DNA of 64,000 bases from the NCBI RefSeq assembly GCF_002286735.1, contig NZ_NRTA01000022.1, forward strand, positions 1-64,000, written 5' to 3'. Below, in pieces: positions 1 to 64,000 of this stretch (position 1 is the first letter of the stretch; each line of letters starts with the position of its first letter). A model generated the notes under the pieces. The model had not been told where the DNA came from. It did not search any database and was given only the letters and a program-made list of their open reading frames with translations. Position numbers and translations under genes: made by a program. This DNA is from Leptolyngbya sp. BC1307. GTDB taxonomy: Bacteria > Cyanobacteriota > Cyanobacteriia > Phormidesmidales > Phormidesmidaceae.

Positions 1-62
1 TGGACCTGGCAGCAGGTGAAGCTGCACCGGTTGCAATGACTGCACCTGCCATCAACGCGTAG
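1..62 (+). CDS. psbA: Photosystem II D1 protein, C-terminal end (partial)
   Basis: Only the last 19 codons are in the window. The frame starting at base 3 reads DLAAGEAAPVAMTAPAINA and ends at TAG 60-62. This matches the end of cyanobacterial D1: the conserved LDLA, where CtpA trims the precursor, followed by a short Ala/Pro-rich extension ending in an AIN-type tail. D1 is the photosystem II reaction-centre subunit. The strong terminator that follows fits a highly transcribed single gene. The identification rests on a short stretch, but a distinctive one; which psbA copy this is cannot be told. Confidence 0.8.
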   Translation, partial: DLAAGEAAPVAMTAPAINA

Positions 63-101
63 TCGTCACCTGATAACTACTCCTTGATTGGATAGCGAAA
101 T

Positions 102-153
102 AAAAGCCCCCCGCACGCTGCTTCTGGCAGGCCGTGCGGGGGGCTTTTTGTTT
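102..153 (+). terminator. Rho-independent terminator after psbA
   Basis: An AAAAGCCCCCCGCACG arm pairs perfectly with CGTGCGGGGGGCTTTT across a loop of about 15 bases, then a T-rich run follows. The GC-rich stem plus T tract, 40 bases after the psbA stop, makes it the psbA terminator. The A-rich left flank could also let it stop transcription from the other strand. Confidence 0.9.
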
Positions 154-171
154 GATTTGATTGGCAGAGGA

Positions 172-245
172 CGGGACTGGCGCGATTCGAACGCGCGACC
201 TAGCGCTTAGGAGGCGCTTGCTCTATCCATCTGAGCCACAGCCCC
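172..245 (-). tRNA. tRNA-Arg, anticodon CCU
   Basis: Read on the minus strand, the acceptor arm GGGGCTG pairs with CAGTCCC (one G-T pair). The D arm, a five-pair anticodon stem AGCGC/GCGCT and the T arm GCGCG-TTCGAAT-CGCGC are all present. The anticodon loop is CTCCTAA, so the anticodon is CCU, decoding AGG. The 3' CCA is not encoded. The gene sits between psbA and tocopherol cyclase. Confidence 0.93.
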
Positions 246-345
246 ATGTAAGTTAACTGCTTGATCGGGTGGATTAGACCGACTCTGACAGCTAATCACA
301 CAGAACAATATAGCAAGTCACTTAGGATTTTTATTTCAGATTTTG

Positions 346-1425
346 TCAAGATTTTGTCCAGCGATCGCCCCACGGCCCGCCGCCTACCTCCAATCCGGCG
401 AGCTGACTGGTCGCCTCTAAAATCATCTTGTCACTAGAAATATCCCATAGCTGTAGTTGCAATTCGCCATGAGTCGTATCCCGGCACAGCCACTGCAAGC
501 CAGTTTGCGTCGGCACTCGCACCCAGGCTCCGGCATCGGTAGCGCTGCCTGTGAGCGTCACTCGATAACGATAGTCGCGCGCCGTCATTTGCCAGTAGCC
601 CCAAGGGTCAACTGCCCAGGTAAAGGCGGTTTTAGTTGAGAGAAATTCGTAGAACTGACCCTGGTAATGAATGCCAATCAGTCCGACATCTTCTTGCCAG
701 GTAATCACGTCGCGGACGCCGCCTACTGCCGTAACGCTCAGCCCAGGGACGTTCGCAAAGGCATTGCACTGTATCCAAAACCATTTAATGGGAAAAGCGC
801 CGCCCCAGTTTTTCTCAGCGTAGGCCGGTACGGTTTCGAAGTGATAGCGTTTGCCCTGCCAGTCAATCCAGCCTGAGGCTAACCCGTGGGCCATTAGCAC
901 CTGCCAACCGGGCTCGAAGACGGGCAGATAAGATAGCCAGCCTGCGGTGGACTGCGACTTAGGAGCACCCCAGCCAGCTATCGGACTAATTTGGTAACAC
1001 CACTCGGCTTTGGTTTTCCCAGCAGGATCTAGCAATTTGCCCTGATGATGGTTAGGGCTGACCTGATAGCCTTCTTTGATATGACGAGTAAACGCTGCAG
1101 GGGAGAGGTAGCGAGCCGGACCGGATATATTAGCGCTGCGCCAGTGGCCTAACCCTAGCTGGTGCGGCCAGGCCCAAAACTGATTGACATCTGGAAACGT
1201 GCGGCAGTAGTAAGCTTCGTCAGGGCCTAAGATCTGGGCTGCGCCACCGCTGCGATCGCTTCCCCCCGCCGGATCGTCAATCGAATACATAAAGGCAAAC
1301 GTCTGCGCTGTCTCAGGCAGCGTCAGCCGCAGATACCAGCCCTCAAAGAAACGACCTGACTGACCTCGCCAGTGGTAGCCACTGTGAGGCGTTTGCAGGT
1401 CTTCACCCGCCTTGACTGCGATCAT
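346..1425 (-). CDS. Tocopherol cyclase
   Basis: This is tocopherol cyclase, the VTE1/Synechocystis slr1737 family. It closes the chromanol ring of prenylated quinols to give tocopherols, the membrane antioxidants of cyanobacteria and plants. The 359-residue protein carries family stretches such as GRFFEGWYLRLTLP near the N-terminus, YAEKNWGGAFP and WFWIQCNAF in the middle. A longer reading to 1479 exists, but the ATG at 1425 overlaps the upstream metallopeptidase stop as ATGA, the normal sign of translational coupling, and gives the usual N-terminus with the HSGYHWRG stretch. The pair is probably one transcript. Confidence 0.88.
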   Translation of the reverse strand: MIAVKAGEDLQTPHSGYHWRGQSGRFFEGWYLRLTLPETAQTFAFMYSIDDPAGGSDRSGGAAQILGPDEAYYCRTFPDVNQFWAWPHQLGLGHWRSANISGPARYLSPAAFTRHIKEGYQVSPNHHQGKLLDPAGKTKAEWCYQISPIAGWGAPKSQSTAGWLSYLPVFEPGWQVLMAHGLASGWIDWQGKRYHFETVPAYAEKNWGGAFPIKWFWIQCNAFANVPGLSVTAVGGVRDVITWQEDVGLIGIHYQGQFYEFLSTKTAFTWAVDPWGYWQMTARDYRYRVTLTGSATDAGAWVRVPTQTGLQWLCRDTTHGELQLQLWDISSDKMILEATSQLAGLEVGGGPWGDRWTKS

Positions 1426-2258
1426 GTTTCTACCCAACGCGGCACATAGCGCCAGCCGGTTTTGAGCTGGTCGCGCCACTGCTGGTAATCGGGCTGCTTT
1501 TCACCGACGAGCCGCCAAAATTTTGCCGAGTGATTCATATGCACCGTATGGCAAAGCTCGTGGACTAATACATAGTGAACCAGCGGCCTGGGCAGAAATA
1601 GCAGTTTGTAGTTCAAGCTGATGTCTTTGTGATTGGAGCAGCTTGCCCAGCGGGTCTTTTGGCCGCGCACTGAGATGCGGCGGCAGGGCAAGTCAAGCTC
1701 AAAGCCGAGCTGCCGTAGCCAGGGCGTGAGATCTCGCTGGGCTCTGTGAGCGAGCCATTTTCTTAAGACGGCCTGGCAAGCGGGCAGGTGCTCTGTGTTG
1801 CCGCGAATGGTCAGGCGATCGCCCAATGAGGGAATGCAAAGGGTTTTATTGCCCGCACTGGGCTGATAGGCAACTGACCAAATTTCTAGATCGCTGGGGT
1901 CTGCTGAACTGGGGCCTGCCGAACCGGGCTGGTTAGGGTCATCTAGCGCGGTTGACTGCCAGCGCAGCGCGATGGTTTCGGGTTTTTCGGCCTGCCAGTC
2001 GCTTGAGGTTTGGGCGCGATCGCTGGTCAGACGTGATCGCGTTTTCGCAATCCAGTCCTGCTTCTTCTCTAAAATACCGGGCAGCTGCTTACGATCAAAC
2101 TTGGGGGGTACGACGACTTCCACCTCACCCTCTACCGAGATTTTGATAGAGACGTGCTTAGCTCGCTTACTCTCGCGTATTTGATAGGCTGGCGTGGCCA
2201 AGTGAGAGACGGAGTCTTCTGGGTCTTCAAAAGGGGAAAATAAGGCTAGCTGAGGCAT
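1422..2258 (-). CDS. YgjP-like (DUF45) zinc metallopeptidase
   Basis: A 278-residue soluble protein of the YgjP/DUF45 (M48-related) family. The zinc site is clear: HELCH at about residues 233-237 followed by NHS with a third His at about 243 and then FW, as in the family consensus HELxH...NHSxxFW. The N-terminal part (about 24-75) has the usual beta-rich YgjP segment with RESKRAKHVSIKI. Residues 80-160 look like a poorly conserved insertion rich in Asp, Ser and Gln. Family substrates are largely unknown. It overlaps tocopherol cyclase by four bases and is probably cotranscribed with it. Confidence 0.82.
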   Translation of the reverse strand: MPQLALFSPFEDPEDSVSHLATPAYQIRESKRAKHVSIKISVEGEVEVVVPPKFDRKQLPGILEKKQDWIAKTRSRLTSDRAQTSSDWQAEKPETIALRWQSTALDDPNQPGSAGPSSADPSDLEIWSVAYQPSAGNKTLCIPSLGDRLTIRGNTEHLPACQAVLRKWLAHRAQRDLTPWLRQLGFELDLPCRRISVRGQKTRWASCSNHKDISLNYKLLFLPRPLVHYVLVHELCHTVHMNHSAKFWRLVGEKQPDYQQWRDQLKTGWRYVPRWVET

Positions 2259-2561
2259 TGTTTTCTAAGCGATCGCCGCACTGATCACAGACCGCAGACT
2301 GCGATAAATCTGGGGGCCATCAGCATTATACCTGTTATAGCCTGACATCAAGCTCATCGCGCTGTGGCGCGAGTAACCGGCCATCGGGTGCCCGGATATC
2401 TTCCCTCAAGTGACAGAGTTTTACCGGTTGTCGCTGGTAGCGATGTCTGTCTGCAGAGCATTTAGTCACGCAGGCAACTTGGTTAGGCTAGAGCAGTAAA
2501 GAAATCGGATAGTGGGCTAGCATAGTCCGCTAGATCGGTTGTACAAATTTTGAGGTATCCC
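2259..2561. other. Intergenic region before the carotenoid protein
   Basis: About 300 bases between two diverging genes, with no convincing ORF. It holds a small inverted repeat TCGCGC/GCGCGA at 2357-2372 and must contain both promoters. I see no clean -35/-10 pair. The end (2552-2555, GAGG) is the ribosome binding site of the next gene. Confidence 0.5.
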
Positions 2562-3014
2562 ATGACGTATACAACTGTTGATAGTGTCAAGCAGCCGCTA
2601 GATGAATTCCAAAAGTTTGACGCTGATACTAAGCTAGCGCTGCTGTGGTACGGCTACTTAGATCTTAAAGAGAACTTGAATCCCGCCCCTCCGAATGATG
2701 TGGAAGTGCTAGGTAACACCCTGTTCGACAAAGTAAAGGCTTTGTCAAAAGAAGAACAGCTACAGGCGCAGAGAGATGTTGTCGAAGGCAATGGAACAGA
2801 CATCAGCAAAGAGTACGGCGCACTCAGCTCAAGCGGAGCACTGGAATTCTGGCTGCTGCTAGCCCAAGGCATGGAAGCCGGTACGATTGTTACCGTCCCT
2901 GATGACTACAGTCTGCCCAAGCAAACCAATAGCTTTGTTGAGATGGTGAAAAAGCTCGACTTTGAAGAGCGAGTTAACTTCACCCGCAATGCGGTTACTC
3001 AGATGGGTGGCTAA
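2562..3014 (+). CDS. Helical carotenoid protein (OCP N-terminal domain homologue)
   Basis: A 150-residue protein made only of the all-helical N-terminal domain of the orange carotenoid protein (OCP), hence a helical carotenoid protein. Family members bind a keto-carotenoid and quench singlet oxygen or phycobilisome energy. Aligned by eye to Synechocystis OCP, residues lining the carotenoid or interdomain face are kept: Trp41 (here W29), Tyr44 (Y32), Trp110 (W97) and the Arg155-like Arg in the TRNAV stretch. Trp101 appears replaced by Leu. GAGG six bases upstream selects the ATG at 2562 over a TTG at 2550. No separate C-terminal-domain homologue or FRP gene is adjacent, so the partner, if any, lies elsewhere. 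Confidence 0.88.
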   Translation: MTYTTVDSVKQPLDEFQKFDADTKLALLWYGYLDLKENLNPAPPNDVEVLGNTLFDKVKALSKEEQLQAQRDVVEGNGTDISKEYGALSSSGALEFWLLLAQGMEAGTIVTVPDDYSLPKQTNSFVEMVKKLDFEERVNFTRNAVTQMGG

Positions 3015-3024
3015 GCCCAGCCAT

Positions 3025-3060
3025 GGCGGGCTTGTAGAGATTCCCTTCGGCAAGCCCGCC
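3025..3060 (+). terminator. GC-rich hairpin, probable transcription end
   Basis: A perfect 10-bp inverted repeat (GGCGGGCTTG / CAAGCCCGCC, 16-base loop) starts 10 bases after the carotenoid protein stop. No T tract follows. It lies between two converging genes and may serve as a terminator or 3' end stabiliser. Confidence 0.55.
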
Positions 3061-3140
3061 AAATCTTCGCATTCTATGGTGAACAAGGCCGTCAGATGGT
3101 CTACTACGACGCAATTAAGTGCGCTATCTTTGTCTCGCAT

Positions 3141-4277
3141 CTATTCTATTGAGCGACTAACAGACGGGTTTGCTGCAATCTTGAGCCCTGACTGTGTCCA
3201 GATCGCGATGAACTCCTGACTCACGGCTAGCCGATAGTTCTCTGAATACCAGCCTAAAACTGACATCTCAATTTCATTCGATAGGTCTGCCTGCTGCCAG
3301 TTACCTCGATGAGTCTTTGGAAAAAACGTGGTGCCATAAAGCCCGGTAGCTTCACTGCCTGGTACGACTGGCAGCGGGCCTGCTGGCTCAAACGGACCAG
3401 TAATTTGATCTGAGATATACCAGTACAGCGTCGAATCAGACACGTTGTCAGAACCAATTTCTTCTAGCCAAAGCGGATTGACAAATTCTTTGAAGCAGGA
3501 GAAAAACAAATGATATTTGCCTTGAAAATAAATAACCTGAGGCCGCTCTAGATGATAGAAAGGCCATCGTGCGCTTGCGTCTGCTGGCTCGTCAGCAACA
3601 CTATCCGATACGCTGTCCGATGTAGAGGAAAGCTCTTCTGCAACTACGCCAGGCCCTGCTACAGGAGGGAGTAACCGGTAGGGACCAGCCAGATGATCAG
3701 CCGTAGCAACCCCTACGCCTCCCTGATAAAGCGCTGATCCGGTGAGAGACGCACAGAAAAACAGGTAGTATTTTTGCGTGGCAGGCGCTTTTAAAATGTA
3801 AGGGTCTCGCCAATGTAGATGGCTCGCCCAGTTACACTTTCCGGCATAGCCAATACCGGTGTTAGTGCACACATCGCAGTCATCTGCGAGCAAGAGCAAG
3901 GGTTTATCAAAGCGGTGCCAGTGCTGCCCATCTGTGGAGGTGGCTAGACCAATGGCCTCTTTTGAGATCTCACTTTTGCTTGCCGCTGAATAAAATAAGT
4001 AGCGGGTGTTTTCTTCTTGGTAGGCGCTGCCTGCAAATATTCGCCCAGACTCCCAACCTTGACCAGCGAGAGGCTCTAGAACCGGCCCAGTATGATGCCA
4101 GTGGCACATATCTTGAGAGTGTGCCTCGCAAATCCAGCTAGTTTGCCACCAGGGGTCTTGGTCGGTGCTGCCGCTGAGATAGAACAACCGATAGGTATCA
4201 CTTTGCCCAGACCCGTCTTCCTGAAGGAGCCAGGGGTCCCAGCAAGGCGGTTGGGTGGCAGCAGGTGGGGTTGGCAT
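3141..4277 (-). CDS. GH68/GH32-like (clan GH-J) glycoside hydrolase or fructosyltransferase
   Basis: A 378-residue five-bladed beta-propeller enzyme. The three acidic residues of clan GH-J are visible in order: WDPW with nucleophile D14, RDP with D158 (transition-state stabiliser) and ERP with E244 (acid/base). The ERPQV...GKYHLFF and ISDQITGPFEP stretches resemble GH68 levansucrases and beta-fructofuranosidases most, so sucrose or a fructan is the likely substrate. GH43 is a weaker alternative. Unlike secreted GH68 enzymes, the nucleophile comes 13 residues after the start and there is no signal peptide, so it is predicted to be cytosolic. Residues 216-236 are a low-complexity Ser/Asp/Val insert just before the ERP strand. 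It is divergent from a sugar importer. Confidence 0.72.
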   Translation of the reverse strand: MPTPPAATQPPCWDPWLLQEDGSGQSDTYRLFYLSGSTDQDPWWQTSWICEAHSQDMCHWHHTGPVLEPLAGQGWESGRIFAGSAYQEENTRYLFYSAASKSEISKEAIGLATSTDGQHWHRFDKPLLLLADDCDVCTNTGIGYAGKCNWASHLHWRDPYILKAPATQKYYLFFCASLTGSALYQGGVGVATADHLAGPYRLLPPVAGPGVVAEELSSTSDSVSDSVADEPADASARWPFYHLERPQVIYFQGKYHLFFSCFKEFVNPLWLEEIGSDNVSDSTLYWYISDQITGPFEPAGPLPVVPGSEATGLYGTTFFPKTHRGNWQQADLSNEIEMSVLGWYSENYRLAVSQEFIAIWTQSGLKIAANPSVSRSIE

Positions 4278-4541
4278 AGGCTTGGCTGCAAATAAAGTTT
4301 ATTGTCTTAAGCGCGATACGCATTTACATTAGCTAGAGCGTAAAGTTTTATATCACCTTTTCATAATTATTTCTAAAGATAGGGCAGTCCTTCTACTCTA
4401 AGACATAATATTTTAAGAGGTCTCGAAACTCTCTTACACCCAAATAAATAGGGATGTTTGACTTATAAACTTCTAAGATTTATGTTTTCTCTCTTACAGC
4501 AGTGTTCATCCATTCAGATTACGACAAGACCTGCTGGGAGA

Positions 4542-5849
4542 ATGGTCAGGTATCTGACGCTGGGGTTGGCGATCGCCCTTCCCTTAGCCAGCTGTAGCCA
4601 GCCCTCAGAGACAGACCCGTCAGCAACCAGTCAGCCCGCTGGCTCAAATACGGTCAGCGTATTAGGCGTAATCGTCGGTGACCAGCAGGCCAAACTAGAA
4701 GAGGCGCTGAAGCCCTTTGAAGAGGAGACGGGCATCGACGTTATCTACGAGGGCACAGACGCCTTTACAACGCTGCTGCCAGTGCGGGTCGATTCGGGTG
4801 ATTCGCCCGATATTGCTATGTTTCCGCAGCCGGGACTGATGCGATCGCTGGCCGCAGAAGGCGCACTGGTGCCGGTCACCGAAGTGCTTACCCGCAGTGA
4901 ACTCGAAGCCTACTATCCCGATAGCTGGATAGACCTCTCGACGGTAGACGACCAGATCTACGGTATCTGGTATCGCTCGGCGGTTAAGAGCCTAATTTGG
5001 TACAACCCCGAGCAGTTTGCAGAAAAGGGCTACTCAATTCCCGATACCTGGGAGGAGATGACTGCCCTCAGTGACAAAATCGTTGCCGAAGGCGGGAGCG
5101 CTTGGTGCTTGGGCATGGAGAGCGGTAACGCCTCTGGCTGGCCGGGTACTGACTGGGTAGAAGATATCTTGCTGCATACTGCTGGCCCCGAATTTTACGA
5201 TCAGTGGGTGCAGCATGAGGTGCCTTTTAACGCCCCTGAAGTGCAGGAAGCTTTTGGGTATTTTGCTGAGATAGTGCGATCGCCCGGCTATGTTTGGGGC
5301 GGTAAAACGGCAGCGCTGAGCATTCCCTGGGGCGACTCGGTAGCAGGGCTCTTTGACGATCCGCCCAAGTGCTATATGCATCATCAGGGCAATTTTATTA
5401 GCACCTTTTTCCCTAAAGATGTCGTCTTAGGAGAAAACGTAGACTTTTTCCCGACGCCGGTGATCAATCCTGAATATGGCAAGGCGCTGCTGGTAGCGGG
5501 CGATATTTTCTCTATGCTCAACGACACGCCCGAGGCGCGTCAGCTGATGGCCTATCTGGCAACGCCGACACCGCACGAAATTTGGGCAAAGCAGGGCGGC
5601 TTTCTTTCTGCCAATAAACAGGTTGACCTGAGCGTTTACCCGGACGAGATCAGTCGCAAGCAGGCTGAGCTACTGACTACTGCAAAGATTGTTCAGTTTG
5701 ACGCTTCTGATGCGATGCCCGGCGCGGTCGGGACAGGGACTTTTTGGTCAGGAATGATGAACTTTGTAGCGGGTTCGTCGGCTGAGGAAGTGACTGACCA
5801 GATTGAGTTTTACTGGCCCGAAGACAGTTCGGTGGTAGAGGGTCCGTAA
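4542..5849 (+). CDS. Sugar ABC transporter, substrate-binding lipoprotein
   Basis: An extracellular solute-binding protein of the MalE/UgpB type (435 residues). It has a short hydrophobic signal ending in a lipobox (PLASC, Cys18 from this start), so it is a lipoprotein anchored at the plasma membrane. An open frame continues upstream to a TTG at 4458, with another ATG at 4482; I prefer 4542 because it gives a standard signal peptide, although the GGGAG before it is very close. It is followed by two permeases and an ATPase in the order B-C-D-A, resembling the Synechocystis Ggt osmoprotectant importer (glucosylglycerol, sucrose, trehalose). The substrate is inferred only. Confidence 0.85.
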   Translation: MVRYLTLGLAIALPLASCSQPSETDPSATSQPAGSNTVSVLGVIVGDQQAKLEEALKPFEEETGIDVIYEGTDAFTTLLPVRVDSGDSPDIAMFPQPGLMRSLAAEGALVPVTEVLTRSELEAYYPDSWIDLSTVDDQIYGIWYRSAVKSLIWYNPEQFAEKGYSIPDTWEEMTALSDKIVAEGGSAWCLGMESGNASGWPGTDWVEDILLHTAGPEFYDQWVQHEVPFNAPEVQEAFGYFAEIVRSPGYVWGGKTAALSIPWGDSVAGLFDDPPKCYMHHQGNFISTFFPKDVVLGENVDFFPTPVINPEYGKALLVAGDIFSMLNDTPEARQLMAYLATPTPHEIWAKQGGFLSANKQVDLSVYPDEISRKQAELLTTAKIVQFDASDAMPGAVGTGTFWSGMMNFVAGSSAEEVTDQIEFYWPEDSSVVEGP

Positions 5850-5926
5850 GTTCAGAAGGCGGGTAAAGCAGCCATCTGTTTTTAGGTGTAGCAGCAGCTC
5901 AGTGGAAAGACGATAGAAGAAAGGCT

Positions 5927-6913
5927 ATGGACAGTAACAACATATCGCTAATTTTGAAGGCGCTGCTGGCGATCGCCATCGGGTCAGTCGGCATCATCGC
6001 TGTCTTTTATGGGCTGAATATCTTGGTCGAAAAGACTTTGCCGCAGCGGGCACGGCTGAAGGTGCTGCCCTGGATTTACGTTGGCCCATCGGTGCTGCTG
6101 CTGACGGCTTATCTGGTGATTCCGGCTATTCGCACCTTTTATCTCAGCTTTTTTGGCAATAGCTCAGATGATTTTGTCGGGCTAAAAAACTACATTTTTG
6201 CCTTTACCGCTCCCGACATGCTGATTACCTTTCGCAATAATCTGCTGTGGCTGGTGCTGGTGACGGGCATTAGCGTCGGGCTAGGGCTGATTATCGCTGT
6301 TTTAATCGACCGGGTGCGCTATGAGCCTCTGGCCAAATCGCTGATCTTTTTGCCGATGGCGATTTCGTTTGTCGGAGCCAGCGTCATCTGGCGGTTTATC
6401 TATGCTTACCGGCCCATCGGGGCTGAGCAGATTGGCGTACTCAATGCGATTGTCGTGGCGCTGGGGTTTGAGCCGGTGGGGTGGCTGGTAAATCGCGGCA
6501 TTAATAATTTTGCCCTGATTGCGATTATGATCTGGCTGCAAACGGGCTTTTGCATGGTGCTGCTCTCGTCGGCTGTGAAAGGTGTGCCTGACGATGTGAT
6601 TGAGGCGGCCAGAGTGGATGGGGCCAGTGAGATTCAAATTTTTAGGCGGATTACGGTGCCGATGATCATGCCGACGGTGACCGTGGTAGCCACAACAGTG
6701 GTGGTGCTGGTGCTCAAGGTGTTTGATATTGTCTTTGTGATGACTGGCGGCAATTTGCAAACCGATGTGATTGCCAGCCGCATGATCCGAGAGATGTTTA
6801 ATTTTCGCAACTATGGGCGGGGCAGTGCGATCGCCGTCATTCTTCTGTTCGCTGTCATCCCCGTCATGGTTGCCAATATTCGCCGCTTTCGCCAACAGGA
6901 GCTTAACCGATGA
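5927..6913 (+). CDS. Sugar ABC transporter permease, MalF/GgtC type
   Basis: A 328-residue inner-membrane permease. An N-terminal helix is followed by a LPWIYVGPSVLLL helix and further membrane spans, and by the EAA loop EAARVDGASEIQIFRRITVP at about residues 225-245, where the ATPase docks. It belongs to the MalF half of carbohydrate uptake type-1 transporters. Its ATGA stop overlaps the start of the next permease by four bases, showing translational coupling. With that partner it forms the translocation pore for the lipoprotein upstream. Confidence 0.9.
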   Translation: MDSNNISLILKALLAIAIGSVGIIAVFYGLNILVEKTLPQRARLKVLPWIYVGPSVLLLTAYLVIPAIRTFYLSFFGNSSDDFVGLKNYIFAFTAPDMLITFRNNLLWLVLVTGISVGLGLIIAVLIDRVRYEPLAKSLIFLPMAISFVGASVIWRFIYAYRPIGAEQIGVLNAIVVALGFEPVGWLVNRGINNFALIAIMIWLQTGFCMVLLSSAVKGVPDDVIEAARVDGASEIQIFRRITVPMIMPTVTVVATTVVVLVLKVFDIVFVMTGGNLQTDVIASRMIREMFNFRNYGRGSAIAVILLFAVIPVMVANIRRFRQQELNR

Positions 6914-7851
6914 CCGTCGCTCAGCCGCAACCCCCCGCCCCCCAGCGACCGCAGCCCGACCCCCAACCAGACTATGTGGCCAAGCGTAAAGAGAAGTCTA
7001 AGTTTGAGCGCTTCATGGCCAAAGCGCCTGTGCATATTGCCGTTGTGGCGATCGCCATTCTCTGGACACTGCCGACGCTAGGGCTACTGATCAGCTCTTT
7101 TCGGCCTGCAGATGATCTGGTTAACAGCGGCTGGTGGACGGTGTTTCTCAATCCGTTTGAGTTTACGCAGTTTACGCTAGAAAACTACAGCACCGTGCTC
7201 TTTGACCAGGGGATGGGGCAGGCTTTTCTCAACAGTCTGGTGATTTCGGTACCGGCGACGGTGATTCCGATTGCGATCGCCACTTTCGCCGCCTACGCGC
7301 TGGCCTGGATGGAGTTTCCCGGTCGTCAGGCAATTTTCATTGTCACCGTCGCGCTGCTGGTAGTCCCGCTACAGATGACGCTGATTCCAATTTTGCGGGC
7401 CTACACCGCGCTGGGCATATCAGGCACCTTTTTGGCGGTCTGGCTGGCCCATAGCGCCTACGGCCTGCCACTGGGCGTATACCTGCTGCGCAACTATATC
7501 GGATCACTGCCGCGCGACCTGATTGAGGCGGCGGCGGTCGATGGCGCGTCTCACCTGAAGACCTTTACGCGCGTGATTGTGCCGCTGAGTATGCCGGCGA
7601 TCGCCTCTTTTGCCGTCTTTCAGTTTCTCTGGGTGTGGAATGATTTGCTGGTGGCCCTGGTGTATTTGGGCGGCAACCAGGATGTGGCTCCGGTGACGCT
7701 GGTGCTACGGAATATTGTGGGCGATCGCGGTCAAGATTGGTACCTGCTCACGGCGGGCGCATTTATCTCTATGCTGGTGCCCATGGCCGTCTTTTTTGCC
7801 TTGCAGCGCTTCTTTGTACGTGGGCTGTTGGCAGGCTCTGTCAAAGGGTAG
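6910..7851 (+). CDS. Sugar ABC transporter permease, MalG/GgtD type
   Basis: A 313-residue permease of the MalG half. A Pro/Gln-rich cytosolic leader (residues 1-25) precedes the first helix, and six membrane spans follow. The EAA loop EAAAVDGASHLKTFTRVIVP is near residues 216-235. It starts inside the stop of the MalF-type gene and is followed 43 bases later by the ATPase gene, so the importer is one operon. Confidence 0.9.
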   Translation: MTVAQPQPPAPQRPQPDPQPDYVAKRKEKSKFERFMAKAPVHIAVVAIAILWTLPTLGLLISSFRPADDLVNSGWWTVFLNPFEFTQFTLENYSTVLFDQGMGQAFLNSLVISVPATVIPIAIATFAAYALAWMEFPGRQAIFIVTVALLVVPLQMTLIPILRAYTALGISGTFLAVWLAHSAYGLPLGVYLLRNYIGSLPRDLIEAAAVDGASHLKTFTRVIVPLSMPAIASFAVFQFLWVWNDLLVALVYLGGNQDVAPVTLVLRNIVGDRGQDWYLLTAGAFISMLVPMAVFFALQRFFVRGLLAGSVKG

Positions 7852-7894
7852 TCCGCAATTCTCTTCTCAACCTGTTTATCCTCGGAAACCCATC

Positions 7895-9001
7895 ATGTCT
7901 AGCGTCGTTTTTGAAAAAGTCACTAAACAGTATGAAAACGGCTACGTGGCCGTCAAAGATCTCAGTATCGAGCTTGAAGACAAGGAATTTTTAGTCTTGG
8001 TCGGGCCTTCGGGCTGTGGTAAAACGACCTCGCTGCGAATGCTTGCTGGCCTGGAAGATATCAGCGACGGCAACATTTACATTGACGGGCAGCGGGTGAA
8101 TAATGTGACGCCCAAAGACCGCGATATCGCCATGGTTTTTCAATCTTACGCGCTCTATCCGCATATGACCGTGGCCGACAATATGGGCTTTAGCCTGGAT
8201 CTTAAAGGCATCAATAAAAAAGAAATCAGAAAGCGCGTGGAAGATGCGGCCCGGCAGCTCGGTATTGAACAGCTGCTAGATCGTAAGCCAAAGCAGCTAT
8301 CGGGCGGGCAGCGGCAGCGGGTAGCGCTAGGCCGGGCAATTGTGCGATCGCCTGCCGTCTTTTTGATGGATGAACCACTCTCTAACCTCGACGCCAAGCT
8401 GCGCGTACAGGCCCGCGCCGAACTCAGCCAGCTCCACAAAAAAGTCGGTACTACCTTTGTCTATGTCACCCACGACCAGGCAGAAGCGATGACGATGGGT
8501 ACCCGCATCGCCGTGATGAACAAAGGCATTTTGCAACAGATTGACACGCCGCAAAACGTATACGACCACCCTAACAACATTTTTGTAGCGGGCTTTCTCG
8601 GTAGCCCCTCAATGAACTTTTTTGAAGCGCAGCTGATTGAGAAAGATGGCGTCCCGGCGATTAAAACCGACGGCGACCTCACCGTCCCGGTGCCGACCGA
8701 CCGGCAGCAGCGCTACCGCGAATTTATCGGGCGTCCGGTGATCTTTGGCATCCGCCCAGAAGGGATTTACCACCCGCAGTATGTGCCGCCGGGCATTGAG
8801 CCGGTGAGTGTCAAAGCAACGGCTTCTGTCGTAGAGCTGATGGGTCACGAAGAGATCGTCTACTTTACGCTACCCAACGACATTGAGTTTATCGCTCGCG
8901 TAGATCCTCGGGCCAAAATTACGCCGGGCGAAACACTAGATCTGCAGTTCGATCTCACCCGCTTTCATCTGTTTGACAAAGAAAGCGAGCAGGTAATTTA
9001 G
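7895..9001 (+). CDS. Sugar ABC transporter ATP-binding protein (MalK/UgpC/GgtA type)
   Basis: A 368-residue ATPase that powers the importer. It has Walker A GPSGCGKTTS (about 37-46), signature LSGGQRQRV, Walker B VFLMDEP, and the switch His in VTHDQ. A C-terminal TOBE-like regulatory region contains FGIRPEGI. The frame is open further upstream to 7715, but that stretch overlaps the permease and is not family-like. The ATG at 7895 begins the expected MSSVVFEKVTKQY N-terminus. In Synechocystis the ggtA ATPase is encoded apart from ggtBCD; here it closes the operon. Confidence 0.92.
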   Translation: MSSVVFEKVTKQYENGYVAVKDLSIELEDKEFLVLVGPSGCGKTTSLRMLAGLEDISDGNIYIDGQRVNNVTPKDRDIAMVFQSYALYPHMTVADNMGFSLDLKGINKKEIRKRVEDAARQLGIEQLLDRKPKQLSGGQRQRVALGRAIVRSPAVFLMDEPLSNLDAKLRVQARAELSQLHKKVGTTFVYVTHDQAEAMTMGTRIAVMNKGILQQIDTPQNVYDHPNNIFVAGFLGSPSMNFFEAQLIEKDGVPAIKTDGDLTVPVPTDRQQRYREFIGRPVIFGIRPEGIYHPQYVPPGIEPVSVKATASVVELMGHEEIVYFTLPNDIEFIARVDPRAKITPGETLDLQFDLTRFHLFDKESEQVI

Positions 9002-9248
9002 ACGGCTTTGTTGTGTAAGGCTAATAGACAGACGTAGCAGCTTCTACAGAGTCTTGGATCGAGATTGTGTCTAAAGATAGAGACTTTTTGTAGGTCGCAC
9101 GGGTGGGCAGGCGCAGCGCACCGGATGACTCCGTTTTGAGTTCAGCAGAAAAGATTCTGCTGTAGGTAGCCAACTTTAGATAGACGCTTTTTTAGGGCAA
9201 CTTTAGTAAATTTAGTCTGCAATACAGTCTATTTTTACATCAGAACTC

Positions 9249-9971
9249 TTGCAAATTGACCTACTGACCGCGCCTGATCTCAGCCAAAAAGCGATCGCCA
9301 TTCATCACCGCCTCTGCGAAGCCTATGGTTGTCCGATTGCCTATTTTCATAATTTAGACCCGCTGAGCGAACTGGTATCTTCACTGCTATCGCACCGGAC
9401 TAAAAACAAAGACTCTGGCCGGGCGTTTAAGCAGCTTAGGGCGGCGTTTCCGACCTGGGAAGCAGTGCGTGACGCGGAGACGGCGGCAGTACAAACAGCG
9501 ATCGCCCCCTGCACCTGGCCTGAGCAAAAAGCCCCCCGTATTCAGCAAGTCTTGCGGCAGATTACCGCCGAGCGCGGCGAGCTATCGGTCGATTTCCTGA
9601 CGGAGCTTCCTGTCACCGAAGCCAGAACCTGGCTGGAAACTTTAACAGGAGTTGGCCCTAAAACCAGCGCCGCTGTGCTTGCCTTTAGCACCCTGAGACG
9701 ACGCGCTCTACCAGTCGATAGCCATCATCATCGGGTGGCGATGCGCACGGGGCTGATCTCCGAAAAGGTCTCCGTCGGGCTCTCTCACAAAATTTTAGAA
9801 GCGCAGCTCCCGGCAGACTGGTCAGCTCAACAGGTTTATGATAATCACGAGGTGCTGATGCTGCACGGTCAGCGGTGCTGCTATTACCGGAAGCCGATGT
9901 GCGATCGCTGCAATATTTTAGACCTGTGCCCTCACGGTCAGCAGCTCACCAAAGCCCAGCAGCGGACGTGA
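9249..9971 (+). CDS. Endonuclease III-family DNA glycosylase (HhH-GPD, Fe-S)
   Basis: A 240-residue base-excision repair enzyme related to Nth. It has the helix-hairpin-helix LTGVGPKTSAAV with the catalytic Lys at residue 138, the catalytic Asp in VDSHHHRV (D157), and a C-terminal [4Fe-4S] loop Cys-X6-Cys-X2-Cys-X5-Cys (C211, C218, C221, C227). The usual LSAQ/TD loop is replaced by LSHRTKNKD, so it belongs to a divergent Nth branch rather than the main Nth. No ATG is available near the start; a TTG at 9249 is used here, and an in-frame stop lies 36 bases upstream. Confidence 0.8.
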   Translation: MQIDLLTAPDLSQKAIAIHHRLCEAYGCPIAYFHNLDPLSELVSSLLSHRTKNKDSGRAFKQLRAAFPTWEAVRDAETAAVQTAIAPCTWPEQKAPRIQQVLRQITAERGELSVDFLTELPVTEARTWLETLTGVGPKTSAAVLAFSTLRRRALPVDSHHHRVAMRTGLISEKVSVGLSHKILEAQLPADWSAQQVYDNHEVLMLHGQRCCYYRKPMCDRCNILDLCPHGQQLTKAQQRT

Positions 9972-9984
9972 TCAGGGCAGCTCG

Positions 9985-11058
9985 CTAGCGGCGGACCCGT
10001 GCCCCCCGATAGCGCAACTGACTTTTTGCCGCCGACCGCTGCGCAAAGTTGGGCATATCGCCCTGGTGCCCCATGATCATCACCGTGTCGCCTTCATACA
10101 AAGCTTCCTGATGGCCCGGATGAATCACAATAGTGCCGTCAGCCCGCTTTAGCGCCACAATGATAAACGTCCCTTTTCCGTGGATCTCGACATCGCCGAT
10201 AGTCCGACCTAGCAGCGCCGAATCAGCCGATACCGCCAGCTCATTCACCTGTATGTCAATTTCAGCTAGCAGTTCGTTCAGATTGGCCCGGCCATCATCT
10301 TGAGCAATAAAGTTCACCGCGTTTGGGTGACTGATCAGGTGGGCCATTCGCAGCGCACCAATCGTCGCCGGTAAAACCACCTGATCCGCGCCCGCTAGCC
10401 GCAGCTTTTTCGCTGAAGAGGGCAGCGTACCCCGCGCCACCACCACCAGCTGAGGATTTAGCTCGCGGGCCGTCAGGCTAATAAAAACATTGGCCGCATC
10501 GTCTGGCAGTACGGTCGCCAGCACTCTAGCCCGGTCAATGCCGACGGCCTGCAGATGATTTTCATCGGTGGCGTTGCCCAAAAAGACCAGGTAGCCTTTC
10601 TCTTGAGCGGCGTTAATCCGGTCGGGGTTGCGGTCTAAGATGATGAACCGCTGATGATCTTCCTGGAGCTTTTGCGTCAGCATTTGCCCCATGCGGCCAT
10701 AGCCACAGACAATCACATGATTGGTTAAGTTCTGAATTTCTTGAGTCATTTGCCTCACGCGCAGCGTCCGACGAATTTCACCAGCGGTCACCATTTGTAC
10801 AAAGCCCGCCAGCGTGTAGGCCACCGACAGTGCCCCTGCGATGATTACCAAAATTGTAAACACTCGCAGCTTAGTCGAGTCGAGCGGCTCTACCTCGCCA
10901 TACCCCACCCCAAACACGGTGATCACCACCATATAAATGGCGTCCAGCGGCGTCCAGCCCGCCAGAATATACCCCACCACCGCAACGACAATGGTGGTAG
11001 AGAAAAAGAGGGTACCGGCAAATATGCGCTGAAATGAGCTTTGGATAGGCGATCGCAC
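9985..11058 (-). CDS. Potassium channel with RCK (TrkA-N/TrkA-C) domains
   Basis: A 357-residue two-helix potassium channel subunit. TM1 spans about 17-35, then a pore loop with filter TVFGVGYGE (residues 47-55), TM2 at about 66-90, a Rossmann RCK domain starting HVIVCGYGRMGQ at about 113, and a TrkA-C domain from about 265. The pore reads Phe-Gly before GYG and ends in Glu rather than the common TVGYGD. The start is a GTG inside a HIP1 octamer at 11051-11058. It converges on the glycosylase gene with a 13-base gap. Ligand-gated potassium flux is the family role. Confidence 0.87.
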   Translation of the reverse strand: MRSPIQSSFQRIFAGTLFFSTTIVVAVVGYILAGWTPLDAIYMVVITVFGVGYGEVEPLDSTKLRVFTILVIIAGALSVAYTLAGFVQMVTAGEIRRTLRVRQMTQEIQNLTNHVIVCGYGRMGQMLTQKLQEDHQRFIILDRNPDRINAAQEKGYLVFLGNATDENHLQAVGIDRARVLATVLPDDAANVFISLTARELNPQLVVVARGTLPSSAKKLRLAGADQVVLPATIGALRMAHLISHPNAVNFIAQDDGRANLNELLAEIDIQVNELAVSADSALLGRTIGDVEIHGKGTFIIVALKRADGTIVIHPGHQEALYEGDTVMIMGHQGDMPNFAQRSAAKSQLRYRGARVRR

Positions 11059-11306
11059 TCAACTGAATCCTAAGCAGATCTAAACCGACATCTTACTAGG
11101 CGTTCATTCATCACATTGTAATGAGCATGACCTTAGTAAGAAGCTGCCATGAGCGTTCTAAAGTAACTTGTCAAGCTCACTAAGCTTTGCTAAAAAGTCA
11201 ATATAATCGGGCTTGTTAGGCCGGGCCACCAGCTCAAAACAACTAAATAGCGGTTAATACAGATACGGGCTGTCTGAGTCATACGTTGTTTGTGTATGCT
11301 GGCGAA

Positions 11307-12257
11307 ATGCTTTATTTTCTATCGGTTAATTACTATTCCACCGAGCTATTGCGTCACCTGCTGCGGTCTGTAGCGGCGCTCTCTTTCCCGCTACCCTACC
11401 AGTTTATTATCGTCAATAATTCTCCTGACGATACGTCTGTCTACGTTCTGCAGCAGGAGTTTGAGAATATAGCAATTCTTCCAGCTGCGGGCAACTTGGG
11501 GTTTGGCGGGGGCTGTAATTTGGGGTTGGCGTATGCCTATCAGCGGGATCCGCGCGCTTGGGTGTGGCTGATCAACCCGGATGCGGTTTTGGTGGTGGGG
11601 GCGATCGCTTACGTCCACACCTGCTTCGAGCACCGGCCCACGCTCAGCATTTTAGGCACCCGCATTCGAGCGAGTAGCAAAGATATCTGGTTTGCTCAGG
11701 GCCGCTTCAACCCGTGGACGGGGTCTCTCAAGCATCGATTGCCCGCCGCGCAAACCGTCCACCAGTCAGCAGAGCAGCCTGCTAACGTGCTCGCCAGCCG
11801 TTGGGTATCGGGTTGCAGTATGATTTTTAACTTGCATCGGTTCGACCATTGCCCTGAGTTTGATCCCACCTTTTTTTTAGACTACGAAGACGCCGAGATC
11901 TGCGAGCGCTACCGCCGTCAGGGGCATGAAATTGGTGTGACTCAGGCGGTGTTGGTAAACCATGCGGTATCGGCCATTACCAGCCGCAACCGCCGCGCGA
12001 AGTTTCGACATGCGACCTTTAGCAAACTGTACTTTCTTTTCAGGCATGGCTCCTGGACGGCGCTTGGCCTGAACATTCCCTACCTGCTGATCTGGAGCAT
12101 CAAGCTACTGCTGCGTGATCGGGAAACGGGTATCGGCCGTTTTCAGGGCTGGATAGACTTTATGAGCTGGTGGGCAAAGTCGTTAACCCATCGGCTACCG
12201 CCCACTCCGTTCCGTCCGAGGACGGCTTTTACCCAGTCGCAGCAGCCGCATGAGTAA
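11307..12257 (+). CDS. Family 2 glycosyltransferase (rhamnosyltransferase-like)
   Basis: A 316-residue GT2 protein with FLSVNYYSTELL at the start of the nucleotide-binding fold, a glycine-rich NLGFGGGCNLGL, and LINPDAVL as the metal-binding acidic stretch. FLDYEDAEICERYRRQGH is the usual acceptor-side motif of WbbL-like rhamnosyltransferases. The C-terminal part is hydrophobic (LFRHGSW... to LLIWSIKLLL), suggesting membrane association. A TTG at 11286 lies upstream in frame; the ATG at 11307 starts directly at the fold. It is transcribed towards the polysaccharide cluster and overlaps its last gene tail to tail. Confidence 0.82.
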   Translation: MLYFLSVNYYSTELLRHLLRSVAALSFPLPYQFIIVNNSPDDTSVYVLQQEFENIAILPAAGNLGFGGGCNLGLAYAYQRDPRAWVWLINPDAVLVVGAIAYVHTCFEHRPTLSILGTRIRASSKDIWFAQGRFNPWTGSLKHRLPAAQTVHQSAEQPANVLASRWVSGCSMIFNLHRFDHCPEFDPTFFLDYEDAEICERYRRQGHEIGVTQAVLVNHAVSAITSRNRRAKFRHATFSKLYFLFRHGSWTALGLNIPYLLIWSIKLLLRDRETGIGRFQGWIDFMSWWAKSLTHRLPPTPFRPRTAFTQSQQPHE

Positions 12258-13082
12258 GTGATAGAGCGTTTGCGGGTAGGCATACCAGGGGCAGTAGCGG
12301 AGGAAAATGTAAATAATGGCCGGCACAAACAGGTGAGATTTAGGGTGAAAGAAAGCGTACTTCAGCCCCGCGATCCGCTTGAAATCTTGTTTTTTTTGTG
12401 CAGCCGAAAAGTCGTCTTGCAACACCACATGCGGAGCCACGTACGCCTCGATTCCAGACCGTCTGGCCCGCAGAATAAGCTCAGAATCGGCATGATAGTG
12501 CGGCAAAAACGCAGCCTGATACAAGCCCACCTGCTCAAAAACGCTGCGATGGATGAGAACGCCATCTCCGGGTAGCGCATCGACCGCTAAAATCTCCTGA
12601 GCCATGATGTCTGCGGGTAAATCTTCAGCAAGCGTATTGACATACTGTAGCTGTAAGAATCTGGGCGTGCCCCAGACGAGCTGAGTGCCCAGCGCCCAAA
12701 CTTGATGAGGCGGCTCCAAATAATCAATGCGGTTTCCGATTATTCTCAGGCTGTGTTTCTGCGCCAAGGCGATCAGGCGCTGTATGTGGTCAGGGGCCAC
12801 CACCGCATCGTCGTTAATCGTAAAAATATAGTCGTAGCCATGTTCTAGGGCATAGCGGACGCCTGCGTTAGTCGCACCTGCCCAATACTGTTGATCGCTG
12901 ACCTGCAGCAAGATCACGTCAGGATAGTGTTGCTGTACCTCCCTCGCCGTACCGTCGGGAGAGTCGGCATCGACAACAATAGTAGTCAGGTCTGCATACG
13001 TTTGCTGGACAAATTGTCCTAAAAATCGCTGTGTTTTGGGCCAGCGATTATAAGTCGGTACAACTGCGGCTACCTTAACCAC
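12195..13082 (-). CDS. Family 2 glycosyltransferase
   Basis: A 295-residue single-domain GT-A enzyme. It opens with VVPTYNRWPKTQRFL, has DADSPDGT, and the metal-binding FTINDDAVVAPDHI near residues 90-103. LPHYHADSELILRARRSG is the acceptor-side acidic motif. It starts with GTG at 13082, sharing one base with the stop of the preceding gene (TAGTG), so it is the last gene of the exporter/glycosyltransferase operon. Its 3' end overlaps the converging GT2 gene by 63 bases. The sugar and linkage are unknown. Confidence 0.82.
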   Translation of the reverse strand: MVKVAAVVPTYNRWPKTQRFLGQFVQQTYADLTTIVVDADSPDGTAREVQQHYPDVILLQVSDQQYWAGATNAGVRYALEHGYDYIFTINDDAVVAPDHIQRLIALAQKHSLRIIGNRIDYLEPPHQVWALGTQLVWGTPRFLQLQYVNTLAEDLPADIMAQEILAVDALPGDGVLIHRSVFEQVGLYQAAFLPHYHADSELILRARRSGIEAYVAPHVVLQDDFSAAQKKQDFKRIAGLKYAFFHPKSHLFVPAIIYIFLRYCPWYAYPQTLYHLLMRLLRLGKSRPRTERSGR

Positions 13083-14884
13083 TAACGGGAACCTCTTTGC
13101 TGGTTACGCCCATCGGGCCAGGCAAGTTGAAAGAAGGGGCGGCGCGAAGACAAATTAGGGTTGTAGTAAGGGTCATTTTGCAGGTAACAACTTCCTGCAA
13201 ATTTCTCATGAAGGCGTTCTAGCTCTCCAGGGATTCCAGGGCTGAGTCCGTTAGCGCGGCTTACCGACTCGTAGTGAATGAGTTCTGCGTAGGGGGTAAA
13301 CACATTGCGATAGCCTGCTTGATGGGCTCGCAGACACAGGTCTACGTCGTTGTAGCTCAGAGGAAAGCTTTCGTCAAAGCCATTGAGTTCTTCAAACAGG
13401 CGATGGCGCATCATCATACAGGCTCCGGTTACGCCCAGGTAGTCGCGGTTGACAATGTTGGAATAATAATATCCATCATGGTTGCCTGAACCATTGTGAA
13501 ATGCATGGCCAGGTTTTCCGGTCAGGATTAGCATTCCTGCGTGCTGTAGGCGACCATTGGGATAAAATAGCTTAGCCCCGACAGCACCGATCTCTGTTTG
13601 CTGAGCCAGCTCTAGCATGGCTTCTATCCAGTTGGAAGTCATGATCTCTGTATCGTCATTTAGCATCAGCAGGATTTCGCCGTTAGCACTTTGCGCCGCC
13701 AAGTTCATACGCTGGGAAAAATTGAAGGGCTGATCGCTGCGGACGAGTTTTAGATCTGCTCCTTGAACTAACTTGAGAGTAGCTTTTGAAATATCGTAAC
13801 CATCTACTAAAATGATTTCCAAATTTTGGTAGGTACTGAGGCGGCGAATGCTGCTCACACATTGCGCTAGCAGACAGACTTGCTGACCCCGTATTTTTAA
13901 ATGGGTGCCTGCGCTAGGGATGACAATACTGACTAGCGGGCGGCGCTGAATATGGCGACGGACTCTAAACAGACCTGATTTCGCACCTTTTTCAACCCAA
14001 CCTGGATATGGGCTGCGATCCAGCATGTCTTGGAGTGCTCTTTGCGCAGCCCGAGAGGCCCGCAGATTGGCATCTACCCCAGATGACAGCGAAGAGGGTA
14101 GCGTGCGCCGATGATACAACACCTTGGGAACATGGTGAATCTGTGATGTTTGCTCGCTGATACGTAGTGCTAAGTCCCAATATTGGGCTCCCTCGTACTC
14201 GCTTCTAAAGCCTTTGATTTTACGAACCAAACTGGTGCGGTACACAGACAAATGCAGGGTGTACATATATGAATGAAAATAGTCTGGTGACCAGTCAGGT
14301 TTGAAGAAAGGGTTTTGGCGATCGCCTGCCTGAGTAATCTGGTCTACATCGGTGTAGATAAAGTCAGCTTTCGGGTGAGCCCGCAGATAGGTAGCAACTT
14401 CGTAAAAAGCGGTTGGAGCAAGTTCCGCATCGCTCTCTAATAGCGCAACAAATTCACCTTTGGCTAACGTTAAGGCTACATTATTAGCGGCAGATATGCT
14501 CCGGTTCTGTTCTAAAAGAACAAAGGTGATGCGCTGATCTTGCTGAGCATAGCGTTCTAAAATCGGGCGGATATGTCTAGCCGTAGAGACAATGCCGGTT
14601 AAATATAGCTCCCAGCGAGCGTATCGCTGGTTCAGAACCGACTCAATCGACTTGATCAACCAGATAGCATCAGTATTGTCGAGGGGCAAAAGAACAGAAA
14701 TGAGGAAACCGTTTGCCTCAGTATCAGCTACCTCCTCAGCGGTTTCTTGCTGTGAAACATTGGCTGCTGCGCGCAACCATTCTGGATATGAAGGCGGATG
14801 TATTCTGGCCCATAACCGTTCAACGACGCCAAAAAAATCACCGGTTGCTAGGATTAGAATCAGTCGCCTTAGCTTGGATATCAT
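13082..14884 (-). CDS. Two-domain family 2 glycosyltransferase
   Basis: A 600-residue protein with two GT-A domains: about residues 60-300 and 310-560. The second has SIVIPSAG, LMLNDDTEI and SYNDVDLCLRAHQAGYR and looks intact. In the first, the place where its neighbour reads LDHDDEL reads LESDAEL, so the metal-binding acidic pair is altered and this domain may be weakened. It lies between the larger three-domain transferase and the small GT2 and overlaps the latter by one base. It probably adds one or two sugars in the exported glycan. Confidence 0.83.
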   Translation of the reverse strand: MISKLRRLILILATGDFFGVVERLWARIHPPSYPEWLRAAANVSQQETAEEVADTEANGFLISVLLPLDNTDAIWLIKSIESVLNQRYARWELYLTGIVSTARHIRPILERYAQQDQRITFVLLEQNRSISAANNVALTLAKGEFVALLESDAELAPTAFYEVATYLRAHPKADFIYTDVDQITQAGDRQNPFFKPDWSPDYFHSYMYTLHLSVYRTSLVRKIKGFRSEYEGAQYWDLALRISEQTSQIHHVPKVLYHRRTLPSSLSSGVDANLRASRAAQRALQDMLDRSPYPGWVEKGAKSGLFRVRRHIQRRPLVSIVIPSAGTHLKIRGQQVCLLAQCVSSIRRLSTYQNLEIILVDGYDISKATLKLVQGADLKLVRSDQPFNFSQRMNLAAQSANGEILLMLNDDTEIMTSNWIEAMLELAQQTEIGAVGAKLFYPNGRLQHAGMLILTGKPGHAFHNGSGNHDGYYYSNIVNRDYLGVTGACMMMRHRLFEELNGFDESFPLSYNDVDLCLRAHQAGYRNVFTPYAELIHYESVSRANGLSPGIPGELERLHEKFAGSCYLQNDPYYNPNLSSRRPFFQLAWPDGRNQQRGSR

Positions 14885-14945
14885 GCTTGTAAACAGAGGC
14901 TGATGAAGGTGCGTATTTTTGTAAGTTTTTCAAATGCATATCTCG

Positions 14946-17900
14946 CTATTTAGAAAAATAGGCTTCTCTAAATAGTGAGGCATATCCTTCGGTCATCTCT
15001 TCAAAGGTATTAAGGCTGTTCAGTACAGAGTAGGAGCTACAACCAAAGGCTAGCCGTATTGCTTCATCGTCTAGCATCAATTTTATCTTTTCTGCTAGCT
15101 GATCGATTTCTCCTGGCTCATAAAAGAGAGCATTGATACCCTCTTTTACCTGCTCTTTAACACCGAAAACAGGCGTTGTAATAATGGGCAGTCCGCAGGC
15201 CATTGCCTCTAAAATAACTCTTGGGAAGCTTTCAATTCGAGACGTAAATACGAAGATGTCGGCAGCTTTATAGTAATCAACAACATTTGATGTTTCTGAG
15301 ACGACAGAAACTCTATGGCGAACTGAAGACGGTAGCTGCTTTATTAGCTGCTTCAGCTTGGTGCTGTATTGACTCGGGCGATCGCCCACCATAAATACTC
15401 TGATCCTAGAGTGTAATTCCAAAGGTAGTTTGGCCAGTGCAAGGGCAAGATCGTGCTGGCCTTTACGTTCACAAATGGTTCCGAGTGAAAGCAAAACAAT
15501 ATCACCCTCGGTCACTTGCAAAGAGTGGCGAGCGGTTTTTCTAGTCATGGCTTTTTGAGAAGGCTCTAACCGTTCTAAATTTAAGCCATTGTGAATAACG
15601 CTGAAGTTGTGATGAGTATTTAGAGGCAAGTATCTATCCCTGGTTGCATCTGCTACGAATATGACACGGTAAGGAAACTGAAATGACTTTAGCGCATGAG
15701 CTAAAAGCTGTGTGCCAAAGTGGGATAGGTGAAATTCCCATTCTTCGCTCTCGTGAATGTTCCAAATAGAGGGAACATTTGCTTGATGGGCGGCGGCGAT
15801 CGCGTAAAAAGTACTGATCGTATTTCCATAGACCAGCTCTATGGATTGACTTTTAATAAAATCTGCCAGAGCAGAGAGACTCTCACAATAGTTTTCAACC
15901 CTGAACACACCCTGTAAAGGATGTGGCCTGACGTATACGGTAATTCCTGCCGATTCGTATTCCTGGCGTAGTGGGCCGTCTTCAGGCGCATACACGATTG
16001 GTTCAATAACACCCGACTTCATGAGTGAAATCGTTAATTCACACTGGTGATAGGTTGCCCCTTCCCAGTTCAGATTATGAGTAAATACCAGCGTTTTAAC
16101 GGGTGACGATATCTCAAAAACGACCTTTCGAGGCACAATCTTAAACTGTTCATCTTCTAGGGATAAATGAGGACTGTAGAAAGGGTCAACTTTACTTGCG
16201 TACTTGCGCTTAAAGGCAGCTATCTCTTGAGGATTGTCTCTGAACCCTCTTGTTGTTCCCTCCTTATGGAAAAGCTCAGCGGTAGAACAATACACGCATC
16301 TGTACCCTGCCTCAACAAGACGATAGCAATAGTCTGCATCGTTATAGGCAACTGCAAATTGATCGCTATCAAACCCGCCTGAATCTAAAAACAACTCTCT
16401 CGGTGTTAATAGACAGGCGGCTGTTACCGCCGAGTAGTTGCGAGAGACCTTAGCATACGAAAGGTAACCGTTATCCCAACTAGGAACCAGTTTAAAGGCA
16501 TGTCCGGCTAGACCATGATGCAAACCATGTATGACACCAGCATGTTGAATTTTGCAATCTGGGTATAGCAGGCGAGCACCGACAGCCCCCACCTTTGAAG
16601 AACTGGCAAATCCAACCATTTGGCTAAGCCACTGAGGAGAAATCGCTTCAACATCATTATTCATGAAAAGTAAGTAATCGCTATTGACCAGTTCAGCCGC
16701 CCTATTGTTAATCGCAGCAAAGTTGAAGCCTTGGCCTTCATTACCAATTTCTAAGACGGTATGAGGAATTGAATTCAAATAGTCAAGCGTTTCAGGGTCG
16801 TCACTCTCATTGTCAATGATGACAATTTGATAGTTTTTATAGGTGGTTTTTTCTAAAGACTCAATACAGTCTCTGAGCAAACACAACTGATTTTTTGTTG
16901 GAATAATGATGGAAACAGACGGACCATCATCTGCAAAATAGTATGCAAAAATACCACAGCTAGCCGCTTGTGCCCACTCCGGATGATAGACTATTCCGCT
17001 GAGATCTCGACGTTCAAGCGTCTCCTGCAGCGCTTCTTTGGCTGCCAAAAAACTTTCTGGCTTAGCGGCCCCCGAAGTCGCTGTAGACCCTTCTACAGCC
17101 CGCCAGTGATACAGAACCAGGGGCAAATGCCCCACCTGACGGCACTTTTCTGTTGCCCTGAGCGCAAAATCATAGTCTTGCGATCCCTCAAAGCCTACTC
17201 TGATACCGTCTACCTGATCAAAAATAGTCCGCCTGACAGCGCAAACGTGGCCCATGTACATATACGACAGAAGCAGCTCAGGTGACCAGTCAGGTTTGAA
17301 TTGAGGCGCGTAGCGTTGTCCCTGCGTATTGATCTTGTCATCGTCTGAATACACAAAATCAGTCTCTGGATGATTTTTCAAATATAATGCAATCTCACCA
17401 AGAGCATCAGGGGTGAGTTCATCATCATGGTCAAGAAACAAAATAAACTCGCCTGTCGCTAAGCTTGCAGCGCTGTTGGTAGCAGCGCTGATGTTGCCAT
17501 TCTCCTCGCGCAAAATCAAGCGAATGCGATCATCTCTATCAGCCCAAGCCTTTAGGGCCAGCTGTATATCTGGATTAGGGCTGAAATCATCGGCAATGCA
17601 TAGCTCCCAGTTATCGTAAACCTGACTGATGACACTGCTGATCGCAGCCTCTAAAAAAATAAGCGGCGGGTTGTAAACCGGCATCACGACTGAGATCTTA
17701 GCTAAAGGTGAGACATCCTCTTGCAGCCTTTCTCGTAAGTATCGCTCGGTTTTTGCAGTCCATTGGTTAGCTGCTTGCCAAGCCTCGTACGGGTCGAGCG
17801 GAGCGGGAGGTTGAAACCCTGGAACAGAAGCTAGTTCCTTTCCTAAGCTTGTTTTTTCCCGATAGAAGAGGATCAACTTTTTAGTCAATAAGGGAAGCTC

Positions 17901-18065
17901 ACTCAGCCGAACAAGGTATCCTAGCCTTGATTGTCTTTCGATAATTCTTTGACGCAACCGCGCTAAAAAATAAGTGTTCTGCTTGAATACGATTCTCAAA
18001 GCAGACAAAGGGCTAGCCTGTCTTCCCTTCCGTGAGTTTTTATTTTCTTCGGCTTTATTGCTCAT
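14946..18065 (-). CDS. Three-domain glycosyltransferase (GT2-GT2-GT4)
   Basis: A 1039-residue modular enzyme. After a basic N-terminal 125 residues comes GT2 domain 1 (ISVVMPVYNPP, metal-binding FLDHDDEL, then YSDDDKI), GT2 domain 2 from about 375 (SIIIPTKNQ, LFMNNDVEAI, AYNDADYCYRLVEAGYR) and, from about 660, a GT-B domain of family GT4. The GT4 part keeps SLGTICERKGQ and the nucleotide-binding SRIESFPRVILEAMACG stretch. Such fusions build several successive linkages of an O-antigen-like glycan. It has no membrane helix, so it acts on the cytosolic face. It lies downstream of the wzm/wzt exporter genes. Confidence 0.87.
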   Translation of the reverse strand: MSNKAEENKNSRKGRQASPLSALRIVFKQNTYFLARLRQRIIERQSRLGYLVRLSELPLLTKKLILFYREKTSLGKELASVPGFQPPAPLDPYEAWQAANQWTAKTERYLRERLQEDVSPLAKISVVMPVYNPPLIFLEAAISSVISQVYDNWELCIADDFSPNPDIQLALKAWADRDDRIRLILREENGNISAATNSAASLATGEFILFLDHDDELTPDALGEIALYLKNHPETDFVYSDDDKINTQGQRYAPQFKPDWSPELLLSYMYMGHVCAVRRTIFDQVDGIRVGFEGSQDYDFALRATEKCRQVGHLPLVLYHWRAVEGSTATSGAAKPESFLAAKEALQETLERRDLSGIVYHPEWAQAASCGIFAYYFADDGPSVSIIIPTKNQLCLLRDCIESLEKTTYKNYQIVIIDNESDDPETLDYLNSIPHTVLEIGNEGQGFNFAAINNRAAELVNSDYLLFMNNDVEAISPQWLSQMVGFASSSKVGAVGARLLYPDCKIQHAGVIHGLHHGLAGHAFKLVPSWDNGYLSYAKVSRNYSAVTAACLLTPRELFLDSGGFDSDQFAVAYNDADYCYRLVEAGYRCVYCSTAELFHKEGTTRGFRDNPQEIAAFKRKYASKVDPFYSPHLSLEDEQFKIVPRKVVFEISSPVKTLVFTHNLNWEGATYHQCELTISLMKSGVIEPIVYAPEDGPLRQEYESAGITVYVRPHPLQGVFRVENYCESLSALADFIKSQSIELVYGNTISTFYAIAAAHQANVPSIWNIHESEEWEFHLSHFGTQLLAHALKSFQFPYRVIFVADATRDRYLPLNTHHNFSVIHNGLNLERLEPSQKAMTRKTARHSLQVTEGDIVLLSLGTICERKGQHDLALALAKLPLELHSRIRVFMVGDRPSQYSTKLKQLIKQLPSSVRHRVSVVSETSNVVDYYKAADIFVFTSRIESFPRVILEAMACGLPIITTPVFGVKEQVKEGINALFYEPGEIDQLAEKIKLMLDDEAIRLAFGCSSYSVLNSLNTFEEMTEGYASLFREAYFSK

Positions 18066-18297
18066 TATATTCTTAGGTGTGACTTGTGTTCTAGTTCATC
18101 CCTATCGTGACAGATACTCACAAATTATCGGAGTGACCGACGCAGCAGTTGCGCTACACAAACTCATCTATCATTTTGCTTTAGAAGAAAGTTAAGCTAA
18201 CTTTAATATTGATGCATCGATTTCTGTAAGCGATCATCGAAATATTTTTCAATCAACGATAGTGCATTGGGTCACATTAGCAGAGATAATTCCGGGT

Positions 18298-19287
18298 TCA
18301 ACCAGACGGTTTCGGATTAATCAGGCGCTTGACTTTGAACCAAGCTGTTCTGATCTTCCAGAATTTGCTGGATTCCATTGCTCGAACAACCTGTTTAGAT
18401 TCTGCTTGAGTTTTCTGTAGTTCTGCTTGAGTTTTCTGTAGTTCTGCTTGAGTTTTCTGTAGTTCTGCTTGAGTTTTCTGTAGTTCTGCTTGAGTTTTCT
18501 GTAGTTCCATCCCTGCCTGATTCATCTCCCTTCGAAGCTCGCAGCATTTCTCCTGAAGGGCAATATGCCCGTGGGTCGTTGAGCATGAATATGCCCGAAC
18601 TACAAATTGCAGCGAGTCCGAAAACTTATCTGCATGGATAAACTCTAATAGCTCATCAGAAACTTTCTCTCTGTTCAAGTTTGGTGTCAGAGGGGACGCA
18701 TCGAATATTGGCAGTCTAGTACTATCCTCTGACTCTATATAATAACCTGAAGATTCAAATAGATGACGCAGAGAATCATGAGTAAAAAAACGTAGATGAG
18801 TGTTGTCAAGTAGACCTAGTTCTGAATATTCAAAACGACCCTCAAGCAAAGCCAATCGAACAGAACCATGTGCAACATTAGGTATTGAGGCGATTACACA
18901 ACCATTGGGATTCAGGATGTCCTTGACAGACTTTAATACCTGCCATGGATCTCTCAAGTGTTCCAGCACGTCTCCAAATATAGCGACATCAAATTTTTGC
19001 TCTCCTATAATAACTTCAACTTTGTCGTAGTCGAGATCAGCTACTATGACACGTTCACAGAACTGTTCAGCGGCTTTGGCAGCATCCGGATTTATTTCGA
19101 TACCAACAGTTTTACATCCCTGCTCTGCTAATAGTTTCGCGAGGTATCCCGTCGCACATCCAAAATCAATGACTTGCTTATCATTCCCAACAAAAGCCAA
19201 TATTTTGGCTAAGCTAGTATTCTCATCTAAATGTTCTTTAGAGATGTGTGTAATATCAGGATAGCCTTTAAATTTTTTATCTGACAT
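18298..19287 (-). CDS. SAM-dependent methyltransferase with coiled-coil tail
   Basis: A 329-residue class I methyltransferase. The SAM-binding motif is VIDFGCATGYLAKLLAEQG (about 38-56), followed by the acidic IEINPD, and FDVAIFGDVLEHLRDP as motif II/III, as in Ubie/Methyltransf_23 enzymes. From about residue 255 a heptad repeat (AELQKTQ, five exact DNA copies) forms a predicted coiled coil, ending in a basic SKFWKIRTAWFKVKRL tail. Given its place between wzt and the glycosyltransferases, it may cap or modify the glycan, and the coiled coil may set chain length or partner contact, as in WbdD-like terminators. That role is inferred. Confidence 0.8.
   Translation of the reverse strand: MSDKKFKGYPDITHISKEHLDENTSLAKILAFVGNDKQVIDFGCATGYLAKLLAEQGCKTVGIEINPDAAKAAEQFCERVIVADLDYDKVEVIIGEQKFDVAIFGDVLEHLRDPWQVLKSVKDILNPNGCVIASIPNVAHGSVRLALLEGRFEYSELGLLDNTHLRFFTHDSLRHLFESSGYYIESEDSTRLPIFDASPLTPNLNREKVSDELLEFIHADKFSDSLQFVVRAYSCSTTHGHIALQEKCCELRREMNQAGMELQKTQAELQKTQAELQKTQAELQKTQAELQKTQAESKQVVRAMESSKFWKIRTAWFKVKRLINPKPSG
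18401..18505 (-). repeat. Five 21-bp tandem repeats coding for a heptad coiled coil
   Basis: Five identical 21-bp units in the methyltransferase gene, each coding one AELQKTQ heptad. DNA identity between units shows recent expansion rather than selection on the protein alone. Copy number could vary between strains and change coiled-coil length by one heptad at a time. Confidence 0.95.
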
Positions 19288-19345
19288 GTTTAGTTTAGTG
19301 CGATACGAAAAATCTCTGAACAGTAATCGAAACCTTAAATAAAGA

Positions 19346-20638
19346 CTAATTTATTCCCATGTTTTTTTCGATGGAGACTTCCATAGGTATATTTATCGCT
19401 GCGGTAATAAATTTTCCACTTTGAGGTATCTGAACCTGAAAAATGGTGACATTATCTAGCCAATCACAAGTCGTAGTTGTATAGCTTTCTGCACCTGCAA
19501 CGGTCAAGCTATAACCGCCTGCCTTCAGAGGTAACCGGAAAGAAAACTTAACTGCAAATTTATCAGTGGCCCTCAGTGAGCCCATCGAAACATTCTCCTC
19601 TTTTGTGTTACTGCCTATCAACTCATTGCCGTTCTTATCACAGATAAAAAACCCAATAATAAAGTCTTCTAGCGATGCGTTGACACAAACATCAGTCACA
19701 AGCGTAATCATTTCATCGAATTTAAACACTGGGCTAGCAATGGCTAAGTCACCATTCTCATGAAAAATCCGAATATGCTCAATCGTTGCTCGTCCACTTC
19801 CTCTGCGGCTTGCGTTTTCTGTCAACAATTGAGAATTATCCTCATGATTCAATATTGATGGCTTGCTGTTGTTGGGGATATTTACTTCAGATTGTTGTAG
19901 CTCAATCTGAGTGGCTAGCTTCATATAGTCAATAAAAACGTCATTTGGCCGTCCACTTGTATGGACCTTTCCCTGCTCTAACATAAACGCAGATTTACAT
20001 AACGTCTTTACAGCGTTTGCGTCGTGCGATACAAATAGTGTAGTCACTCCTAAATCCATCAGCGTTTTGATACGACGCATGCACTTGTGCTGAAACACGA
20101 CATCTCCAACAGCTAGTGCTTCATCGACAATAAATATCTCTGGGTCCACATGTACGGCTACCGCGAACCCCAACCGCACAAACATCCCACTCGAATAAGT
20201 TTTGATGGGCTGCTCGATAAATTCTCCTATATCTGCGAACGCCGCAATCTTATCAAACTTCGTCTCAATCTCCGCCTGGCTTAATCCTAAAATTCGTCCA
20301 TTAAAAAAAATATTCTGCCGTCCCGTAAACTCGGGATTAAATCCGCTCCCTAGCTCCAACAATGCCGAAACTCGCCCATTGACACTCACATTACCTGTTG
20401 TCGGCTGTAACGTTCCCACAATAATTTGCAGTAGCGTACTTTTCCCAGACCCATTACGGCCAATAATCCCGATCGTCTCTCCCTTAGGAATCTCCAGATT
20501 AATATCCCGCAGCGCCCAAAACTCCTCTGCCCGCTGTTTCCCTGGCAGCAAAATCTCTTTCAGCCGATCCACCGGATGGTGATATCGCTTGAATACCTTG
20601 GAAACATTTGTTAGAGAAATCGCAGTACTTTCAGCCAT
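19346..20638 (-). CDS. wzt: Polysaccharide ABC exporter, ATP-binding protein (Wzt type)
   Basis: A 430-residue ATPase of the O-antigen/teichoic acid export family. Walker A is GRNGSGKSTLLQ, the signature is the YSSGM type followed by VRLGFAVAVHVDPEIFIVDE, and VSHDA holds the switch His. An additional C-terminal domain from about residue 265 (beta-rich, with FIGFFICDKNGNELIGSNT) is the Wzt carbohydrate-binding module that selects the finished, usually capped, glycan. It follows wzm by 41 bases and precedes the methyltransferase by 58 bases. Confidence 0.92.
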   Translation of the reverse strand: MAESTAISLTNVSKVFKRYHHPVDRLKEILLPGKQRAEEFWALRDINLEIPKGETIGIIGRNGSGKSTLLQIIVGTLQPTTGNVSVNGRVSALLELGSGFNPEFTGRQNIFFNGRILGLSQAEIETKFDKIAAFADIGEFIEQPIKTYSSGMFVRLGFAVAVHVDPEIFIVDEALAVGDVVFQHKCMRRIKTLMDLGVTTLFVSHDANAVKTLCKSAFMLEQGKVHTSGRPNDVFIDYMKLATQIELQQSEVNIPNNSKPSILNHEDNSQLLTENASRRGSGRATIEHIRIFHENGDLAIASPVFKFDEMITLVTDVCVNASLEDFIIGFFICDKNGNELIGSNTKEENVSMGSLRATDKFAVKFSFRLPLKAGGYSLTVAGAESYTTTTCDWLDNVTIFQVQIPQSGKFITAAINIPMEVSIEKNMGIN

Positions 20639-20679
20639 AAGGTTTGAGAAAAGACAACCGTAGAGCGGGATTCTCCACC

Positions 20680-21573
20680 CTACAACACATCTGCAAATGC
20701 CGGACGCAGCTTTTTATAGCACCAAAATCCAGCCAAAAACAGGCCCAATGACGTTGCTGTTGCCACTCCCCACTCGCCCCAATGAGTCACTTGGCCTACC
20801 AATATCGTATCTCGATACATCTCCCCGATCGCCGCCAATGGATTTAACCAAAATACCCACTGCTGGAAAGGGGGTGGAATCATGTCAGCGGGGTAAATTA
20901 GCGGCGTTGCGTAAAACCACAGATTAAGCAATACCCCCAGCGTCTGGGGAATATCGCGAATAAACACCGTCAGCCCAGCCGTTAAGTAACCCAGTCCTGC
21001 TGTCAGCAGCAACTGCGGTATCCACACGAGGGGCAAGAGTAAGAGCGTTGGATGGAGCGTGTTGCTTATAGATACTACAAACACAATCAGCGCCATCAGG
21101 CCGAACGTGCTTTCTAAAAAGCTCGATAATATCGGCACCAGCGGCAGCAAGCTCAGTGGAAAGACCACTTTCTTGACTAGGTTAGGCTGTCCCACGACCG
21201 AGCCGGACGCCTGGGTTATGCCGCCGCTGAAGGCAATCCAGGGGACTAAACCGGCAAACAACCACAGCCCAAATACAAACGAATTGTCGGCAGGTAACCC
21301 TTTCAGGCTAAGCTTCACCCGCAGAACAATGGCAAACACATAAGTGTAAATTAACAACTGCGCTAGCTGATTCAGCAGCGGCCACAGATTCCCCAACATA
21401 GAGCCCTTATAGCGAGCATCCATGTCTCGCTGTACCAGCGTTTTCAGCAGCCCTACCTGAGCCCACTGTGGTTCACTTAGCGGCAGCAGCAGCTTTAGAG
21501 ACGCCATCTGTCGCCATAGCAAACGTTTGAGTGCTTTGAGAGACGCTTTGATGGGTCTTAATACCACTGTCAT
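20680..21573 (-). CDS. wzm: Polysaccharide ABC exporter, permease (Wzm type)
   Basis: A 297-residue ABC-2 type permease. After a cytosolic N-terminus it has the family stretch LVQRDMDARYKGSMLGNLWP, then six hydrophobic spans and the conserved PLIYPADMIP near residue 230. With Wzt it moves a lipid-linked polysaccharide across the plasma membrane. It is the first gene of a leftward operon (wzm, wzt, methyltransferase, three glycosyltransferases). Confidence 0.92.
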   Translation of the reverse strand: MTVVLRPIKASLKALKRLLWRQMASLKLLLPLSEPQWAQVGLLKTLVQRDMDARYKGSMLGNLWPLLNQLAQLLIYTYVFAIVLRVKLSLKGLPADNSFVFGLWLFAGLVPWIAFSGGITQASGSVVGQPNLVKKVVFPLSLLPLVPILSSFLESTFGLMALIVFVVSISNTLHPTLLLLPLVWIPQLLLTAGLGYLTAGLTVFIRDIPQTLGVLLNLWFYATPLIYPADMIPPPFQQWVFWLNPLAAIGEMYRDTILVGQVTHWGEWGVATATSLGLFLAGFWCYKKLRPAFADVL

Positions 21574-21683
21574 AGACCATGCCTACGCAATTGCCGAATT
21601 ATTTTATCAAAAAATAAGGGGGTGGTTCATCACTAGGTAACACTTATACGGAATAAGTAGGTTGGGCCATGGATAACGATGGC

Positions 21684-22106
21684 CTAATTTGAGCTACCAG
21701 TGTGACCCTGAATCGACCGAAAATGAACCACGCCCGTTTCACTTGCTGCATAAACCGTTTCATCGGCCATCTGCCAGGCCGGATCGACGATCGCTAAGAA
21801 GACCAGCGGCTCCTCTCCGCAGCTGTGAATGTACTGCTTAGCATCGGGTGGAATGTAGACGGCGTCACCCGGCTCTACCTGCTGCATTTCGTCATCAATG
21901 TGCATTTCGCCCTGGCCAGACAAAATGTAATACACCTCTGACGTTTTTAGAGAGTGAGGGTCGGAGGTTTGGCCAGCGGGTAGCGTCGCGTGGGCCAGGC
22001 TATAGCGTAGGGCTAGCGGCTGCTTGTCGGGGTGGAGCAGCTCTCGCAGCAGGGTGCTGTCTCCGGCAACAAATTCTTCGCAGTCGTGGAGCGATCTGAC
22101 CAGCAT
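21684..22106 (-). CDS. Single-domain cupin protein
   Basis: A 140-residue cupin_2 protein. The first cupin motif is seen in H51, E57 and GQGEMHID, the second in PGDAVYIPPDAKQYIH with H94, so a metal site is likely. It ends with an FLAIVDPAW stretch common in sugar-isomerase-like or mannose-6-phosphate-isomerase-like cupins. The substrate is unknown. It is the same strand as the exporter operon and lies about 110 bases upstream of wzm, but is probably a separate unit. Confidence 0.75.
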   Translation of the reverse strand: MLVRSLHDCEEFVAGDSTLLRELLHPDKQPLALRYSLAHATLPAGQTSDPHSLKTSEVYYILSGQGEMHIDDEMQQVEPGDAVYIPPDAKQYIHSCGEEPLVFLAIVDPAWQMADETVYAASETGVVHFRSIQGHTGSSN

Positions 22107-22484
22107 AAAGGGTTCCTCGGTCGTGAATTCAAATAAATTTAGCTGATATTGCGTAGATCAGCCCCCTGGCCAGTCGATTGATCTACGCCAGTCTGCGTAA
22201 AATCCGCAGAAGTTCCTGACAGATAGATACGGTGCAGAAAGCATCACTTAGCCTGCGCCAAGGCTCTTGCAGATAGGTAGGCTGCTGCTATCTATAGCGT
22301 TGGCCACTTTGCTCACTACACCAATAACGGCCAGAATAACGGCCAGAACCGTTGTGTACGGCGGGCAAAGTGGCGCGCAAGCATACGTAGGCGTAGCCTT
22401 CTCTGCGAGTATGCATCCGTACGCTTGCTACATACCAAAATCAGGAGCCACCCGTCATATCTTATGCTACGGCCCCCTTCGCTT
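22107..22484. other. Intergenic region with repeats and a doubtful small ORF
   Basis: 378 bases between the cupin and the peptidoglycan-binding gene. A direct repeat ATAACGGCCAGAA occurs at about 22324-22346, and a GGCGTAGCCTTCTCTGCGAG stretch at about 22390-22409 looks like a common cyanobacterial dispersed repeat. An open frame at 22267-22488 (TTG start) begins with a signal-peptide-like hydrophobic run but continues into this repeat, so I do not call it as a gene. Confidence 0.45.
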
Positions 22485-22976
22485 ATGACGCTTAACCTCG
22501 GTTCTACAGGCCCTACCGTCCGGCGGTTGCAGCGCAACCTCAATTCGCGGTTTGAGCAGCTTGGCATGTTTGCTGAAATGGCGGTGCGGGTCGATGGGTT
22601 CTTTGGCCCTGCAACGCTAGCAAGCGTGAAATATTTGCAGTGTGTGGGTGGTTTGCCGGTGGACGGGCGGGTATGCGATCGCACACTTGCCTTTATCACT
22701 CAGGGCGCAGCCGGTTTACCCGCTTTATCTATCGGCAGTACGGGCACTCAGGTCGCCGCCGTTCAGCAGATGCTCTCAGCCGCTCAGATCTGGCTGGCAG
22801 TCGATGGTGTCTTTGGCAAACAGACAGAGCAGGCGGTAAAGCTGTATCAGCATGAGTTAGGGATTGCATCTAGCGGCATTGTTAGCAGGGAAACTTGGGA
22901 GATGGTTGTGCGATCGCGTTTAGACGGGTTGCCTTGTGTGGCGCTGTTGCCGCATTTGTATGCGAGGGGGCGTTGA
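22485..22976 (+). CDS. Peptidoglycan-binding domain protein
   Basis: A protein of 163 residues with two PG_binding_1 repeats: LNLGSTGPTVRRLQRNL...VDGFFGPATLASVKYLQ and LSIGSTGTQVAAVQQML...VDGVFGKQTEQAVKLYQ. This fold binds peptidoglycan cross-links, but no catalytic domain is attached. ATG 22485 begins exactly at the domain; TTG 22425 and ATG 22464 are in frame upstream. As written it lacks an export signal, which is odd for a wall-binding protein. Confidence 0.75.
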   Translation: MTLNLGSTGPTVRRLQRNLNSRFEQLGMFAEMAVRVDGFFGPATLASVKYLQCVGGLPVDGRVCDRTLAFITQGAAGLPALSIGSTGTQVAAVQQMLSAAQIWLAVDGVFGKQTEQAVKLYQHELGIASSGIVSRETWEMVVRSRLDGLPCVALLPHLYARGR

Positions 22977-23074
22977 GGAGGCAGGGGGAAAGGGGTAGGG
23001 GAAAGGGGGAAAAGGCCGAAGGATCGTTATTTTCGGCTGTTATGATCGAGGGACTGCCTTGATTGATCACCGCT

Positions 23075-24400
23075 ATGCCTCTCGATTTGCCCCGGTTCTA
23101 TCGCGCTGCTAATCCTAGCCGTCCGCTGAAGGTGGCGCAGCCGGAAGATCGGCGGTATTACGTGGATTTTTCTTCGGTGCGGGGCGGCGATATTATCAGC
23201 GAGCTAGGCCGCACGATTGTCCGGCTTTCGCCCGATCAGCCGACGACTCAGCTGTTTACCGGGCATATTGGCTGCGGCAAGTCTACGGAGCTATTTCGGC
23301 TAAAGGGCGGGCTTGAGCAGCAAGATTTTCACGTCGTCTATTTTGAATCTGACCGCGATTTGGAAATGGCAGATGTGGATATTAGCGATATTTTGCTGAT
23401 GATTGCCCATCAGGTGACCCAGAGTATGGAGACGGTGGGCATTCGCCTGCGCCCCACTTACCTGGAGAATTTGTTTCGCAATCTTCTAGAGACGCTGCGA
23501 TCGCCCCTAGAAGTCAGCGATGTTAGCTTTTCGGTAGGAATCGCTGCTATCACCGCTCGGGCTAAAGAAAGCCCCGAGATGCGCAGCCAGCTCCGGCAAT
23601 ACCTGGAGCCTCGGACTAAAGGTATTATCGACGCGATTAATACAGAGATTTTGGGAGCGGCGACAGCGAGGCTCAAGGCTCAAGGCAAACGCGGCCTGGT
23701 TGTGATTGCCGATAACCTGGATCGGATTGACCCCATTAGCCGAGCAGACAGTCGCAGCCAGTCAGAATATCTGTTTGTAGATCGCGGTGAGCAACTTAAG
23801 CGGCTGAATTGCCATGTGGTGTATACCATTCCGCTGGCGCTAATCTTTTCAGATGAGCTGCCGCGCCTGTCTAATCGGTTTGGCACTGCGCCGAAGCTGC
23901 TGGCAATGGTGCCGGTAGCCACTCGAACCGGCGATCCTTTTCTAAAAGGACGACAGCTTTTGGAAAAGATGGTGATGGTGCGGGCTTTCCCGACGCTAAA
24001 GACGCGCGATCACTGGCAGCAAATCGAACAGGTATTTGACTCGCCCGATACCCTCACTCGCCTGGTAACGATCAGCGGCGGCCACATGCGCAACCTGATG
24101 CGACTGCTCTATGGCTGTTTGCAAAAGGGCGATCCGCCGATTCGCCGGGAGACCTTGGAATCGGTCATTCGCGATGAGCGCGACGCCCTACTGGGCCTGA
24201 TTGGTGCGGGCGAATGGCGGCTGCTCTTAGAGGCAGTGAGCGAAGGCGACGAGCAGGGCAACGAAGCTTACAATCCTCTCCTACGCAGTCTGTTTTTATA
24301 CGAATACCGCGACGATGAAGGCCGCTGGTTTGGTCTCAACCCCGTACTGGCTGAGACTAAGCGCTATCGCCTCTGGCAGGCCAGTAATCAGGGCCAGTGA
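23075..24400 (+). CDS. P-loop ATPase paired with a STAND protein
   Basis: A 441-residue P-loop NTPase. It opens with LPRFYRAANPSRPL and an EDRRYYVDFSSVRGG stretch. Walker A is GHIGCGKSTE (about 69-78) and Walker B is GLVVIADNLDRI (about 206-217). Arg-rich sensor-like stretches (SNRFG, ISGGHMRNLMRLL) follow. I recognise it as a conserved cyanobacterial ATPase commonly followed by a WD40/STAND gene, but know of no assigned function. No membrane segment is seen. An open frame reaches a TTG at 23063; ATG 23075 gives the family N-terminus. Its stop codon lies inside a 13-bp tandem repeat, 134 bases before the STAND gene. Confidence 0.8.
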   Translation: MPLDLPRFYRAANPSRPLKVAQPEDRRYYVDFSSVRGGDIISELGRTIVRLSPDQPTTQLFTGHIGCGKSTELFRLKGGLEQQDFHVVYFESDRDLEMADVDISDILLMIAHQVTQSMETVGIRLRPTYLENLFRNLLETLRSPLEVSDVSFSVGIAAITARAKESPEMRSQLRQYLEPRTKGIIDAINTEILGAATARLKAQGKRGLVVIADNLDRIDPISRADSRSQSEYLFVDRGEQLKRLNCHVVYTIPLALIFSDELPRLSNRFGTAPKLLAMVPVATRTGDPFLKGRQLLEKMVMVRAFPTLKTRDHWQQIEQVFDSPDTLTRLVTISGGHMRNLMRLLYGCLQKGDPPIRRETLESVIRDERDALLGLIGAGEWRLLLEAVSEGDEQGNEAYNPLLRSLFLYEYRDDEGRWFGLNPVLAETKRYRLWQASNQGQ

Positions 24401-24432
24401 TCAGGGCCAGTGATCAGGGCCAGTGATCAGGG
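24381..24432 (+). repeat. 13-bp tandem repeat spanning the ATPase stop codon
   Basis: Four copies of CCAGTGATCAGGG, the first with one change (AGTAATC). The ATPase TGA at 24398-24400 falls in the second copy, so copy number can grow without changing the protein. Confidence 0.9.
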
Positions 24433-24465
24433 CCAGCAGGCGGGCGGGAAGGTAGAATAGCGCAG

Positions 24466-24524
24466 ACCGCTATTGTCTGCACCGCTGCTGTCTGCACCGC
24501 TGCTGTCTGCACCGCTATTATCTG
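24466..24524 (+). repeat. 15-bp tandem repeat before the STAND gene
   Basis: Four copies of ACCGCTGCTGTCTGC, the outer two diverged, ending 10 bases before the STAND gene ATG. It occupies the leader, including the place where a ribosome binding site would lie, so copy number might affect translation. Confidence 0.88.
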
Positions 24525-24534
24525 TTTAGAGCTT

Positions 24535-27500
24535 ATGGTTGATACGCATTTAGACATTCTTATCTATAACCAAAATGCCCTGAACAATCTGCGCCGGGCG
24601 ATGGTGCTAGGGCAGGGACAGTTCTCTCTGATTTTAGCCCGAGTGAATTACCGGCGGTTGCAGCAGTTGCTACTGTCAGAACTTGGTGACCGCCTCCGCT
24701 TTGATACCATCCCACTTCCACCCACCGCCACCCGGCTAAAAGACGCCATTCTCGACGCCACATCCGACGCTGCCCCCACTGGTCAGCGGCAGGCGCTGAT
24801 GGTCACCGGGTTAGAGGCCGTGCGATCGCTAGAACCTTTGCTGAAAGCCGCCAATCTGGGCCGTGATGAACTGCCGAAAGTCTTTAACTGTCCGGTAGTG
24901 CTGTGGGTAAATGACACGACCTTGCAGCAGCTCAACCGCTATGCCCCCGACCTGAAAAGCTTTGCCGCCACTCCCCTCCGATTTGAATATCCGACGCCGT
25001 CGCTGATTGCGATGCTGAGCGCCCAGGTAGACGACACCTTTGCTCAGATATTAGATACCAGCCAGGGCATTTCGCTGAGCGATCGCCTACCTTTCAGCAC
25101 CAGCCTGACCCAACCGCTCGCCAGACAAGAGCTATCGTTTGCCCTGACCCAGCTCGAAAGTCATGAGCATTGGGTCAGCGATGATTTGACTGCCGACTTA
25201 CTCTTTTTAGAAGGGCGTAATCTGCACCAGCGGCAAGACCTAGATCGCGCCCGCAGCCACTACGAAGAGAGTCTAAAGCACTGGCAGCACCGCAACAACG
25301 CTGATCAAGCTGTCAGGTCAGCCATTAGCAGCCTCGATAAACAGGCTGTTTTACTGTTTCACTTAGGGCTGTGGTGGCGCGTTCAGGCGGTCTCAAAGGC
25401 GATTGATCCCGTCTACGCCTATCAACAGGCAAAACAGTATTTTGAAGACTGTCTGGCGATTTTTCGGCAGCAAGATCGGCCCGACCGGGTGGGTCGGTTT
25501 ATCTTGGCCCTGGCAGAAGTGTTACAAAAGCAAGCAGACTGGTCGGGGCTAGCAGCGATCGCTCAGTCCGGCATTGATCTGCATCAAAGTGACCCTGCCA
25601 GACTAGCGAGAGACTATGGCTATCTGGCTGAAGTTGCGATCGCTCGCTATGACGCCGATCCGCATGCGAACTATTTGGGTGAGGCACGGGGGTTTGCGCA
25701 GCAGGCTTTGGAGATTTCGGGGCGGGTTGTTGAAGGGAGGGGGACAGGAGAGCAGGAGACAGGAGACAGGAGAGCAGGTGCGATCGCTTTGCGCTACCAT
25801 CGCGGCTATTATTTTTATTTGCTGGCGGTGGCGGGGCAGCTTCAGGGGGAGCCAGCGACGGCGATCGCTCAGCTCGAAAAAGCCCGGCAGCAGACCGATC
25901 CACGCTACGACCTCGTCCTTTACCGCAACGTTTTAAGTCGGCTGTGGCAGCTTTACTTTGAACATCAGCACTATGCTGAGGCTTTTGAGATTAAGCTGGC
26001 GCAGCGACGGGTAGAAAATCTCTTTGGGCTGAGGGCTTTTATCGGGGCCAGCCAGATCCGGCCACCGGTTGCTCGGTCGCCTTATCCAGGATTTGTGAAC
26101 TCGGATAATGGCTCAGATGAGATATTGGCAGCGGAGATTAAAGCATCCGGGCGGGCTCCAGATATTGCAGCGCTAGTCAGCCGCCTCGCGCAGCCGCGCT
26201 ACCCGATTGTGGTGATTCACGGTCAGTCGGGCGTGGGCAAAAGCTCTACGCTCAGCGCTGGGCTAATGCCTCGGCTGCGCAGCCTGATCAGTGAGGGGCG
26301 CACTACCTGGCCAGTCTTGATTGGTAGCTATAGCGATTGGGCCCGTCAAGTTTTGGGCGCGCTGACCCCCTCGACCCATTTGCAAAAGCAAGAGAGTGAT
26401 GCAGATATCTCTGTTCATCACCTAATTGACCAGCTAAAGACGCTCACTCGCGAGAAATATCAGCAGATTGTGCTGATATTTGATCAGTTTGAAGACTTTT
26501 TTTATGAGCACCCGGCGATTGAGCAGCGGCGCGATCTCTATATCTTTTTGCGTGACTGTTTAGATTTGCCCTATGTCAAAGTGGTGCTGGCGCTACGAGA
26601 AGATTTTTTACACTACCTGCTGGAGTGGGATCGCAGCGCCGATCTGAACGCGATTGAAAACGATATTCTCAGCAAAGAGATTCGCTACTACCTGGGCAAT
26701 TTCACACCTGAAGCGGCTGAAACGGTGATCTGGCAGCTCACGCAGGCGGCAGAGTTTTATTTAGAAGAGGGTCTAATTACGACGCTGGTGAATGATTTGG
26801 CCGCAGAGACGGGAGAGGTGCGCCCGATTGAACTACAGGTGGTGGGCGCTCAGCTACAGCGCGAGCAGATTACGACGCTGGCCCAGTATAAACAGATGGG
26901 GCGATCGCCCAAAGCTCAGCTACTCAACAACTTTTTAGACAGTGTGATTCATGACTGCGGCGCTGAAAATGCCACCGTTGCTAAATCTGTGCTCTATTTG
27001 CTCAGTGAAGGGAGCAACCGCCCGGTCAAAAGTCTCTCTGAACTGGAAGAAGCCCTGATGCTAGCCGGTATCCGCACGGCCTCTTTGCAGCTGGTGCTGA
27101 CTATCTTTATTGGCTCAGGCTTGGTCTTTGAAGTGTTAGAAGTCTCGGGCGTGCGCTATCAGCTCGTACACGAATATCTAGGCGGCTTAATTCAACAGCT
27201 GCCTGGCCTGGAAGAGGCGCTGCAACCCGAGCACCGCCATCGCCAGCCCGCTCTCGCTCTTGACCAGCCAGCCCAGCCAGCCGTTCCGCTAGAGCCAACA
27301 GCTCCTGCTGCAACGGTTTGTCGGGGGCACGCGGGCACAGTCTGGGCAGTGCGATGGTGCCCGCAAAACAGTTCGCTGCTGCTGACGGCGGGGGGCGACG
27401 ATACGATTGGGCTGTGGAGCGATCGCGGTGAGCAGTTAAAGTCAATTGTCGGTCATCGGCGCGGGGTACATGGCGTAAACTGGAGCCCGAACGGCGACTT

Positions 27501-28269
27501 TTTTGCTTCGGCCAGCGCCGATCACTCAGTGCGACTCTGGAGTAGTGAAGGCGACTTTGTGCGATCGCTCCTCGGTCATGAAGCGGCAGTTTGGCAGGTC
27601 TGCTACAGTCCGGATGGCAGCCGGTTAGCGTCGGTGAGCAGCGATCGCACTCTGCGCTTATGGCACCCCGAGGGCACCCTGCTCAAAACCTGGCGCGAGC
27701 ACACAGACACCATCTGGCACGTCAGCTTCAGCCCCGATGGTCAATATTTGGTCACCGCCAGTGAAGACCAGACCATTCGCCTGTGGCAGGTCGAAACCGG
27801 GTTAGTGCAAACGCTGACAGGTCACAGCGGCGGGGTCTGGTGCGCCCTCTTTAGCCCAGACGGTCAGTGGGTGGCTTCGGGTGGTGCAGACGGCGTCATT
27901 CGGCTGTGGTCAGTAACGGGACAAGCCGTTCACATCGAGCCCGATCCGCTGACCTGGCAAGGCCATCACGACTGGGTCAGAAGCCTCAGCTTTAGCCCAA
28001 ATGGAGAACTTTTGGCGTCGGCCAGTGATGATGGCACGGTGCATCTGTGGTCGCTCTCGCCAGCAGCCCTAAAGTCACTGGGCCCGGCTGATGGGACTGC
28101 CAGACACAGCACAGCTACGCTGACCGGGCATGAGGGGGTAATTTGGGAGGTGGCGTTTGATGCGTCGGGCGATCGCCTGGCTTCGGCCAGTGCCGACGGC
28201 ACCCTGAGAATCTGGGATTTACGGTTAGATATATTGATAGAAAAGGGCTGCGACTATCTATCAGGCTAG
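24535..28269 (+). CDS. STAND-type protein: NTPase-like N-terminus, TPR region, nSTAND1 ATPase, seven WD40 repeats
   Basis: A 1244-residue signal-transduction ATPase. Residues 1-170 resemble the N-terminal region of cyanobacterial STAND proteins (PVVLWVNDTTLQQLNRYAPDL stretch), without a P-loop. Residues 200-500 are helical and TPR-like. An nSTAND1-type ATPase begins near 520 (SPYPGF), with Walker A GQSGVGKSS near 563 and Walker B VLIFDQFEDF near 646. Seven WD40 blades fill 925-1235, the first opening GHAGTVWAVRW and the last ending LRIWDL. Such proteins usually sense a ligand through the propeller and oligomerise. Residues 400-416 are a low-complexity insert. No known effector domain is seen, so output may pass to the partner ATPase upstream. 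Confidence 0.85.
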   Translation: MVDTHLDILIYNQNALNNLRRAMVLGQGQFSLILARVNYRRLQQLLLSELGDRLRFDTIPLPPTATRLKDAILDATSDAAPTGQRQALMVTGLEAVRSLEPLLKAANLGRDELPKVFNCPVVLWVNDTTLQQLNRYAPDLKSFAATPLRFEYPTPSLIAMLSAQVDDTFAQILDTSQGISLSDRLPFSTSLTQPLARQELSFALTQLESHEHWVSDDLTADLLFLEGRNLHQRQDLDRARSHYEESLKHWQHRNNADQAVRSAISSLDKQAVLLFHLGLWWRVQAVSKAIDPVYAYQQAKQYFEDCLAIFRQQDRPDRVGRFILALAEVLQKQADWSGLAAIAQSGIDLHQSDPARLARDYGYLAEVAIARYDADPHANYLGEARGFAQQALEISGRVVEGRGTGEQETGDRRAGAIALRYHRGYYFYLLAVAGQLQGEPATAIAQLEKARQQTDPRYDLVLYRNVLSRLWQLYFEHQHYAEAFEIKLAQRRVENLFGLRAFIGASQIRPPVARSPYPGFVNSDNGSDEILAAEIKASGRAPDIAALVSRLAQPRYPIVVIHGQSGVGKSSTLSAGLMPRLRSLISEGRTTWPVLIGSYSDWARQVLGALTPSTHLQKQESDADISVHHLIDQLKTLTREKYQQIVLIFDQFEDFFYEHPAIEQRRDLYIFLRDCLDLPYVKVVLALREDFLHYLLEWDRSADLNAIENDILSKEIRYYLGNFTPEAAETVIWQLTQAAEFYLEEGLITTLVNDLAAETGEVRPIELQVVGAQLQREQITTLAQYKQMGRSPKAQLLNNFLDSVIHDCGAENATVAKSVLYLLSEGSNRPVKSLSELEEALMLAGIRTASLQLVLTIFIGSGLVFEVLEVSGVRYQLVHEYLGGLIQQLPGLEEALQPEHRHRQPALALDQPAQPAVPLEPTAPAATVCRGHAGTVWAVRWCPQNSSLLLTAGGDDTIGLWSDRGEQLKSIVGHRRGVHGVNWSPNGDFFASASADHSVRLWSSEGDFVRSLLGHEAAVWQVCYSPDGSRLASVSSDRTLRLWHPEGTLLKTWREHTDTIWHVSFSPDGQYLVTASEDQTIRLWQVETGLVQTLTGHSGGVWCALFSPDGQWVASGGADGVIRLWSVTGQAVHIEPDPLTWQGHHDWVRSLSFSPNGELLASASDDGTVHLWSLSPAALKSLGPADGTARHSTATLTGHEGVIWEVAFDASGDRLASASADGTLRIWDLRLDILIEKGCDYLSG
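25735..25780 (+). repeat. Purine-rich short repeat inside the STAND coding region
   Basis: An array of GGAGACAGGAGA-like units that stays in frame and codes GRGTGEQETGDRRAG in the TPR region. The same CAGGAG/GACAG sequence type occurs between genes at 50040-50085 and 53836-53879, so this looks like an intergenic repeat family lodged in a gene. Confidence 0.75.
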
Positions 28270-28433
28270 CTAACAACACAGCCTAAGCTAAATTTACGTG
28301 CCTGACCAATTCTCTATAGCCGGATTCTAGATAACCTGCTCTTCGTAAGTGATAAAGGAGCCGTGCCAGGTGCCGATATTTTGCTGGATGCACTGCCATT
28401 GGGGTTTCATTTGAGAGAAGGGGGGAAGAGACT

Positions 28434-29096
28434 TTAGGAGGATGCGGTGGCGGTGGTGGAGTCTGTGGTGATCAAAGGCGGGCGCACAGATAGATAGAAG
28501 ACAATGCCTAGCAGCGGAATCAGGGTCGCTATCCCAAAAATGATGGGGCTGTTGATTTTGCGTTTGGCCATGTCGTCTTTTACTAGCGGGGCAACGACGG
28601 CACAAAGGAGGCAAAAGTCCAAGCTCATCACGTTGATAAAGCGGCTGGTTTGCCACTGCGCGATAAAGTTGCTCCAGTCGCCTTCGAGCAGGCCATAGCC
28701 GAGCAAGGCAATACTGCCCGCAGCGAGCAATCGACCTACCCAGGGGGAATCGACTAGGCTGAGCAGGGTACTTTTGGAGCCGGTAAAGGTGGTGTGGGGC
28801 TGGCGCAGCGCCAGGTAGGGCAGAAGCGCAAAGGCCCCGACCGCAAAGGAGCTGAGGACGAAGGGCCAGGCCGGTATGTTTTGATCTGCACCGTCAATCA
28901 GGACCAGGCAAGCGTAGATCATCGGCCAGATTCCCATCAGGTTAAACAGAGCGACGATGGTAGGGTTAATGCCTTCCCACTGGCCGGATGAGAGCTGGGT
29001 GATCAGCTCGAACGTGTCGGGTTGATTGGGAGGTGCAAACGCGAAGGCATAGATGACGAAGCTAAGCCAAAGTATAGCGAAACCAATTCTAAGCAT
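28434..29096 (-). CDS. Conserved membrane protein (DUF2834-like)
   Basis: A 220-residue protein with about six hydrophobic spans: residues 4-21, 46-66, 76-96, 118-136, 155-172 and 183-203. The PIIFGIATLIPLLGIVFYLSVRP end and the LNLMGIWPMIYACLVLIDG middle are typical of a cyanobacterial and chloroplast-type membrane family of unknown function. No catalytic motif is seen. It converges with the STAND gene and has no obvious operon partner. Confidence 0.65.
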   Translation of the reverse strand: MLRIGFAILWLSFVIYAFAFAPPNQPDTFELITQLSSGQWEGINPTIVALFNLMGIWPMIYACLVLIDGADQNIPAWPFVLSSFAVGAFALLPYLALRQPHTTFTGSKSTLLSLVDSPWVGRLLAAGSIALLGYGLLEGDWSNFIAQWQTSRFINVMSLDFCLLCAVVAPLVKDDMAKRKINSPIIFGIATLIPLLGIVFYLSVRPPLITTDSTTATASS

Positions 29097-29336
29097 GGTA
29101 AATAGGGAGTGCAGAGGTTTACTTTAAGTGAACTTTAAGCGCGGCTATGGCTGTTGAAAGAAAAAGCTGAGAGCGTTTCTAAATGTTTACGGCGCTTTTT
29201 AAAGTTTTTAGTGGCTATGTAACCATGCTGAATCATTTGGCCACGCCTGAGATAGCTACGCCCTATCTTAATATCAGAATACTCAGACAGAGGCCTGCTC
29301 TTATACCCAATAGCGCAGGTTTTATCAGGCTACCTT

Positions 29337-29645
29337 ATGCGATCAGACGATGTCCTACGCCTCTATGAAGAAGGCTATCGAGACTTTAAAGGCTGCAATT
29401 TAGCTGGGGTAGATCTGAGCGGCCAAATTTTAATGGGGGTCAATTTTGCCCGGGCTGATCTGAGTGGGGCAAACCTGAGCCGGGCCAATCTCCAGTTTGC
29501 CAAGCTGAGCGATAGCTGCACCAAATTTAACCGGGCTGATCTGCGCCGGGTCGATGTCACGCATGTCGATTGGGCAGATGCCGATCTGACGGGAGCCTGC
29601 ATGAGCGATCCGGTGGCGCGGGCGGCAGCGGCGGTGAAGCGATGA
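29337..29645 (+). CDS. Pentapeptide repeat protein
   Basis: A 102-residue protein whose centre reads as A(D/N)LXX pentapeptides: CNLAGVDLSG, VNFARADLSGANLSRANLQFAKL, FNRADLRRVDV and ADADLTGA. These form a right-handed quadrilateral beta-helix. The function of such short cyanobacterial members is unknown. Its TGA overlaps the cutA ATG (ATGA), so the two are translationally coupled. Confidence 0.82.
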   Translation: MRSDDVLRLYEEGYRDFKGCNLAGVDLSGQILMGVNFARADLSGANLSRANLQFAKLSDSCTKFNRADLRRVDVTHVDWADADLTGACMSDPVARAAAAVKR

Positions 29646-29974
29646 CCGCCTACGCCATTGTTTTGACCACAACAGGATCGGAGGCTGAGGCGGAAGCAAT
29701 TGCCACCGCGCTGGTCGAAGCCAGATTAGCCGCCTGTGTCAATCTTTTTCCAATTCAGTCGGTATATACCTGGCAGGGAAAATTGCAGCGCGAGGCCGAG
29801 TGGCAGCTTGTAATCAAAACGCGGCAGGACTGCTTTGATGAAGTAGCGGCAAAAGTGCGATCGCTCCACAGCTACGACACACCCGAACTGATTGCGCTGC
29901 CGATTGCCGAGGGTGCAGCTGACTATCTGGGCTGGATGGGCGCTCAAGTCAACGCATCTGGAGAAGCAGGCTAA
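29642..29974 (+). CDS. cutA: CutA1 divalent-cation tolerance family protein
   Basis: A 110-residue CutA1 protein, a small trimeric PII-like fold. The family stretches AIATALVEARLAACVNLFP, YTWQGKLQREAEWQLVIKTR and HSYDTPELIALPI are all present. An open frame runs further upstream to 29570, but that part overlaps the pentapeptide gene in another frame; the ATG at 29642 gives the family N-terminus. The stop codons of this gene and the converging dioxygenase-like gene share bases at 29971-29974. Confidence 0.92.
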   Translation: MTAYAIVLTTTGSEAEAEAIATALVEARLAACVNLFPIQSVYTWQGKLQREAEWQLVIKTRQDCFDEVAAKVRSLHSYDTPELIALPIAEGAADYLGWMGAQVNASGEAG

Positions 29975-30573
29975 AACTTGTCGGCTACGAGCGTGTCGGG
30001 GTCGTACTTATACCGGCTGCTGCGATCAGTCACGCCATACAGATTAAATGAGATAGTCGGCTCATCGCCCACCGGCGAAACCCGGTGGACGGCGTTGCTC
30101 GTAAAGCCGATGATATCGCCGGGGTAGAGCATCTTTTCGCCGACGACTGTAATCTCTTTAGGGTCGTCAGCCGCCTGTCGCCAAAATGTATTGCTTTCTT
30201 CGCCGCCAATCATCGCGACGATGCCCCAAGTGGCATGATTGTGAATTTTTGACTGGCTTCCCGGTGCCCAGGCAACCATCTGCACAGTAATCGGATACTC
30301 ATGCTCGCGGTAGAGAAAGTTAACCGACCAGCCGGTTTTCTTTGAGGGGGGTTTGTACTCCATCTGTAGCCAGTAGGCGCTAATCAGCAGCTTGCGCACT
30401 AAGGGGATGATCGCCTGCACCCTTTTAGCATCGTCCGGTTCGCGCTCTAAAATGTCTTCTAGCTCGGTTAAAAAGCGATAGAGCCGGTAGGTCTGCGCTG
30501 GCGGCTCATTGTCAACCGTGCCAAAGGACTCGCACTGTCCATCGTCGGTGACTAGCCAGTTATAGTGGGTCAT
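29971..30573 (-). CDS. Cysteine dioxygenase-family cupin
   Basis: A 200-residue thiol-dioxygenase-like cupin. The iron site His pair is H111-N-H113 (HNHATWG), and the third His is probably in NAVHRVSP near residue 164. The VNFLYREHEYPITVQMVAWAPG stretch belongs to the family. Cysteine dioxygenase turns cysteine to cysteine sulfinate; related bacterial enzymes use 3-mercaptopropionate, and I cannot separate these from sequence alone. The gene converges on cutA with overlapping stop codons. Confidence 0.78.
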   Translation of the reverse strand: MTHYNWLVTDDGQCESFGTVDNEPPAQTYRLYRFLTELEDILEREPDDAKRVQAIIPLVRKLLISAYWLQMEYKPPSKKTGWSVNFLYREHEYPITVQMVAWAPGSQSKIHNHATWGIVAMIGGEESNTFWRQAADDPKEITVVGEKMLYPGDIIGFTSNAVHRVSPVGDEPTISFNLYGVTDRSSRYKYDPDTLVADKF

Positions 30574-30617
30574 AGATTTAGGTTACAGCAGGCGGAGAGA
30601 CGTTAGGGACAATCCTT

Positions 30618-31514
30618 ATGATAAAGCCAAGAAGCGGCCTGGCACTGGCGTTGCTGGTAGGCTGTCAGTCTGTCGGTTCAGAAGGAGCGCTGACTCAGGC
30701 GGACTGTGAGGCACAGGCGGGGTTTGCCTTCGTTGAGGGGGGTGATTTTATAGCGGGCAGCGATCGCCTCGAACGCGACTATGCCTATGAAATCACAGCC
30801 ATGGGTAGAGCAGATTCACCGGCAGAGATTCCCGAAACTGAGGCCAAATACCGACAGCAGGGTTGGTTTGACCGAGAACCAACGCGCCAAACAGTAAACT
30901 TACCCGCCTTTTGCCTCAGCCAAAATTTGATTACTAATGCCGACTACCAGCTATTTGTGCAGACCATCGGGCACCGCGAGCCAGGCATTTCGGCAGCGGA
31001 CTATCAGGCGCAGGGATTTTTGGTGCATGACTATAGCGAAGTAGAGCCTTACCTCTGGCAAAACGGGCAGTATCCGGTAGGGCAGGGCCAGCATCCAGTC
31101 GTGCTGATCTCTTATGAAGATGCGCTGGCCTATGTGGAATGGCGATCGCAGCAAGATAACGTAAGCTACCGACTGCCGACAGCGCTGGAGTGGGAAAAAG
31201 CGGCGCGGGGTACTGACGGACGCTACTTTCCCTGGGGCAGTGAATGGCAAAACGACGCGACCAACTGGTCTAAACACGGGCCCAGAGGGACGAGTGCGAT
31301 CGCCGCCTACCCCGCTAGCCGCAGCCCCTACGGCATTGAAGACATGGCCGGCAACGTCTTTGAATACACCAGCACACTCACAGACGAGTCAGAAGTCATC
31401 CTTAAAGGCTGCGGCTGGGACGACTATCCAGGATTTTGCAGAGCTGCCTATCAGCACGACCGTCCGATAGACTCAAGGCATATCTTATTTGGCTTTCGCC
31501 TGGTAGTGGAATAA
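30618..31514 (+). CDS. FGE-sulfatase (SUMF1/EgtB/PvdO fold) lipoprotein
   Basis: A 298-residue protein with a short lipoprotein signal (ALALLVGC, Cys16) and then a formylglycine-generating-enzyme fold: FVEGGDFIAGSD, FCLSQNLITNADYQLFV, YRLPTALEWEKAARG, FPWGSEW, MAGNVFEYTS and FGFRLV. The usual RGGSW strand reads KGCGW, followed by a second Cys nine residues later. That is not the Cys pair of true formylglycine enzymes, so activity is uncertain. It would sit outside the plasma membrane. AGGGA at 30605 precedes the ATG. mazG follows after four bases, suggesting one transcript. Confidence 0.75.
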   Translation: MIKPRSGLALALLVGCQSVGSEGALTQADCEAQAGFAFVEGGDFIAGSDRLERDYAYEITAMGRADSPAEIPETEAKYRQQGWFDREPTRQTVNLPAFCLSQNLITNADYQLFVQTIGHREPGISAADYQAQGFLVHDYSEVEPYLWQNGQYPVGQGQHPVVLISYEDALAYVEWRSQQDNVSYRLPTALEWEKAARGTDGRYFPWGSEWQNDATNWSKHGPRGTSAIAAYPASRSPYGIEDMAGNVFEYTSTLTDESEVILKGCGWDDYPGFCRAAYQHDRPIDSRHILFGFRLVVE

Positions 31515-31518
31515 TTCT

Positions 31519-32394
31519 ATGTCAGATTTCGACAACATCGCCCCTTCGAACCAACAGACAAACCAACAAACAAGCCAACAGACACTGGCAGCACTACAGC
31601 AGCTAATCACCGTAATCGCTCAGCTCCGCAGCCCCGAAGGCGGCTGCCCTTGGGATCTCGCTCAGACGCCGCAAAGCCTGACACCCTATGTCATTGAAGA
31701 GGCTTATGAAGTTGTTGATGCCATCCAGAGCGGCGACAAAAAAGACATTGTCGAAGAGCTAGGCGATCTGTTGCTGCAAGTTGTTCTCCAGGCTCAGATC
31801 TTTCAAGAACAAGGAGACTTTGATTTGGGTGATATTGCTCAGGGCATTACCGAAAAAATGATTCGCCGCCATCCTCACGTCTTTGGCGATGTCACAGCTG
31901 AGACAACAGAAGCTGTAAAAGCCAATTGGGAACAGATCAAAGCGCAGGAAAAAGCCGACACCGAAGATCCCACTCGGCTCACACCCAAGCTGAAGCGCTA
32001 TGCCCGGTCAATGCCGCCTCTAGCTGGTGCGATGAAAATTTCTAAAAAAGCGGCCAGGGCTGGCTTTGAGTGGGATAGTTTAGAAGCCGTTTGGGCCAAA
32101 GTCGATGAAGAAATGGCGGAATTTAAACATGCCCTGGATCACGAATCTCAAGCCGCACAGGAAAGTGAGCTAGGCGATGTCTTCTTTTCGCTGATTCAGA
32201 TTGCTCGCTGGCGGGGGCTAGACCCTACCGCTGCCTTGAAGGGCACTAACCGGCGATTTGTCCAGCGGTTTGAACAGGTCGAAGCGCAAGCGAGTGGGCC
32301 GCTGACTGACTATAGCGCCGCAAATCTCGAAGCTTTTTGGCAAAAGGCAAAACAACAGATTGCCTCAGCGACAGAGACTGTTCCCACCGAATAG
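31519..32394 (+). CDS. mazG: Nucleoside triphosphate pyrophosphohydrolase MazG
   Basis: A 291-residue two-domain MazG. It hydrolyses (d)NTPs to NMP and pyrophosphate, cleaning the nucleotide pool. Domain 1 contains CPWDLAQTPQSLTPYVIEEAYEVVDAI and the metal-binding EELGDLLLQVVL; domain 2 has AGFEWDSLEAVWAKVDEEMAEF and ESELGDVFFSLI. The N-terminal 30 residues are family-unlike and contain three 12-bp repeats (NQQT, NQQT, SQQT) at 31549-31584. It starts four bases after the FGE-like gene and converges on the PP2C gene with a 16-base gap. Confidence 0.92.
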   Translation: MSDFDNIAPSNQQTNQQTSQQTLAALQQLITVIAQLRSPEGGCPWDLAQTPQSLTPYVIEEAYEVVDAIQSGDKKDIVEELGDLLLQVVLQAQIFQEQGDFDLGDIAQGITEKMIRRHPHVFGDVTAETTEAVKANWEQIKAQEKADTEDPTRLTPKLKRYARSMPPLAGAMKISKKAARAGFEWDSLEAVWAKVDEEMAEFKHALDHESQAAQESELGDVFFSLIQIARWRGLDPTAALKGTNRRFVQRFEQVEAQASGPLTDYSAANLEAFWQKAKQQIASATETVPTE

Positions 32395-32410
32395 CGGATG
32401 CTGCTGGTCG

Positions 32411-34516
32411 CTATAGTCTTCCCATGTCTGGGCTGACCTGCAGGCGCAGGGCGATCGCACTGATATTGTCATGGCCGTTGACTTCGTTAGCGAGATTAAC
32501 AAGATCATCGAGTCCGGCCTCAAGCTCTTTATGGCCTCGGGTCAGCGGGTCGATATGGCTCTGAAGATGGTCTTCTACCAGGTTGTTGTCGCTGAGCCCA
32601 TCCGAACAGAGCAGCAGCAGCGCATCCTCAGAAAAACTGAGATAGCTCACGCTTGGTGACAGTTCTTCCTGGCTGCGAGGCCCCAGTGCCTGGGTGAGCT
32701 GATAGGCATCCGGGCGGTCATAGGCAACATCAGGCGCGACCCCTCGCTGAATTTCTCGCTGCCCGACTTCGTGGTCGGTGGTGATTTGCCGCAGGCCAGT
32801 GCGCCGCGTGTGCTGATACAGACGGCTGTCGCCAACATGTACAACGACAGCATCAGTATTTTGTAAAAGCACCATAACCAGCGTGGTGCCCATCCGCTCG
32901 TGGCCCGCCCGCTCCTCTTTCTCATTAACGTCATAAATCGCCTGATTTGCCTGCCTGACGGCTTCGATCAGAGTAGCTTTGGCAGGCAGAGGGAGCGATC
33001 TGCTATCGGCCTGAGGCTGAGGCCAATGTTCTGCAAAGTAGGCGATGAGGGTTTTGGTTGCTAGCTGACTGGCCACTTCTCCGCCCGCATGACCGCCCAT
33101 GCCGTCGCAGAGCACGTAGAGGCCGTGGGCCTGGGTGCGTTGCTGGCCGTTGCTGGCTTGCTTGTAAGCGCTACTAGCGATCACAAAATAGTCTTCATTG
33201 TGATCGCGCTGACGGCCTACATCTGTTTGGCCAGCGTCGGCTAGGGCCACCAGCTTCATCGGCAGTACCACAGTATTGTCGCTGCTGTCGGTTAATTCAG
33301 GCAAAACGATATCGTCTATATCATCCATCGGCTCTAGAGCGGTAGGGTCTTCTTCTAAGTGAATCGGTTCGAGATTAGCCGTTTCCGGTTGGGGCTCGAC
33401 AGATTGGGAGGTGTCTAGCTGGGTAGTGTCTAGCTGGGTAGTGTCTAGCTGGGTAGTGTCTGGCTGGGTAGTGTCTGGCTGGGAGGCTGCGGATTGGTCG
33501 GCATCCTCCGGCTGAGTAGAAGGGGCCTGGGGAAATGGCCGCTCAGCCGCAGGCGACGAGGCAACATCTGGCGTGATCGCATCTGGGGTGGCTAGCAGCG
33601 CTTCGCCAATGGTTTCTAGCTCATTTCTTAGCTGCGTCAGGGTCTCTGCCGAGGTGACGGTCAAGATCAGCTGCCTGATTTGACGGAGAGGGGCGATCGC
33701 CCCTCGGTGCGGCTGAGCTAGCAGCGATTGCAAAAAAGCCTTCAGATCTGAGAGCTGAGGCGGCTGTTCGCCCGGCATGATGAACTGCTGCACCCGCACA
33801 GACTGATCGCTATCAATGCCCAAGTTGTCGGCTTGCAGCAGACTAGAGCGCCACTGAGGAATCGGTTCTAGAGCCATCCATAAGTCAGTCAGCGTATACA
33901 TCCAGTAGACGTGCTGTAGCGGATCGACAGCGGTAGAAAAGGCTTTGATCAGAGAAGAGAGCGCCGGACGAACCCGCACGATTAAAACCGTGGTTTCGCC
34001 CTCTTGCCAAACGTCGTAGAGGGGCGGCGCAGAAGCGGGCAGCAGCAGATAGGGATAGGCCGCAGCGGGCAGAGCGGACGACGCTTGCAGGGTAGATAAA
34101 GGCGCTTGGGTGAGTTGAGATAGCTGGGTCTGTAAGGGCGATCGCACCTCAGGCGTCGTATCTGTGATGTTGGCGCTGCCCTGACTGAGAACGGTCAACA
34201 CCTGGTAGCGTTTGTCACTGCCTAGATAGGCGACTGGGCTAAGCTCAATTTCGTCAGCGGGCAGCAGTCGGGCCTGCAGCAGATCGGTGGCTGACCGGTT
34301 CAATGGCTCAGAAGATTGATCGGACATCTCTACTGTCACCGCTTCTGACCCGTCCTCTGGAATATCTTCGGGCCTATCTTCGGGCGCATCTTTCGGCAGT
34401 TTGCCCGACGTTTTTCTGACGGTAGCGACGACTGAAGGCATCAGCGGCTCGCCGCAGCGCTGACAAAACTTATGATCGCTGGGATTGGCGAACTGGCAGT
34501 TAGGGCAAGTAAGCAT
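32411..34516 (-). CDS. PP2C-type Ser/Thr phosphatase with N-terminal zinc ribbon
   Basis: A 701-residue protein. Residues 1-25 form a zinc ribbon (CPNCQF...FCQRCGEPL). About 70-300 is a middle region of unclear fold, 330-410 is Asp/Thr/Gln-rich linker, and from about 425 a PP2C phosphatase domain follows. The phosphatase motifs are intact: GRQRDHNEDYF, LCDGMGGHAGGEVAS, VHVGDSRLY, LLLCSDGLSDN and GHDNISAIAL, carrying the metal-binding aspartates. It would remove phosphate from Ser/Thr in two-component or Ser/Thr kinase signalling. The middle region could be a degenerate kinase-like module, but I cannot confirm this. Confidence 0.87.
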   Translation of the reverse strand: MLTCPNCQFANPSDHKFCQRCGEPLMPSVVATVRKTSGKLPKDAPEDRPEDIPEDGSEAVTVEMSDQSSEPLNRSATDLLQARLLPADEIELSPVAYLGSDKRYQVLTVLSQGSANITDTTPEVRSPLQTQLSQLTQAPLSTLQASSALPAAAYPYLLLPASAPPLYDVWQEGETTVLIVRVRPALSSLIKAFSTAVDPLQHVYWMYTLTDLWMALEPIPQWRSSLLQADNLGIDSDQSVRVQQFIMPGEQPPQLSDLKAFLQSLLAQPHRGAIAPLRQIRQLILTVTSAETLTQLRNELETIGEALLATPDAITPDVASSPAAERPFPQAPSTQPEDADQSAASQPDTTQPDTTQLDTTQLDTTQLDTSQSVEPQPETANLEPIHLEEDPTALEPMDDIDDIVLPELTDSSDNTVVLPMKLVALADAGQTDVGRQRDHNEDYFVIASSAYKQASNGQQRTQAHGLYVLCDGMGGHAGGEVASQLATKTLIAYFAEHWPQPQADSRSLPLPAKATLIEAVRQANQAIYDVNEKEERAGHERMGTTLVMVLLQNTDAVVVHVGDSRLYQHTRRTGLRQITTDHEVGQREIQRGVAPDVAYDRPDAYQLTQALGPRSQEELSPSVSYLSFSEDALLLLCSDGLSDNNLVEDHLQSHIDPLTRGHKELEAGLDDLVNLANEVNGHDNISAIALRLQVSPDMGRL
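33411..33485 (-). repeat. Five 15-bp tandem repeats in the PP2C linker
   Basis: Five near-identical 15-bp units coding the TQxDT pentapeptide, in the linker between the middle region and the phosphatase domain. The linker can lengthen by five residues per unit. Confidence 0.93.
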
Positions 34517-34682
34517 GGGTTCTTAAACGCTCAGGTTTTACGAATTGAAGCCTGGTTCACAGCTGCTGACAGTCTCTTCTCACAGTTTTTTAGGCCCTGA
34601 TGCCGCTATTAGCCTTACGCAAGGATTATGCCCGATAATGGCGGTCATTTTTACCAGTGGGGCCAGATAGCCGTCAATCCAG

Positions 34683-35264
34683 CTAAGGGCGAGGGAGGTG
34701 TCGCTGCTCTTCGGGCGTCAGGTCTCGCCACTGCCCAGGCGCGAGTCCCTGTAGGCTGAGATGTCCCTGAGGCAAAAAGATCGCACTCCGTACCAGTCGC
34801 AAGGTCGGAAATCCAACGGCAGCAGTCATCCGACGAACCTGGCGGTTTTTGCCCTCAGTGAGCACCATTTCTAACCAGGCAGTCGGCACCTGTTTACGAT
34901 AGCGAATGGGTGGGTTTCTCGGCGGCAGATTGGGCGGCGCGATCGCGCTTACTTGAGCCGGGCGAGTCCGATAGTCGCGAATGGTCACGCCGCGCCGCAG
35001 CCGCTCTAAGCTCTGAGCATCAGGCTGGCGCTCTACCTGCACCCAATACTGCCGCCCGTGACTAAATTTAGGATGGCTCAGCCGGTGCTGCATCGGGCCA
35101 TCGTCTGTTAGCAGCAGCAGTCCTTCGCTATCTCGATCTAGCCGACCGACCGCGTACACCCCTGGCACAGTCACAAAGTCTTTGAGCGTGGCGCGACCTA
35201 CCTGATCGGTAAACTGACTGAGAACGCCATAGGGTTTGTAGAAGATTAGATAGCGATAAGCCAC
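34683..35264 (-). CDS. rRNA pseudouridine synthase, RsuA/RluE family
   Basis: A 193-residue enzyme without an S4 domain, as in E. coli RluE. It starts [16 protein letters not shown], has the catalytic [14 protein letters not shown] with the nucleophilic Asp, and [26 protein letters not shown]. RluE modifies U2457 of 23S rRNA; which position is used here is not determined by sequence alone. Confidence 0.88.
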
Positions 35265-35424
35265 GTAAGCAATCTTATTAATTCTTGAACTCTATTGATA
35301 AATCGCCCGCAGACAAAGGACAGTCGATATCCTATGAAGACAATTTTGTTAAATGATTGGTAGATGCGGGCATCGCTCTCTTCTACGACGACTCGGCTAA
35401 CTAACCCCTTTAAAACTACGGGCC

Positions 35425-35739
35425 ATGGATAACGTTAAAAAGTACCGGATGATCTGCACACTCACCTTTGGTGATATCTACAGCCAGATTATTGTTTGGC
35501 TAATCGTTTTATTCGTCAGCCTGGCCGCCGCGCTGGCTCTGATGGGAGCGAGCCGCCCAATCTACGCCCTGGCCACAGTTGGGCTAATCTTGGTGCTATC
35601 GCTGCCGTTTTTGCTATTTGCCTTTGTCACCACCTTGCTCAACCACATCGAGTTTAAGTCGGTAGACATTCAGGCCGAAGCCGACGCGAGTCTTAAACCG
35701 CAGCCCAGCAGCCAAATGACCAGCCAGGGCGCGGTCTAA
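35425..35739 (+). CDS. Small membrane protein of unknown function
   Basis: A 104-residue protein with two hydrophobic spans (about residues 20-42 and 47-72) and a polar C-terminal tail with KPQPSSQ. The start MDNVKKYRMICTLTFGDIY is preceded by GGGCC. I do not recognise the family. Confidence 0.55.
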   Translation: MDNVKKYRMICTLTFGDIYSQIIVWLIVLFVSLAAALALMGASRPIYALATVGLILVLSLPFLLFAFVTTLLNHIEFKSVDIQAEADASLKPQPSSQMTSQGAV

Positions 35740-35794
35740 AGCACTTCAGAGAAGCGATAAAGCGATGATCGTTCTTAATTTATTTTATTAGCTG

Positions 35795-36718
35795 CTATTC
35801 GGCGGCTGGCGCTTCGGCTTCATCGGGGCTCTCACCGGCTGCGTCGCCACTGGGAGAGGGCGCAGTTGGGGTAGCGCCCGTCTTTTCATCAATCAGCTGC
35901 TGAACGCCATCTTTATATTGAGTTGGCGTCAGGGCTAGGGCTTGATCAAAGAGCGCGGTAGCTTCAGTAGTTTTTCCCTGCTCTTGTAGGACGAGGGCTT
36001 TGGCCAGCGTCGGGCGAAAATCGGGCTGAGTGGGCGTAGCGGATTGGGCATCGGCGATCGCCTCATCATAAATTTTCAGCGCTTGGTCATAGTTCTGCTG
36101 CTCCACATACACCTGACCTAGCAGCAGCTTCACTGAGAGCTTATCAATGCTGCCGGGGGTAAGCTCATTGGTCTGGTCGGCAGTCGTGAGGGTATCTTGC
36201 AGCAGCCCAATGGCTGCTTCTGAGCGCTCCTGACTGATTAGCAGCGCCACTAACCCTTCTAGCGCCGGTACGCTGCCAGGTGTTTGCGTCAGCACGCGGC
36301 GATAGACTTGCGCGGCCCCTTCTAAATCGCCTAGCTGCTGTTTGGTTTGGGCAAGAGCGATCGCATACTCAGGCGTCTCAGGTCTCAGATTAGCCAAGCG
36401 CTCCAGCGGCTCGACCGTCCCCTCCAGGTCACCCAGGGCGATTTTGGCTTCAATCAGGCCAATCAAGGCAGTTTCGTTTTCGGGTTCCCGCTCTAGCACG
36501 GCGGTATAGCCATCAATCTGCCCCTGAAGCTTAGTCGCCTGGTCAGCAGCCGTTTGGGTTTGAGATGGATTCGCCTGCTGACTAGAGGAGCGACCGTTAA
36601 AAGCAAATAGCACTGGCACCGCGACAAACGCCGCCACAGCTAGAATTAGTACTCCTCTCACTAGCCAGCTATCGCGTTTCAAAGTCACAGCACTTTCCTC
36701 AGAAGATCTATTTATCAA
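35795..36718 (-). CDS. TPR protein with N-terminal membrane anchor
   Basis: A 307-residue protein. One membrane helix (about 20-42, LVRGVLILAVAAFVAVPVLF) anchors a series of TPR units: EPENETALIGLIEAKIALGD, PETPEYAIALAQTKQQLGD, PGSVPALEGLVALLISQ and later ones. The C-terminal tail is Glu/Ala/Pro-rich and low-complexity. The soluble part faces lumen or cytosol depending on orientation, and it likely acts as a scaffold. No operon partner is evident. Confidence 0.8.
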   Translation of the reverse strand: MINRSSEESAVTLKRDSWLVRGVLILAVAAFVAVPVLFAFNGRSSSQQANPSQTQTAADQATKLQGQIDGYTAVLEREPENETALIGLIEAKIALGDLEGTVEPLERLANLRPETPEYAIALAQTKQQLGDLEGAAQVYRRVLTQTPGSVPALEGLVALLISQERSEAAIGLLQDTLTTADQTNELTPGSIDKLSVKLLLGQVYVEQQNYDQALKIYDEAIADAQSATPTQPDFRPTLAKALVLQEQGKTTEATALFDQALALTPTQYKDGVQQLIDEKTGATPTAPSPSGDAAGESPDEAEAPAAE

Positions 36719-36759
36719 AATAACTTGCTCATACTAACCCTAACCTTTCCCTTTATCAC

Positions 36760-36993
36760 TTGCCCGATAACTTACCGCAGCAGATCGAACCATTTGAACG
36801 GGATCACTCAGCAGCAGCCGGAAAAAAGGTACGGATTCGCTTCGGTATGGATGAACTATTAGTCACTGGATTTCGCCAGACGACAAGGCGTTTACCCCTA
36901 CTTAAAGCTGATTTTCAAGGTTTTTCGCAGGCAGGTGTGCCCTTTGCAACAAGAACCGTGAACTATCAGGCTGAAGGCAACTGCCTGCGCTAG
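36760..36993 (+). CDS. Possible small protein (doubtful)
   Basis: A 77-codon frame starting at TTG with no clear ribosome binding site. It has a basic, mildly amphipathic centre (GKKVRIRFGMDELLVTGF) and no recognisable domain. It occupies most of an otherwise empty stretch between a divergent TPR gene and the next hypothetical gene. It may be real, or chance. Confidence 0.25.
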   Translation: MPDNLPQQIEPFERDHSAAAGKKVRIRFGMDELLVTGFRQTTRRLPLLKADFQGFSQAGVPFATRTVNYQAEGNCLR

Positions 36994-37200
36994 CCTGAGA
37001 GCTAAACGACCCCTCGGAATTGGATGAAGACTCGTTAAGCTGCCTGTAAAACAGGACTAAGCGCAGACGAGAAAGTAGCCAATGCCATAAACCAGATTTG
37101 GCGCTGATGTTAACCTGGTTTAAAAAGTGACGTCGGTTTTTTGCTTCGTCATTTTTTTACCATCAGTGCCGCAGGTACAGTTTCAGGAGTTTGAGGATTG

Positions 37201-38379
37201 ATGAGTTCTGCCGCTAGTCGCCCCCCACAGTCAGTTAGCCAGTCAGTCAGCCAATCGGTCAGCCAATCGGTCAGCCAATCGGTCAGCCAGTCAGTCAGCC
37301 AATCTTCGGAGCAGCCGACTGCGGCATCTGCCCAAAATGGCACTACCGCTGCTTCCTCCTCCGACCCCACCCCTGACCGATCAGTCAGTCAGGCCGCTGA
37401 GCAGGCCAAAAAAGAAGCCAGCCTGCGTCAGCCGCCGCGCCGTCCTCAGCTCATAGGGCCACCCTCCCGGCCCAAGCCGCCTGCTGCCCCTGCACCCGAG
37501 CCAACTCCAGCGCCAGTCAGTAGTGATCCGCCCGCGCCCGCTGAGCCCGCCCGCATCGGCCCGATCTCACCGCCGAGTGAGCGTATGCAATACCGGGCGA
37601 TCGGCCTGCTCAAAGGAAAATACGTCGCATCCGAAGAGCAGTTTAACCGGGGCGATATCGCCGCTGAAGACGGCACGCTAATCGACGCGGTGCTATTAGG
37701 GCGAGTGACGAGCCTGATCAAAAAGCATATTGATCTAGAGAAAGACCATCTCTGGGTAGTGTATCCCCGCACGCTATACAAAGACGACGAGTCGCCAGCG
37801 CTGCACGTACAGATCGTCGGCGTCTGGGAACCCGAAACGCTGAATGCCGACGATGATGACGAGACAGAAGCAGAACCAGCAGTTGATCCTAAGTATCTGT
37901 CTACCGCTGAAGCGGGAGAGCAAGCTGACATCTTTTCAGTTCGGGGTGAAATCGCTAAGTACGATGAGGAAAAGAGCGAAATCACTGTCAACATCGTTCA
38001 AAAAAGCAAGTCTGAAAACGTCAAGCCGAAGCGCCCCTTTAAGCTGCTGATTAGCGGTCTGCTGAACGGCAGAGCCACCGGCTATTTTTGGGACTTACAG
38101 GTAGAGCGCCAGGCTGGCCAGCTACTGCTCAAAGAATCCACTCAAATCGCCGTCGTACCGCCGAAGAGAAAAGCTAAAGACGCCCGTGGCAAAGGCGGAG
38201 ATCGCCGCCGTTCGGCCCCAGCCGGTAAGCCGCGCAGCGCTGGCGCACCTGCCCCCAAGCCAGTGCCTAAGCCTAAATCTGCCGACAAACTGACTGACAA
38301 ACCCGCTGAAACTGAGCCAGCCGCCCAAACTACTGACCAGACTACCCGTCAAGCGACAGAATCAACGATCACTGAGTAG
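37201..38379 (+). CDS. Conserved hypothetical protein with disordered ends
   Basis: A 392-residue protein in three parts. Residues 1-120 are disordered, with six QSVS repeats at 10-33 and then Pro/Ala/Ser-rich sequence. Residues 125-330 form a folded core with MQYRAIGLLKGKYVASEEQFNRG-like start, LWVVYPRTLY and a beta-rich GEIAKYDEEKSEITVNIV to YFWDLQVERQ. The tail is Lys/Arg/Pro/Ala-rich, perhaps nucleic-acid binding. The core looks conserved in cyanobacteria but I cannot assign a function. GAGG at 37193 supports the ATG over the adjacent TTG at 37198. Confidence 0.7.
   Translation: MSSAASRPPQSVSQSVSQSVSQSVSQSVSQSVSQSSEQPTAASAQNGTTAASSSDPTPDRSVSQAAEQAKKEASLRQPPRRPQLIGPPSRPKPPAAPAPEPTPAPVSSDPPAPAEPARIGPISPPSERMQYRAIGLLKGKYVASEEQFNRGDIAAEDGTLIDAVLLGRVTSLIKKHIDLEKDHLWVVYPRTLYKDDESPALHVQIVGVWEPETLNADDDDETEAEPAVDPKYLSTAEAGEQADIFSVRGEIAKYDEEKSEITVNIVQKSKSENVKPKRPFKLLISGLLNGRATGYFWDLQVERQAGQLLLKESTQIAVVPPKRKAKDARGKGGDRRRSAPAGKPRSAGAPAPKPVPKPKSADKLTDKPAETEPAAQTTDQTTRQATESTITE
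37228..37299 (+). repeat. Six 12-bp tandem repeats (QSVS)
   Basis: Six units of CA(G/A)TC(A/G)GT(T/C)AGC near the start of the hypothetical gene, coding (QSVS)6. Three units are identical at DNA level, suggesting recent expansion. Confidence 0.94.
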
Positions 38380-38425
38380 TCTGCCGCACTGGCTCTGCAT
38401 CCTGACTTTCTTCGACTAGCTGCGA

Positions 38426-39607
38426 TTAACGCATGTCAAACTGGGGTCCCCAGCTGTCTTGGGGCAGGAAGCGAGTGTCAGTTGGGAGCGGGGCGATCGC
38501 TTCACTCAGCAAAAACTCCCCATCGTCAATTCGCTGCTTTAGATCCAAAGCAACCTGCTGAGCCAGGTAAAGGCTAGACAGGGGCGCGGTGCGGACGGGT
38601 CTGCCATCCAGCACAATTTTGCCCGACTTGAGCTGGGCGTAGGTGACCAGGCCAAAGGTGGGGCGCACTCGCCGAGGAATAGAAAAATCAACCACGGGGG
38701 CGACCAGGTCTTCATCGCGGACGGCGCAGTGGGCCAGCACCTGCTCATTGAGGATGGGAATGGGCACGCCGACGCCGAGCATCATCGAGGGGCCGTAGCC
38801 TTTGAAGTAGCAGCCGCGCACCCAGTGAGCATCCATGCGTTTGGCGTCACCGATCAGGGCAAGAGTGGCCGCCGGGCCGATGGGGGCGCGGTTGGGTAGG
38901 CGGCGCTGTAGGGGGAAGTGTTGGGTGCCCTCCCAGGCGATATAGCCTTCGCCGCCACCGAGCAAAATCCGGGTGCCGATGCCGATGGTTTGCAGATCGG
39001 GGTCGTTGAGCAGGGGGGAAAGCGCGCCGCTATTGGCATAGACGGCGTTGCCGAGGCGGGGCTGTAGGGGGCCAAGGTAGGTAGCGAGGGGGCGATCGCC
39101 GCCATTCACCCCGACAATAAAATTTTGGTAGAGATTGCGCGGATTAAATAGGTAAAACTGATTGATGCGATCGCGCGTAATCGTCGTATCTAAGCTGGCC
39201 CGAGGGTAGCAGTCAGTCACCTGGCCGGTAGCCGTCAGCGTTACCGGTTTATCGGCGACCAGGTCGGCAATCACATGCCCGCCGCCGCGCTCCTCGGCAT
39301 CGCCATCGCGTCCGGGCGTCACCATTTGTCCGGCCCCAATGTAGAGATCCACTGCGCCAAAGCCCGCGTAGGCCAACACGCCCTCTAAATGACACTCGAC
39401 AATTTTGATCGGCGGGTCAGTGTGGCCCAGGTTGAGCATGGCCCCGGAGCCTTCCATCGGCTCAAAGGTGCCGGTAGTGATGACATCGACGGTTTTAGCG
39501 GCTTGGGCAATGCCAATTTCAGCGATCCGAGCCTTAGCGTCAGTAATCGTCCAAACGGTGGCCTTCCCCTGGCGAATTTTGTCGTTGATGTCGGCAACTG
39601 TACGCAT
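38426..39607 (-). CDS. Homocysteine biosynthesis (HcyBio, DUF39) protein
   Basis: A 393-residue DUF39/HcyBio protein. In methanogens and some anaerobes this family takes part in building homocysteine from aspartate semialdehyde and sulfide. The opening DINDKIRQGKATVWT, VITTGTFEPMEGSGAMLNLGH, GGGHVIADL and LGVGVPIPILNE are typical family stretches. Conserved Cys occur at DCYPRASL, at RGCYFKGYGPS and at AHCAVRDED. It is the last of four genes in the order serA, prmA, a 64-codon gene and this one, all with short gaps. No ferredoxin-like NIL/CBS partner is adjacent. Confidence 0.85.
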   Translation of the reverse strand: MRTVADINDKIRQGKATVWTITDAKARIAEIGIAQAAKTVDVITTGTFEPMEGSGAMLNLGHTDPPIKIVECHLEGVLAYAGFGAVDLYIGAGQMVTPGRDGDAEERGGGHVIADLVADKPVTLTATGQVTDCYPRASLDTTITRDRINQFYLFNPRNLYQNFIVGVNGGDRPLATYLGPLQPRLGNAVYANSGALSPLLNDPDLQTIGIGTRILLGGGEGYIAWEGTQHFPLQRRLPNRAPIGPAATLALIGDAKRMDAHWVRGCYFKGYGPSMMLGVGVPIPILNEQVLAHCAVRDEDLVAPVVDFSIPRRVRPTFGLVTYAQLKSGKIVLDGRPVRTAPLSSLYLAQQVALDLKQRIDDGEFLLSEAIAPLPTDTRFLPQDSWGPQFDMR

Positions 39608-39635
39608 GGGGAAGTATTCCTTTGGTGAATCTCTT

Positions 39636-39830
39636 TTAAGGCGTTTTCTTTAAAATACTCACCAATCCGATACCAAACACGAAGCTAGGCAGCAGCACGA
39701 TCGCGATCGCCCACTGATTGAGGTTGTCAGCCGCTGGTAACGGCAGCAGCGGCCCACCATACTTCACTAGCAGGCTCAGCACCGCCGAAATCACAATGAC
39801 TTTAAGAAGAAAGCTAGCGGTGTCATTCAT
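39636..39830 (-). CDS. Small two-helix membrane protein
   Basis: A 64-residue protein with two hydrophobic spans (about 7-24 and 38-58) and a Lys-rich end (ILKKTP). It lies 12 bases after prmA and 28 before the HcyBio gene, on the same strand. The close spacing supports it as a real gene. Function unknown. Confidence 0.65.
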   Translation of the reverse strand: MNDTASFLLKVIVISAVLSLLVKYGGPLLPLPAADNLNQWAIAIVLLPSFVFGIGLVSILKKTP

Positions 39831-39842
39831 AGTGGGGAAGCG

Positions 39843-40808
39843 CTACAGACGCCGCTGAATGGTCATGGCACACCACTCATCTTGCTCAGTTAGGTCAACG
39901 ACCTGCCAACCGCAGACGGTAAGGTGTCTCTCTACCCAGGGGGCTTTAGCCGTGAGTATACCGCTCAAAATGCCCCAGGTCGGCGGCTGACCAGCGGGGG
40001 CGGCGAGTTCTCCCAGGCGAGGAATAATTAGCGCCACGATAATTTCAGCGAGAATATTGCAAACGATGCCGTTCACCGGCTTGTCAGTCATCGCAATCAC
40101 TTCAGGCAGACTGCCCAACTGCACCTGAAGCTGCTCTAAAGAAATGCCGTTAAGCTTAGCGTTGGCACGAGTAGAGGTTACCGCTAGGGGGTCAACGTCG
40201 GCGGCGTAAGCCCTGTTCGCTCCATAGAGTAACGCAGCAATAGAGAGAATACCTGAGCCGCAGCCAATGTCAGCAACGGTCGCACCTACTAGATCTTGCT
40301 TTTCTAATACCTTCAGGCAGAGCTGAGTTGTGGCATGAGCGCCCGTACCAAAGGCGCTACCCGGGTCGAGTGTGAGAATGGCGCGTTCGGTGGCCGGTGG
40401 GGTCATCCAGGCGGGGTTGATCAAGAGGCGATCTCCAATCTCCTCTGCCTGCCAATGCGTCTTCCAACTGCTGGCCCAGTCTTCATCGGCAATCAATCGC
40501 CAGCTTACCCGTACATCCGGTAGATTGCCCTCCGCAGCATTCTGGTTCAAGGTCGCCTGTAGCGCCTCAAAATCCGACGGTTGATATTGGCTCTGGAGCA
40601 AATATGCGGTCACCGTACAGTCACCATTCTGTTGCTGGCTGGCAGTGCCTTTGCTGCCCATCTGCTCAAACTGCCAATAGACGCTGTCTTCTAACGCCGG
40701 GGAGCAGGCGACGCTGACGGCCCACCATTGATTATTTAAAGCACTTCCTGAAGGGCTCGCCGATGGATTGACCGGTGAATTAACCGATGGTTTATTTGAA
40801 ATTGTCAT
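39843..40808 (-). CDS. prmA: Ribosomal protein L11 methyltransferase
   Basis: A 321-residue class I methyltransferase that modifies ribosomal protein L11. The SAM-binding motif is VADIGCGSGILSIAALLYGA, preceded by the PrmA hallmark DPGSAFGTGAHATTQLCL, and NILAEIIVAL is the catalytic-side motif. Residues 1-25 are a Ser/Pro/Asn-rich leader with little conservation. It follows serA by 21 bases, an arrangement seen in other cyanobacteria. Confidence 0.92.
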   Translation of the reverse strand: MTISNKPSVNSPVNPSASPSGSALNNQWWAVSVACSPALEDSVYWQFEQMGSKGTASQQQNGDCTVTAYLLQSQYQPSDFEALQATLNQNAAEGNLPDVRVSWRLIADEDWASSWKTHWQAEEIGDRLLINPAWMTPPATERAILTLDPGSAFGTGAHATTQLCLKVLEKQDLVGATVADIGCGSGILSIAALLYGANRAYAADVDPLAVTSTRANAKLNGISLEQLQVQLGSLPEVIAMTDKPVNGIVCNILAEIIVALIIPRLGELAAPAGQPPTWGILSGILTAKAPWVERHLTVCGWQVVDLTEQDEWCAMTIQRRL

Positions 40809-40829
40809 GCAACTTTTGAACAGCGTTAC

Positions 40830-42410
40830 CTAGAGCGCGACCGTATAAGCGTCACGAATACCCGGCTCTTTTTTGATCTCGCTCAAAATGCCGTCGGGCA
40901 GCGGATCGTCAATGCTGAGCACCATCACCGCGTCGCCACGAACAATTTTACGACCGACCTGCATACTGGCGATATTGACATTGAAGCTGCCCAGCAGCGA
41001 GCCGATTTTGCCGATAATCCCCGGCATGTCGCGGTGCAGGGTAAAGAGCATGTACTTAGTCGGTGGCACGTTGATAGGAAAGTTGTCCATATCAATGATG
41101 CGGACTTCGCTGCCGCCTAGCAGCACGCCCGTCACCGAATGCTGACCCAGAGAGCCGGTTGCCGACAGGTAGAGCGAGCCGGTGTAGTCTTCAGCGCTGG
41201 TATCACGGGTTTCCACAACGCGAATGCCGCGCTCTTTGGCCTCAATCGAGGCGTTGACGTAGTTGACTCGTTCTTGCAAAGCGTTGGACAGCAGCCCTTT
41301 TAGTGCCGCGATCACAATTGGCTTGGTGTCATTCTGAGCCAGTTCTCCTTGCAATCGGATATCCAGCGCTTCGATGCGACCACCCGCGAGCTGACCGACG
41401 AAGTTGCCCAGCGTTTCAGCCAGCCGCAGATAAGGACGCAGTTTTTCTAAGACATCGGGCCGCAGTCCAGGAATGTTAACCGCTGAGCGGGCCGGTAGAC
41501 CGATGAGGACATCGCGGATTTGTTCGGCGACATCTACTGCAACGTTGACTTGAGCTTCGGCGGTAGAAGCACCCAGGTGAGGGGTTAGGACGATCGCTTT
41601 GCCCTGCGATCGCAAAGCAGATTCTCCCAGTGGCTCTTGCTCATACACATCCAGCGCTGCGCCTGCAATCACACCGTCTGCCAGCGCCTGAGCCAGCGCC
41701 GCTTCGTCAATAATGCCGCCGCGAGCGCAGTTGACAATGCGAGCCGTGGGCTTCATTTTGGCCAGCGCTTCGGCGTTGATCAGATGGGTGGTCTCTGAGG
41801 TTTTGGGAATGTGCAGAGTGATGTAGTCCGATTCGCGCAGCAGCAGGTCCATCTCGACTAGACGACAGCCCAGTTCTTCAGCGCGATCGCTCGAAATAAA
41901 CGGGTCAAAAGCCAGCAGATTCATCCCCATCGCCCGAGCGACCGTAGCGACATGTGAGCCAATTTTGCCCAGGCCAACCACACCCAGCGTTTTTTTATAA
42001 ACTTCTACGCCGGTATAGGCTTTGCGATCCCACTCACCGGCCTTTACCGATTGATTGGCCGCTGGGATGTAGCGCGACATGGAGAGCATCATTGCCAAAG
42101 CATGTTCGGCAGCGGCAATCGTGTTGCCCTCAGGAGAATTGACGACGACAATGCCGCGACGAGTGGCCGCAGTCACATCCACATTGTCTACCCCAACCCC
42201 AGCCCGGCCAATAATTTGGAGCTTTTCACCCGCCTCAATTACCGCCTGAGTGACCTTAGTCCCCGAGCGAATCATCAGAGCATCGTACTCTGGGATGAGC
42301 GCAATCAGCTCCTCTAGAGAAAGCTTGGTTTTGACATCGACACTGGCGACTTGAGAGAGAATATCCAGTCCGGCCTGGTCGATGGGGTCAGAGACGAGTA
42401 CCTTGGGCAT
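40830..42410 (-). CDS. serA: D-3-phosphoglycerate dehydrogenase
   Basis: A 526-residue long-form SerA, the first enzyme of phosphorylated serine synthesis. The Rossmann motif LGVVGLGKIGSHVA, the active-site NCARGGIIDE (Arg), YEQEPL (Glu) and TPHLGASTAEAQ (His) are intact. An intervening domain precedes a C-terminal ACT domain (TLHRDMPGIIGKIGSLLGSFN), which in the family binds serine for feedback. First gene of the minus-strand serA-prmA-orf-HcyBio unit. Confidence 0.95.
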   Translation of the reverse strand: MPKVLVSDPIDQAGLDILSQVASVDVKTKLSLEELIALIPEYDALMIRSGTKVTQAVIEAGEKLQIIGRAGVGVDNVDVTAATRRGIVVVNSPEGNTIAAAEHALAMMLSMSRYIPAANQSVKAGEWDRKAYTGVEVYKKTLGVVGLGKIGSHVATVARAMGMNLLAFDPFISSDRAEELGCRLVEMDLLLRESDYITLHIPKTSETTHLINAEALAKMKPTARIVNCARGGIIDEAALAQALADGVIAGAALDVYEQEPLGESALRSQGKAIVLTPHLGASTAEAQVNVAVDVAEQIRDVLIGLPARSAVNIPGLRPDVLEKLRPYLRLAETLGNFVGQLAGGRIEALDIRLQGELAQNDTKPIVIAALKGLLSNALQERVNYVNASIEAKERGIRVVETRDTSAEDYTGSLYLSATGSLGQHSVTGVLLGGSEVRIIDMDNFPINVPPTKYMLFTLHRDMPGIIGKIGSLLGSFNVNIASMQVGRKIVRGDAVMVLSIDDPLPDGILSEIKKEPGIRDAYTVAL

Positions 42411-42560
42411 GAATTATCGAGAGGGGGAAACTTTAATTTTAAGACTTTGCACAGAGGCACATCTTACTGCAAAGCGGGGAGAGGACGTTATAGGGATGAG
42501 GGCGGAACGAGGAAGGATGAAGGGCGCTCAAATCCGTTTTACTGGCTATTGCCTACTGGT

Positions 42561-43916
42561 TTAGAGCGCTTCTAATGCATTAAAGGCATCGACGATAACC
42601 TGATTAGACATCAAAAAACCTTCGGGATCGCTCAGGCGGATGCGGCTGGTGGGTTTAAACTTCGTTACATTTTGGCCGAACGGAACATCTGCGTCAGGTT
42701 CAACGATGACCCACTGCTGGCGGATGTGAGGAGCGATCGCCTTTTCCAGCGCCTTCAGCCCCACCTCTCCATAGACCTGATTAACGCCTGCCAGAGAAAT
42801 GCCCTGCTTTAGCCGTAGGCCCACCATAATGCTCTCTAGCACACGCTCCGAAAGAGGCAGAACCGGATCTGAAGCCTGGCCTCCCTGCGCGACAAAATCT
42901 GCCACCCACTGCCGATAGGTACGCTGAGTGCGGGGCCGATCAATCCGCTGATGATTGAGATAGCTGGTCGCGCCCATGCCAAAGCCATAGCAGGGCTGAG
43001 CCCGCCAGTAAGTGAGATTGTGCCGCGCCTCGTAGCCGGGTTTGGCATAATTACAAATTTCGTAATGGTCGTAGCCGCTGTCCGTCAGTAGGGTCTGGGC
43101 CGTGCGGTACATCTGAGCAGTGGCCTCATCGCTGGGCAAAGGCGCTTCACCTGGAGAAAAGTAGCGAGCAAAGGCGGTTTGGGGCTCAACGATCAGATCG
43201 TAGTGAGAAAGGTGAGTGGGGTTGAGAGCGATCGCCTGCTCTAAAGACACCTGCCAGTCGTCGTCGGTTTGGTGAGGCAAGCCCGAGATCAGGTCAAAGC
43301 TAAAATTTGCGATCTGAGCCTGCTGCAAAAGTTCGACGGCGTGAAAAATGTCGCCGCGCCGATGAAAGCGTCCGCTAGCGGCTAAAACGTGATCTTGAAA
43401 AGCCTGCACGCCCAGACTGACGCGATTGACGCCAGCCGCCCGATAGCCCTGTAGGTGATCCCGTTCAAAAGTTGCCGGGTCCATCTCCATCGAAATTTCG
43501 GCAGTAGGCGCAATGCCAAAGCGCTGAGCGAGCGCGTGCAAAATTGCCTCTAGCTGCGGCACCGAGAGTAAAGATGGCGTGCCGCCCCCAAAAAAAACGG
43601 TTTTAAGCGCCGCGCCTGCTGCTGGGGTCGCCCGAATTTCTGCAATCAGCGTCTCCACATACTGGGCCATGGTGCCGGAGGTGTCGCCGCGCTTGTGTTG
43701 ACCCACGACAGTCACGGCAAAGTCGCAGTAAAAGCAACGCCGCCGACAAAAGGGAATATGAACGTAAGCCGATGTTGCTGGAGGTGATTTGAACCAATCT
43801 CTAGACCAATCTCTGGCGATGCTGCGAGGGGAGGTTTCTGATAGCAAGATTACAAAAAATGCGATAAAGGGGGCGATCGCGAACCCACACCCTATAATAG
43901 CCGTAATCATAATCAC
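42561..43916 (-). CDS. hemW: HemW-like radical SAM protein
   Basis: A radical SAM protein of the HemN/HemW group. The cluster motif is CxxxCxxC (CRRRCFYC) followed by DF. HemN has a fourth Cys at that point, so this is HemW type, a heme chaperone rather than a coproporphyrinogen dehydrogenase. HNLTYWRAQPCYGFGMGA supports this. The open frame (451 residues) begins with a hydrophobic stretch unlike the family. The true start is probably lower, for example TTG near 43847, because a TATAAT box for the divergent gene sits at about 43893-43898. Its 5' boundary is therefore uncertain. Confidence 0.82.
   Translation of the reverse strand: MIMITAIIGCGFAIAPFIAFFVILLSETSPRSIARDWSRDWFKSPPATSAYVHIPFCRRRCFYCDFAVTVVGQHKRGDTSGTMAQYVETLIAEIRATPAAGAALKTVFFGGGTPSLLSVPQLEAILHALAQRFGIAPTAEISMEMDPATFERDHLQGYRAAGVNRVSLGVQAFQDHVLAASGRFHRRGDIFHAVELLQQAQIANFSFDLISGLPHQTDDDWQVSLEQAIALNPTHLSHYDLIVEPQTAFARYFSPGEAPLPSDEATAQMYRTAQTLLTDSGYDHYEICNYAKPGYEARHNLTYWRAQPCYGFGMGATSYLNHQRIDRPRTQRTYRQWVADFVAQGGQASDPVLPLSERVLESIMVGLRLKQGISLAGVNQVYGEVGLKALEKAIAPHIRQQWVIVEPDADVPFGQNVTKFKPTSRIRLSDPEGFLMSNQVIVDAFNALEAL
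43893..43898 (+). promoter_or_regulatory. Possible -10 box for the PIN/TRAM gene
   Basis: A perfect TATAAT about 75 bases before the PIN/TRAM start, in the overlapping upstream part of the hemW frame. No good -35 match is seen at the usual distance. Confidence 0.4.
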
Positions 43917-43971
43917 ATCAATGCTTTAGTGCTGGTGCCCCATCACCGCTCGCAGGCCCTATCCCCCGCTT

Positions 43972-45057
43972 ATGCTCGACGCACTTATCATTCTTTCATT
44001 CGTCTTAACCGGGGCAGGCATCGGCTTTTTTAGCGTCGATTTCTTACCCGACTCTGCCCTACAGCAGGTGACCAATATCAAAGGCTTGGAGGCCGTGACC
44101 GGCGGCTTTGGGGCACTAGTCGGCATCGGCACGGGCCTGCTTGTACAAACCAGCTACCGGCGGCTAGAGCGGCAGATTCAAGACATGCCGCCCGATTTAC
44201 TCCTCTCCCGAGCGGTCGGGCTAGTAATCGGTCTGCTGATTGCCAACTTAATGCTCGCACCTCTATTTTTACTGCCGATTCCTGAGAAATTTGGCTTTAT
44301 TAAGCCGATAACGGCAGTGATGGGTAGTCTGCTGTTTGCCGTGTCGGGCATGAGCCTGGCTGAAACCAACGGGCGGGCTTTGCTCAGGCTGATCAATCCC
44401 AACAGCTATGAGACCATGCTGATCTCTGAAGGGACGCTCAAGCCTGCTAAAACTAAGGTGCTCGACACGAGCTGCATTATTGATGGCCGAATTGAAGATC
44501 TGCTGGAGACCGGCTTTATCGAAGGGCAACTGTTATTGCCGCAATTTGTGCTGCAAGAGCTACAGCGCGTAGCCGACTCTTCTAGTGACCAAAAACGAGC
44601 GCGAGGGCGCAGAGGGCTGGACATTCTCAATCGTATTCGTCAGGACTATCCTGACCGGGTGGTCATTGACCCGGCCGACTACGACAATATCAGCGCCGTC
44701 GATGCCAAGCTAGTCAAGCTTGCCCAGGAAATGAACGCCCAGCTGCTCACGACCGATTACAACCTCAACAAAGTCGCCAGCGTGCAGCAGGTCAGCGTCT
44801 TGAATATTAACGACTTAGCCAAAGCCATTCGCCCCAACTACCTGCCCGGCGACGACATTGCCATTAGAGTCCTCAAAGAAGGCAAAGAACCCTCTCAGGG
44901 CGTGGGCTATCTCAATGATGGCACGATGGTCGTGGTCGAAGAAGGGCAAGACTTCATCGGCGATGAGCTAGTCGTGGTGGTGACCGGCGCACTGCAAACA
45001 TCAGCAGGCAGAATGATCTTCGCTCGGCCAGATCGTTCGGCGTTGGCCTCTTCTTAG
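43972..45057 (+). CDS. Membrane-anchored PIN/TRAM domain protein (YacL family)
   Basis: A 361-residue protein of the YacL group. Four hydrophobic spans (about 3-22, 43-62, 82-103 and 111-128) precede a PIN nuclease domain starting TKVLDTSCIIDGRI (first Asp of the PIN triad) and including LTTDYNLNKVA. A TRAM domain ends the protein (EPSQGVGYLNDGTMVVVEEGQDFIG), predicted to bind RNA. The role is probably RNA processing at the membrane; the family is widespread but poorly defined. Divergent from hemW. Confidence 0.88.
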   Translation: MLDALIILSFVLTGAGIGFFSVDFLPDSALQQVTNIKGLEAVTGGFGALVGIGTGLLVQTSYRRLERQIQDMPPDLLLSRAVGLVIGLLIANLMLAPLFLLPIPEKFGFIKPITAVMGSLLFAVSGMSLAETNGRALLRLINPNSYETMLISEGTLKPAKTKVLDTSCIIDGRIEDLLETGFIEGQLLLPQFVLQELQRVADSSSDQKRARGRRGLDILNRIRQDYPDRVVIDPADYDNISAVDAKLVKLAQEMNAQLLTTDYNLNKVASVQQVSVLNINDLAKAIRPNYLPGDDIAIRVLKEGKEPSQGVGYLNDGTMVVVEEGQDFIGDELVVVVTGALQTSAGRMIFARPDRSALASS

Positions 45058-45367
45058 GTTGCTTTGGTCTTTCTAGAAAAGCCCCATTGATTTGTTGCAT
45101 ACGCTGCACTACGCAGGGACAGCGCCGTGAAGCGTGGTTGTGAATAGGCCGTGAGTCTGTTGCGCAGGCAGCTACGCAGCTAGTAGTGTCTTGATTGGAA
45201 AATGACCGAGGGCTGAGCGCAGTCGAAGCCCGGCTGGGTTGTGGCTTCGGCTACGCTCAGCAAGCGGAATGTGTCAGTACCCGAGCCCTGAGCGTAGTCG
45301 AAGGGCAGTTTACTTGACAGCAAGCCTCTTATCTTTCGCGCAAGTCCTTAACTGAGCCCCACAAACC
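45058..45367. repeat. Intergenic REP-like palindromes
   Basis: This 310-base gap contains three copies of a GAGCG(T/C)AGTCGAAG-type palindrome: 45210-45231 (GGGCT/AGCCC ends), 45243-45260 in reverse orientation, and 45285-45306 (GCCCT/AGGGC ends). Each can form a small hairpin. No ORF is called here. Confidence 0.75.
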
Positions 45368-45667
45368 TTACACCAGTGCTTCTTCTTGATGCGTTTGAAT
45401 AGTGCAGTCGGAAGTGGGGTAGGCCACGCAGGTGAGCACGAAGCCTTCTTCGATTTGGTCTTCTTCTAAAAAGACCTGATCGGACTGATCGACGGTGCCG
45501 GAGACCATTTTGCCGGTGCAGCTAGAGCAAGAGCCCGCACGGCAGGAGGCGGGCAAGTCGATACCGGCTTCTTCAGCGGCTTCGATGATGTACATGTCAT
45601 CAGCACATTCAATCGTTTCGTTGATGCCTTCGTCTTCGTTGATGAGTGTGACTTTGTAAGTCGCCAT
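45368..45667 (-). CDS. petF: Plant-type [2Fe-2S] ferredoxin
   Basis: A 99-residue plant-type ferredoxin carrying electrons from photosystem I or to ferredoxin-dependent enzymes. The four cluster cysteines are C42, C47, C50 and C80 in the Cys-X4-Cys-X2-Cys ... Cys pattern ([15 protein letters not shown]). Acidic surface residues abound, as expected. Whether it is the main photosynthetic ferredoxin or a minor one cannot be told. RBS GAGGG is visible just upstream. Confidence 0.92.
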
Positions 45668-45853
45668 GGGAAACCCTCTGAATAGATATTGATGCGCATT
45701 AACTACTTAAACAATAGTTAAGCTTTCATCACAATACACCGCAGGCTGCGACGCCGGAATAGGCATAAAGGTAGGGACTGACAACGGTGCTTTCCATAGC
45801 GCGATAAGATAGATAGCTGTTTCTCATCGCTGCGATCGCCCTCAGCCGCCCCT

Positions 45854-48178
45854 ATGTCTTCCCCCGCTTGCTCGCCTGAAGAAATCGCCTCAGAAGGGCT
45901 AAAACCCGACGAGTACGCAGAAATTGTCCGGCGCTTGGGCCGTCACCCCAACCGGGCTGAGCTAGGCATGTTCGGCGTGATGTGGTCAGAGCACTGCTGC
46001 TATAAGAACTCAAGGTCGCTGCTGAGTCAGTTTCCGACTGAGGGCGATCGCATCTTAGTCGGCCCCGGCGAAAACGCAGGCGTGATCGATGTCGGCAACG
46101 GCATGCAGGTCGCTTTTAAGATCGAATCTCACAATCATCCGTCTGCAATTGAACCTTTTCAGGGCGCAGCGACCGGCGTAGGCGGCATTTTGCGAGACAT
46201 TTTCACCATGGGCGCAAGACCGATTGCCGCGCTGAATTCTCTGCGCTTTGGCAATTTGGACAGTGCTCGCACCCGGCAAATTTTTACGGGCGTGGTCTCA
46301 GGGATTGCGCACTATGGCAACTGCTTTGGGGTGCCCACCGTCGGCGGCGAAGTCTCCTTCGATGAGGCTTACAGCGGCAATCCGCTGGTGAATGCGATGG
46401 CCATCGGCCTGATGGAAATCCCAGAGATTATGAAATCTGGCGCGGTGGGTATCGGCAACCCGGTGCTGTACGTTGGCTCCACGACCGGGCGCGACGGCAT
46501 GGGCGGGGCCAGCTTTGCCAGCGCTGAGCTGAGCGATGAATCCGAGGCGAATCGACCGGCTGTGCAAGTGGGCGATCCGTTTTTAGAAAAGTCTCTGGTC
46601 GAGGCTTGTTTAGAAGCGTTCAAAACAGGCGGTGTGGCAGCGGCGCAGGATATGGGCGCAGCGGGCATTACCTGCTCTACAGCAGAGATGGCGGCAAATG
46701 GCGGCGTCGGCATTGAGCTAGATCTTGACCTGATTCCTGCACGCGAACCGGGGATGGTGCCCTACGAGTATCTGCTTTCAGAATCTCAGGAGAGAATGCT
46801 GTTTGTTGCTCATGCGGGCCGCGAGCAGGAACTGATTGAAATTTTTCATCGCTGGGGTCTGCAAGCGGTGGTCGCAGGTTCGGTGATTGAAGAACCTATC
46901 GTGCGAATTTTGTTTGAAGGGAGCGTGGCGGCGGAGATACCGGCGAAAGCGCTGTCGGACAATACGCCGATTTACAAGCGGGAGCTGATGAAGGAGCCGC
47001 CTGAGTACGCGCAGAAGGCTTGGGCCTGGCAGGAGAGCGATTTGCCTGAGGCGACGATTGCCGGCATTGACGGTAAATCCTGGAAACAGATTTTGCTGAA
47101 CTTGCTTAGCTCGCCGACAATTGCCTCTAAGCAGTGGGTATACCGCCAGTATGACCACCAGGTGCAAAACAATACGGTGACCATGCCAGGTGGGGCAGAT
47201 GCGGCGGTAATCCGGCTCCGCTCTCAAATCACCCCAGATCCCAAAGCCAATGCGGGCCTCGCCGCTACCGTGGACTGCAACGCCCGCTACGTATACCTCA
47301 ACCCCTACGAAGGAGCCTTAGCCGCCGTCGCCGAAGCCGCCCGCAACCTGAGCTGTGTTGGCGCAGAGCCCGTGGCCGTCACCGACAACCTCAACTTTGG
47401 CAGTCCCGAAAAGCCGGTGGGCTACTGGCAGCTTGCCGAAGCTTGCCGGGGACTGGCGGAGGGCTGTCGCGGTTTCTCTACACCTGTGACGGGCGGAAAC
47501 GTATCGCTCTATAACGAAACCTTAGATAGCAATGGCAAGCCGCAGCCGATCTACCCCACGCCTGTAGTCGGTATGGTGGGCCTGATTGACGATTTGACGA
47601 AGGTTTGTGGGCAGGGATGGCAGGCTGAGGGCGATCTGATTTACTTGCTGGGCTTGGGCGCAGAGAGGACGGGCGACAGCAACGTCACGCTCGGCGGATC
47701 TGAATATCTCAAGGTCATTCACCAAACCGTGGCGGGACAGCCGCCCAAAGTTGATATCGAACTGGAACTGAAGGTGCAGGCCGCCTGTCGTTATGGCATT
47801 CGTCAGGGGTGGATTCATTCGGCGCATGACTGCGCGGAAGGGGGACTGGCGATCGCCCTCGCTGAGTCCTGCATCAGCGGCCAAAAAGGGGCAACCATCA
47901 CCCTGCCTAACTCTCGACTTCGACGAGACACATTACTCTTTAGCGAGGGCGGTGCCCGCATTTTAGTCACCGTTTCCCCCCAGTATCAGGCTGCCTGGGA
48001 GAGTTACTGTCAGACGCACCTGCCTGACCTGCAGCAGATCGGTAGCGTAAGAGCAGCATCCGCGCCCCTGACTATTCAAAAAGGGGACAGTGAGACCTTG
48101 ATTTCGCTGGCAGTTGCCGACTTAGACGACGCTTGGAGCCACGCGATTGAGAGAGCCCTAGCCAAAAGCAGCTCGTAA
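45854..48178 (+). CDS. purL: Phosphoribosylformylglycinamidine synthase subunit PurL
   Basis: A 774-residue small-type PurL, the ATP-dependent amidotransfer subunit of purine synthesis (FGAR to FGAM), acting with PurQ and PurS, which are not in the window. The opening [36 protein letters not shown] and the central [19 protein letters not shown] are typical. purF follows on the same strand, 330 bases on, so the two may be transcribed together or in sequence. Confidence 0.96.
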
Positions 48179-48508
48179 ATAACAGGTTCAGTAGAGCGTA
48201 AACCCGGCCCTGAGACAACCGTGAAAACAGTCTTCAAAAAGCAAATCTGCACAGGGCAGATCTACACACTGCAGATCTGCCCGGCCATCGCGGCAGGGAA
48301 TGATAGGATCTGAGCGTCAGTTTAACAAAACATTAAATTAAGCTAAACCCGCCGTAACTTAGCCTTTCTCTGTCATTAATTTTATCTGAGCGGTTTCCAG
48401 CCGTTTAAAGGCGGTCTTCTTTGTTAGAAGAGTAGTAGTAGATAAATTAACCGATACTCAGTTTTCGTTGGTTTCGTTCGTTGGTTTCGTTGGAGTTTCA
48501 ACCCGAGC
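48179..48508. other. Intergenic region between purL and purF
   Basis: A 330-base gap. At 48254-48282 a perfect inverted repeat (GGGCAGATCT / AGATCTGCCC, 9-base loop) forms a strong hairpin without a T run. At 48464-48489 a 13-bp unit TTCGTTGGTTTCG is tandemly duplicated, ending 20 bases before the purF ATG. No gene is seen. Confidence 0.7.
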
Positions 48509-50023
48509 ATGTCCCAGTTCCCTGATCCTGCTGTCAATCTTGAGCGCCCCACTCTAGCGGAACGACCCGATAAACCAGAGGAAGCCTGCGGCGTATTCGG
48601 CGTTTATGCCCCCGCCGAAGCAGTCGCGACACTCACCTACTTCGGCCTATATGCGCTGCAGCACAGAGGGCAAGAATCAGCAGGCATTGCCGCTTTTGAC
48701 CAGGGCCAGGTACATCAGCATAAGGGCATGGGTCTGGTCTCGCAAGTCTTCACTGACGATGTACTCAAAGAGATTCCGGGGCAGTGGGCAGTCGGCCACA
48801 CGCGCTATTCAACAACGGGATCTAGCCACGCGGCCAATGCGCAACCAGCCGTCTTAGAATCGCGGCTCGGTAAGCTGGCGCTGGCGCACAATGGCAATAT
48901 CGTTAACGTCAACAGCCTAAGACAGGACCTGCTGAAGCGCGACTACAACTTGGTCACGACTTCCGATTCGGAGCTGATTGCGATCGCCCTGATGGAAGCA
49001 GTCAACGACGGCAAAGATTGGATTGAGGGCGCGATCGCTGCTTTCAAACGTTGCGAAGGCGCTTTTAGTCTGGTGATTGGCACATCTGCTGGCATTATCG
49101 CTGCCCGCGACCCGCACGGTATTCGGCCATTGGTGCTGGGCTACATGGGGAGTCAGGAGCCAGAAGCGCAGGAGAAGGGCTATGGCCCTGGTAATTTTGT
49201 CGTAGCTTCAGAGACTTGCGGGCTTGATATTGTCGGCGCGACCTACCTGCGTGATGTGGCCCCCGGCGAGCTGATCTGGATTGACAGTACCGGCATCAAG
49301 TCGGTGCAGTGGGCGCATGCCGAGCGCAAGCTGTGCGTCTTTGAAATGATTTACTTTGCCCGGCCCGACAGCCAGTTTCACGGCGAGAGCCTGTATAGCT
49401 ACCGCAAGCGCATTGGCCAGAGGCTAGCGCAGGAGTCGCCCGCCGATGTCGATCTGGTGATGGCCGTCCCGGATTCGGGCGTACCCGCCGCCATTGGCTA
49501 CTCAGAAGCTTCCGGCATTCCCTACGCCGAGGGCCTGATCAAAAACCGCTATGTTGGCCGCACCTTCATTCAGCCCACCCAAGCCATGCGAGAAGCCGGC
49601 ATTCGCATGAAGCTCAACCCCATGCGCGACGTGCTAGAAGGCAAGCGTATTTTAATCGTAGACGACTCGATTGTGCGCGGCACTACCAGTCGCAAGCTGA
49701 TTAAAATGCTGCGCGATGCCGGGGCGACAGAAGTGCATATGCGCATTTCTTCGCCGCCAGTGACCCATCCCTGCTTTTACGGCATTGATACCGACAATCA
49801 AGATCAGCTGATTGCCGCGACCAAGTCAGTAAAAGAGATTGAAGCGCAGCTAGGCGCGGATTCTCTGGCATACCTGAGTTGGGAAGGCATGTTAGAAGCC
49901 ACCGCAGTCGATGTCAACAGCTTTTGCTCCGCTTGCTTTACCGGTAACTACCCGATTGATATTCCTACTCAGGTGAAAAGCGCCAAGCTTTTGTTGGAGA
50001 AGGTTCCGGCGGAGGTTGGGTGA
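48509..50023 (+). CDS. purF: Amidophosphoribosyltransferase
   Basis: A 504-residue PurF, first committed step of purine synthesis (PRPP plus glutamine to phosphoribosylamine). The nucleophile Cys follows a propeptide, in EEACGVFGVYAP at about residues 26-37, with ALQHRGQESAGIA and the PRPP loop RILIVDDSIVRGTTSR. The Cys requires cleavage of the first about 27 residues, as in other PurF enzymes with a propeptide. C-terminal SFCSACFTGNYP contributes to the Fe-S type ligands. Confidence 0.96.
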   Translation: MSQFPDPAVNLERPTLAERPDKPEEACGVFGVYAPAEAVATLTYFGLYALQHRGQESAGIAAFDQGQVHQHKGMGLVSQVFTDDVLKEIPGQWAVGHTRYSTTGSSHAANAQPAVLESRLGKLALAHNGNIVNVNSLRQDLLKRDYNLVTTSDSELIAIALMEAVNDGKDWIEGAIAAFKRCEGAFSLVIGTSAGIIAARDPHGIRPLVLGYMGSQEPEAQEKGYGPGNFVVASETCGLDIVGATYLRDVAPGELIWIDSTGIKSVQWAHAERKLCVFEMIYFARPDSQFHGESLYSYRKRIGQRLAQESPADVDLVMAVPDSGVPAAIGYSEASGIPYAEGLIKNRYVGRTFIQPTQAMREAGIRMKLNPMRDVLEGKRILIVDDSIVRGTTSRKLIKMLRDAGATEVHMRISSPPVTHPCFYGIDTDNQDQLIAATKSVKEIEAQLGADSLAYLSWEGMLEATAVDVNSFCSACFTGNYPIDIPTQVKSAKLLLEKVPAEVG

Positions 50024-50039
50024 GGGCTGGCTTGGGATG

Positions 50040-50085
50040 GGAGGCAGGAGGCAGGAGACAGAAAACAGGAGACAGAAAACAGGAG
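50040..50085 (+). repeat. Purine-rich short tandem repeat
   Basis: GGCAGGAGGCAGGAGACAGAAAACAGGAG-type units between purF and its terminator. It resembles the array inside the STAND gene at 25735-25780 and the one at 53836-53879. Confidence 0.75.
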
Positions 50086-50113
50086 TACAGTTAGTTACGA
50101 TCTTTGGCTTCTG

Positions 50114-50150
50114 AAAAATTGCCTTCTGACTGTTCGCTCAGGCAATTTTT
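50114..50150. terminator. Bidirectional terminator between purF and a converging gene
   Basis: A perfect 11-bp stem AAAAATTGCCT / AGGCAATTTTT around a 15-base loop. A runs on one side and T runs on the other let it work for both strands. The next gene ends at 50186 on the minus strand. Confidence 0.85.
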
Positions 50151-50185
50151 CCTAGCTGCAGCTATTACTCTTTCGAGACGGCTGT

Positions 50186-50650
50186 TCAGGCGTTCAGCAG
50201 ACGGCTGAACAAGTTGCTCATTGACTGCTTTACCTGCTGCCGCCGCCGCCAGTTTTCAAAATCTTTTTGGTACTTGAAGCCCGACGACTGATAGGCTTTC
50301 CAGCCGTGCAGTGCCAGAACAATTCCCCAGGTTAATGCCACAAAAGCCGCGATTCCGTAGCCGCCTGCGAGCAAATTGAGCAGGAGCAAAAAGCCGTTAA
50401 AGATGCCGTAGCGAATCAGGTGATGCTGGAACTTTTGACGACGCTCCTGGTTGAACAGCATCTGCTGAGTCGATTCGCTCTTTAGGGCAATCCACTCGCG
50501 CTCGGCTGTCCAGAGGGTCTCGGGGGCGATGTTGAGTTCGGAAGCAATTTCAGCAAGCTGCAGGCGGGTGAGTTCGCCAGATTCGGTTTCTTTGGCGATC
50601 GCAATCTGCAAAATCTGCTGAGCGTCCTCGCTAGCGTATAGGTCGGCCAT
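50186..50650 (-). CDS. 2TM domain protein
   Basis: A 154-residue protein. The N-terminal 75 residues resemble a small helical domain (SEDAQQILQIAIAKE, LQLAEIASELNI) common in cyanobacterial 2TM proteins. Two membrane spans at about 80-98 and 99-117 follow, then a basic tail (FENWRRRQQVKQ). Function unknown. Confidence 0.72.
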   Translation of the reverse strand: MADLYASEDAQQILQIAIAKETESGELTRLQLAEIASELNIAPETLWTAEREWIALKSESTQQMLFNQERRQKFQHHLIRYGIFNGFLLLLNLLAGGYGIAAFVALTWGIVLALHGWKAYQSSGFKYQKDFENWRRRQQVKQSMSNLFSRLLNA

Positions 50651-50907
50651 GGCGGGTTCGGGCTAAAGGTGGGTAAAAGGGGCAGTTCCCTCTATTTTAT
50701 AGACAATTTTTCTGGCGATGCGTAGTGAGGAAAACCAGATCGCAACTTAACGACATCTTTTGCTACTCATTCGCAGCGACAAAATTTGATGCTAGCTCAG
50801 CTCACCGGGAGAACTCTGGGGGAACTCTAAGCGCAACGTGAAGCTCGTCACATCATCTTGCGAAGCTTCACCTGTTTCTACACTCGCATCTACACCAGGA
50901 AATTTTC

Positions 50908-51285
50908 ATGGCTCAGCTTGTCCCTATTCGGCTAGAAGACGGTACCGAGATCTATATCGAGGCAACCGAAAACGTCGATGTGCCGCCCGCTGCCCCGTTT
51001 GGTAACGAACTCGAAGAGGGGGAGTCTTACCGAGGTGGGGCAAAAGGCGGCGGCAGTGCAGCGGTGATTGCCGCCCAAAGCTTCAAAGCCATCGAGAGCA
51101 CCATTCGCACCTATACGACCCACACGCTCAGCGCCTTTAAAGATATGGCTTATGCCGATGTCAAAAAAGTTACGCTCCAGTTTGGCATTCGCATAGGTGG
51201 TGAGGCCGGGGTGCCCTACGTCACTAAAGGCACTGCCGAGAGCAATCTCAGCATTACGGTCGAGTGCGCTTTCGATAAAAACTAA
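50908..51285 (+). CDS. Trypco1 (CU044_2847 family) protein
   Basis: A 125-residue trypsin-co-occurring domain 1 protein. It begins LVPIRLEDGTEIYIEATE, has Gly-rich centre (GGAKGGGSAAVIAAQSF) and a VKKVTLQFGIRIGGEAG...ESNLSITVEC end. The family is often next to trypsin-like or caspase-like proteases in predicted conflict or signalling systems. Here it stands alone and converges on clpP, a serine protease subunit, with 45 bases between stops. Function unknown. Confidence 0.82.
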   Translation: MAQLVPIRLEDGTEIYIEATENVDVPPAAPFGNELEEGESYRGGAKGGGSAAVIAAQSFKAIESTIRTYTTHTLSAFKDMAYADVKKVTLQFGIRIGGEAGVPYVTKGTAESNLSITVECAFDKN

Positions 51286-51307
51286 CGCCTGACCGCTCTG
51301 CCTCTGA

Positions 51308-51353
51308 CTACTCCACTACGCTAGGGCGACCTACTCCACTACGCTAGGGCGAC
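51308..51353 (-). repeat. 23-bp tandem duplication at the clpP stop codon
   Basis: Two identical copies of CTACTCCACTACGCTAGGGC-type 23-bp sequence. The right copy holds the last codons of clpP and its TAG (51331-51333); the left copy is an untranslated duplicate directly after the stop. Confidence 0.95.
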
Positions 51354-51936
51354 TGCCCACTGCATGCCGGTCAATCACCTGGTCTACCAGGCCATATTCC
51401 ATTGCCTCTTGCGGCGACATGAAGAAATCGCGCTCGGTATCTTCTTTGATCTTCTCTAGAGTCTGACCGGTATGCTTGGCCATCGCCTCGTTCAGCATGG
51501 TCTTCAGATACAAGATCTCTTTGGCCTGAATCTCAATATCAGTGGCCTGCCCCTGAGCGCCGCCCGACGGTTGGTGAATCATCACTCGCGCGTTGGGCAA
51601 GATCATCCGCTTGCCTTTGGCCCCTGCGCTGAGTAGGAATGCTCCCATACTGGCTGCTAGGCCGACACAAATAGTCGCCACATCGGGTCGGATGTGGTTC
51701 ATCGTGTCGTACAGTCCGAGGCCCGCAGAGACAGAGCCACCGGGAGAATTGATGTACAGGTAGATGTCTTTTTCGGGGTCGTCGGATTCTAAAAAGAGCA
51801 TTTGGGCGACAATCAGGTTCGCGGAGTCAGCGGTGACTTCCTGACCCAAAAAGATAATGCGCTCTCTGAGCAGGCGCGAATAAATGTCAAAGGCGCGTTC
51901 GCCGCGACCCGATTGCTCAATAACGGTGGGAATCAT
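51331..51936 (-). CDS. clpP: ATP-dependent Clp protease proteolytic subunit
   Basis: A 201-residue ClpP serine peptidase. The catalytic triad is S96 (GLAASMGA), H121 (MIHQPSGG) and D170 ([12 protein letters not shown]). It would assemble into the Clp barrel with a Clp ATPase; cyanobacteria carry several ClpP paralogues and I cannot say which this is. No clpX follows. The last codons lie in a tandem duplication. Confidence 0.94.
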
Positions 51937-52189
51937 TAGCAGCTACTCAAGCTATGCGTTTTTCTGATTGTACAGACTTCACCCCGCTCTTTGCTGAGGT
52001 TTTCAGGGTGTGGATAACCCGAAATTATAGAGATTGGGCACTCGTGAGGCGATTGATTGGTCGGCAATAGGTTGAGGGATGCTGCGATCGCAAAAAGATG
52101 TCATATTTAAATCTATCCAGCCTACGGACTGCGAACTTCAAATTTTTAACATCGTCGCTTGTAAGCACTTCCTTATTAGCACCTAACCT

Positions 52190-52855
52190 ATGAGTCAGAT
52201 CTTTTTAGCGGGGGCCAGTCGGGGCGTCGGGCGCGAGATTGCCAAACAGCTCGTTGCTAGAGGCCATCAGGTGATCGCTCTACTGCGCAGCGACCAGGCC
52301 AAGGCAGAACTCACAGCGATGGGGCTAACCGTCGTTAAAGGCGATGCGCTAGAGGCGGCGGCAATGATTGAGGCGATCGCCGCTCATCCGCCCGATGCAG
52401 TCATCAGCACCATCGGCGGCTTACCCGAAGACGGCAGCACCCGAGCTGACTTTTTAGGTAACAAGCATCTGATCGATGGCGCGGTAGCAGCGCAGGTCAA
52501 GCGGTTTATTCTAATCAGCTCAATTGGCAGCGGGGATAGTGCCCAGGCGCTGCCGCCCAATGTGCTAGAGGTGCTCGGGGCCGTGCTTGAAGAAAAAGCG
52601 CAGGCTGAAGACTATCTGCGTGAGAGCGGGCTGGCCTATACCGTCATTCGTCCGGGCGGGTTACTGTCTGGGTCGGCCACGGGTGAAGAGGTGCTGACAG
52701 AAGATGTCACCGTCGCAGGCTCCATTCCCCGAGCGGCAGTAGCTCGTTTGGCCGTGCGCTGCCTGGAAAGTGACCGGGCCGTCAATAAAACCTTCTCCGC
52801 GATTGACCTCTCAATGCAGCGGTCTAAAACTGATTTTGAGCAAGCTGAGCTGTAG
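52190..52855 (+). CDS. NAD(P)-binding SDR-like protein
   Basis: A 221-residue atypical short-chain dehydrogenase/NAD(P)H-binding protein. The Rossmann opening is IFLAGASRGVGREIAKQL, followed by HQVIALLRS, DAVISTIGG and LAYTVIRPGGLLSG. These resemble the Tic62/Ycf39-like atypical SDRs of cyanobacteria and chloroplasts. No catalytic Tyr-x-x-x-Lys is seen, so it may be a regulator or have lost activity. Substrate unknown. Confidence 0.8.
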   Translation: MSQIFLAGASRGVGREIAKQLVARGHQVIALLRSDQAKAELTAMGLTVVKGDALEAAAMIEAIAAHPPDAVISTIGGLPEDGSTRADFLGNKHLIDGAVAAQVKRFILISSIGSGDSAQALPPNVLEVLGAVLEEKAQAEDYLRESGLAYTVIRPGGLLSGSATGEEVLTEDVTVAGSIPRAAVARLAVRCLESDRAVNKTFSAIDLSMQRSKTDFEQAEL

Positions 52856-52866
52856 GGGCCGGTGGC

Positions 52867-53364
52867 CTAATCGAGCGGCTTTACAAGCTTGCGGCCAATT
52901 GCCCAGTCCAGGGTGTAGCGAGCAGCGGCAAACCATAGGAAGCTCTCGCCAGTGATGAGCAGCCAGGGGAGGAAAGCAAAGCTGTCATTCCAGGCAGCTT
53001 CGATTTGAGCTAGCGACCGGGTTAAAGCAAACGCTCCCACCGCGCCGCTACCCAAATGTAAGTTGTCATCTTGACGGACGATATAGCGATAGGTCACACC
53101 AAAAAAGAAGCCTGAGCACAGAGCCACCGCCAAATTGACCAGATAGGCCCACAGACTATGCGGCAGCGCTAGGGGAAACGCAATAGCGCTAGCATGAGAT
53201 AGCAGGCTCACGCCGATCAGCGCCATTTCTACCAGACCCACGGCGATCACACCCAAAAGCCCGGCTTTAATAGACTCTAGCCGCGCCGCTGCGATATCCA
53301 TGTCGGCAGCGGTGCAATTAGGAGGGATCGGGGCGGCGACATTTGGGCCTTTTAACTGGCTCAT
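52867..53364 (-). CDS. Conserved membrane protein
   Basis: A 165-residue protein with about four hydrophobic spans (35-55, 62-78, 80-98 and 125-145). It ends TLDWAIGRKLVKPLD. It looks like a conserved cyanobacterial membrane family, but I cannot assign a role. It lies 11 bases from the end of the SDR gene, converging with it. Confidence 0.65.
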   Translation of the reverse strand: MSQLKGPNVAAPIPPNCTAADMDIAAARLESIKAGLLGVIAVGLVEMALIGVSLLSHASAIAFPLALPHSLWAYLVNLAVALCSGFFFGVTYRYIVRQDDNLHLGSGAVGAFALTRSLAQIEAAWNDSFAFLPWLLITGESFLWFAAARYTLDWAIGRKLVKPLD

Positions 53365-53469
53365 CTCTTAGGTTTGTCTCTCAGCGGCTGATTTCGTTTG
53401 CTTACTTTTAAGCCGGACTAACTTTACCGTATGATAGAAGGTGAAGAGTTTTTGCTTTAGAGCGTTCAT

Positions 53470-53559
53470 ATGGATATTGTGACACTGGGCTGGGTTTCGC
53501 TGCTGGGCTGTTTTACCTTTTCTATCTCTATGGTGGTCTGGGCTCGCAACGGCTTCTAA
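53470..53559 (+). CDS. petN: Cytochrome b6f complex subunit PetN
   Basis: A 29-codon gene encoding the single-helix subunit of the cytochrome b6f complex. It starts [15 protein letters not shown] and ends [10 protein letters not shown], matching PetN, whose consensus ends in SMVVWGRNGF. Most residues form the one membrane helix. It is too short for most ORF filters and stands alone between two genes. Confidence 0.92.
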
Positions 53560-53637
53560 ATAAGCTGGCTTAGCATCTGAGCGATCGCCCTGATAGGTCG
53601 CCTCCATTCCTTCTGTCGAGTTCTTGAGTAATACATT

Positions 53638-53820
53638 TTGGCTTCTTTAGTAGATACCGCCCTGCAAAATCAGCTGCTTGCTATTTTGGCGCTGCTGTCT
53701 TTTATCTTGCTAGTGGTCGTGACCGGGGGCGTCATTTATTTGACTGCCGTTGAATGGCGCGATCGCAGACGACGCGGCAGAGAAGCCAGTACGCTGCCGG
53801 GGCGGGCTAAGCGTAAATGA
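53638..53820 (+). CDS. Small single-helix membrane protein
   Basis: A 60-codon frame from a TTG start. A long hydrophobic stretch (LLAILALLSFILLVVVTGGVIYL) is followed by a very basic tail (RDRRRRGREAS...RAKRK), as for a positive-inside membrane anchor. It lies about 65 bases before rsmB and ends before a short repeat array. Start and reality are moderately supported. Confidence 0.55.
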   Translation: MASLVDTALQNQLLAILALLSFILLVVVTGGVIYLTAVEWRDRRRRGREASTLPGRAKRK

Positions 53821-53835
53821 GCGTTTGATGCGATG

Positions 53836-53879
53836 GGAGTCAGTAGGCAGAAGTCAGTAGGCAGGAGTCAGCAGACAGG
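53836..53879 (+). repeat. Short repeat array before rsmB
   Basis: GTCAGTAGGCAGAAGTCAGTAGGCAGGAGTCAG-type units directly upstream of the rsmB ATG. It covers the place of a ribosome binding site. It is of the same general CAGGAG/GACAG type as the arrays at 25735 and 50040. Confidence 0.7.
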
Positions 53880-53884
53880 TTTTA

Positions 53885-55300
53885 ATGACTCAAGAGATTG
53901 CGAAACCGATCATTCAAACCAAAGTAGGACAGGCCGCTAGGCAAACTGCTTTTGAAGCGCTCCGGGCGATTGATCGGGGCGCTTTTGCTGATGTCGTGCT
54001 AGACCGTCAGCTTAATCAGTCTCAGCTCAGCTCGCAAGATAAAGGGCTGGTCACTGAGCTGGTATATGGCACCGTCCGGCGCAGACGAACCTTAGACGCG
54101 CTGATTGATCAGTTTGGTAAACGCGAAGCGAGCAAGCAACCTGCCGACCTGCTACAGATTTTACGGCTGGGGTTCTACCAGCTACGCTACCTGACTCATG
54201 TGCCCGACCATGCGGTGGTCGATACCATGGTTAAAGTGGCTAAAGCGCAGCGCCTTGGGAAACTTAGCGGCGTGGTCAATGGCATGTTACGCCAGTACAT
54301 TCGCCAGGCAGAAGGCCAGGCAGACAGACAGGCAGACAACCAGGTAGACGGTCAACCTGACCCGCTACAGCTACCGCCAGCCCCGACTGTGCGGCTTGGC
54401 ATTTTACACAGCTACCCTGATTGGATTATCCGGGTGTGGCAGTCGATGCTGCCCGAGGCAGAAGTCGCGGCGCTGTGTGAATGGTTTAACCAGCCGCCTC
54501 AGCTAGATTTGCGGATTAATCTACGGCGCTACTCTCTGGCTGAAGCTCAAGCCATCTTTGCGACGGCAGGCGTTGAGACAGAACCGGTAACAGCGGTGCC
54601 GTCGGCTTTGCGATTAAAGGAACATCAGGGAGCGATCGCTCAGTTCCCCGGCTACACAGAAGGCTGGTGGGCCGTGCAGGACAGCAGCGCTCAGCTGGTT
54701 AGCTATTTACTCGACCCGCAGCCGGGGGAAACCATTATTGATGCCTGCGGTGCGCCGGGGGGTAAAAGCCTGCACATGGCAGAGCTGATGGGCGATCAGG
54801 GAACGGTATGGAGCTGCGATCGCACCGCCGCCCGCACCAAAAAAATTCAGCAAAATATTGACCGACTCGGGCTCACCGCCGTCCGCCCGCTGATGTGCGA
54901 TAGCCGCGATCAGCCTACGTTTGCTGCTAAGGCTGACCGTGTGCTGCTAGATGTGCCCTGCTCAGGGCTCGGTACGCTGCACCGTCATGCCGATGCTCGC
55001 TGGCGACAAACCCCAGACTCGGTAGCGGGCCTGGTGACTTTGCAAAGGCAGCTATTGAGCCACGTTGCCACCTGGGTCAAGCCGGGCGGCATCATGGTCT
55101 ATGCAACCTGTACGCTGAATATCGAAGAAAACGAAGCGCAAATTCAGTGGTTTTTAAAAGAGCATCAAGGCTGGCAAATAGAGCCGCCGCCGCCAGAATT
55201 TAGCCAGATAGCGACAGCACCCGGCTGGATCAAAGTGTGGCCTCATCATCAGCAGATGGACGGTTTCTTTATGGTGAAGCTACGGGCATCCGAGGGTTGA
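53885..55300 (+). CDS. rsmB: 16S rRNA m5C967 methyltransferase
   Basis: A 471-residue RsmB/Sun. The N-terminal NusB-like domain (ARQTAFEALRAIDRGAFADVVL) precedes the methyltransferase domain, with SAM motif IIDACGAPGGKSLHMAELMG, the LLDVPCSGLGTLHRH motif (first Cys) and YATCTLNIEENE (second Cys). These give the two-Cys m5C mechanism. Residues about 140-160, between domains, hold five 12-bp repeats (QAEG/QADR/QADN/QVDG/QPD) at 54302-54361, extending the linker. Confidence 0.94.
   Translation: MTQEIAKPIIQTKVGQAARQTAFEALRAIDRGAFADVVLDRQLNQSQLSSQDKGLVTELVYGTVRRRRTLDALIDQFGKREASKQPADLLQILRLGFYQLRYLTHVPDHAVVDTMVKVAKAQRLGKLSGVVNGMLRQYIRQAEGQADRQADNQVDGQPDPLQLPPAPTVRLGILHSYPDWIIRVWQSMLPEAEVAALCEWFNQPPQLDLRINLRRYSLAEAQAIFATAGVETEPVTAVPSALRLKEHQGAIAQFPGYTEGWWAVQDSSAQLVSYLLDPQPGETIIDACGAPGGKSLHMAELMGDQGTVWSCDRTAARTKKIQQNIDRLGLTAVRPLMCDSRDQPTFAAKADRVLLDVPCSGLGTLHRHADARWRQTPDSVAGLVTLQRQLLSHVATWVKPGGIMVYATCTLNIEENEAQIQWFLKEHQGWQIEPPPPEFSQIATAPGWIKVWPHHQQMDGFFMVKLRASEG
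54302..54361 (+). repeat. Five 12-bp tandem repeats in the RsmB linker
   Basis: Five diverged units of NNNCAGGCAGAC type coding RQAE, GQAD, RQAD, NQVD and GQPD, between the NusB-like and methyltransferase domains. Confidence 0.88.
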
Positions 55301-55313
55301 ACCTCTGGAAGTC

Positions 55314-55349
55314 TCTAAGCTTCTCCAAAGTTTCTAAGCTTCTCCAAAG
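55314..55349. repeat. 19-bp tandem duplication downstream of two converging genes
   Basis: TCTAAGCTTCTCCAAAG occurs at 55314-55330 and 55333-55349, a 19-base period. The right copy abuts the stop codon (55350) of the minus-strand gene; the left one lies just after rsmB. Confidence 0.85.
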
Positions 55350-55571
55350 CTAAGCGCGGTTCCAGAACCAGCCAAAGAGATTGGTGTCATTCGCCATCGC
55401 TTGGTGCTCAGCCTGAACCTGCCGCGCAGCTTCGTAATACCACTGACAGTATTCTTCATGAGCCTGACGGCGCTCTACTTCCAGACGAAATTCTTGCGCC
55501 GCCTGATGCAGGTCTAAGGCGTCTGCTTGCCACTGAACGTCTGCTGATTTGGGTAAAAGATATTCAAACAT
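55350..55571 (-). CDS. Small soluble hypothetical protein
   Basis: A 73-residue protein starting MFEYLLPKSADVQWQ, rich in Gln, Ala and Glu, probably helical (AQEFRLEVERRQAHEEY). The frame extends further upstream to 55619 but would run into the YdcF gene; the ATG at 55571 is preferred. It follows the YdcF gene on the same strand. Function unknown. Confidence 0.6.
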   Translation of the reverse strand: MFEYLLPKSADVQWQADALDLHQAAQEFRLEVERRQAHEEYCQWYYEAARQVQAEHQAMANDTNLFGWFWNRA

Positions 55572-55609
55572 ACGGCAAGGGGCTTTCTTTGCTGGTTTTA
55601 TCCTAGCGG

Positions 55610-56401
55610 CTACACCCACCCTCGCAGACGATAAATCACCAGCCCCACATATTCTTTTAGCGCCCGAGTAAATTGGCTCAGGGCTTCAGCCTCAGGCAGT
55701 AAGGAGAGTATTCGTCCTTCGACTGTGGCGATCGCCTGCCCGTATGATTCAGTTGGGACGAGATAGTCAGTAGGGGCCGGAATCACATTGATGCCGAGCT
55801 TTTTGAAGATGGCGACAGCGCGGGGCATATGTATAGCCGAGGTGACTAACAGCACGGAATCTATTGACTGCGCTTTAAGAATTTTTTGGACGTTGACAGC
55901 GTTCTGGCGCGTGTTTAGAGAGCGGCCTTCGAGCACAATGGCCGATTCTGGCACATTCATTGCCAGCGCAAAGGCTTTCATGTCGTCTGCTTCGGAAGGG
56001 CCACCGCCGACGCGCCAGGTCACTCGCCCGCCGCTGAGAATCAGCTTAGGAGCCTTCTTTTGGTTGTAGAGCCGTGCGCCGTAGAGAATGCGATCGCCCC
56101 CTTCGGACACCTCTACCCACGGACGCGGGGCCAGGGCTGGCTGAGTTGCCCCGCCCAGTACCACAATCGCATCGGCAGTGAGCACCGGATCAGGCGGAAA
56201 ATAGCGCCATTCTAAAGTGCTGACAAACTTACCGCTGACAATAGGGTTGCTGCTGAAAAAGAGGATGAGTAGGGCGGAGGCGATCGCCATCGCAGCCCGC
56301 TTGGGCCGAGGCCACAGCCACACCAAGCCCAATATCAGCAGCAAGCTACTTAGACCCAATGGATAGACAAATAGCGGCAGCAGCTTGGAGAGAAAAAACA
56401 T
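55610..56401 (-). CDS. YdcF/ElyC-like (DUF218) membrane protein
   Basis: A 263-residue DUF218 protein. Two N-terminal hydrophobic spans (4-30 and 36-53) precede the DUF218 domain, which has ADAIVVLGG, RILYGARLYNQKKAPKLILSGG, SEADDMKAFA, LEGRSLNTRQNAVN and VTSAIHMPRAVAIFKKLG. ElyC in E. coli supports envelope/peptidoglycan synthesis. This is a family inference. Confidence 0.85.
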   Translation of the reverse strand: MFFLSKLLPLFVYPLGLSSLLLILGLVWLWPRPKRAAMAIASALLILFFSSNPIVSGKFVSTLEWRYFPPDPVLTADAIVVLGGATQPALAPRPWVEVSEGGDRILYGARLYNQKKAPKLILSGGRVTWRVGGGPSEADDMKAFALAMNVPESAIVLEGRSLNTRQNAVNVQKILKAQSIDSVLLVTSAIHMPRAVAIFKKLGINVIPAPTDYLVPTESYGQAIATVEGRILSLLPEAEALSQFTRALKEYVGLVIYRLRGWV

Positions 56402-56430
56402 ATTGAATGAGCGACGCTAGCGCAGAAGAC

Positions 56431-56757
56431 CTACTTTACCCGCCGATCTCGGGCTCGCTTCTGACGCTCTATGTAGCGCTGCTTGGCCTTGTTCGTCTTC
56501 ATAAAAGGCACCTCCCAGCGAGGGTTCACATCGGAGCCGTCGGGATTAGGCCGGATGAGCTTGTCGGTAGGCGGCATGCCTTTGGGTGTTTGAGGCGCAC
56601 CGCCTTTCACCTGTGACCAGGCCGACAGCAGCCCGCCCGCAACGCCCCCAATCGCCCCAAACAAAATGCTAAAGGGCACCGGATACCTGAGCAGGACAAA
56701 CACTAGCAAAAACACCAGCCAAAGCCGCAGGGCCGCTGGAATAATTAAATCAGCCAC
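56431..56757 (-). CDS. Conserved hypothetical protein with two membrane spans
   Basis: A 108-residue protein. Two hydrophobic stretches at 8-24 and 28-46 precede a polar, Pro-rich region and a strongly basic end (KTNKAKQRYIERQKRARDRRVK), possibly RNA-binding or a membrane-surface anchor. It lies 29 bases upstream of the DUF218 gene on the same strand. Function unknown. Confidence 0.6.
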   Translation of the reverse strand: MADLIIPAALRLWLVFLLVFVLLRYPVPFSILFGAIGGVAGGLLSAWSQVKGGAPQTPKGMPPTDKLIRPNPDGSDVNPRWEVPFMKTNKAKQRYIERQKRARDRRVK

Positions 56758-56844
56758 GGTGATTAAAATTGATTCCGGTTGAGTGCCCTCAATATAGCAG
56801 GCGCAGAGCGCAGCTCGAAGAAGCTCCGTGCGGTTGCTAACGGA

Positions 56845-58341
56845 CTACAGTCGGCTGTAGATGCGGGTGAGTTCGCGCAGGCGATCGCCAATCCCATCCT
56901 CTAGCATCTCAGAGCTGTCATACCGCCAGCGCCAGTTGTTTGGAATCTTGCTGGGGTCATTCATCCGGGCACTACCGTCGAGGCTAAAAAGGTCTTGTAG
57001 CGGCACAATAGCCAGATCAGCCGGAGAGGCCAAAGCCGTGCGAATCAGCAGCCAGTTAATTTCTGAGATGTCGTCAGGGCTAGCATAGCCAAGATACTGC
57101 GCTAAAAACTGCTTCTCCTGCGGGTCAAGTGTCTGCCACCAGCCAATCGCCGTGTCATTGTCGTGGGTGCCAGAATAAACGATGCAGTTATTGACGTAGT
57201 TATGCGGCAGGTGCGGGCTGTCCGGGTCACCGCCAAAGGCAAACATGAGGATTTTCATACCGGGGAATTTGAAGCGATCGCGCAGCGCCTCCACCTCCGG
57301 CGTGATAATGCCCAAGTCTTCTGCCAGCACTGGTAAGTTACCCAGCTTCTCAGCCAGCGTCTCAAAGAACGCATCGCCCGGAGCCGTCACCCACTCACCA
57401 TTCATCGCCGTTTCTTCACTCGCTGGCACCTGCCAGTAAGCTTCAAAGCCGCGAAAATGATCAACTCTGACCCAATCGACATACTGCAACGTCGCCTTAA
57501 AGCGCGAAATCCACCATTCAAAGCCAGACGCCTGACACTTCTCCCAGTCATAAACCGGATTGCCCCAAAGCTGGCCAGTGGCGCTGAAATAGTCAGGAGG
57601 AACACCTGCAATAAAGGCAGATTCTAGCGTTTGCGGATCGAGCTTAAATAGCTCGGGATGCGCCCATACATCTGAGCTGTTGTGACAGACATAGATAGAG
57701 ACATCCCCAATGATCTGAATATTTTTCTCATTGGCGTAGCCGCGCAGCCACATCCACTGCTCAAAAAACTTGAACTGTACAAACCGGTGAAAGGCGATCT
57801 CTTGAGCAAGTTCTGCTGATTTAGCCTGCATCGCCTCCGGCTCGCGGCGGGCAATACTGGTCTCCCACTGGCTCCAGGGCTTGCCATCGTTCGCCTCTAG
57901 CAGCGCCATAAAGAGGACAAAGTCATCTAGCCACCAGGCTTGCTCCTGACAAAAACGGTCGTAGTCAGCGTTTTGCCCCCGCGATTGGAATCGCTCAAAC
58001 GCCTGCCGCAGCAGCTCTGTCTTGTGAGGAATCACCCGGCTAAACTCAACGCGGCCTGGCCTAGCATTTTCTAGCGGCGGTACATCATCTAGCAATCCTT
58101 CATAGGCTAACTTTTCCAAGCTCACCATGAGCGGGTTACCCGCAAAGGCGCTGAAATTCATGGTGTAGGGTGAGTGATCGTAGCCGGTAGGGCCTAGCGG
58201 CAGTATCTGCCATAGGGTTTGTCCGCTGTCGGCCATAAAGTTAATAAACTCGTAAGCTGACTCACCCAAATCGCCGATGCCGTGGCGGCTAGGAAGGCTG
58301 GTAGGGTGCAAAAGAATGCCGCTGGCACGCTCAAATTTCAT
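56845..58341 (-). CDS. malQ: 4-alpha-glucanotransferase (amylomaltase)
   Basis: A GH77 enzyme of 498 residues that moves glucan chains between maltooligosaccharides. The N-terminal SGILLHPTSLPSRHGIGDLG is typical. Catalytic residues lie in WVRVDHFRGFE (nucleophile Asp), LAEDLGIITPEVE (Glu) and YSGTHDNDTAIGWW (Asp). An in-frame TTG at 58368 adds nine codons; the ATG at 58341 gives the family start. It is divergent from the trehalose synthase gene, a pairing fitting shared glucan metabolism. Confidence 0.94.
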   Translation of the reverse strand: MKFERASGILLHPTSLPSRHGIGDLGESAYEFINFMADSGQTLWQILPLGPTGYDHSPYTMNFSAFAGNPLMVSLEKLAYEGLLDDVPPLENARPGRVEFSRVIPHKTELLRQAFERFQSRGQNADYDRFCQEQAWWLDDFVLFMALLEANDGKPWSQWETSIARREPEAMQAKSAELAQEIAFHRFVQFKFFEQWMWLRGYANEKNIQIIGDVSIYVCHNSSDVWAHPELFKLDPQTLESAFIAGVPPDYFSATGQLWGNPVYDWEKCQASGFEWWISRFKATLQYVDWVRVDHFRGFEAYWQVPASEETAMNGEWVTAPGDAFFETLAEKLGNLPVLAEDLGIITPEVEALRDRFKFPGMKILMFAFGGDPDSPHLPHNYVNNCIVYSGTHDNDTAIGWWQTLDPQEKQFLAQYLGYASPDDISEINWLLIRTALASPADLAIVPLQDLFSLDGSARMNDPSKIPNNWRWRYDSSEMLEDGIGDRLRELTRIYSRL

Positions 58342-58368
58342 AGGGAGTTCTTTGGGGTGATGCTTCAA

Positions 58369-58720
58369 TTCGCTTTCTTACTAGGCGAAATTAGCATGTC
58401 AGCGCACCTGTCTACAGATGGGTTTGCCTGGACAGGCAATTCTTCATAAGAGAGACGGCGCTTTAACGCGAGCGATATGGCTCAGGCTAACAGCTCATTT
58501 GTCATGAAGCTCTGTCATAGAAGCTGATAGTCAGCAAACCGCGCAGCAGCTAATAGCTGACCGTTCCGAAGAACCGCTTAAAAATACCCGCTATAGAGCC
58601 GAATGATGTGGCCAACATCACAATAAATTTCATCATTTGGCAAGATTAATAGACACCAAATTTGTCATACTCTGGCAAGATTGCGTCTGTCCCTAAATTA
58701 AACCTAATCCCGATCTCTCT
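58369..58720. other. Divergent promoter region between malQ and treS
   Basis: 352 bases with no ORF called. The words TTTGGCAAGATT and TCTGGCAAGATT recur at about 58636 and 58671, and a dyad GATGT-GGCCA-ACATC lies at 58605-58619, possibly an operator. No convincing sigma-70 box pair is visible. Confidence 0.45.
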
Positions 58721-61700
58721 ATGGCCCTAGATAACAGCCCGCTCTGGTTCAAAAACGCCATCATCTATGAGGTACCCGTACGGGCCTTTGCAGACAGCAA
58801 CGGCGATGGCATTGGCGACTTCAGAGGCTTGACCGAAAGGCTGGACTATCTGCAAGAGCTAGGCGTGACTGCCCTGTGGGTGCTGCCCTTTTTTCCTTCA
58901 CCGCTGCGGGATGATGGCTACGACATTTCAGACTACCTGTCTGTTAATCCGATCTACGGCACGCTAGACGACTTTAAAGACTTTCTGGCCGCTGCTCATC
59001 AGCGCGACATTCGCGTCATTATCGAGCTGATTGTCAACCACACGTCTGACCAGCATCCGTGGTTTAAGCGGGCACGGTTAGCGCCTGCTGGCAGCTCAGA
59101 GCGCGACTTTTACGTCTGGAGCGACTCGCCTGAGAAATACAAGGGCACCCGAATTATTTTCCAGGATTTTGAAACCTCTAACTGGACCTGGGATCCGGTC
59201 GCTAAAGCCTACTATTGGCACCGTTTTTACACGCATCAGCCGGATATCAACTATGACAATCCGGCGGTGCAGCAGGCGGTATTCGACGTACTCGAATTTT
59301 GGCTAGAGATGGGGGTAGACGGCCTGCGGATGGACGCGGTGCCTTACCTGTTTGAGCGGGAGGGCACTAACTGTGAGAATCTGCCGGAGACCCACGACTT
59401 CTTAAAAAGTCTGCGCAAGTATGTAGACGATCGCTACGAAGGCAAAATGCTGCTGGCTGAAGCAAATCAGTGGCCTGAAGATGCGGCGTCCTACTATGGC
59501 GATGGTGACGAATGTCATATGAACTTCCACTTTCCGCTGATGCCGCGTCTCTTTATGTCGCTGCGGATGGAAGATAATTTTCCGATTATTGACATTTTGA
59601 AGCAGACGCCGGAGATTCCAGAAAACTGTCAGTGGGGGCTATTTTTGCGCAACCACGATGAGCTGACGCTGGAGATGGTGACCGATGAAGACCGGGACTA
59701 TATGTACCGGATGTACGCCCAAGACCCAGAGATGCGGATCAATCTGGGCATTCGCCGGCGACTGGTGCCGCTGCTAGAAAATGATCGCCGCCAGATTGAG
59801 CTGCTGAATGGGCTGCTACTGTCGCTGCCGGGGACGCCGGTGCTCTACTACGGCGATGAGATTGGTATGGGTGACAATGTGTATTTGGGCGATCGCAATG
59901 GCGTGCGCACCCCCATGCAGTGGAGCCCTGATCGCAACGCGGGCTTTAGCCATGCCAACCCGCACAAGCTCTATCTGCCGCTAATCGTCGAGTCAGAGTA
60001 TCACTACACGACAATTAACGTAGAGGCGCAGCGGGCAGCGCCGAACTCACTGCTCAATTGGACTAAGCGACTGATTGCCACCCGTAAGCGCTATCAGGCA
60101 TTTGGCTGGGGAGACTTTCATCTGCTCAGCCTGGACAATCGCAAGGTGTTGGCCTTTACCCGCACCTACGAAGACGAAGAGGTTTTAGTAGTCGCTAATC
60201 TCTCGCGATTTGTGCAGGCGGCCCGGCTCGATCTCTCTCTCTTTAAGGGGCGAATTCCGGTAGAAATTTTTGGCCGCACCGAGTTTCCGGCAGTAGGAGA
60301 AGACGGTAATTACTTCCTCAGTTTGGGGCCTTATGCCTTTTACTGGTTCTCGCTCAAACCTAGCGCGGTTAGCTATCTTGCTCCCTCAAAAGTGCCCACG
60401 ATTGAGCTGAAGCAGTGGGAAGAAGTGTTTGCGGCAGCTCATCGGCGGACTTTAGAGCGTCTGCTAACAGATTATCTAAAGCGCCGTCAGTGGCTGGGTA
60501 AACCCGATCAGATGCGCACCGCTGAGCTGACCGAATGCATGGACATCCACAATAGCGATACACACATGCTCTGTGTGCGGGTTGAGTACACCCAGGGCGA
60601 CCCGGCAACCTATTTGTTGTTTGTCAGCTATGCCTTCGGTGACGCTGCTCAGCAGATGCTGAGTGAGTCTTCTCCGGCAGTATTAGCTCGTCTACAGCTG
60701 TCGGGGGCGGGTGAAATGGGTGTGCTGTACGATGCGATCGCCGACAAAGATTTCTTAACCACGCTGCTAAAAAATACCCTGGCAGGTAGTACCTACAAGG
60801 GCACAGCCGGTCAACTATCGGCAACAGCCCTGGCCCTGATTGAGGCAGCGGATCTGCCAACAAGTGCCAACTATCTCGCTGGAGACTACAACAACACTTC
60901 AGTGATTTATTCTGATGGTGAATCAGCCAATGGTTCTCATTTGATCTTGAAGCTCTTTCGCAAAGTCGGCTCGGGCATTAACCCGGACCTGGAAATCCGT
61001 CGATTCTTAAGCAAGCAGGCAGGCAAAGGACAGCCATTCAACAACTTTAATACCATTGTTGGCTATCTTGATTATCAGCGCTCTCAGAGTGAACCGGCAA
61101 CAGTGGGCATTTTACAAAAATATGTGCCTGAGGTGCAGAACACTTGGGAATACAGCCTCGACAACATTCGCAGCTACTTCGACCAGGTCAGTGTCGAAGC
61201 GCCAGCAAGCGTACCCCCAACGCCAGAAGGGCTAATCGCTTTTCAAGCCAAGTTCGCAGAAGATACTGAAGATAAGCGTCTGGCCTCTCATTTAATGGGT
61301 ACCTATTTGGCAAATATTCAGCTTTTGGGGCAGCGAACCGCTGAATTTCACACGGCGCTCGCCGCTGACCCGACCGATGAAGCCTTTGCCCCCGAACCCT
61401 TTACCGGCTTCCACCAGCGCTCTATCTATCAGTACAATCGCAATCTCACAGGGCAGGTATTCCTCCGGCTAAAAGACCAAATTGGGACACTTAGCGAAGA
61501 CTTGCAGCCACTGGCACAGACGGTTTTGGGCTACCAGGAAGTCTATCTCGGACGGTTTAAGCAGCTGCTTGACTGCAAGATTACGGCACTGCGCACGCGC
61601 TACCACGGTGACTATCACTTGGGTCAGGCGCTGTATACCGGCAAAGACTTTATCCTGATTGACTTTGAGGGTGAGGCTAGCCGGAATGTGAGCGAGCGGC

Positions 61701-62065
61701 GAATTAAGCGATCGCCCCTGCGAGACGTGGGCGGCATGCTGCAATCCATTCACTACGCAGCCGTCACCGGCTTCAAAAGCGAAGTAGAGAGCGGCGTCAT
61801 CCATGCTGAGCAGGCCGAAGTGATGGAGCAGTGGGCTGATTTTTGGGAAAAGTGGGTTAGTGCGGCGTTCTTGCATGCCTATTTGACAACGGCTAGCGCT
61901 GCCAACTTTTTGCCCAGAACAGATCAAGAGATACAGGTATTGCTCAACAACTATCTGCTTTCTAAGGCGATCTTTGATGTGGGCTACAAGCTGTCCAATC
62001 GGTCTAAAGAGATCGAAGTACCGTTGCAGCGGCTATTGCACTTTGTAGATAGTCAGCCAGCGTAG
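58721..62065 (+). CDS. treS: Trehalose synthase - maltokinase fusion
   Basis: A 1114-residue fusion. Residues 1-545 are a GH13 trehalose synthase that interconverts maltose and trehalose: nucleophile D205 (GLRMDAV), acid/base E247 (LLAEANQ) and D313 (RNHDEL), followed by the small C-terminal beta domain. From about residue 560 a maltokinase domain (Mak/Pep2 type) follows, with a kinase-like core YHGDYHLGQALY and FILIDFEGEAS near 965-985, which would form maltose-1-phosphate. Together they could feed the GlgE alpha-glucan route, but no glgE is in the window. malQ is divergent. Confidence 0.92.
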   Translation: MALDNSPLWFKNAIIYEVPVRAFADSNGDGIGDFRGLTERLDYLQELGVTALWVLPFFPSPLRDDGYDISDYLSVNPIYGTLDDFKDFLAAAHQRDIRVIIELIVNHTSDQHPWFKRARLAPAGSSERDFYVWSDSPEKYKGTRIIFQDFETSNWTWDPVAKAYYWHRFYTHQPDINYDNPAVQQAVFDVLEFWLEMGVDGLRMDAVPYLFEREGTNCENLPETHDFLKSLRKYVDDRYEGKMLLAEANQWPEDAASYYGDGDECHMNFHFPLMPRLFMSLRMEDNFPIIDILKQTPEIPENCQWGLFLRNHDELTLEMVTDEDRDYMYRMYAQDPEMRINLGIRRRLVPLLENDRRQIELLNGLLLSLPGTPVLYYGDEIGMGDNVYLGDRNGVRTPMQWSPDRNAGFSHANPHKLYLPLIVESEYHYTTINVEAQRAAPNSLLNWTKRLIATRKRYQAFGWGDFHLLSLDNRKVLAFTRTYEDEEVLVVANLSRFVQAARLDLSLFKGRIPVEIFGRTEFPAVGEDGNYFLSLGPYAFYWFSLKPSAVSYLAPSKVPTIELKQWEEVFAAAHRRTLERLLTDYLKRRQWLGKPDQMRTAELTECMDIHNSDTHMLCVRVEYTQGDPATYLLFVSYAFGDAAQQMLSESSPAVLARLQLSGAGEMGVLYDAIADKDFLTTLLKNTLAGSTYKGTAGQLSATALALIEAADLPTSANYLAGDYNNTSVIYSDGESANGSHLILKLFRKVGSGINPDLEIRRFLSKQAGKGQPFNNFNTIVGYLDYQRSQSEPATVGILQKYVPEVQNTWEYSLDNIRSYFDQVSVEAPASVPPTPEGLIAFQAKFAEDTEDKRLASHLMGTYLANIQLLGQRTAEFHTALAADPTDEAFAPEPFTGFHQRSIYQYNRNLTGQVFLRLKDQIGTLSEDLQPLAQTVLGYQEVYLGRFKQLLDCKITALRTRYHGDYHLGQALYTGKDFILIDFEGEASRNVSERRIKRSPLRDVGGMLQSIHYAAVTGFKSEVESGVIHAEQAEVMEQWADFWEKWVSAAFLHAYLTTASAANFLPRTDQEIQVLLNNYLLSKAIFDVGYKLSNRSKEIEVPLQRLLHFVDSQPA

Positions 62066-62158
62066 GCAGTAGGCTGACGTTTGAGCCGGTGGACGTAGCG
62101 GTGAAGTTTGGAGCTTGTGTCGGCTTCACCGTTTACGTCAGCGCCCTATTAAAGGCAC

Positions 62159-63307
62159 TTATCCCTGCTGGAGTCGCTTACTCACAGCGGCAACGCCGCT
62201 TTCTGGCGTGCTGTGGCCCAGTTCTTGCAAGGTCGCTTCTAGGGCGCTGACGGCGCAGAGGATATCGCGATCGCTCACAAAGCCCAAATGCCCGATCCGA
62301 AACATCTTGCCCTTCATATGGTCCTGGCCGCCTGCCACCGCAATGTTAAAACGTTTCTTCATGACCGAGCGAATCTTCTCAGCGTCTATGCCATCGGGCA
62401 CGACAGAGGTCACAGCGGGGCTAGCATTGCTATCCGGTGCAAATAGCGGCAGGCCGAGCGCCTTCATGCCGGCCCGAGTGGCTTCTTTGTGGCGCTGATG
62501 GCGGGCAAAAATGCTCTCTAGCCCTTCTTCCTTCATCATCTCCAGCGCAACTTTCATGCCGAAGTAGAGGTTGACCGGTGGGGTAAACGGTGTGCTGTCT
62601 TTAGCAGCGGCTTTGCGGTACGTGCCCAGATCTAGGTAGAACTTTGGCAGCGTTGCTTTTTCGTAAGCCGCCCAAGCCTTATCACTGACGGCGACAAAGC
62701 CCAGTCCGGGCGGCAGCATGAAGCCCTTTTGAGAGCCGGAGCCAATGACATCTATTCCCCATTCATCGACAGGAATGTTATACGAGCCCAAGCTGGTGAC
62801 CGCATCGACAATCATCAGCGCTTCGCCGTGCTGCTTCACGAGCTTATTGATCGCTTCTAAATCGTTGAGGACACCGGTAGAGGTCTCGCTGTGGGTGAGG
62901 ATGACGGCTTTGATTTTCTTTTCGCTATCGGCGGCTAGCACCTCACCAAACGCATCGGGGGCTATCGGCTCGCCCCATTCGGCAGTGATTTGCTGCATGT
63001 CTAGCCCATAGGCTTTGGCTATCTTTGCCCAGCGCTCGCCGAATTTGCCATTGTTGCCGACGAGGACGCGATCGCCCGCACTCAAAAAGTTGATAATGGC
63101 CGCTTCAATCGTGCCTGTACCGCTAGCAGTCAGTGCCAGCACCGGGTTCTCAGTTTGAAAAAGCCACTTCAAATTGGCATTCGTCTCAGCGATAATCTGG
63201 CTAAATTCGCCGCTGCGATGACCAATCGGATGCTTAGCCATGGCCAGCAGTACTTTTTCGGGCACCGGAGTCGGCCCCGGAATCATCAGCATTAGTTTGT
63301 CATCCAT
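62159..63307 (-). CDS. Alanine-glyoxylate/serine-pyruvate aminotransferase family protein
   Basis: A 382-residue PLP-dependent class V aminotransferase. It starts DDKLMLMIPGPTPVPEKVL, carries a TASGTGTIEAAI phosphate-binding region, and the PLP Lys in GSGSQKGFMLPPGLGF (near residue 202). Such enzymes convert glyoxylate to glycine, part of photorespiration in cyanobacteria. Sequence alone leaves alanine versus serine or other donors open. Confidence 0.88.
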   Translation of the reverse strand: MDDKLMLMIPGPTPVPEKVLLAMAKHPIGHRSGEFSQIIAETNANLKWLFQTENPVLALTASGTGTIEAAIINFLSAGDRVLVGNNGKFGERWAKIAKAYGLDMQQITAEWGEPIAPDAFGEVLAADSEKKIKAVILTHSETSTGVLNDLEAINKLVKQHGEALMIVDAVTSLGSYNIPVDEWGIDVIGSGSQKGFMLPPGLGFVAVSDKAWAAYEKATLPKFYLDLGTYRKAAAKDSTPFTPPVNLYFGMKVALEMMKEEGLESIFARHQRHKEATRAGMKALGLPLFAPDSNASPAVTSVVPDGIDAEKIRSVMKKRFNIAVAGGQDHMKGKMFRIGHLGFVSDRDILCAVSALEATLQELGHSTPESGVAAVSKRLQQG

Positions 63308-63388
63308 GGGAATCGCGTTTGATGAAGAGACAGGTGGAAAGAATCAGTATCTTTCTTTAGAATGATACCGCTCGCCCTGCTAAATACC

Positions 63389-63892
63389 ATGACTGCATCT
63401 CCTGTCAGCTCACCGACTGTCCAGACGATTCGTGCTATCCCGATTACTGCCGAAGCATTTTCTCCCTTTGGCCAGCTAATTTTGCCTCAGCCTGACCATG
63501 TGCCCTTTCACCCCGGCGACGCTCAGCTTCAGTTGCAAAACGGCATTCCGCGCTTTTACATCATGCAGCTACACCAGCGGGGCCGACGGTTTCATGAGAT
63601 TACCCGGCACGGCGGCTGTACTCAGTGCTTAGGCGTGCTAGAAGGGCGCGAATGGTTTTTGGGAGTGGCCGCGCCGAGCGACCAGCCTGATCCCCGGCCT
63701 GACGAAATTCAGGTATTCAAAATTCCCGGCAACTGCTTTGTCAAACTAGCAGTGGGCACCTGGCACGTTGGCCCTTATTTTGATGAGGAAACCGTCAACT
63801 TTTACAACCTGGAACTCAGCGACACCAACGTCGTTGACCACACCACCTGCGACCTTTTACAAACCTACGGCGTAGAGTTTGAGATTGTGTGA
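63389..63892 (+). CDS. Ureidoglycolate lyase (AllA) family protein
   Basis: A 167-residue AllA-fold protein, a cupin-like family named after ureidoglycolate lyase, which releases glyoxylate and urea from ureidoglycolate. The HEITRHGGCTQCLGVLEGREWFLGVA and the KLAVGTWHVGPYF stretches are typical. The frame is open to an ATG at 63362; I prefer 63389 but the evidence is weak. It is divergent from a glyoxylate-using aminotransferase, which fits a glyoxylate link. Confidence 0.82.
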   Translation: MTASPVSSPTVQTIRAIPITAEAFSPFGQLILPQPDHVPFHPGDAQLQLQNGIPRFYIMQLHQRGRRFHEITRHGGCTQCLGVLEGREWFLGVAAPSDQPDPRPDEIQVFKIPGNCFVKLAVGTWHVGPYFDEETVNFYNLELSDTNVVDHTTCDLLQTYGVEFEIV

Positions 63893-63926
63893 TTTGATAG
63901 GGGATGAAAAGCTCGATAGAAACGCC

Positions 63927-64000
63927 ATGCCAAAGTTTGTAATGTGGGGCAGCTACTGCGAAAACGCGCTAGAAAAACGCACCCCCTACCGAGAAGCCCA
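63927..64000 (+). CDS. YciI-like protein, N-terminus (partial)
   Basis: The last frame of the window runs MPKFVMWGSYCENALEKRTP and continues beyond base 64000. KRxPYREAH is the hallmark of YciI-like dimeric alpha-beta barrel proteins. About 24 codons are visible. It is in the same direction as the AllA-family gene, 34 bases after its stop. Confidence 0.75.
   Translation, partial: MPKFVMWGSYCENALEKRTPYREA

What the first reader, a model, noticed from the sequence alone, without database searches (positions are those of the whole stretch)
18401..18505. DNA-identical heptad repeats in a glycan methyltransferase
Five 21-bp units each add exactly one AELQKTQ heptad. In WbdD-type terminators a coiled coil acts as a ruler for polysaccharide length. 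A repeat that expands in heptad units next to wzm/wzt is an attractive, adjustable molecular ruler.
Basis: inference. Interest (0 to 1): 0.55.

Follow-up and report, generated by a model that had tools for sequence, protein, structure and literature searches.

The report
Heptad-tuned rod on capping methyltransferase
In a cyanobacterium, an enzyme that probably caps surface sugar chains before export sits on a predicted coiled-coil rod whose length differs between relatives mostly in whole seven-residue steps, which could give cells a simple way to adjust sugar-chain length.

Summary
The repeat is real: five DNA-identical 21-bp units in the predicted coil of a class I methyltransferase (MTase) encoded directly after wzm-wzt. 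The ruler idea gains indirect support. (1) Over 40 distinct tail-bearing relatives, window included, the distance from catalytic domain to a conserved tail runs from 72 to 232 residues, yet 30 of 40 agree modulo 7, and 12 of 12 differing close pairs differ by whole heptads. The window itself is off by four. (2) The MTase type is paired with one Wzt C-domain type, 35 of 35 against 2 of 37; paired Wzts keep Thr, Ala and Trp of the Aquifex methyl-cap pocket in 36 of 36, others keep Trp in 9 of 37; the fourth residue, Leu, is not kept. (3) The tail (AMESSKFWKLRxxWFxLK) is a cyanobacterial module shared with glycosyltransferases, sulfotransferases and other MTases, its letters absent from the held papers. 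Against: no glycan is measured, the tail is not terminator-specific, its hydrophobic moment equals shuffles, and similarity to WbdD is only class-wide. Verdict: probable methyl-cap terminator on a heptad-quantised rod; ruler function untested.

The parts
18403..18507 (-). five identical 21-bp units, ELQKTQA x5
18298..19287 (-). methyltransferase - predicted coiled coil - tail protein, 329 aa
18730..19191 (-). class I SAM methyltransferase domain (Methyltransf_23, aa 33-186)
   Evidence: fold best match 3cc8, Z 24.5
18370..18579 (-). predicted continuous helix aa 237-306 that holds the repeats (about 10 nm if fully helical)
   Evidence: AlphaFold2 model of one chain, mean pLDDT 91.3
18301..18378 (-). 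conserved tail from M304 (MESSKFWKIRTAWFKVKRLINPKPSG); helix break at S307, helix 308-323
19346..20638 (-). Wzt, ABC transporter ATPase with C-terminal carbohydrate-binding domain
19412..19813 (-). Wzt_C domain (aa 276-409); positions that match the Aquifex methyl-cap pocket: F331, T379, A381, W393
20680..21573 (-). Wzm, ABC-2 membrane subunit
14946..18065 (-). glycosyltransferase with GT2 matches (two stretches) and a GT1 match, no tail found
13082..14884 (-). glycosyltransferase with two GT2 stretches, no tail found
12195..13082 (-). GT2 glycosyltransferase, no tail found

Best explanation
The ORF is most likely the terminating enzyme of a glycan polymerised in the cytoplasm and exported by the adjacent Wzm-Wzt transporter. 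The MTase would methylate the non-reducing end, and the Wzt C-domain would read that methyl cap and start export. The catalytic domain is held on an alpha-helical coiled-coil rod whose far end carries a basic-aromatic tail that docks at the inner membrane or on a partner. Tandem duplication of 21- or 42-bp units lengthens or shortens the rod in whole heptads, so the position of the capping site, and with it the minimum chain length, could be reset by simple repeat changes, as coil insertions and truncations do in WbdD. Shown here by computation: repeat, predicted helix, tail, heptad quantisation, MTase-Wzt_C pairing, pocket conservation at three of four positions. Inferred: capping, oligomeric coiled coil, docking, and the effect on chain length.
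For: Distance from the end of the MTase domain to the tail: 30 of 40 distinct sequences are 2 mod 7 (13 of 22 distinct lengths), range 72-232; 12 of 12 differing close pairs differ by 7, 14 or 42 residues, one by a single 42-bp unit whose variants are homogenised within each lineage. In tail proteins at large, 35 of 36 exact repeats before the tail have periods that are multiples of 21 bp. Window-type Wzt_C in 35 of 35 Wzts with this MTase within 3 kb, 2 of 37 without. Over 35 pairs the MTase tracks Wzt_C beyond Wzt_N (partial r 0.71; MTase with Wzt_N given Wzt_C 0.31; Mantel p 0.0005). Thr, Ala and Trp of the Aquifex methyl pocket kept in 36 of 36 paired Wzts; in the other 37: 6, 8 and 9. AlphaFold2: helix 237-306, break at S307, helix 308-323. 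MTases carry longer linkers than glycosyltransferases (median 145 against 96 after correction, p 0.002; longer in 15 of 19 loci). Literature: WbdD coil length changes modal chain length (PMC5082667 passages); Wzt-CBD binds 3-O-methyl-mannose (PMC9445017 passages).
Against: No enzyme assay or glycan structure. The tail and coil also occur on glycosyltransferases and other enzymes. The window is itself off phase by 4 and 10 of 40 sequences are off phase. The fourth pocket residue, Leu300, is Leu in only 1 of 36 paired Wzts (F 22, Y 11, H 2) but in 20 of 37 unpaired ones. Three of 20 MTase loci have only a short Wzt without the C-domain and two have no Wzt in the held flank. Two relatives (L224, L225) have the paired Wzt_C but no recognised tail, so the pairing does not need the tail. 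Coil lengths within a locus do not covary. Several other homologous groups of tail proteins are not quantised. The p values are not corrected for shared ancestry.
Confidence: 0.55

Rival explanations
1. Cap enzyme without a ruler: the MTase caps the chain and Wzt_C reads the cap, but the rod is only a spacer and tether whose length drifts by repeat slippage, held to whole heptads by helix packing alone.
For: Heptad phase is what any coiled coil needs; close relatives show drift of 7, 14 and 42 residues; within-locus rod lengths do not covary.
Against: MTases tend to carry longer rods than glycosyltransferases; WbdD, the characterised analogue, uses coil length as a ruler.
Confidence: 0.27
2. 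Generic assembly tag: coil and tail merely dock many enzymes of a glycan cluster to the membrane or a scaffold; the MTase decorates the repeat unit internally.
For: Tail on MTases, GT2, GT1 and sulfotransferases; two or more tails in 27 of 40 loci, and no Wzt match in 24 of 40 held stretches of up to 20 kb, some cut short by contig ends.
Against: Specific pairing of this MTase with one Wzt_C type and with three methyl-pocket residues.
Confidence: 0.13
3. The MTase acts on an unrelated substrate and its place beside wzt is incidental.
For: The catalytic domain resembles many class I MTases of different function by fold.
Against: Wzt_C directly upstream in 30 of 44 held flanks and in 15 of 20 loci.
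Confidence: 0.05

Closest known systems
WbdD of E. coli O8/O9a and Klebsiella O3/O5 (chain terminator with coiled-coil ruler)
   Same: N-terminal MTase, C-terminal predicted coil, short C-terminal helix, gene cluster with wzm and a Wzt that has a C-domain; WbdD holds its catalytic part about 20 nm away (PMC5082667 passages), within the 11-34 nm inferred for relatives here
   Different: No kinase (also absent in O8, PMC3482155 passages); MTase similarity is only class-wide; the tail is shared with many other cyanobacterial enzymes; rod length varies by DNA-identical heptad repeats
Klebsiella O7 ORF6 (MTase-kinase, coil, GT modules; orthologues noted in cyanobacteria, PMC11231755 passages)
   Same: MTase-coil-GT layout occurs in fused relatives such as L050, L223 and L228
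   Different: No second catalytic domain between MTase and coil in the window model
Aquifex aeolicus Wzm-Wzt with methyl-cap-binding C-domain
   Same: Window Wzt aligns over residues 9-420 of 430 (8dku_A, E 8.8e-82); Thr, Ala and Trp of the methyl pocket kept
   Different: Leu300 is Phe in the window; the cap chemistry here is unknown

Membership tests
WbdD-type chain terminator | N-terminal class I methyltransferase | tested here: met
WbdD-type chain terminator | sequence homology to WbdD beyond the class I core | tested here: inconclusive
   4azw E 0.0076 over residues 32-112 only
WbdD-type chain terminator | long heptad-repeat helix between catalytic domain and docking end | tested here: met
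   predicted continuous helix 237-306; Leu phase-locked before the tail in 188 tails
WbdD-type chain terminator | that helix forms an oligomeric coiled coil (trimer in WbdD) | not testable with these tools
   only single-chain models were run
WbdD-type chain terminator | membrane-associated amphipathic C-terminal helix and polymerase recruitment | tested here: inconclusive
   separate helix 308-323; mean net charge +5.5 but hydrophobic moment equal to shuffles over 177 tails; recruitment not testable
WbdD-type chain terminator | partner Wzt with a C-terminal carbohydrate-binding domain | tested here: met
   Wzt_C E 4.5e-27
WbdD-type chain terminator | terminal modification and chain-length control | not testable with these tools
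   needs enzyme assay and glycan analysis
Wzt with methyl-cap pocket as in Aquifex | Thr346, Ala348 and Trp362 equivalents | tested here: met
   T379, A381, W393; 36 of 36 paired Wzts, window included
Wzt with methyl-cap pocket as in Aquifex | Leu300 equivalent | tested here: not met
   F331 in the window; Leu in 1 of 36 paired, 20 of 37 unpaired. So I say it works like that pocket, not that it is the same type

The most novel reading that the evidence does not exclude
Cyanobacterial glycan clusters use a common rod-and-tail module (heptad coil plus ESSKFWKLR tail) on several enzymes, each rod length setting the height at which that enzyme works on the growing chain; the cap enzyme next to wzt carries a long, evolvable rod, and the Wzt pocket matches its chemistry (T-A-W for this MTase, N-G-R for sulfotransferases). 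Repeat-unit gain or loss would retune chain length without touching an active site.
Probability: 0.25. Interest if true: 0.82.

Novelty: new variant of a known kind. Interest (0 to 1): 0.64.

Why it matters
It offers natural length variants of a possible glycan ruler: enzymes 91% identical in the domain (L211/L213) whose rods differ by six heptads. Comparing their glycans would test the ruler model outside E. coli and Klebsiella. The MTase-Wzt_C pairing suggests a sequence rule for predicting caps in cyanobacteria, whose polymer pathways are called largely unknown in the abstract of PMC4594306 (listing), and the tail motif marks a large set of glycan enzymes for which I found no family model above its cut-off (capped lists).

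Tried and rejected
Amphipathic-helix claim for the tail: hydrophobic moment 0.286, z 0.06 against own shuffles over 177 tails, so I call it basic-aromatic and leave membrane binding as inference. Shared rod length within a locus: mean difference 56.6 aa against 53.1 shuffled, 31 loci and 77 tails, no support. Universal tail after Wzt: in the set selected by tail or MTase, 63 of 72 long Wzts are followed within 1.2 kb by a tail ORF, short Wzts 8 of 16, but among 40 Wzt_C loci chosen by the Pfam model alone (best-scoring) the first downstream ORF has a tail in 10 of 39 and any tail lies in the held stretch in 13 of 39 (one row had no Wzt match), so the form is a subset. Kinase domain: no Pfam match in the window protein. 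Repeat variation inside the genus of L042/G271: only 1 of 12 genomes carries the MTase. Close relatives of the window gene: 2 of 63 genomes of its family, itself included, so its own repeat history could not be traced. WbdD was not among the 50 entries shown by the fold comparison, which says nothing either way. Plasmid records gave 9 matches to the MTase, none above 60% identity and none of a cyanobacterium by name. Rows dropped: 8 of the MTase ORFs that passed the score cut had no tail by my pattern (L018, L177, L182, L187, L189, L194, L196, L203; L203 does end in a divergent tail, and some of these loci end before the gene does); 8 of 147 tail ORFs, fragments or near-duplicates, were left out of the Pfam census (139 given); 60 of 186 tails could not be classed as MTase or GT and are not in the linker comparison. 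In one search tail ORFs have exact 21n-bp repeats of 30 or more in 31 of 147 against 13 of 746 control ORFs, but some hits are runs of N (L064, L059) or lie outside the coil (L058, L076, L085), and some controls are other frames of tail ORFs (L064, L063); one search is the cleaner count.

Full report
What is there. The minus-strand ORF 18298-19287 (329 aa) has a class I MTase domain at residues 33-186, five identical 21-bp units at 18403-18507 encoding ELQKTQA five times, and a tail that reads AMESSKFWKIRTAWFKVK. It begins 58 bases after the end of wzt, which carries a Wzt_C domain and itself follows wzm; three glycosyltransferase ORFs follow on the same strand. The tandem array cannot be chance: 1536 synonymous units are possible and all five are the same.

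Shape. An AlphaFold2 model from an alignment of 30 sequences, window included (mean pLDDT 91.3), shows one helix from 237 to 306, a break at S307 and a second helix 308-323 made of the tail. The fold of the catalytic part is closest to 3cc8 (Z 24.5, 195 residues, rmsd 1.9), with many class I MTases below it. The model is of a single chain; a coiled coil of two or three chains is inferred from the heptad pattern.

The tail is a module. A search with the 34-residue C-terminus alone finds it in 124 of 291 genomes of the class at E up to 0.01; a 22-row profile finds it in 78 of 386 genomes of the phylum at E up to 0.001, with at most 21 candidates scored per genome. In the loci plus the window, a profile found 158 tails in 154 ORFs, repeats of the window gene included; 122 of 158 end within 25 residues of the ORF end. 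Many of these loci were picked by patterns that include MESSKFWK, so column conservation there is partly selected. Of 139 tail proteins scanned (of 147), the 106 shorter ones include 45 with Methyltransf_23, 22 GT2, 12 Methyltransf_24, 3 TylF, 2 FkbM-type and 2 sulfotransferases; the 33 longer ones 22 GT2, 18 GT1, 10 Methyltransf_11 and 4 sulfotransferases (one protein can count more than once). No Pfam or NCBIfam match above its cut-off covered the tail of the window protein; weak coil models below cut-off, such as APG6_N at 252-313, reach its first residues. Among the 80 loci kept of 147 confirmed, those whose match runs to query residue 320 or beyond all bear cyanobacterial titles; the rows of other phyla match the MTase domain only. 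The strings ESSKFWKLR, MESSKFWK, SSKFWKLR and ESSKFWK occur in 0 of 5.39 million held papers.

Where the tail lives. In 40 loci taken around the best tail hit of the 40 highest-scoring genomes (window genome left out), 16 have a Wzt and 15 a Wzm within the held stretch, and 27 have two or more tails; in 20 arbitrary stretches from ten tail-bearing genomes, 0 have a tail, Wzt or Wzm by the same test. So the tail belongs to glycan clusters, often but not always with an ABC exporter.

Repeats keep the heptad. In 145 tail ORFs, 36 have an exact repeat of at least 24 bp in the 250 residues before the tail; 35 of the 36 have a period that is a multiple of 21, most often 42 (19 of 36). Leucine is locked in phase at -10, -17, -24 and so on before the tail methionine, fading beyond about -90, over 188 tails.

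Rod length is quantised. From the conserved LQF at the end of the MTase domain to the tail, 20 relatives (19 and the window) give 72-229 residues, and 17 of 20 are 2 mod 7. Seven new tail-bearing relatives fitted less well, 3 of 7. With the further set and duplicates removed, 30 of 39 fit; the window adds one misfit: 30 of 40. Counting each length once, 13 of 22 fit (binomial p 1.4e-6). The misfits are +4 (five including the window), +1 (three), +3 (one) and -1 (one). Offsets of 3 or 4 are compatible with a continuous coiled coil (stammer or stutter, recalled); the others are not obviously so. Among 33 pairs with at least 75% identity in the domain, 12 differ in length, all by multiples of 7; these pairs share members and are not independent. 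L020 and L188 differ by one 42-bp unit, and in each the units have drifted to that lineage's own version; L211 and L213 differ by six heptads. Across 169 tail proteins, 107 nearest pairs of different length fall 47, 23, 8, 29 into folded residue classes 0-3, where 15, 31, 31, 31 would be even; some groups show no quantisation.

Pairing with the exporter. In the set, 15 of 20 loci with this MTase (score above 200 bits) have Wzt with the window-type C-domain, 3 have a short Wzt and 2 none in the flank; in the later set 30 of 44 have it directly upstream, some being the same loci again. Of 72 Wzts of 400 aa or more, all 35 with this MTase within 3 kb score at least 137 bits with the window C-domain; of 37 without it, 35 score 50 or less and two (L084, L117) score like the paired ones. 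Wzt_N scores also split, less sharply, so shared descent of the cassette explains part of this. In the 39 Wzt loci chosen by the Wzt_C model alone, the 4 with this MTase score 145-160 and the others 47 or less; those four repeat loci already counted, and two of them lack a recognised tail. Over 35 pairs the MTase distance follows Wzt_C after allowing for Wzt_N (partial r 0.71, Mantel p 0.0005), and Wzt_N after allowing for Wzt_C only weakly (0.31), though Wzt_N varies less and is a noisier control.

The methyl pocket. The window Wzt aligns nearly end to end with the transporter chain 8dku_A (E 8.8e-82), which I take to be the Aquifex Wzt of PMC9445017 (the entry list does not name the organism; recalled). 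In that paper Leu300, Thr346, Ala348 and Trp362 form the pocket for the methyl cap (passages). I placed them by that alignment, allowing for a one-residue numbering offset counted by hand, as window F331, T379, A381 and W393. Thr, Ala and Trp are kept in 36 of 36 paired Wzts, window included; in the other 37, Thr in 6, Ala in 8, Trp in 9, with Arg in 21 at the Trp place. The Leu place goes the other way: Leu in 1 of 36 paired (Phe 22, Tyr 11, His 2) and in 20 of 37 unpaired. By the type of tail enzyme encoded next to wzt, told by short sequence patterns, five sulfotransferase loci and eleven loci with one other MTase type have N-G-R, three loci with another MTase type have E-A-W, and three TylF loci have T-G-M or T-G-V. 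Alignment among these distant C-domains is less sure than within the paired set, and many of these loci are close relatives.

Ruler or spacer. In WbdD, insertions and truncations of the coil raise or lower modal chain length, with the catalytic part about 200 A from the polymerase (PMC5082667, passages). Relatives here span about 11 to 34 nm if fully helical (rise per residue recalled), and about 10 nm for the window helix. MTase linkers are longer than glycosyltransferase linkers (145 against 96 residues after a 43-residue correction for MTases only, p 0.002), and longer in 15 of 19 loci that have both, six of them close relatives; 126 of 186 tails could be classed. The correction was read off one relative, and glycosyltransferase linkers were not given a like one. 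This fits a capper held away from the polymerase, but no glycan has been measured.

Judgement. Capping by this MTase and reading by Wzt_C I put near 0.8; the whole chain of claims with rod length as a ruler near 0.55. Searches for earlier reports listed the WbdD ruler papers and the Klebsiella work that notes MTase-coil orthologues in cyanobacteria (PMC11231755, passages); in the listings and passages I saw there is no account of this tail or of heptad-quantised rods. PMC4594306, a phylum-wide survey of cyanobacterial export genes, does not use the word methyltransferase in its main text (term search).

Noticed in passing
L213 coil: Some repeat units carry GCGATCGC, the palindrome known as HIP1 in cyanobacteria (name recalled), in frame as part of the ERSQ codons; it might favour unit exchange.
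   Followed up: no
L048, L049, L060, L063, L130: The gene after wzt encodes a sulfotransferase-like start (RSGTS pattern) with a tail, and the paired Wzt has N-G-R in place of the methyl pocket: a possible sulfate cap.
   Followed up: partly
L084:7998-9152, L117:9756-10910: Tail near the N-terminus followed by about 330 residues without a Pfam match at E 0.001, encoded directly after a Wzt with the window-type C-domain.
   Followed up: partly
L018:7935-9048: The MTase and its tail lie in different frames of overlapping ORFs, within the repeat region: a frame break or sequencing error.
   Followed up: no
window 24379-24436, 33411-33483, 37228-37304: Other short tandem arrays with units of 13, 15 and 12 bases.
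   Followed up: no
window 24535-28269: 1244-aa ORF that by eye ends in WD40-like repeats after an ATPase-like part (not scanned).
   Followed up: no
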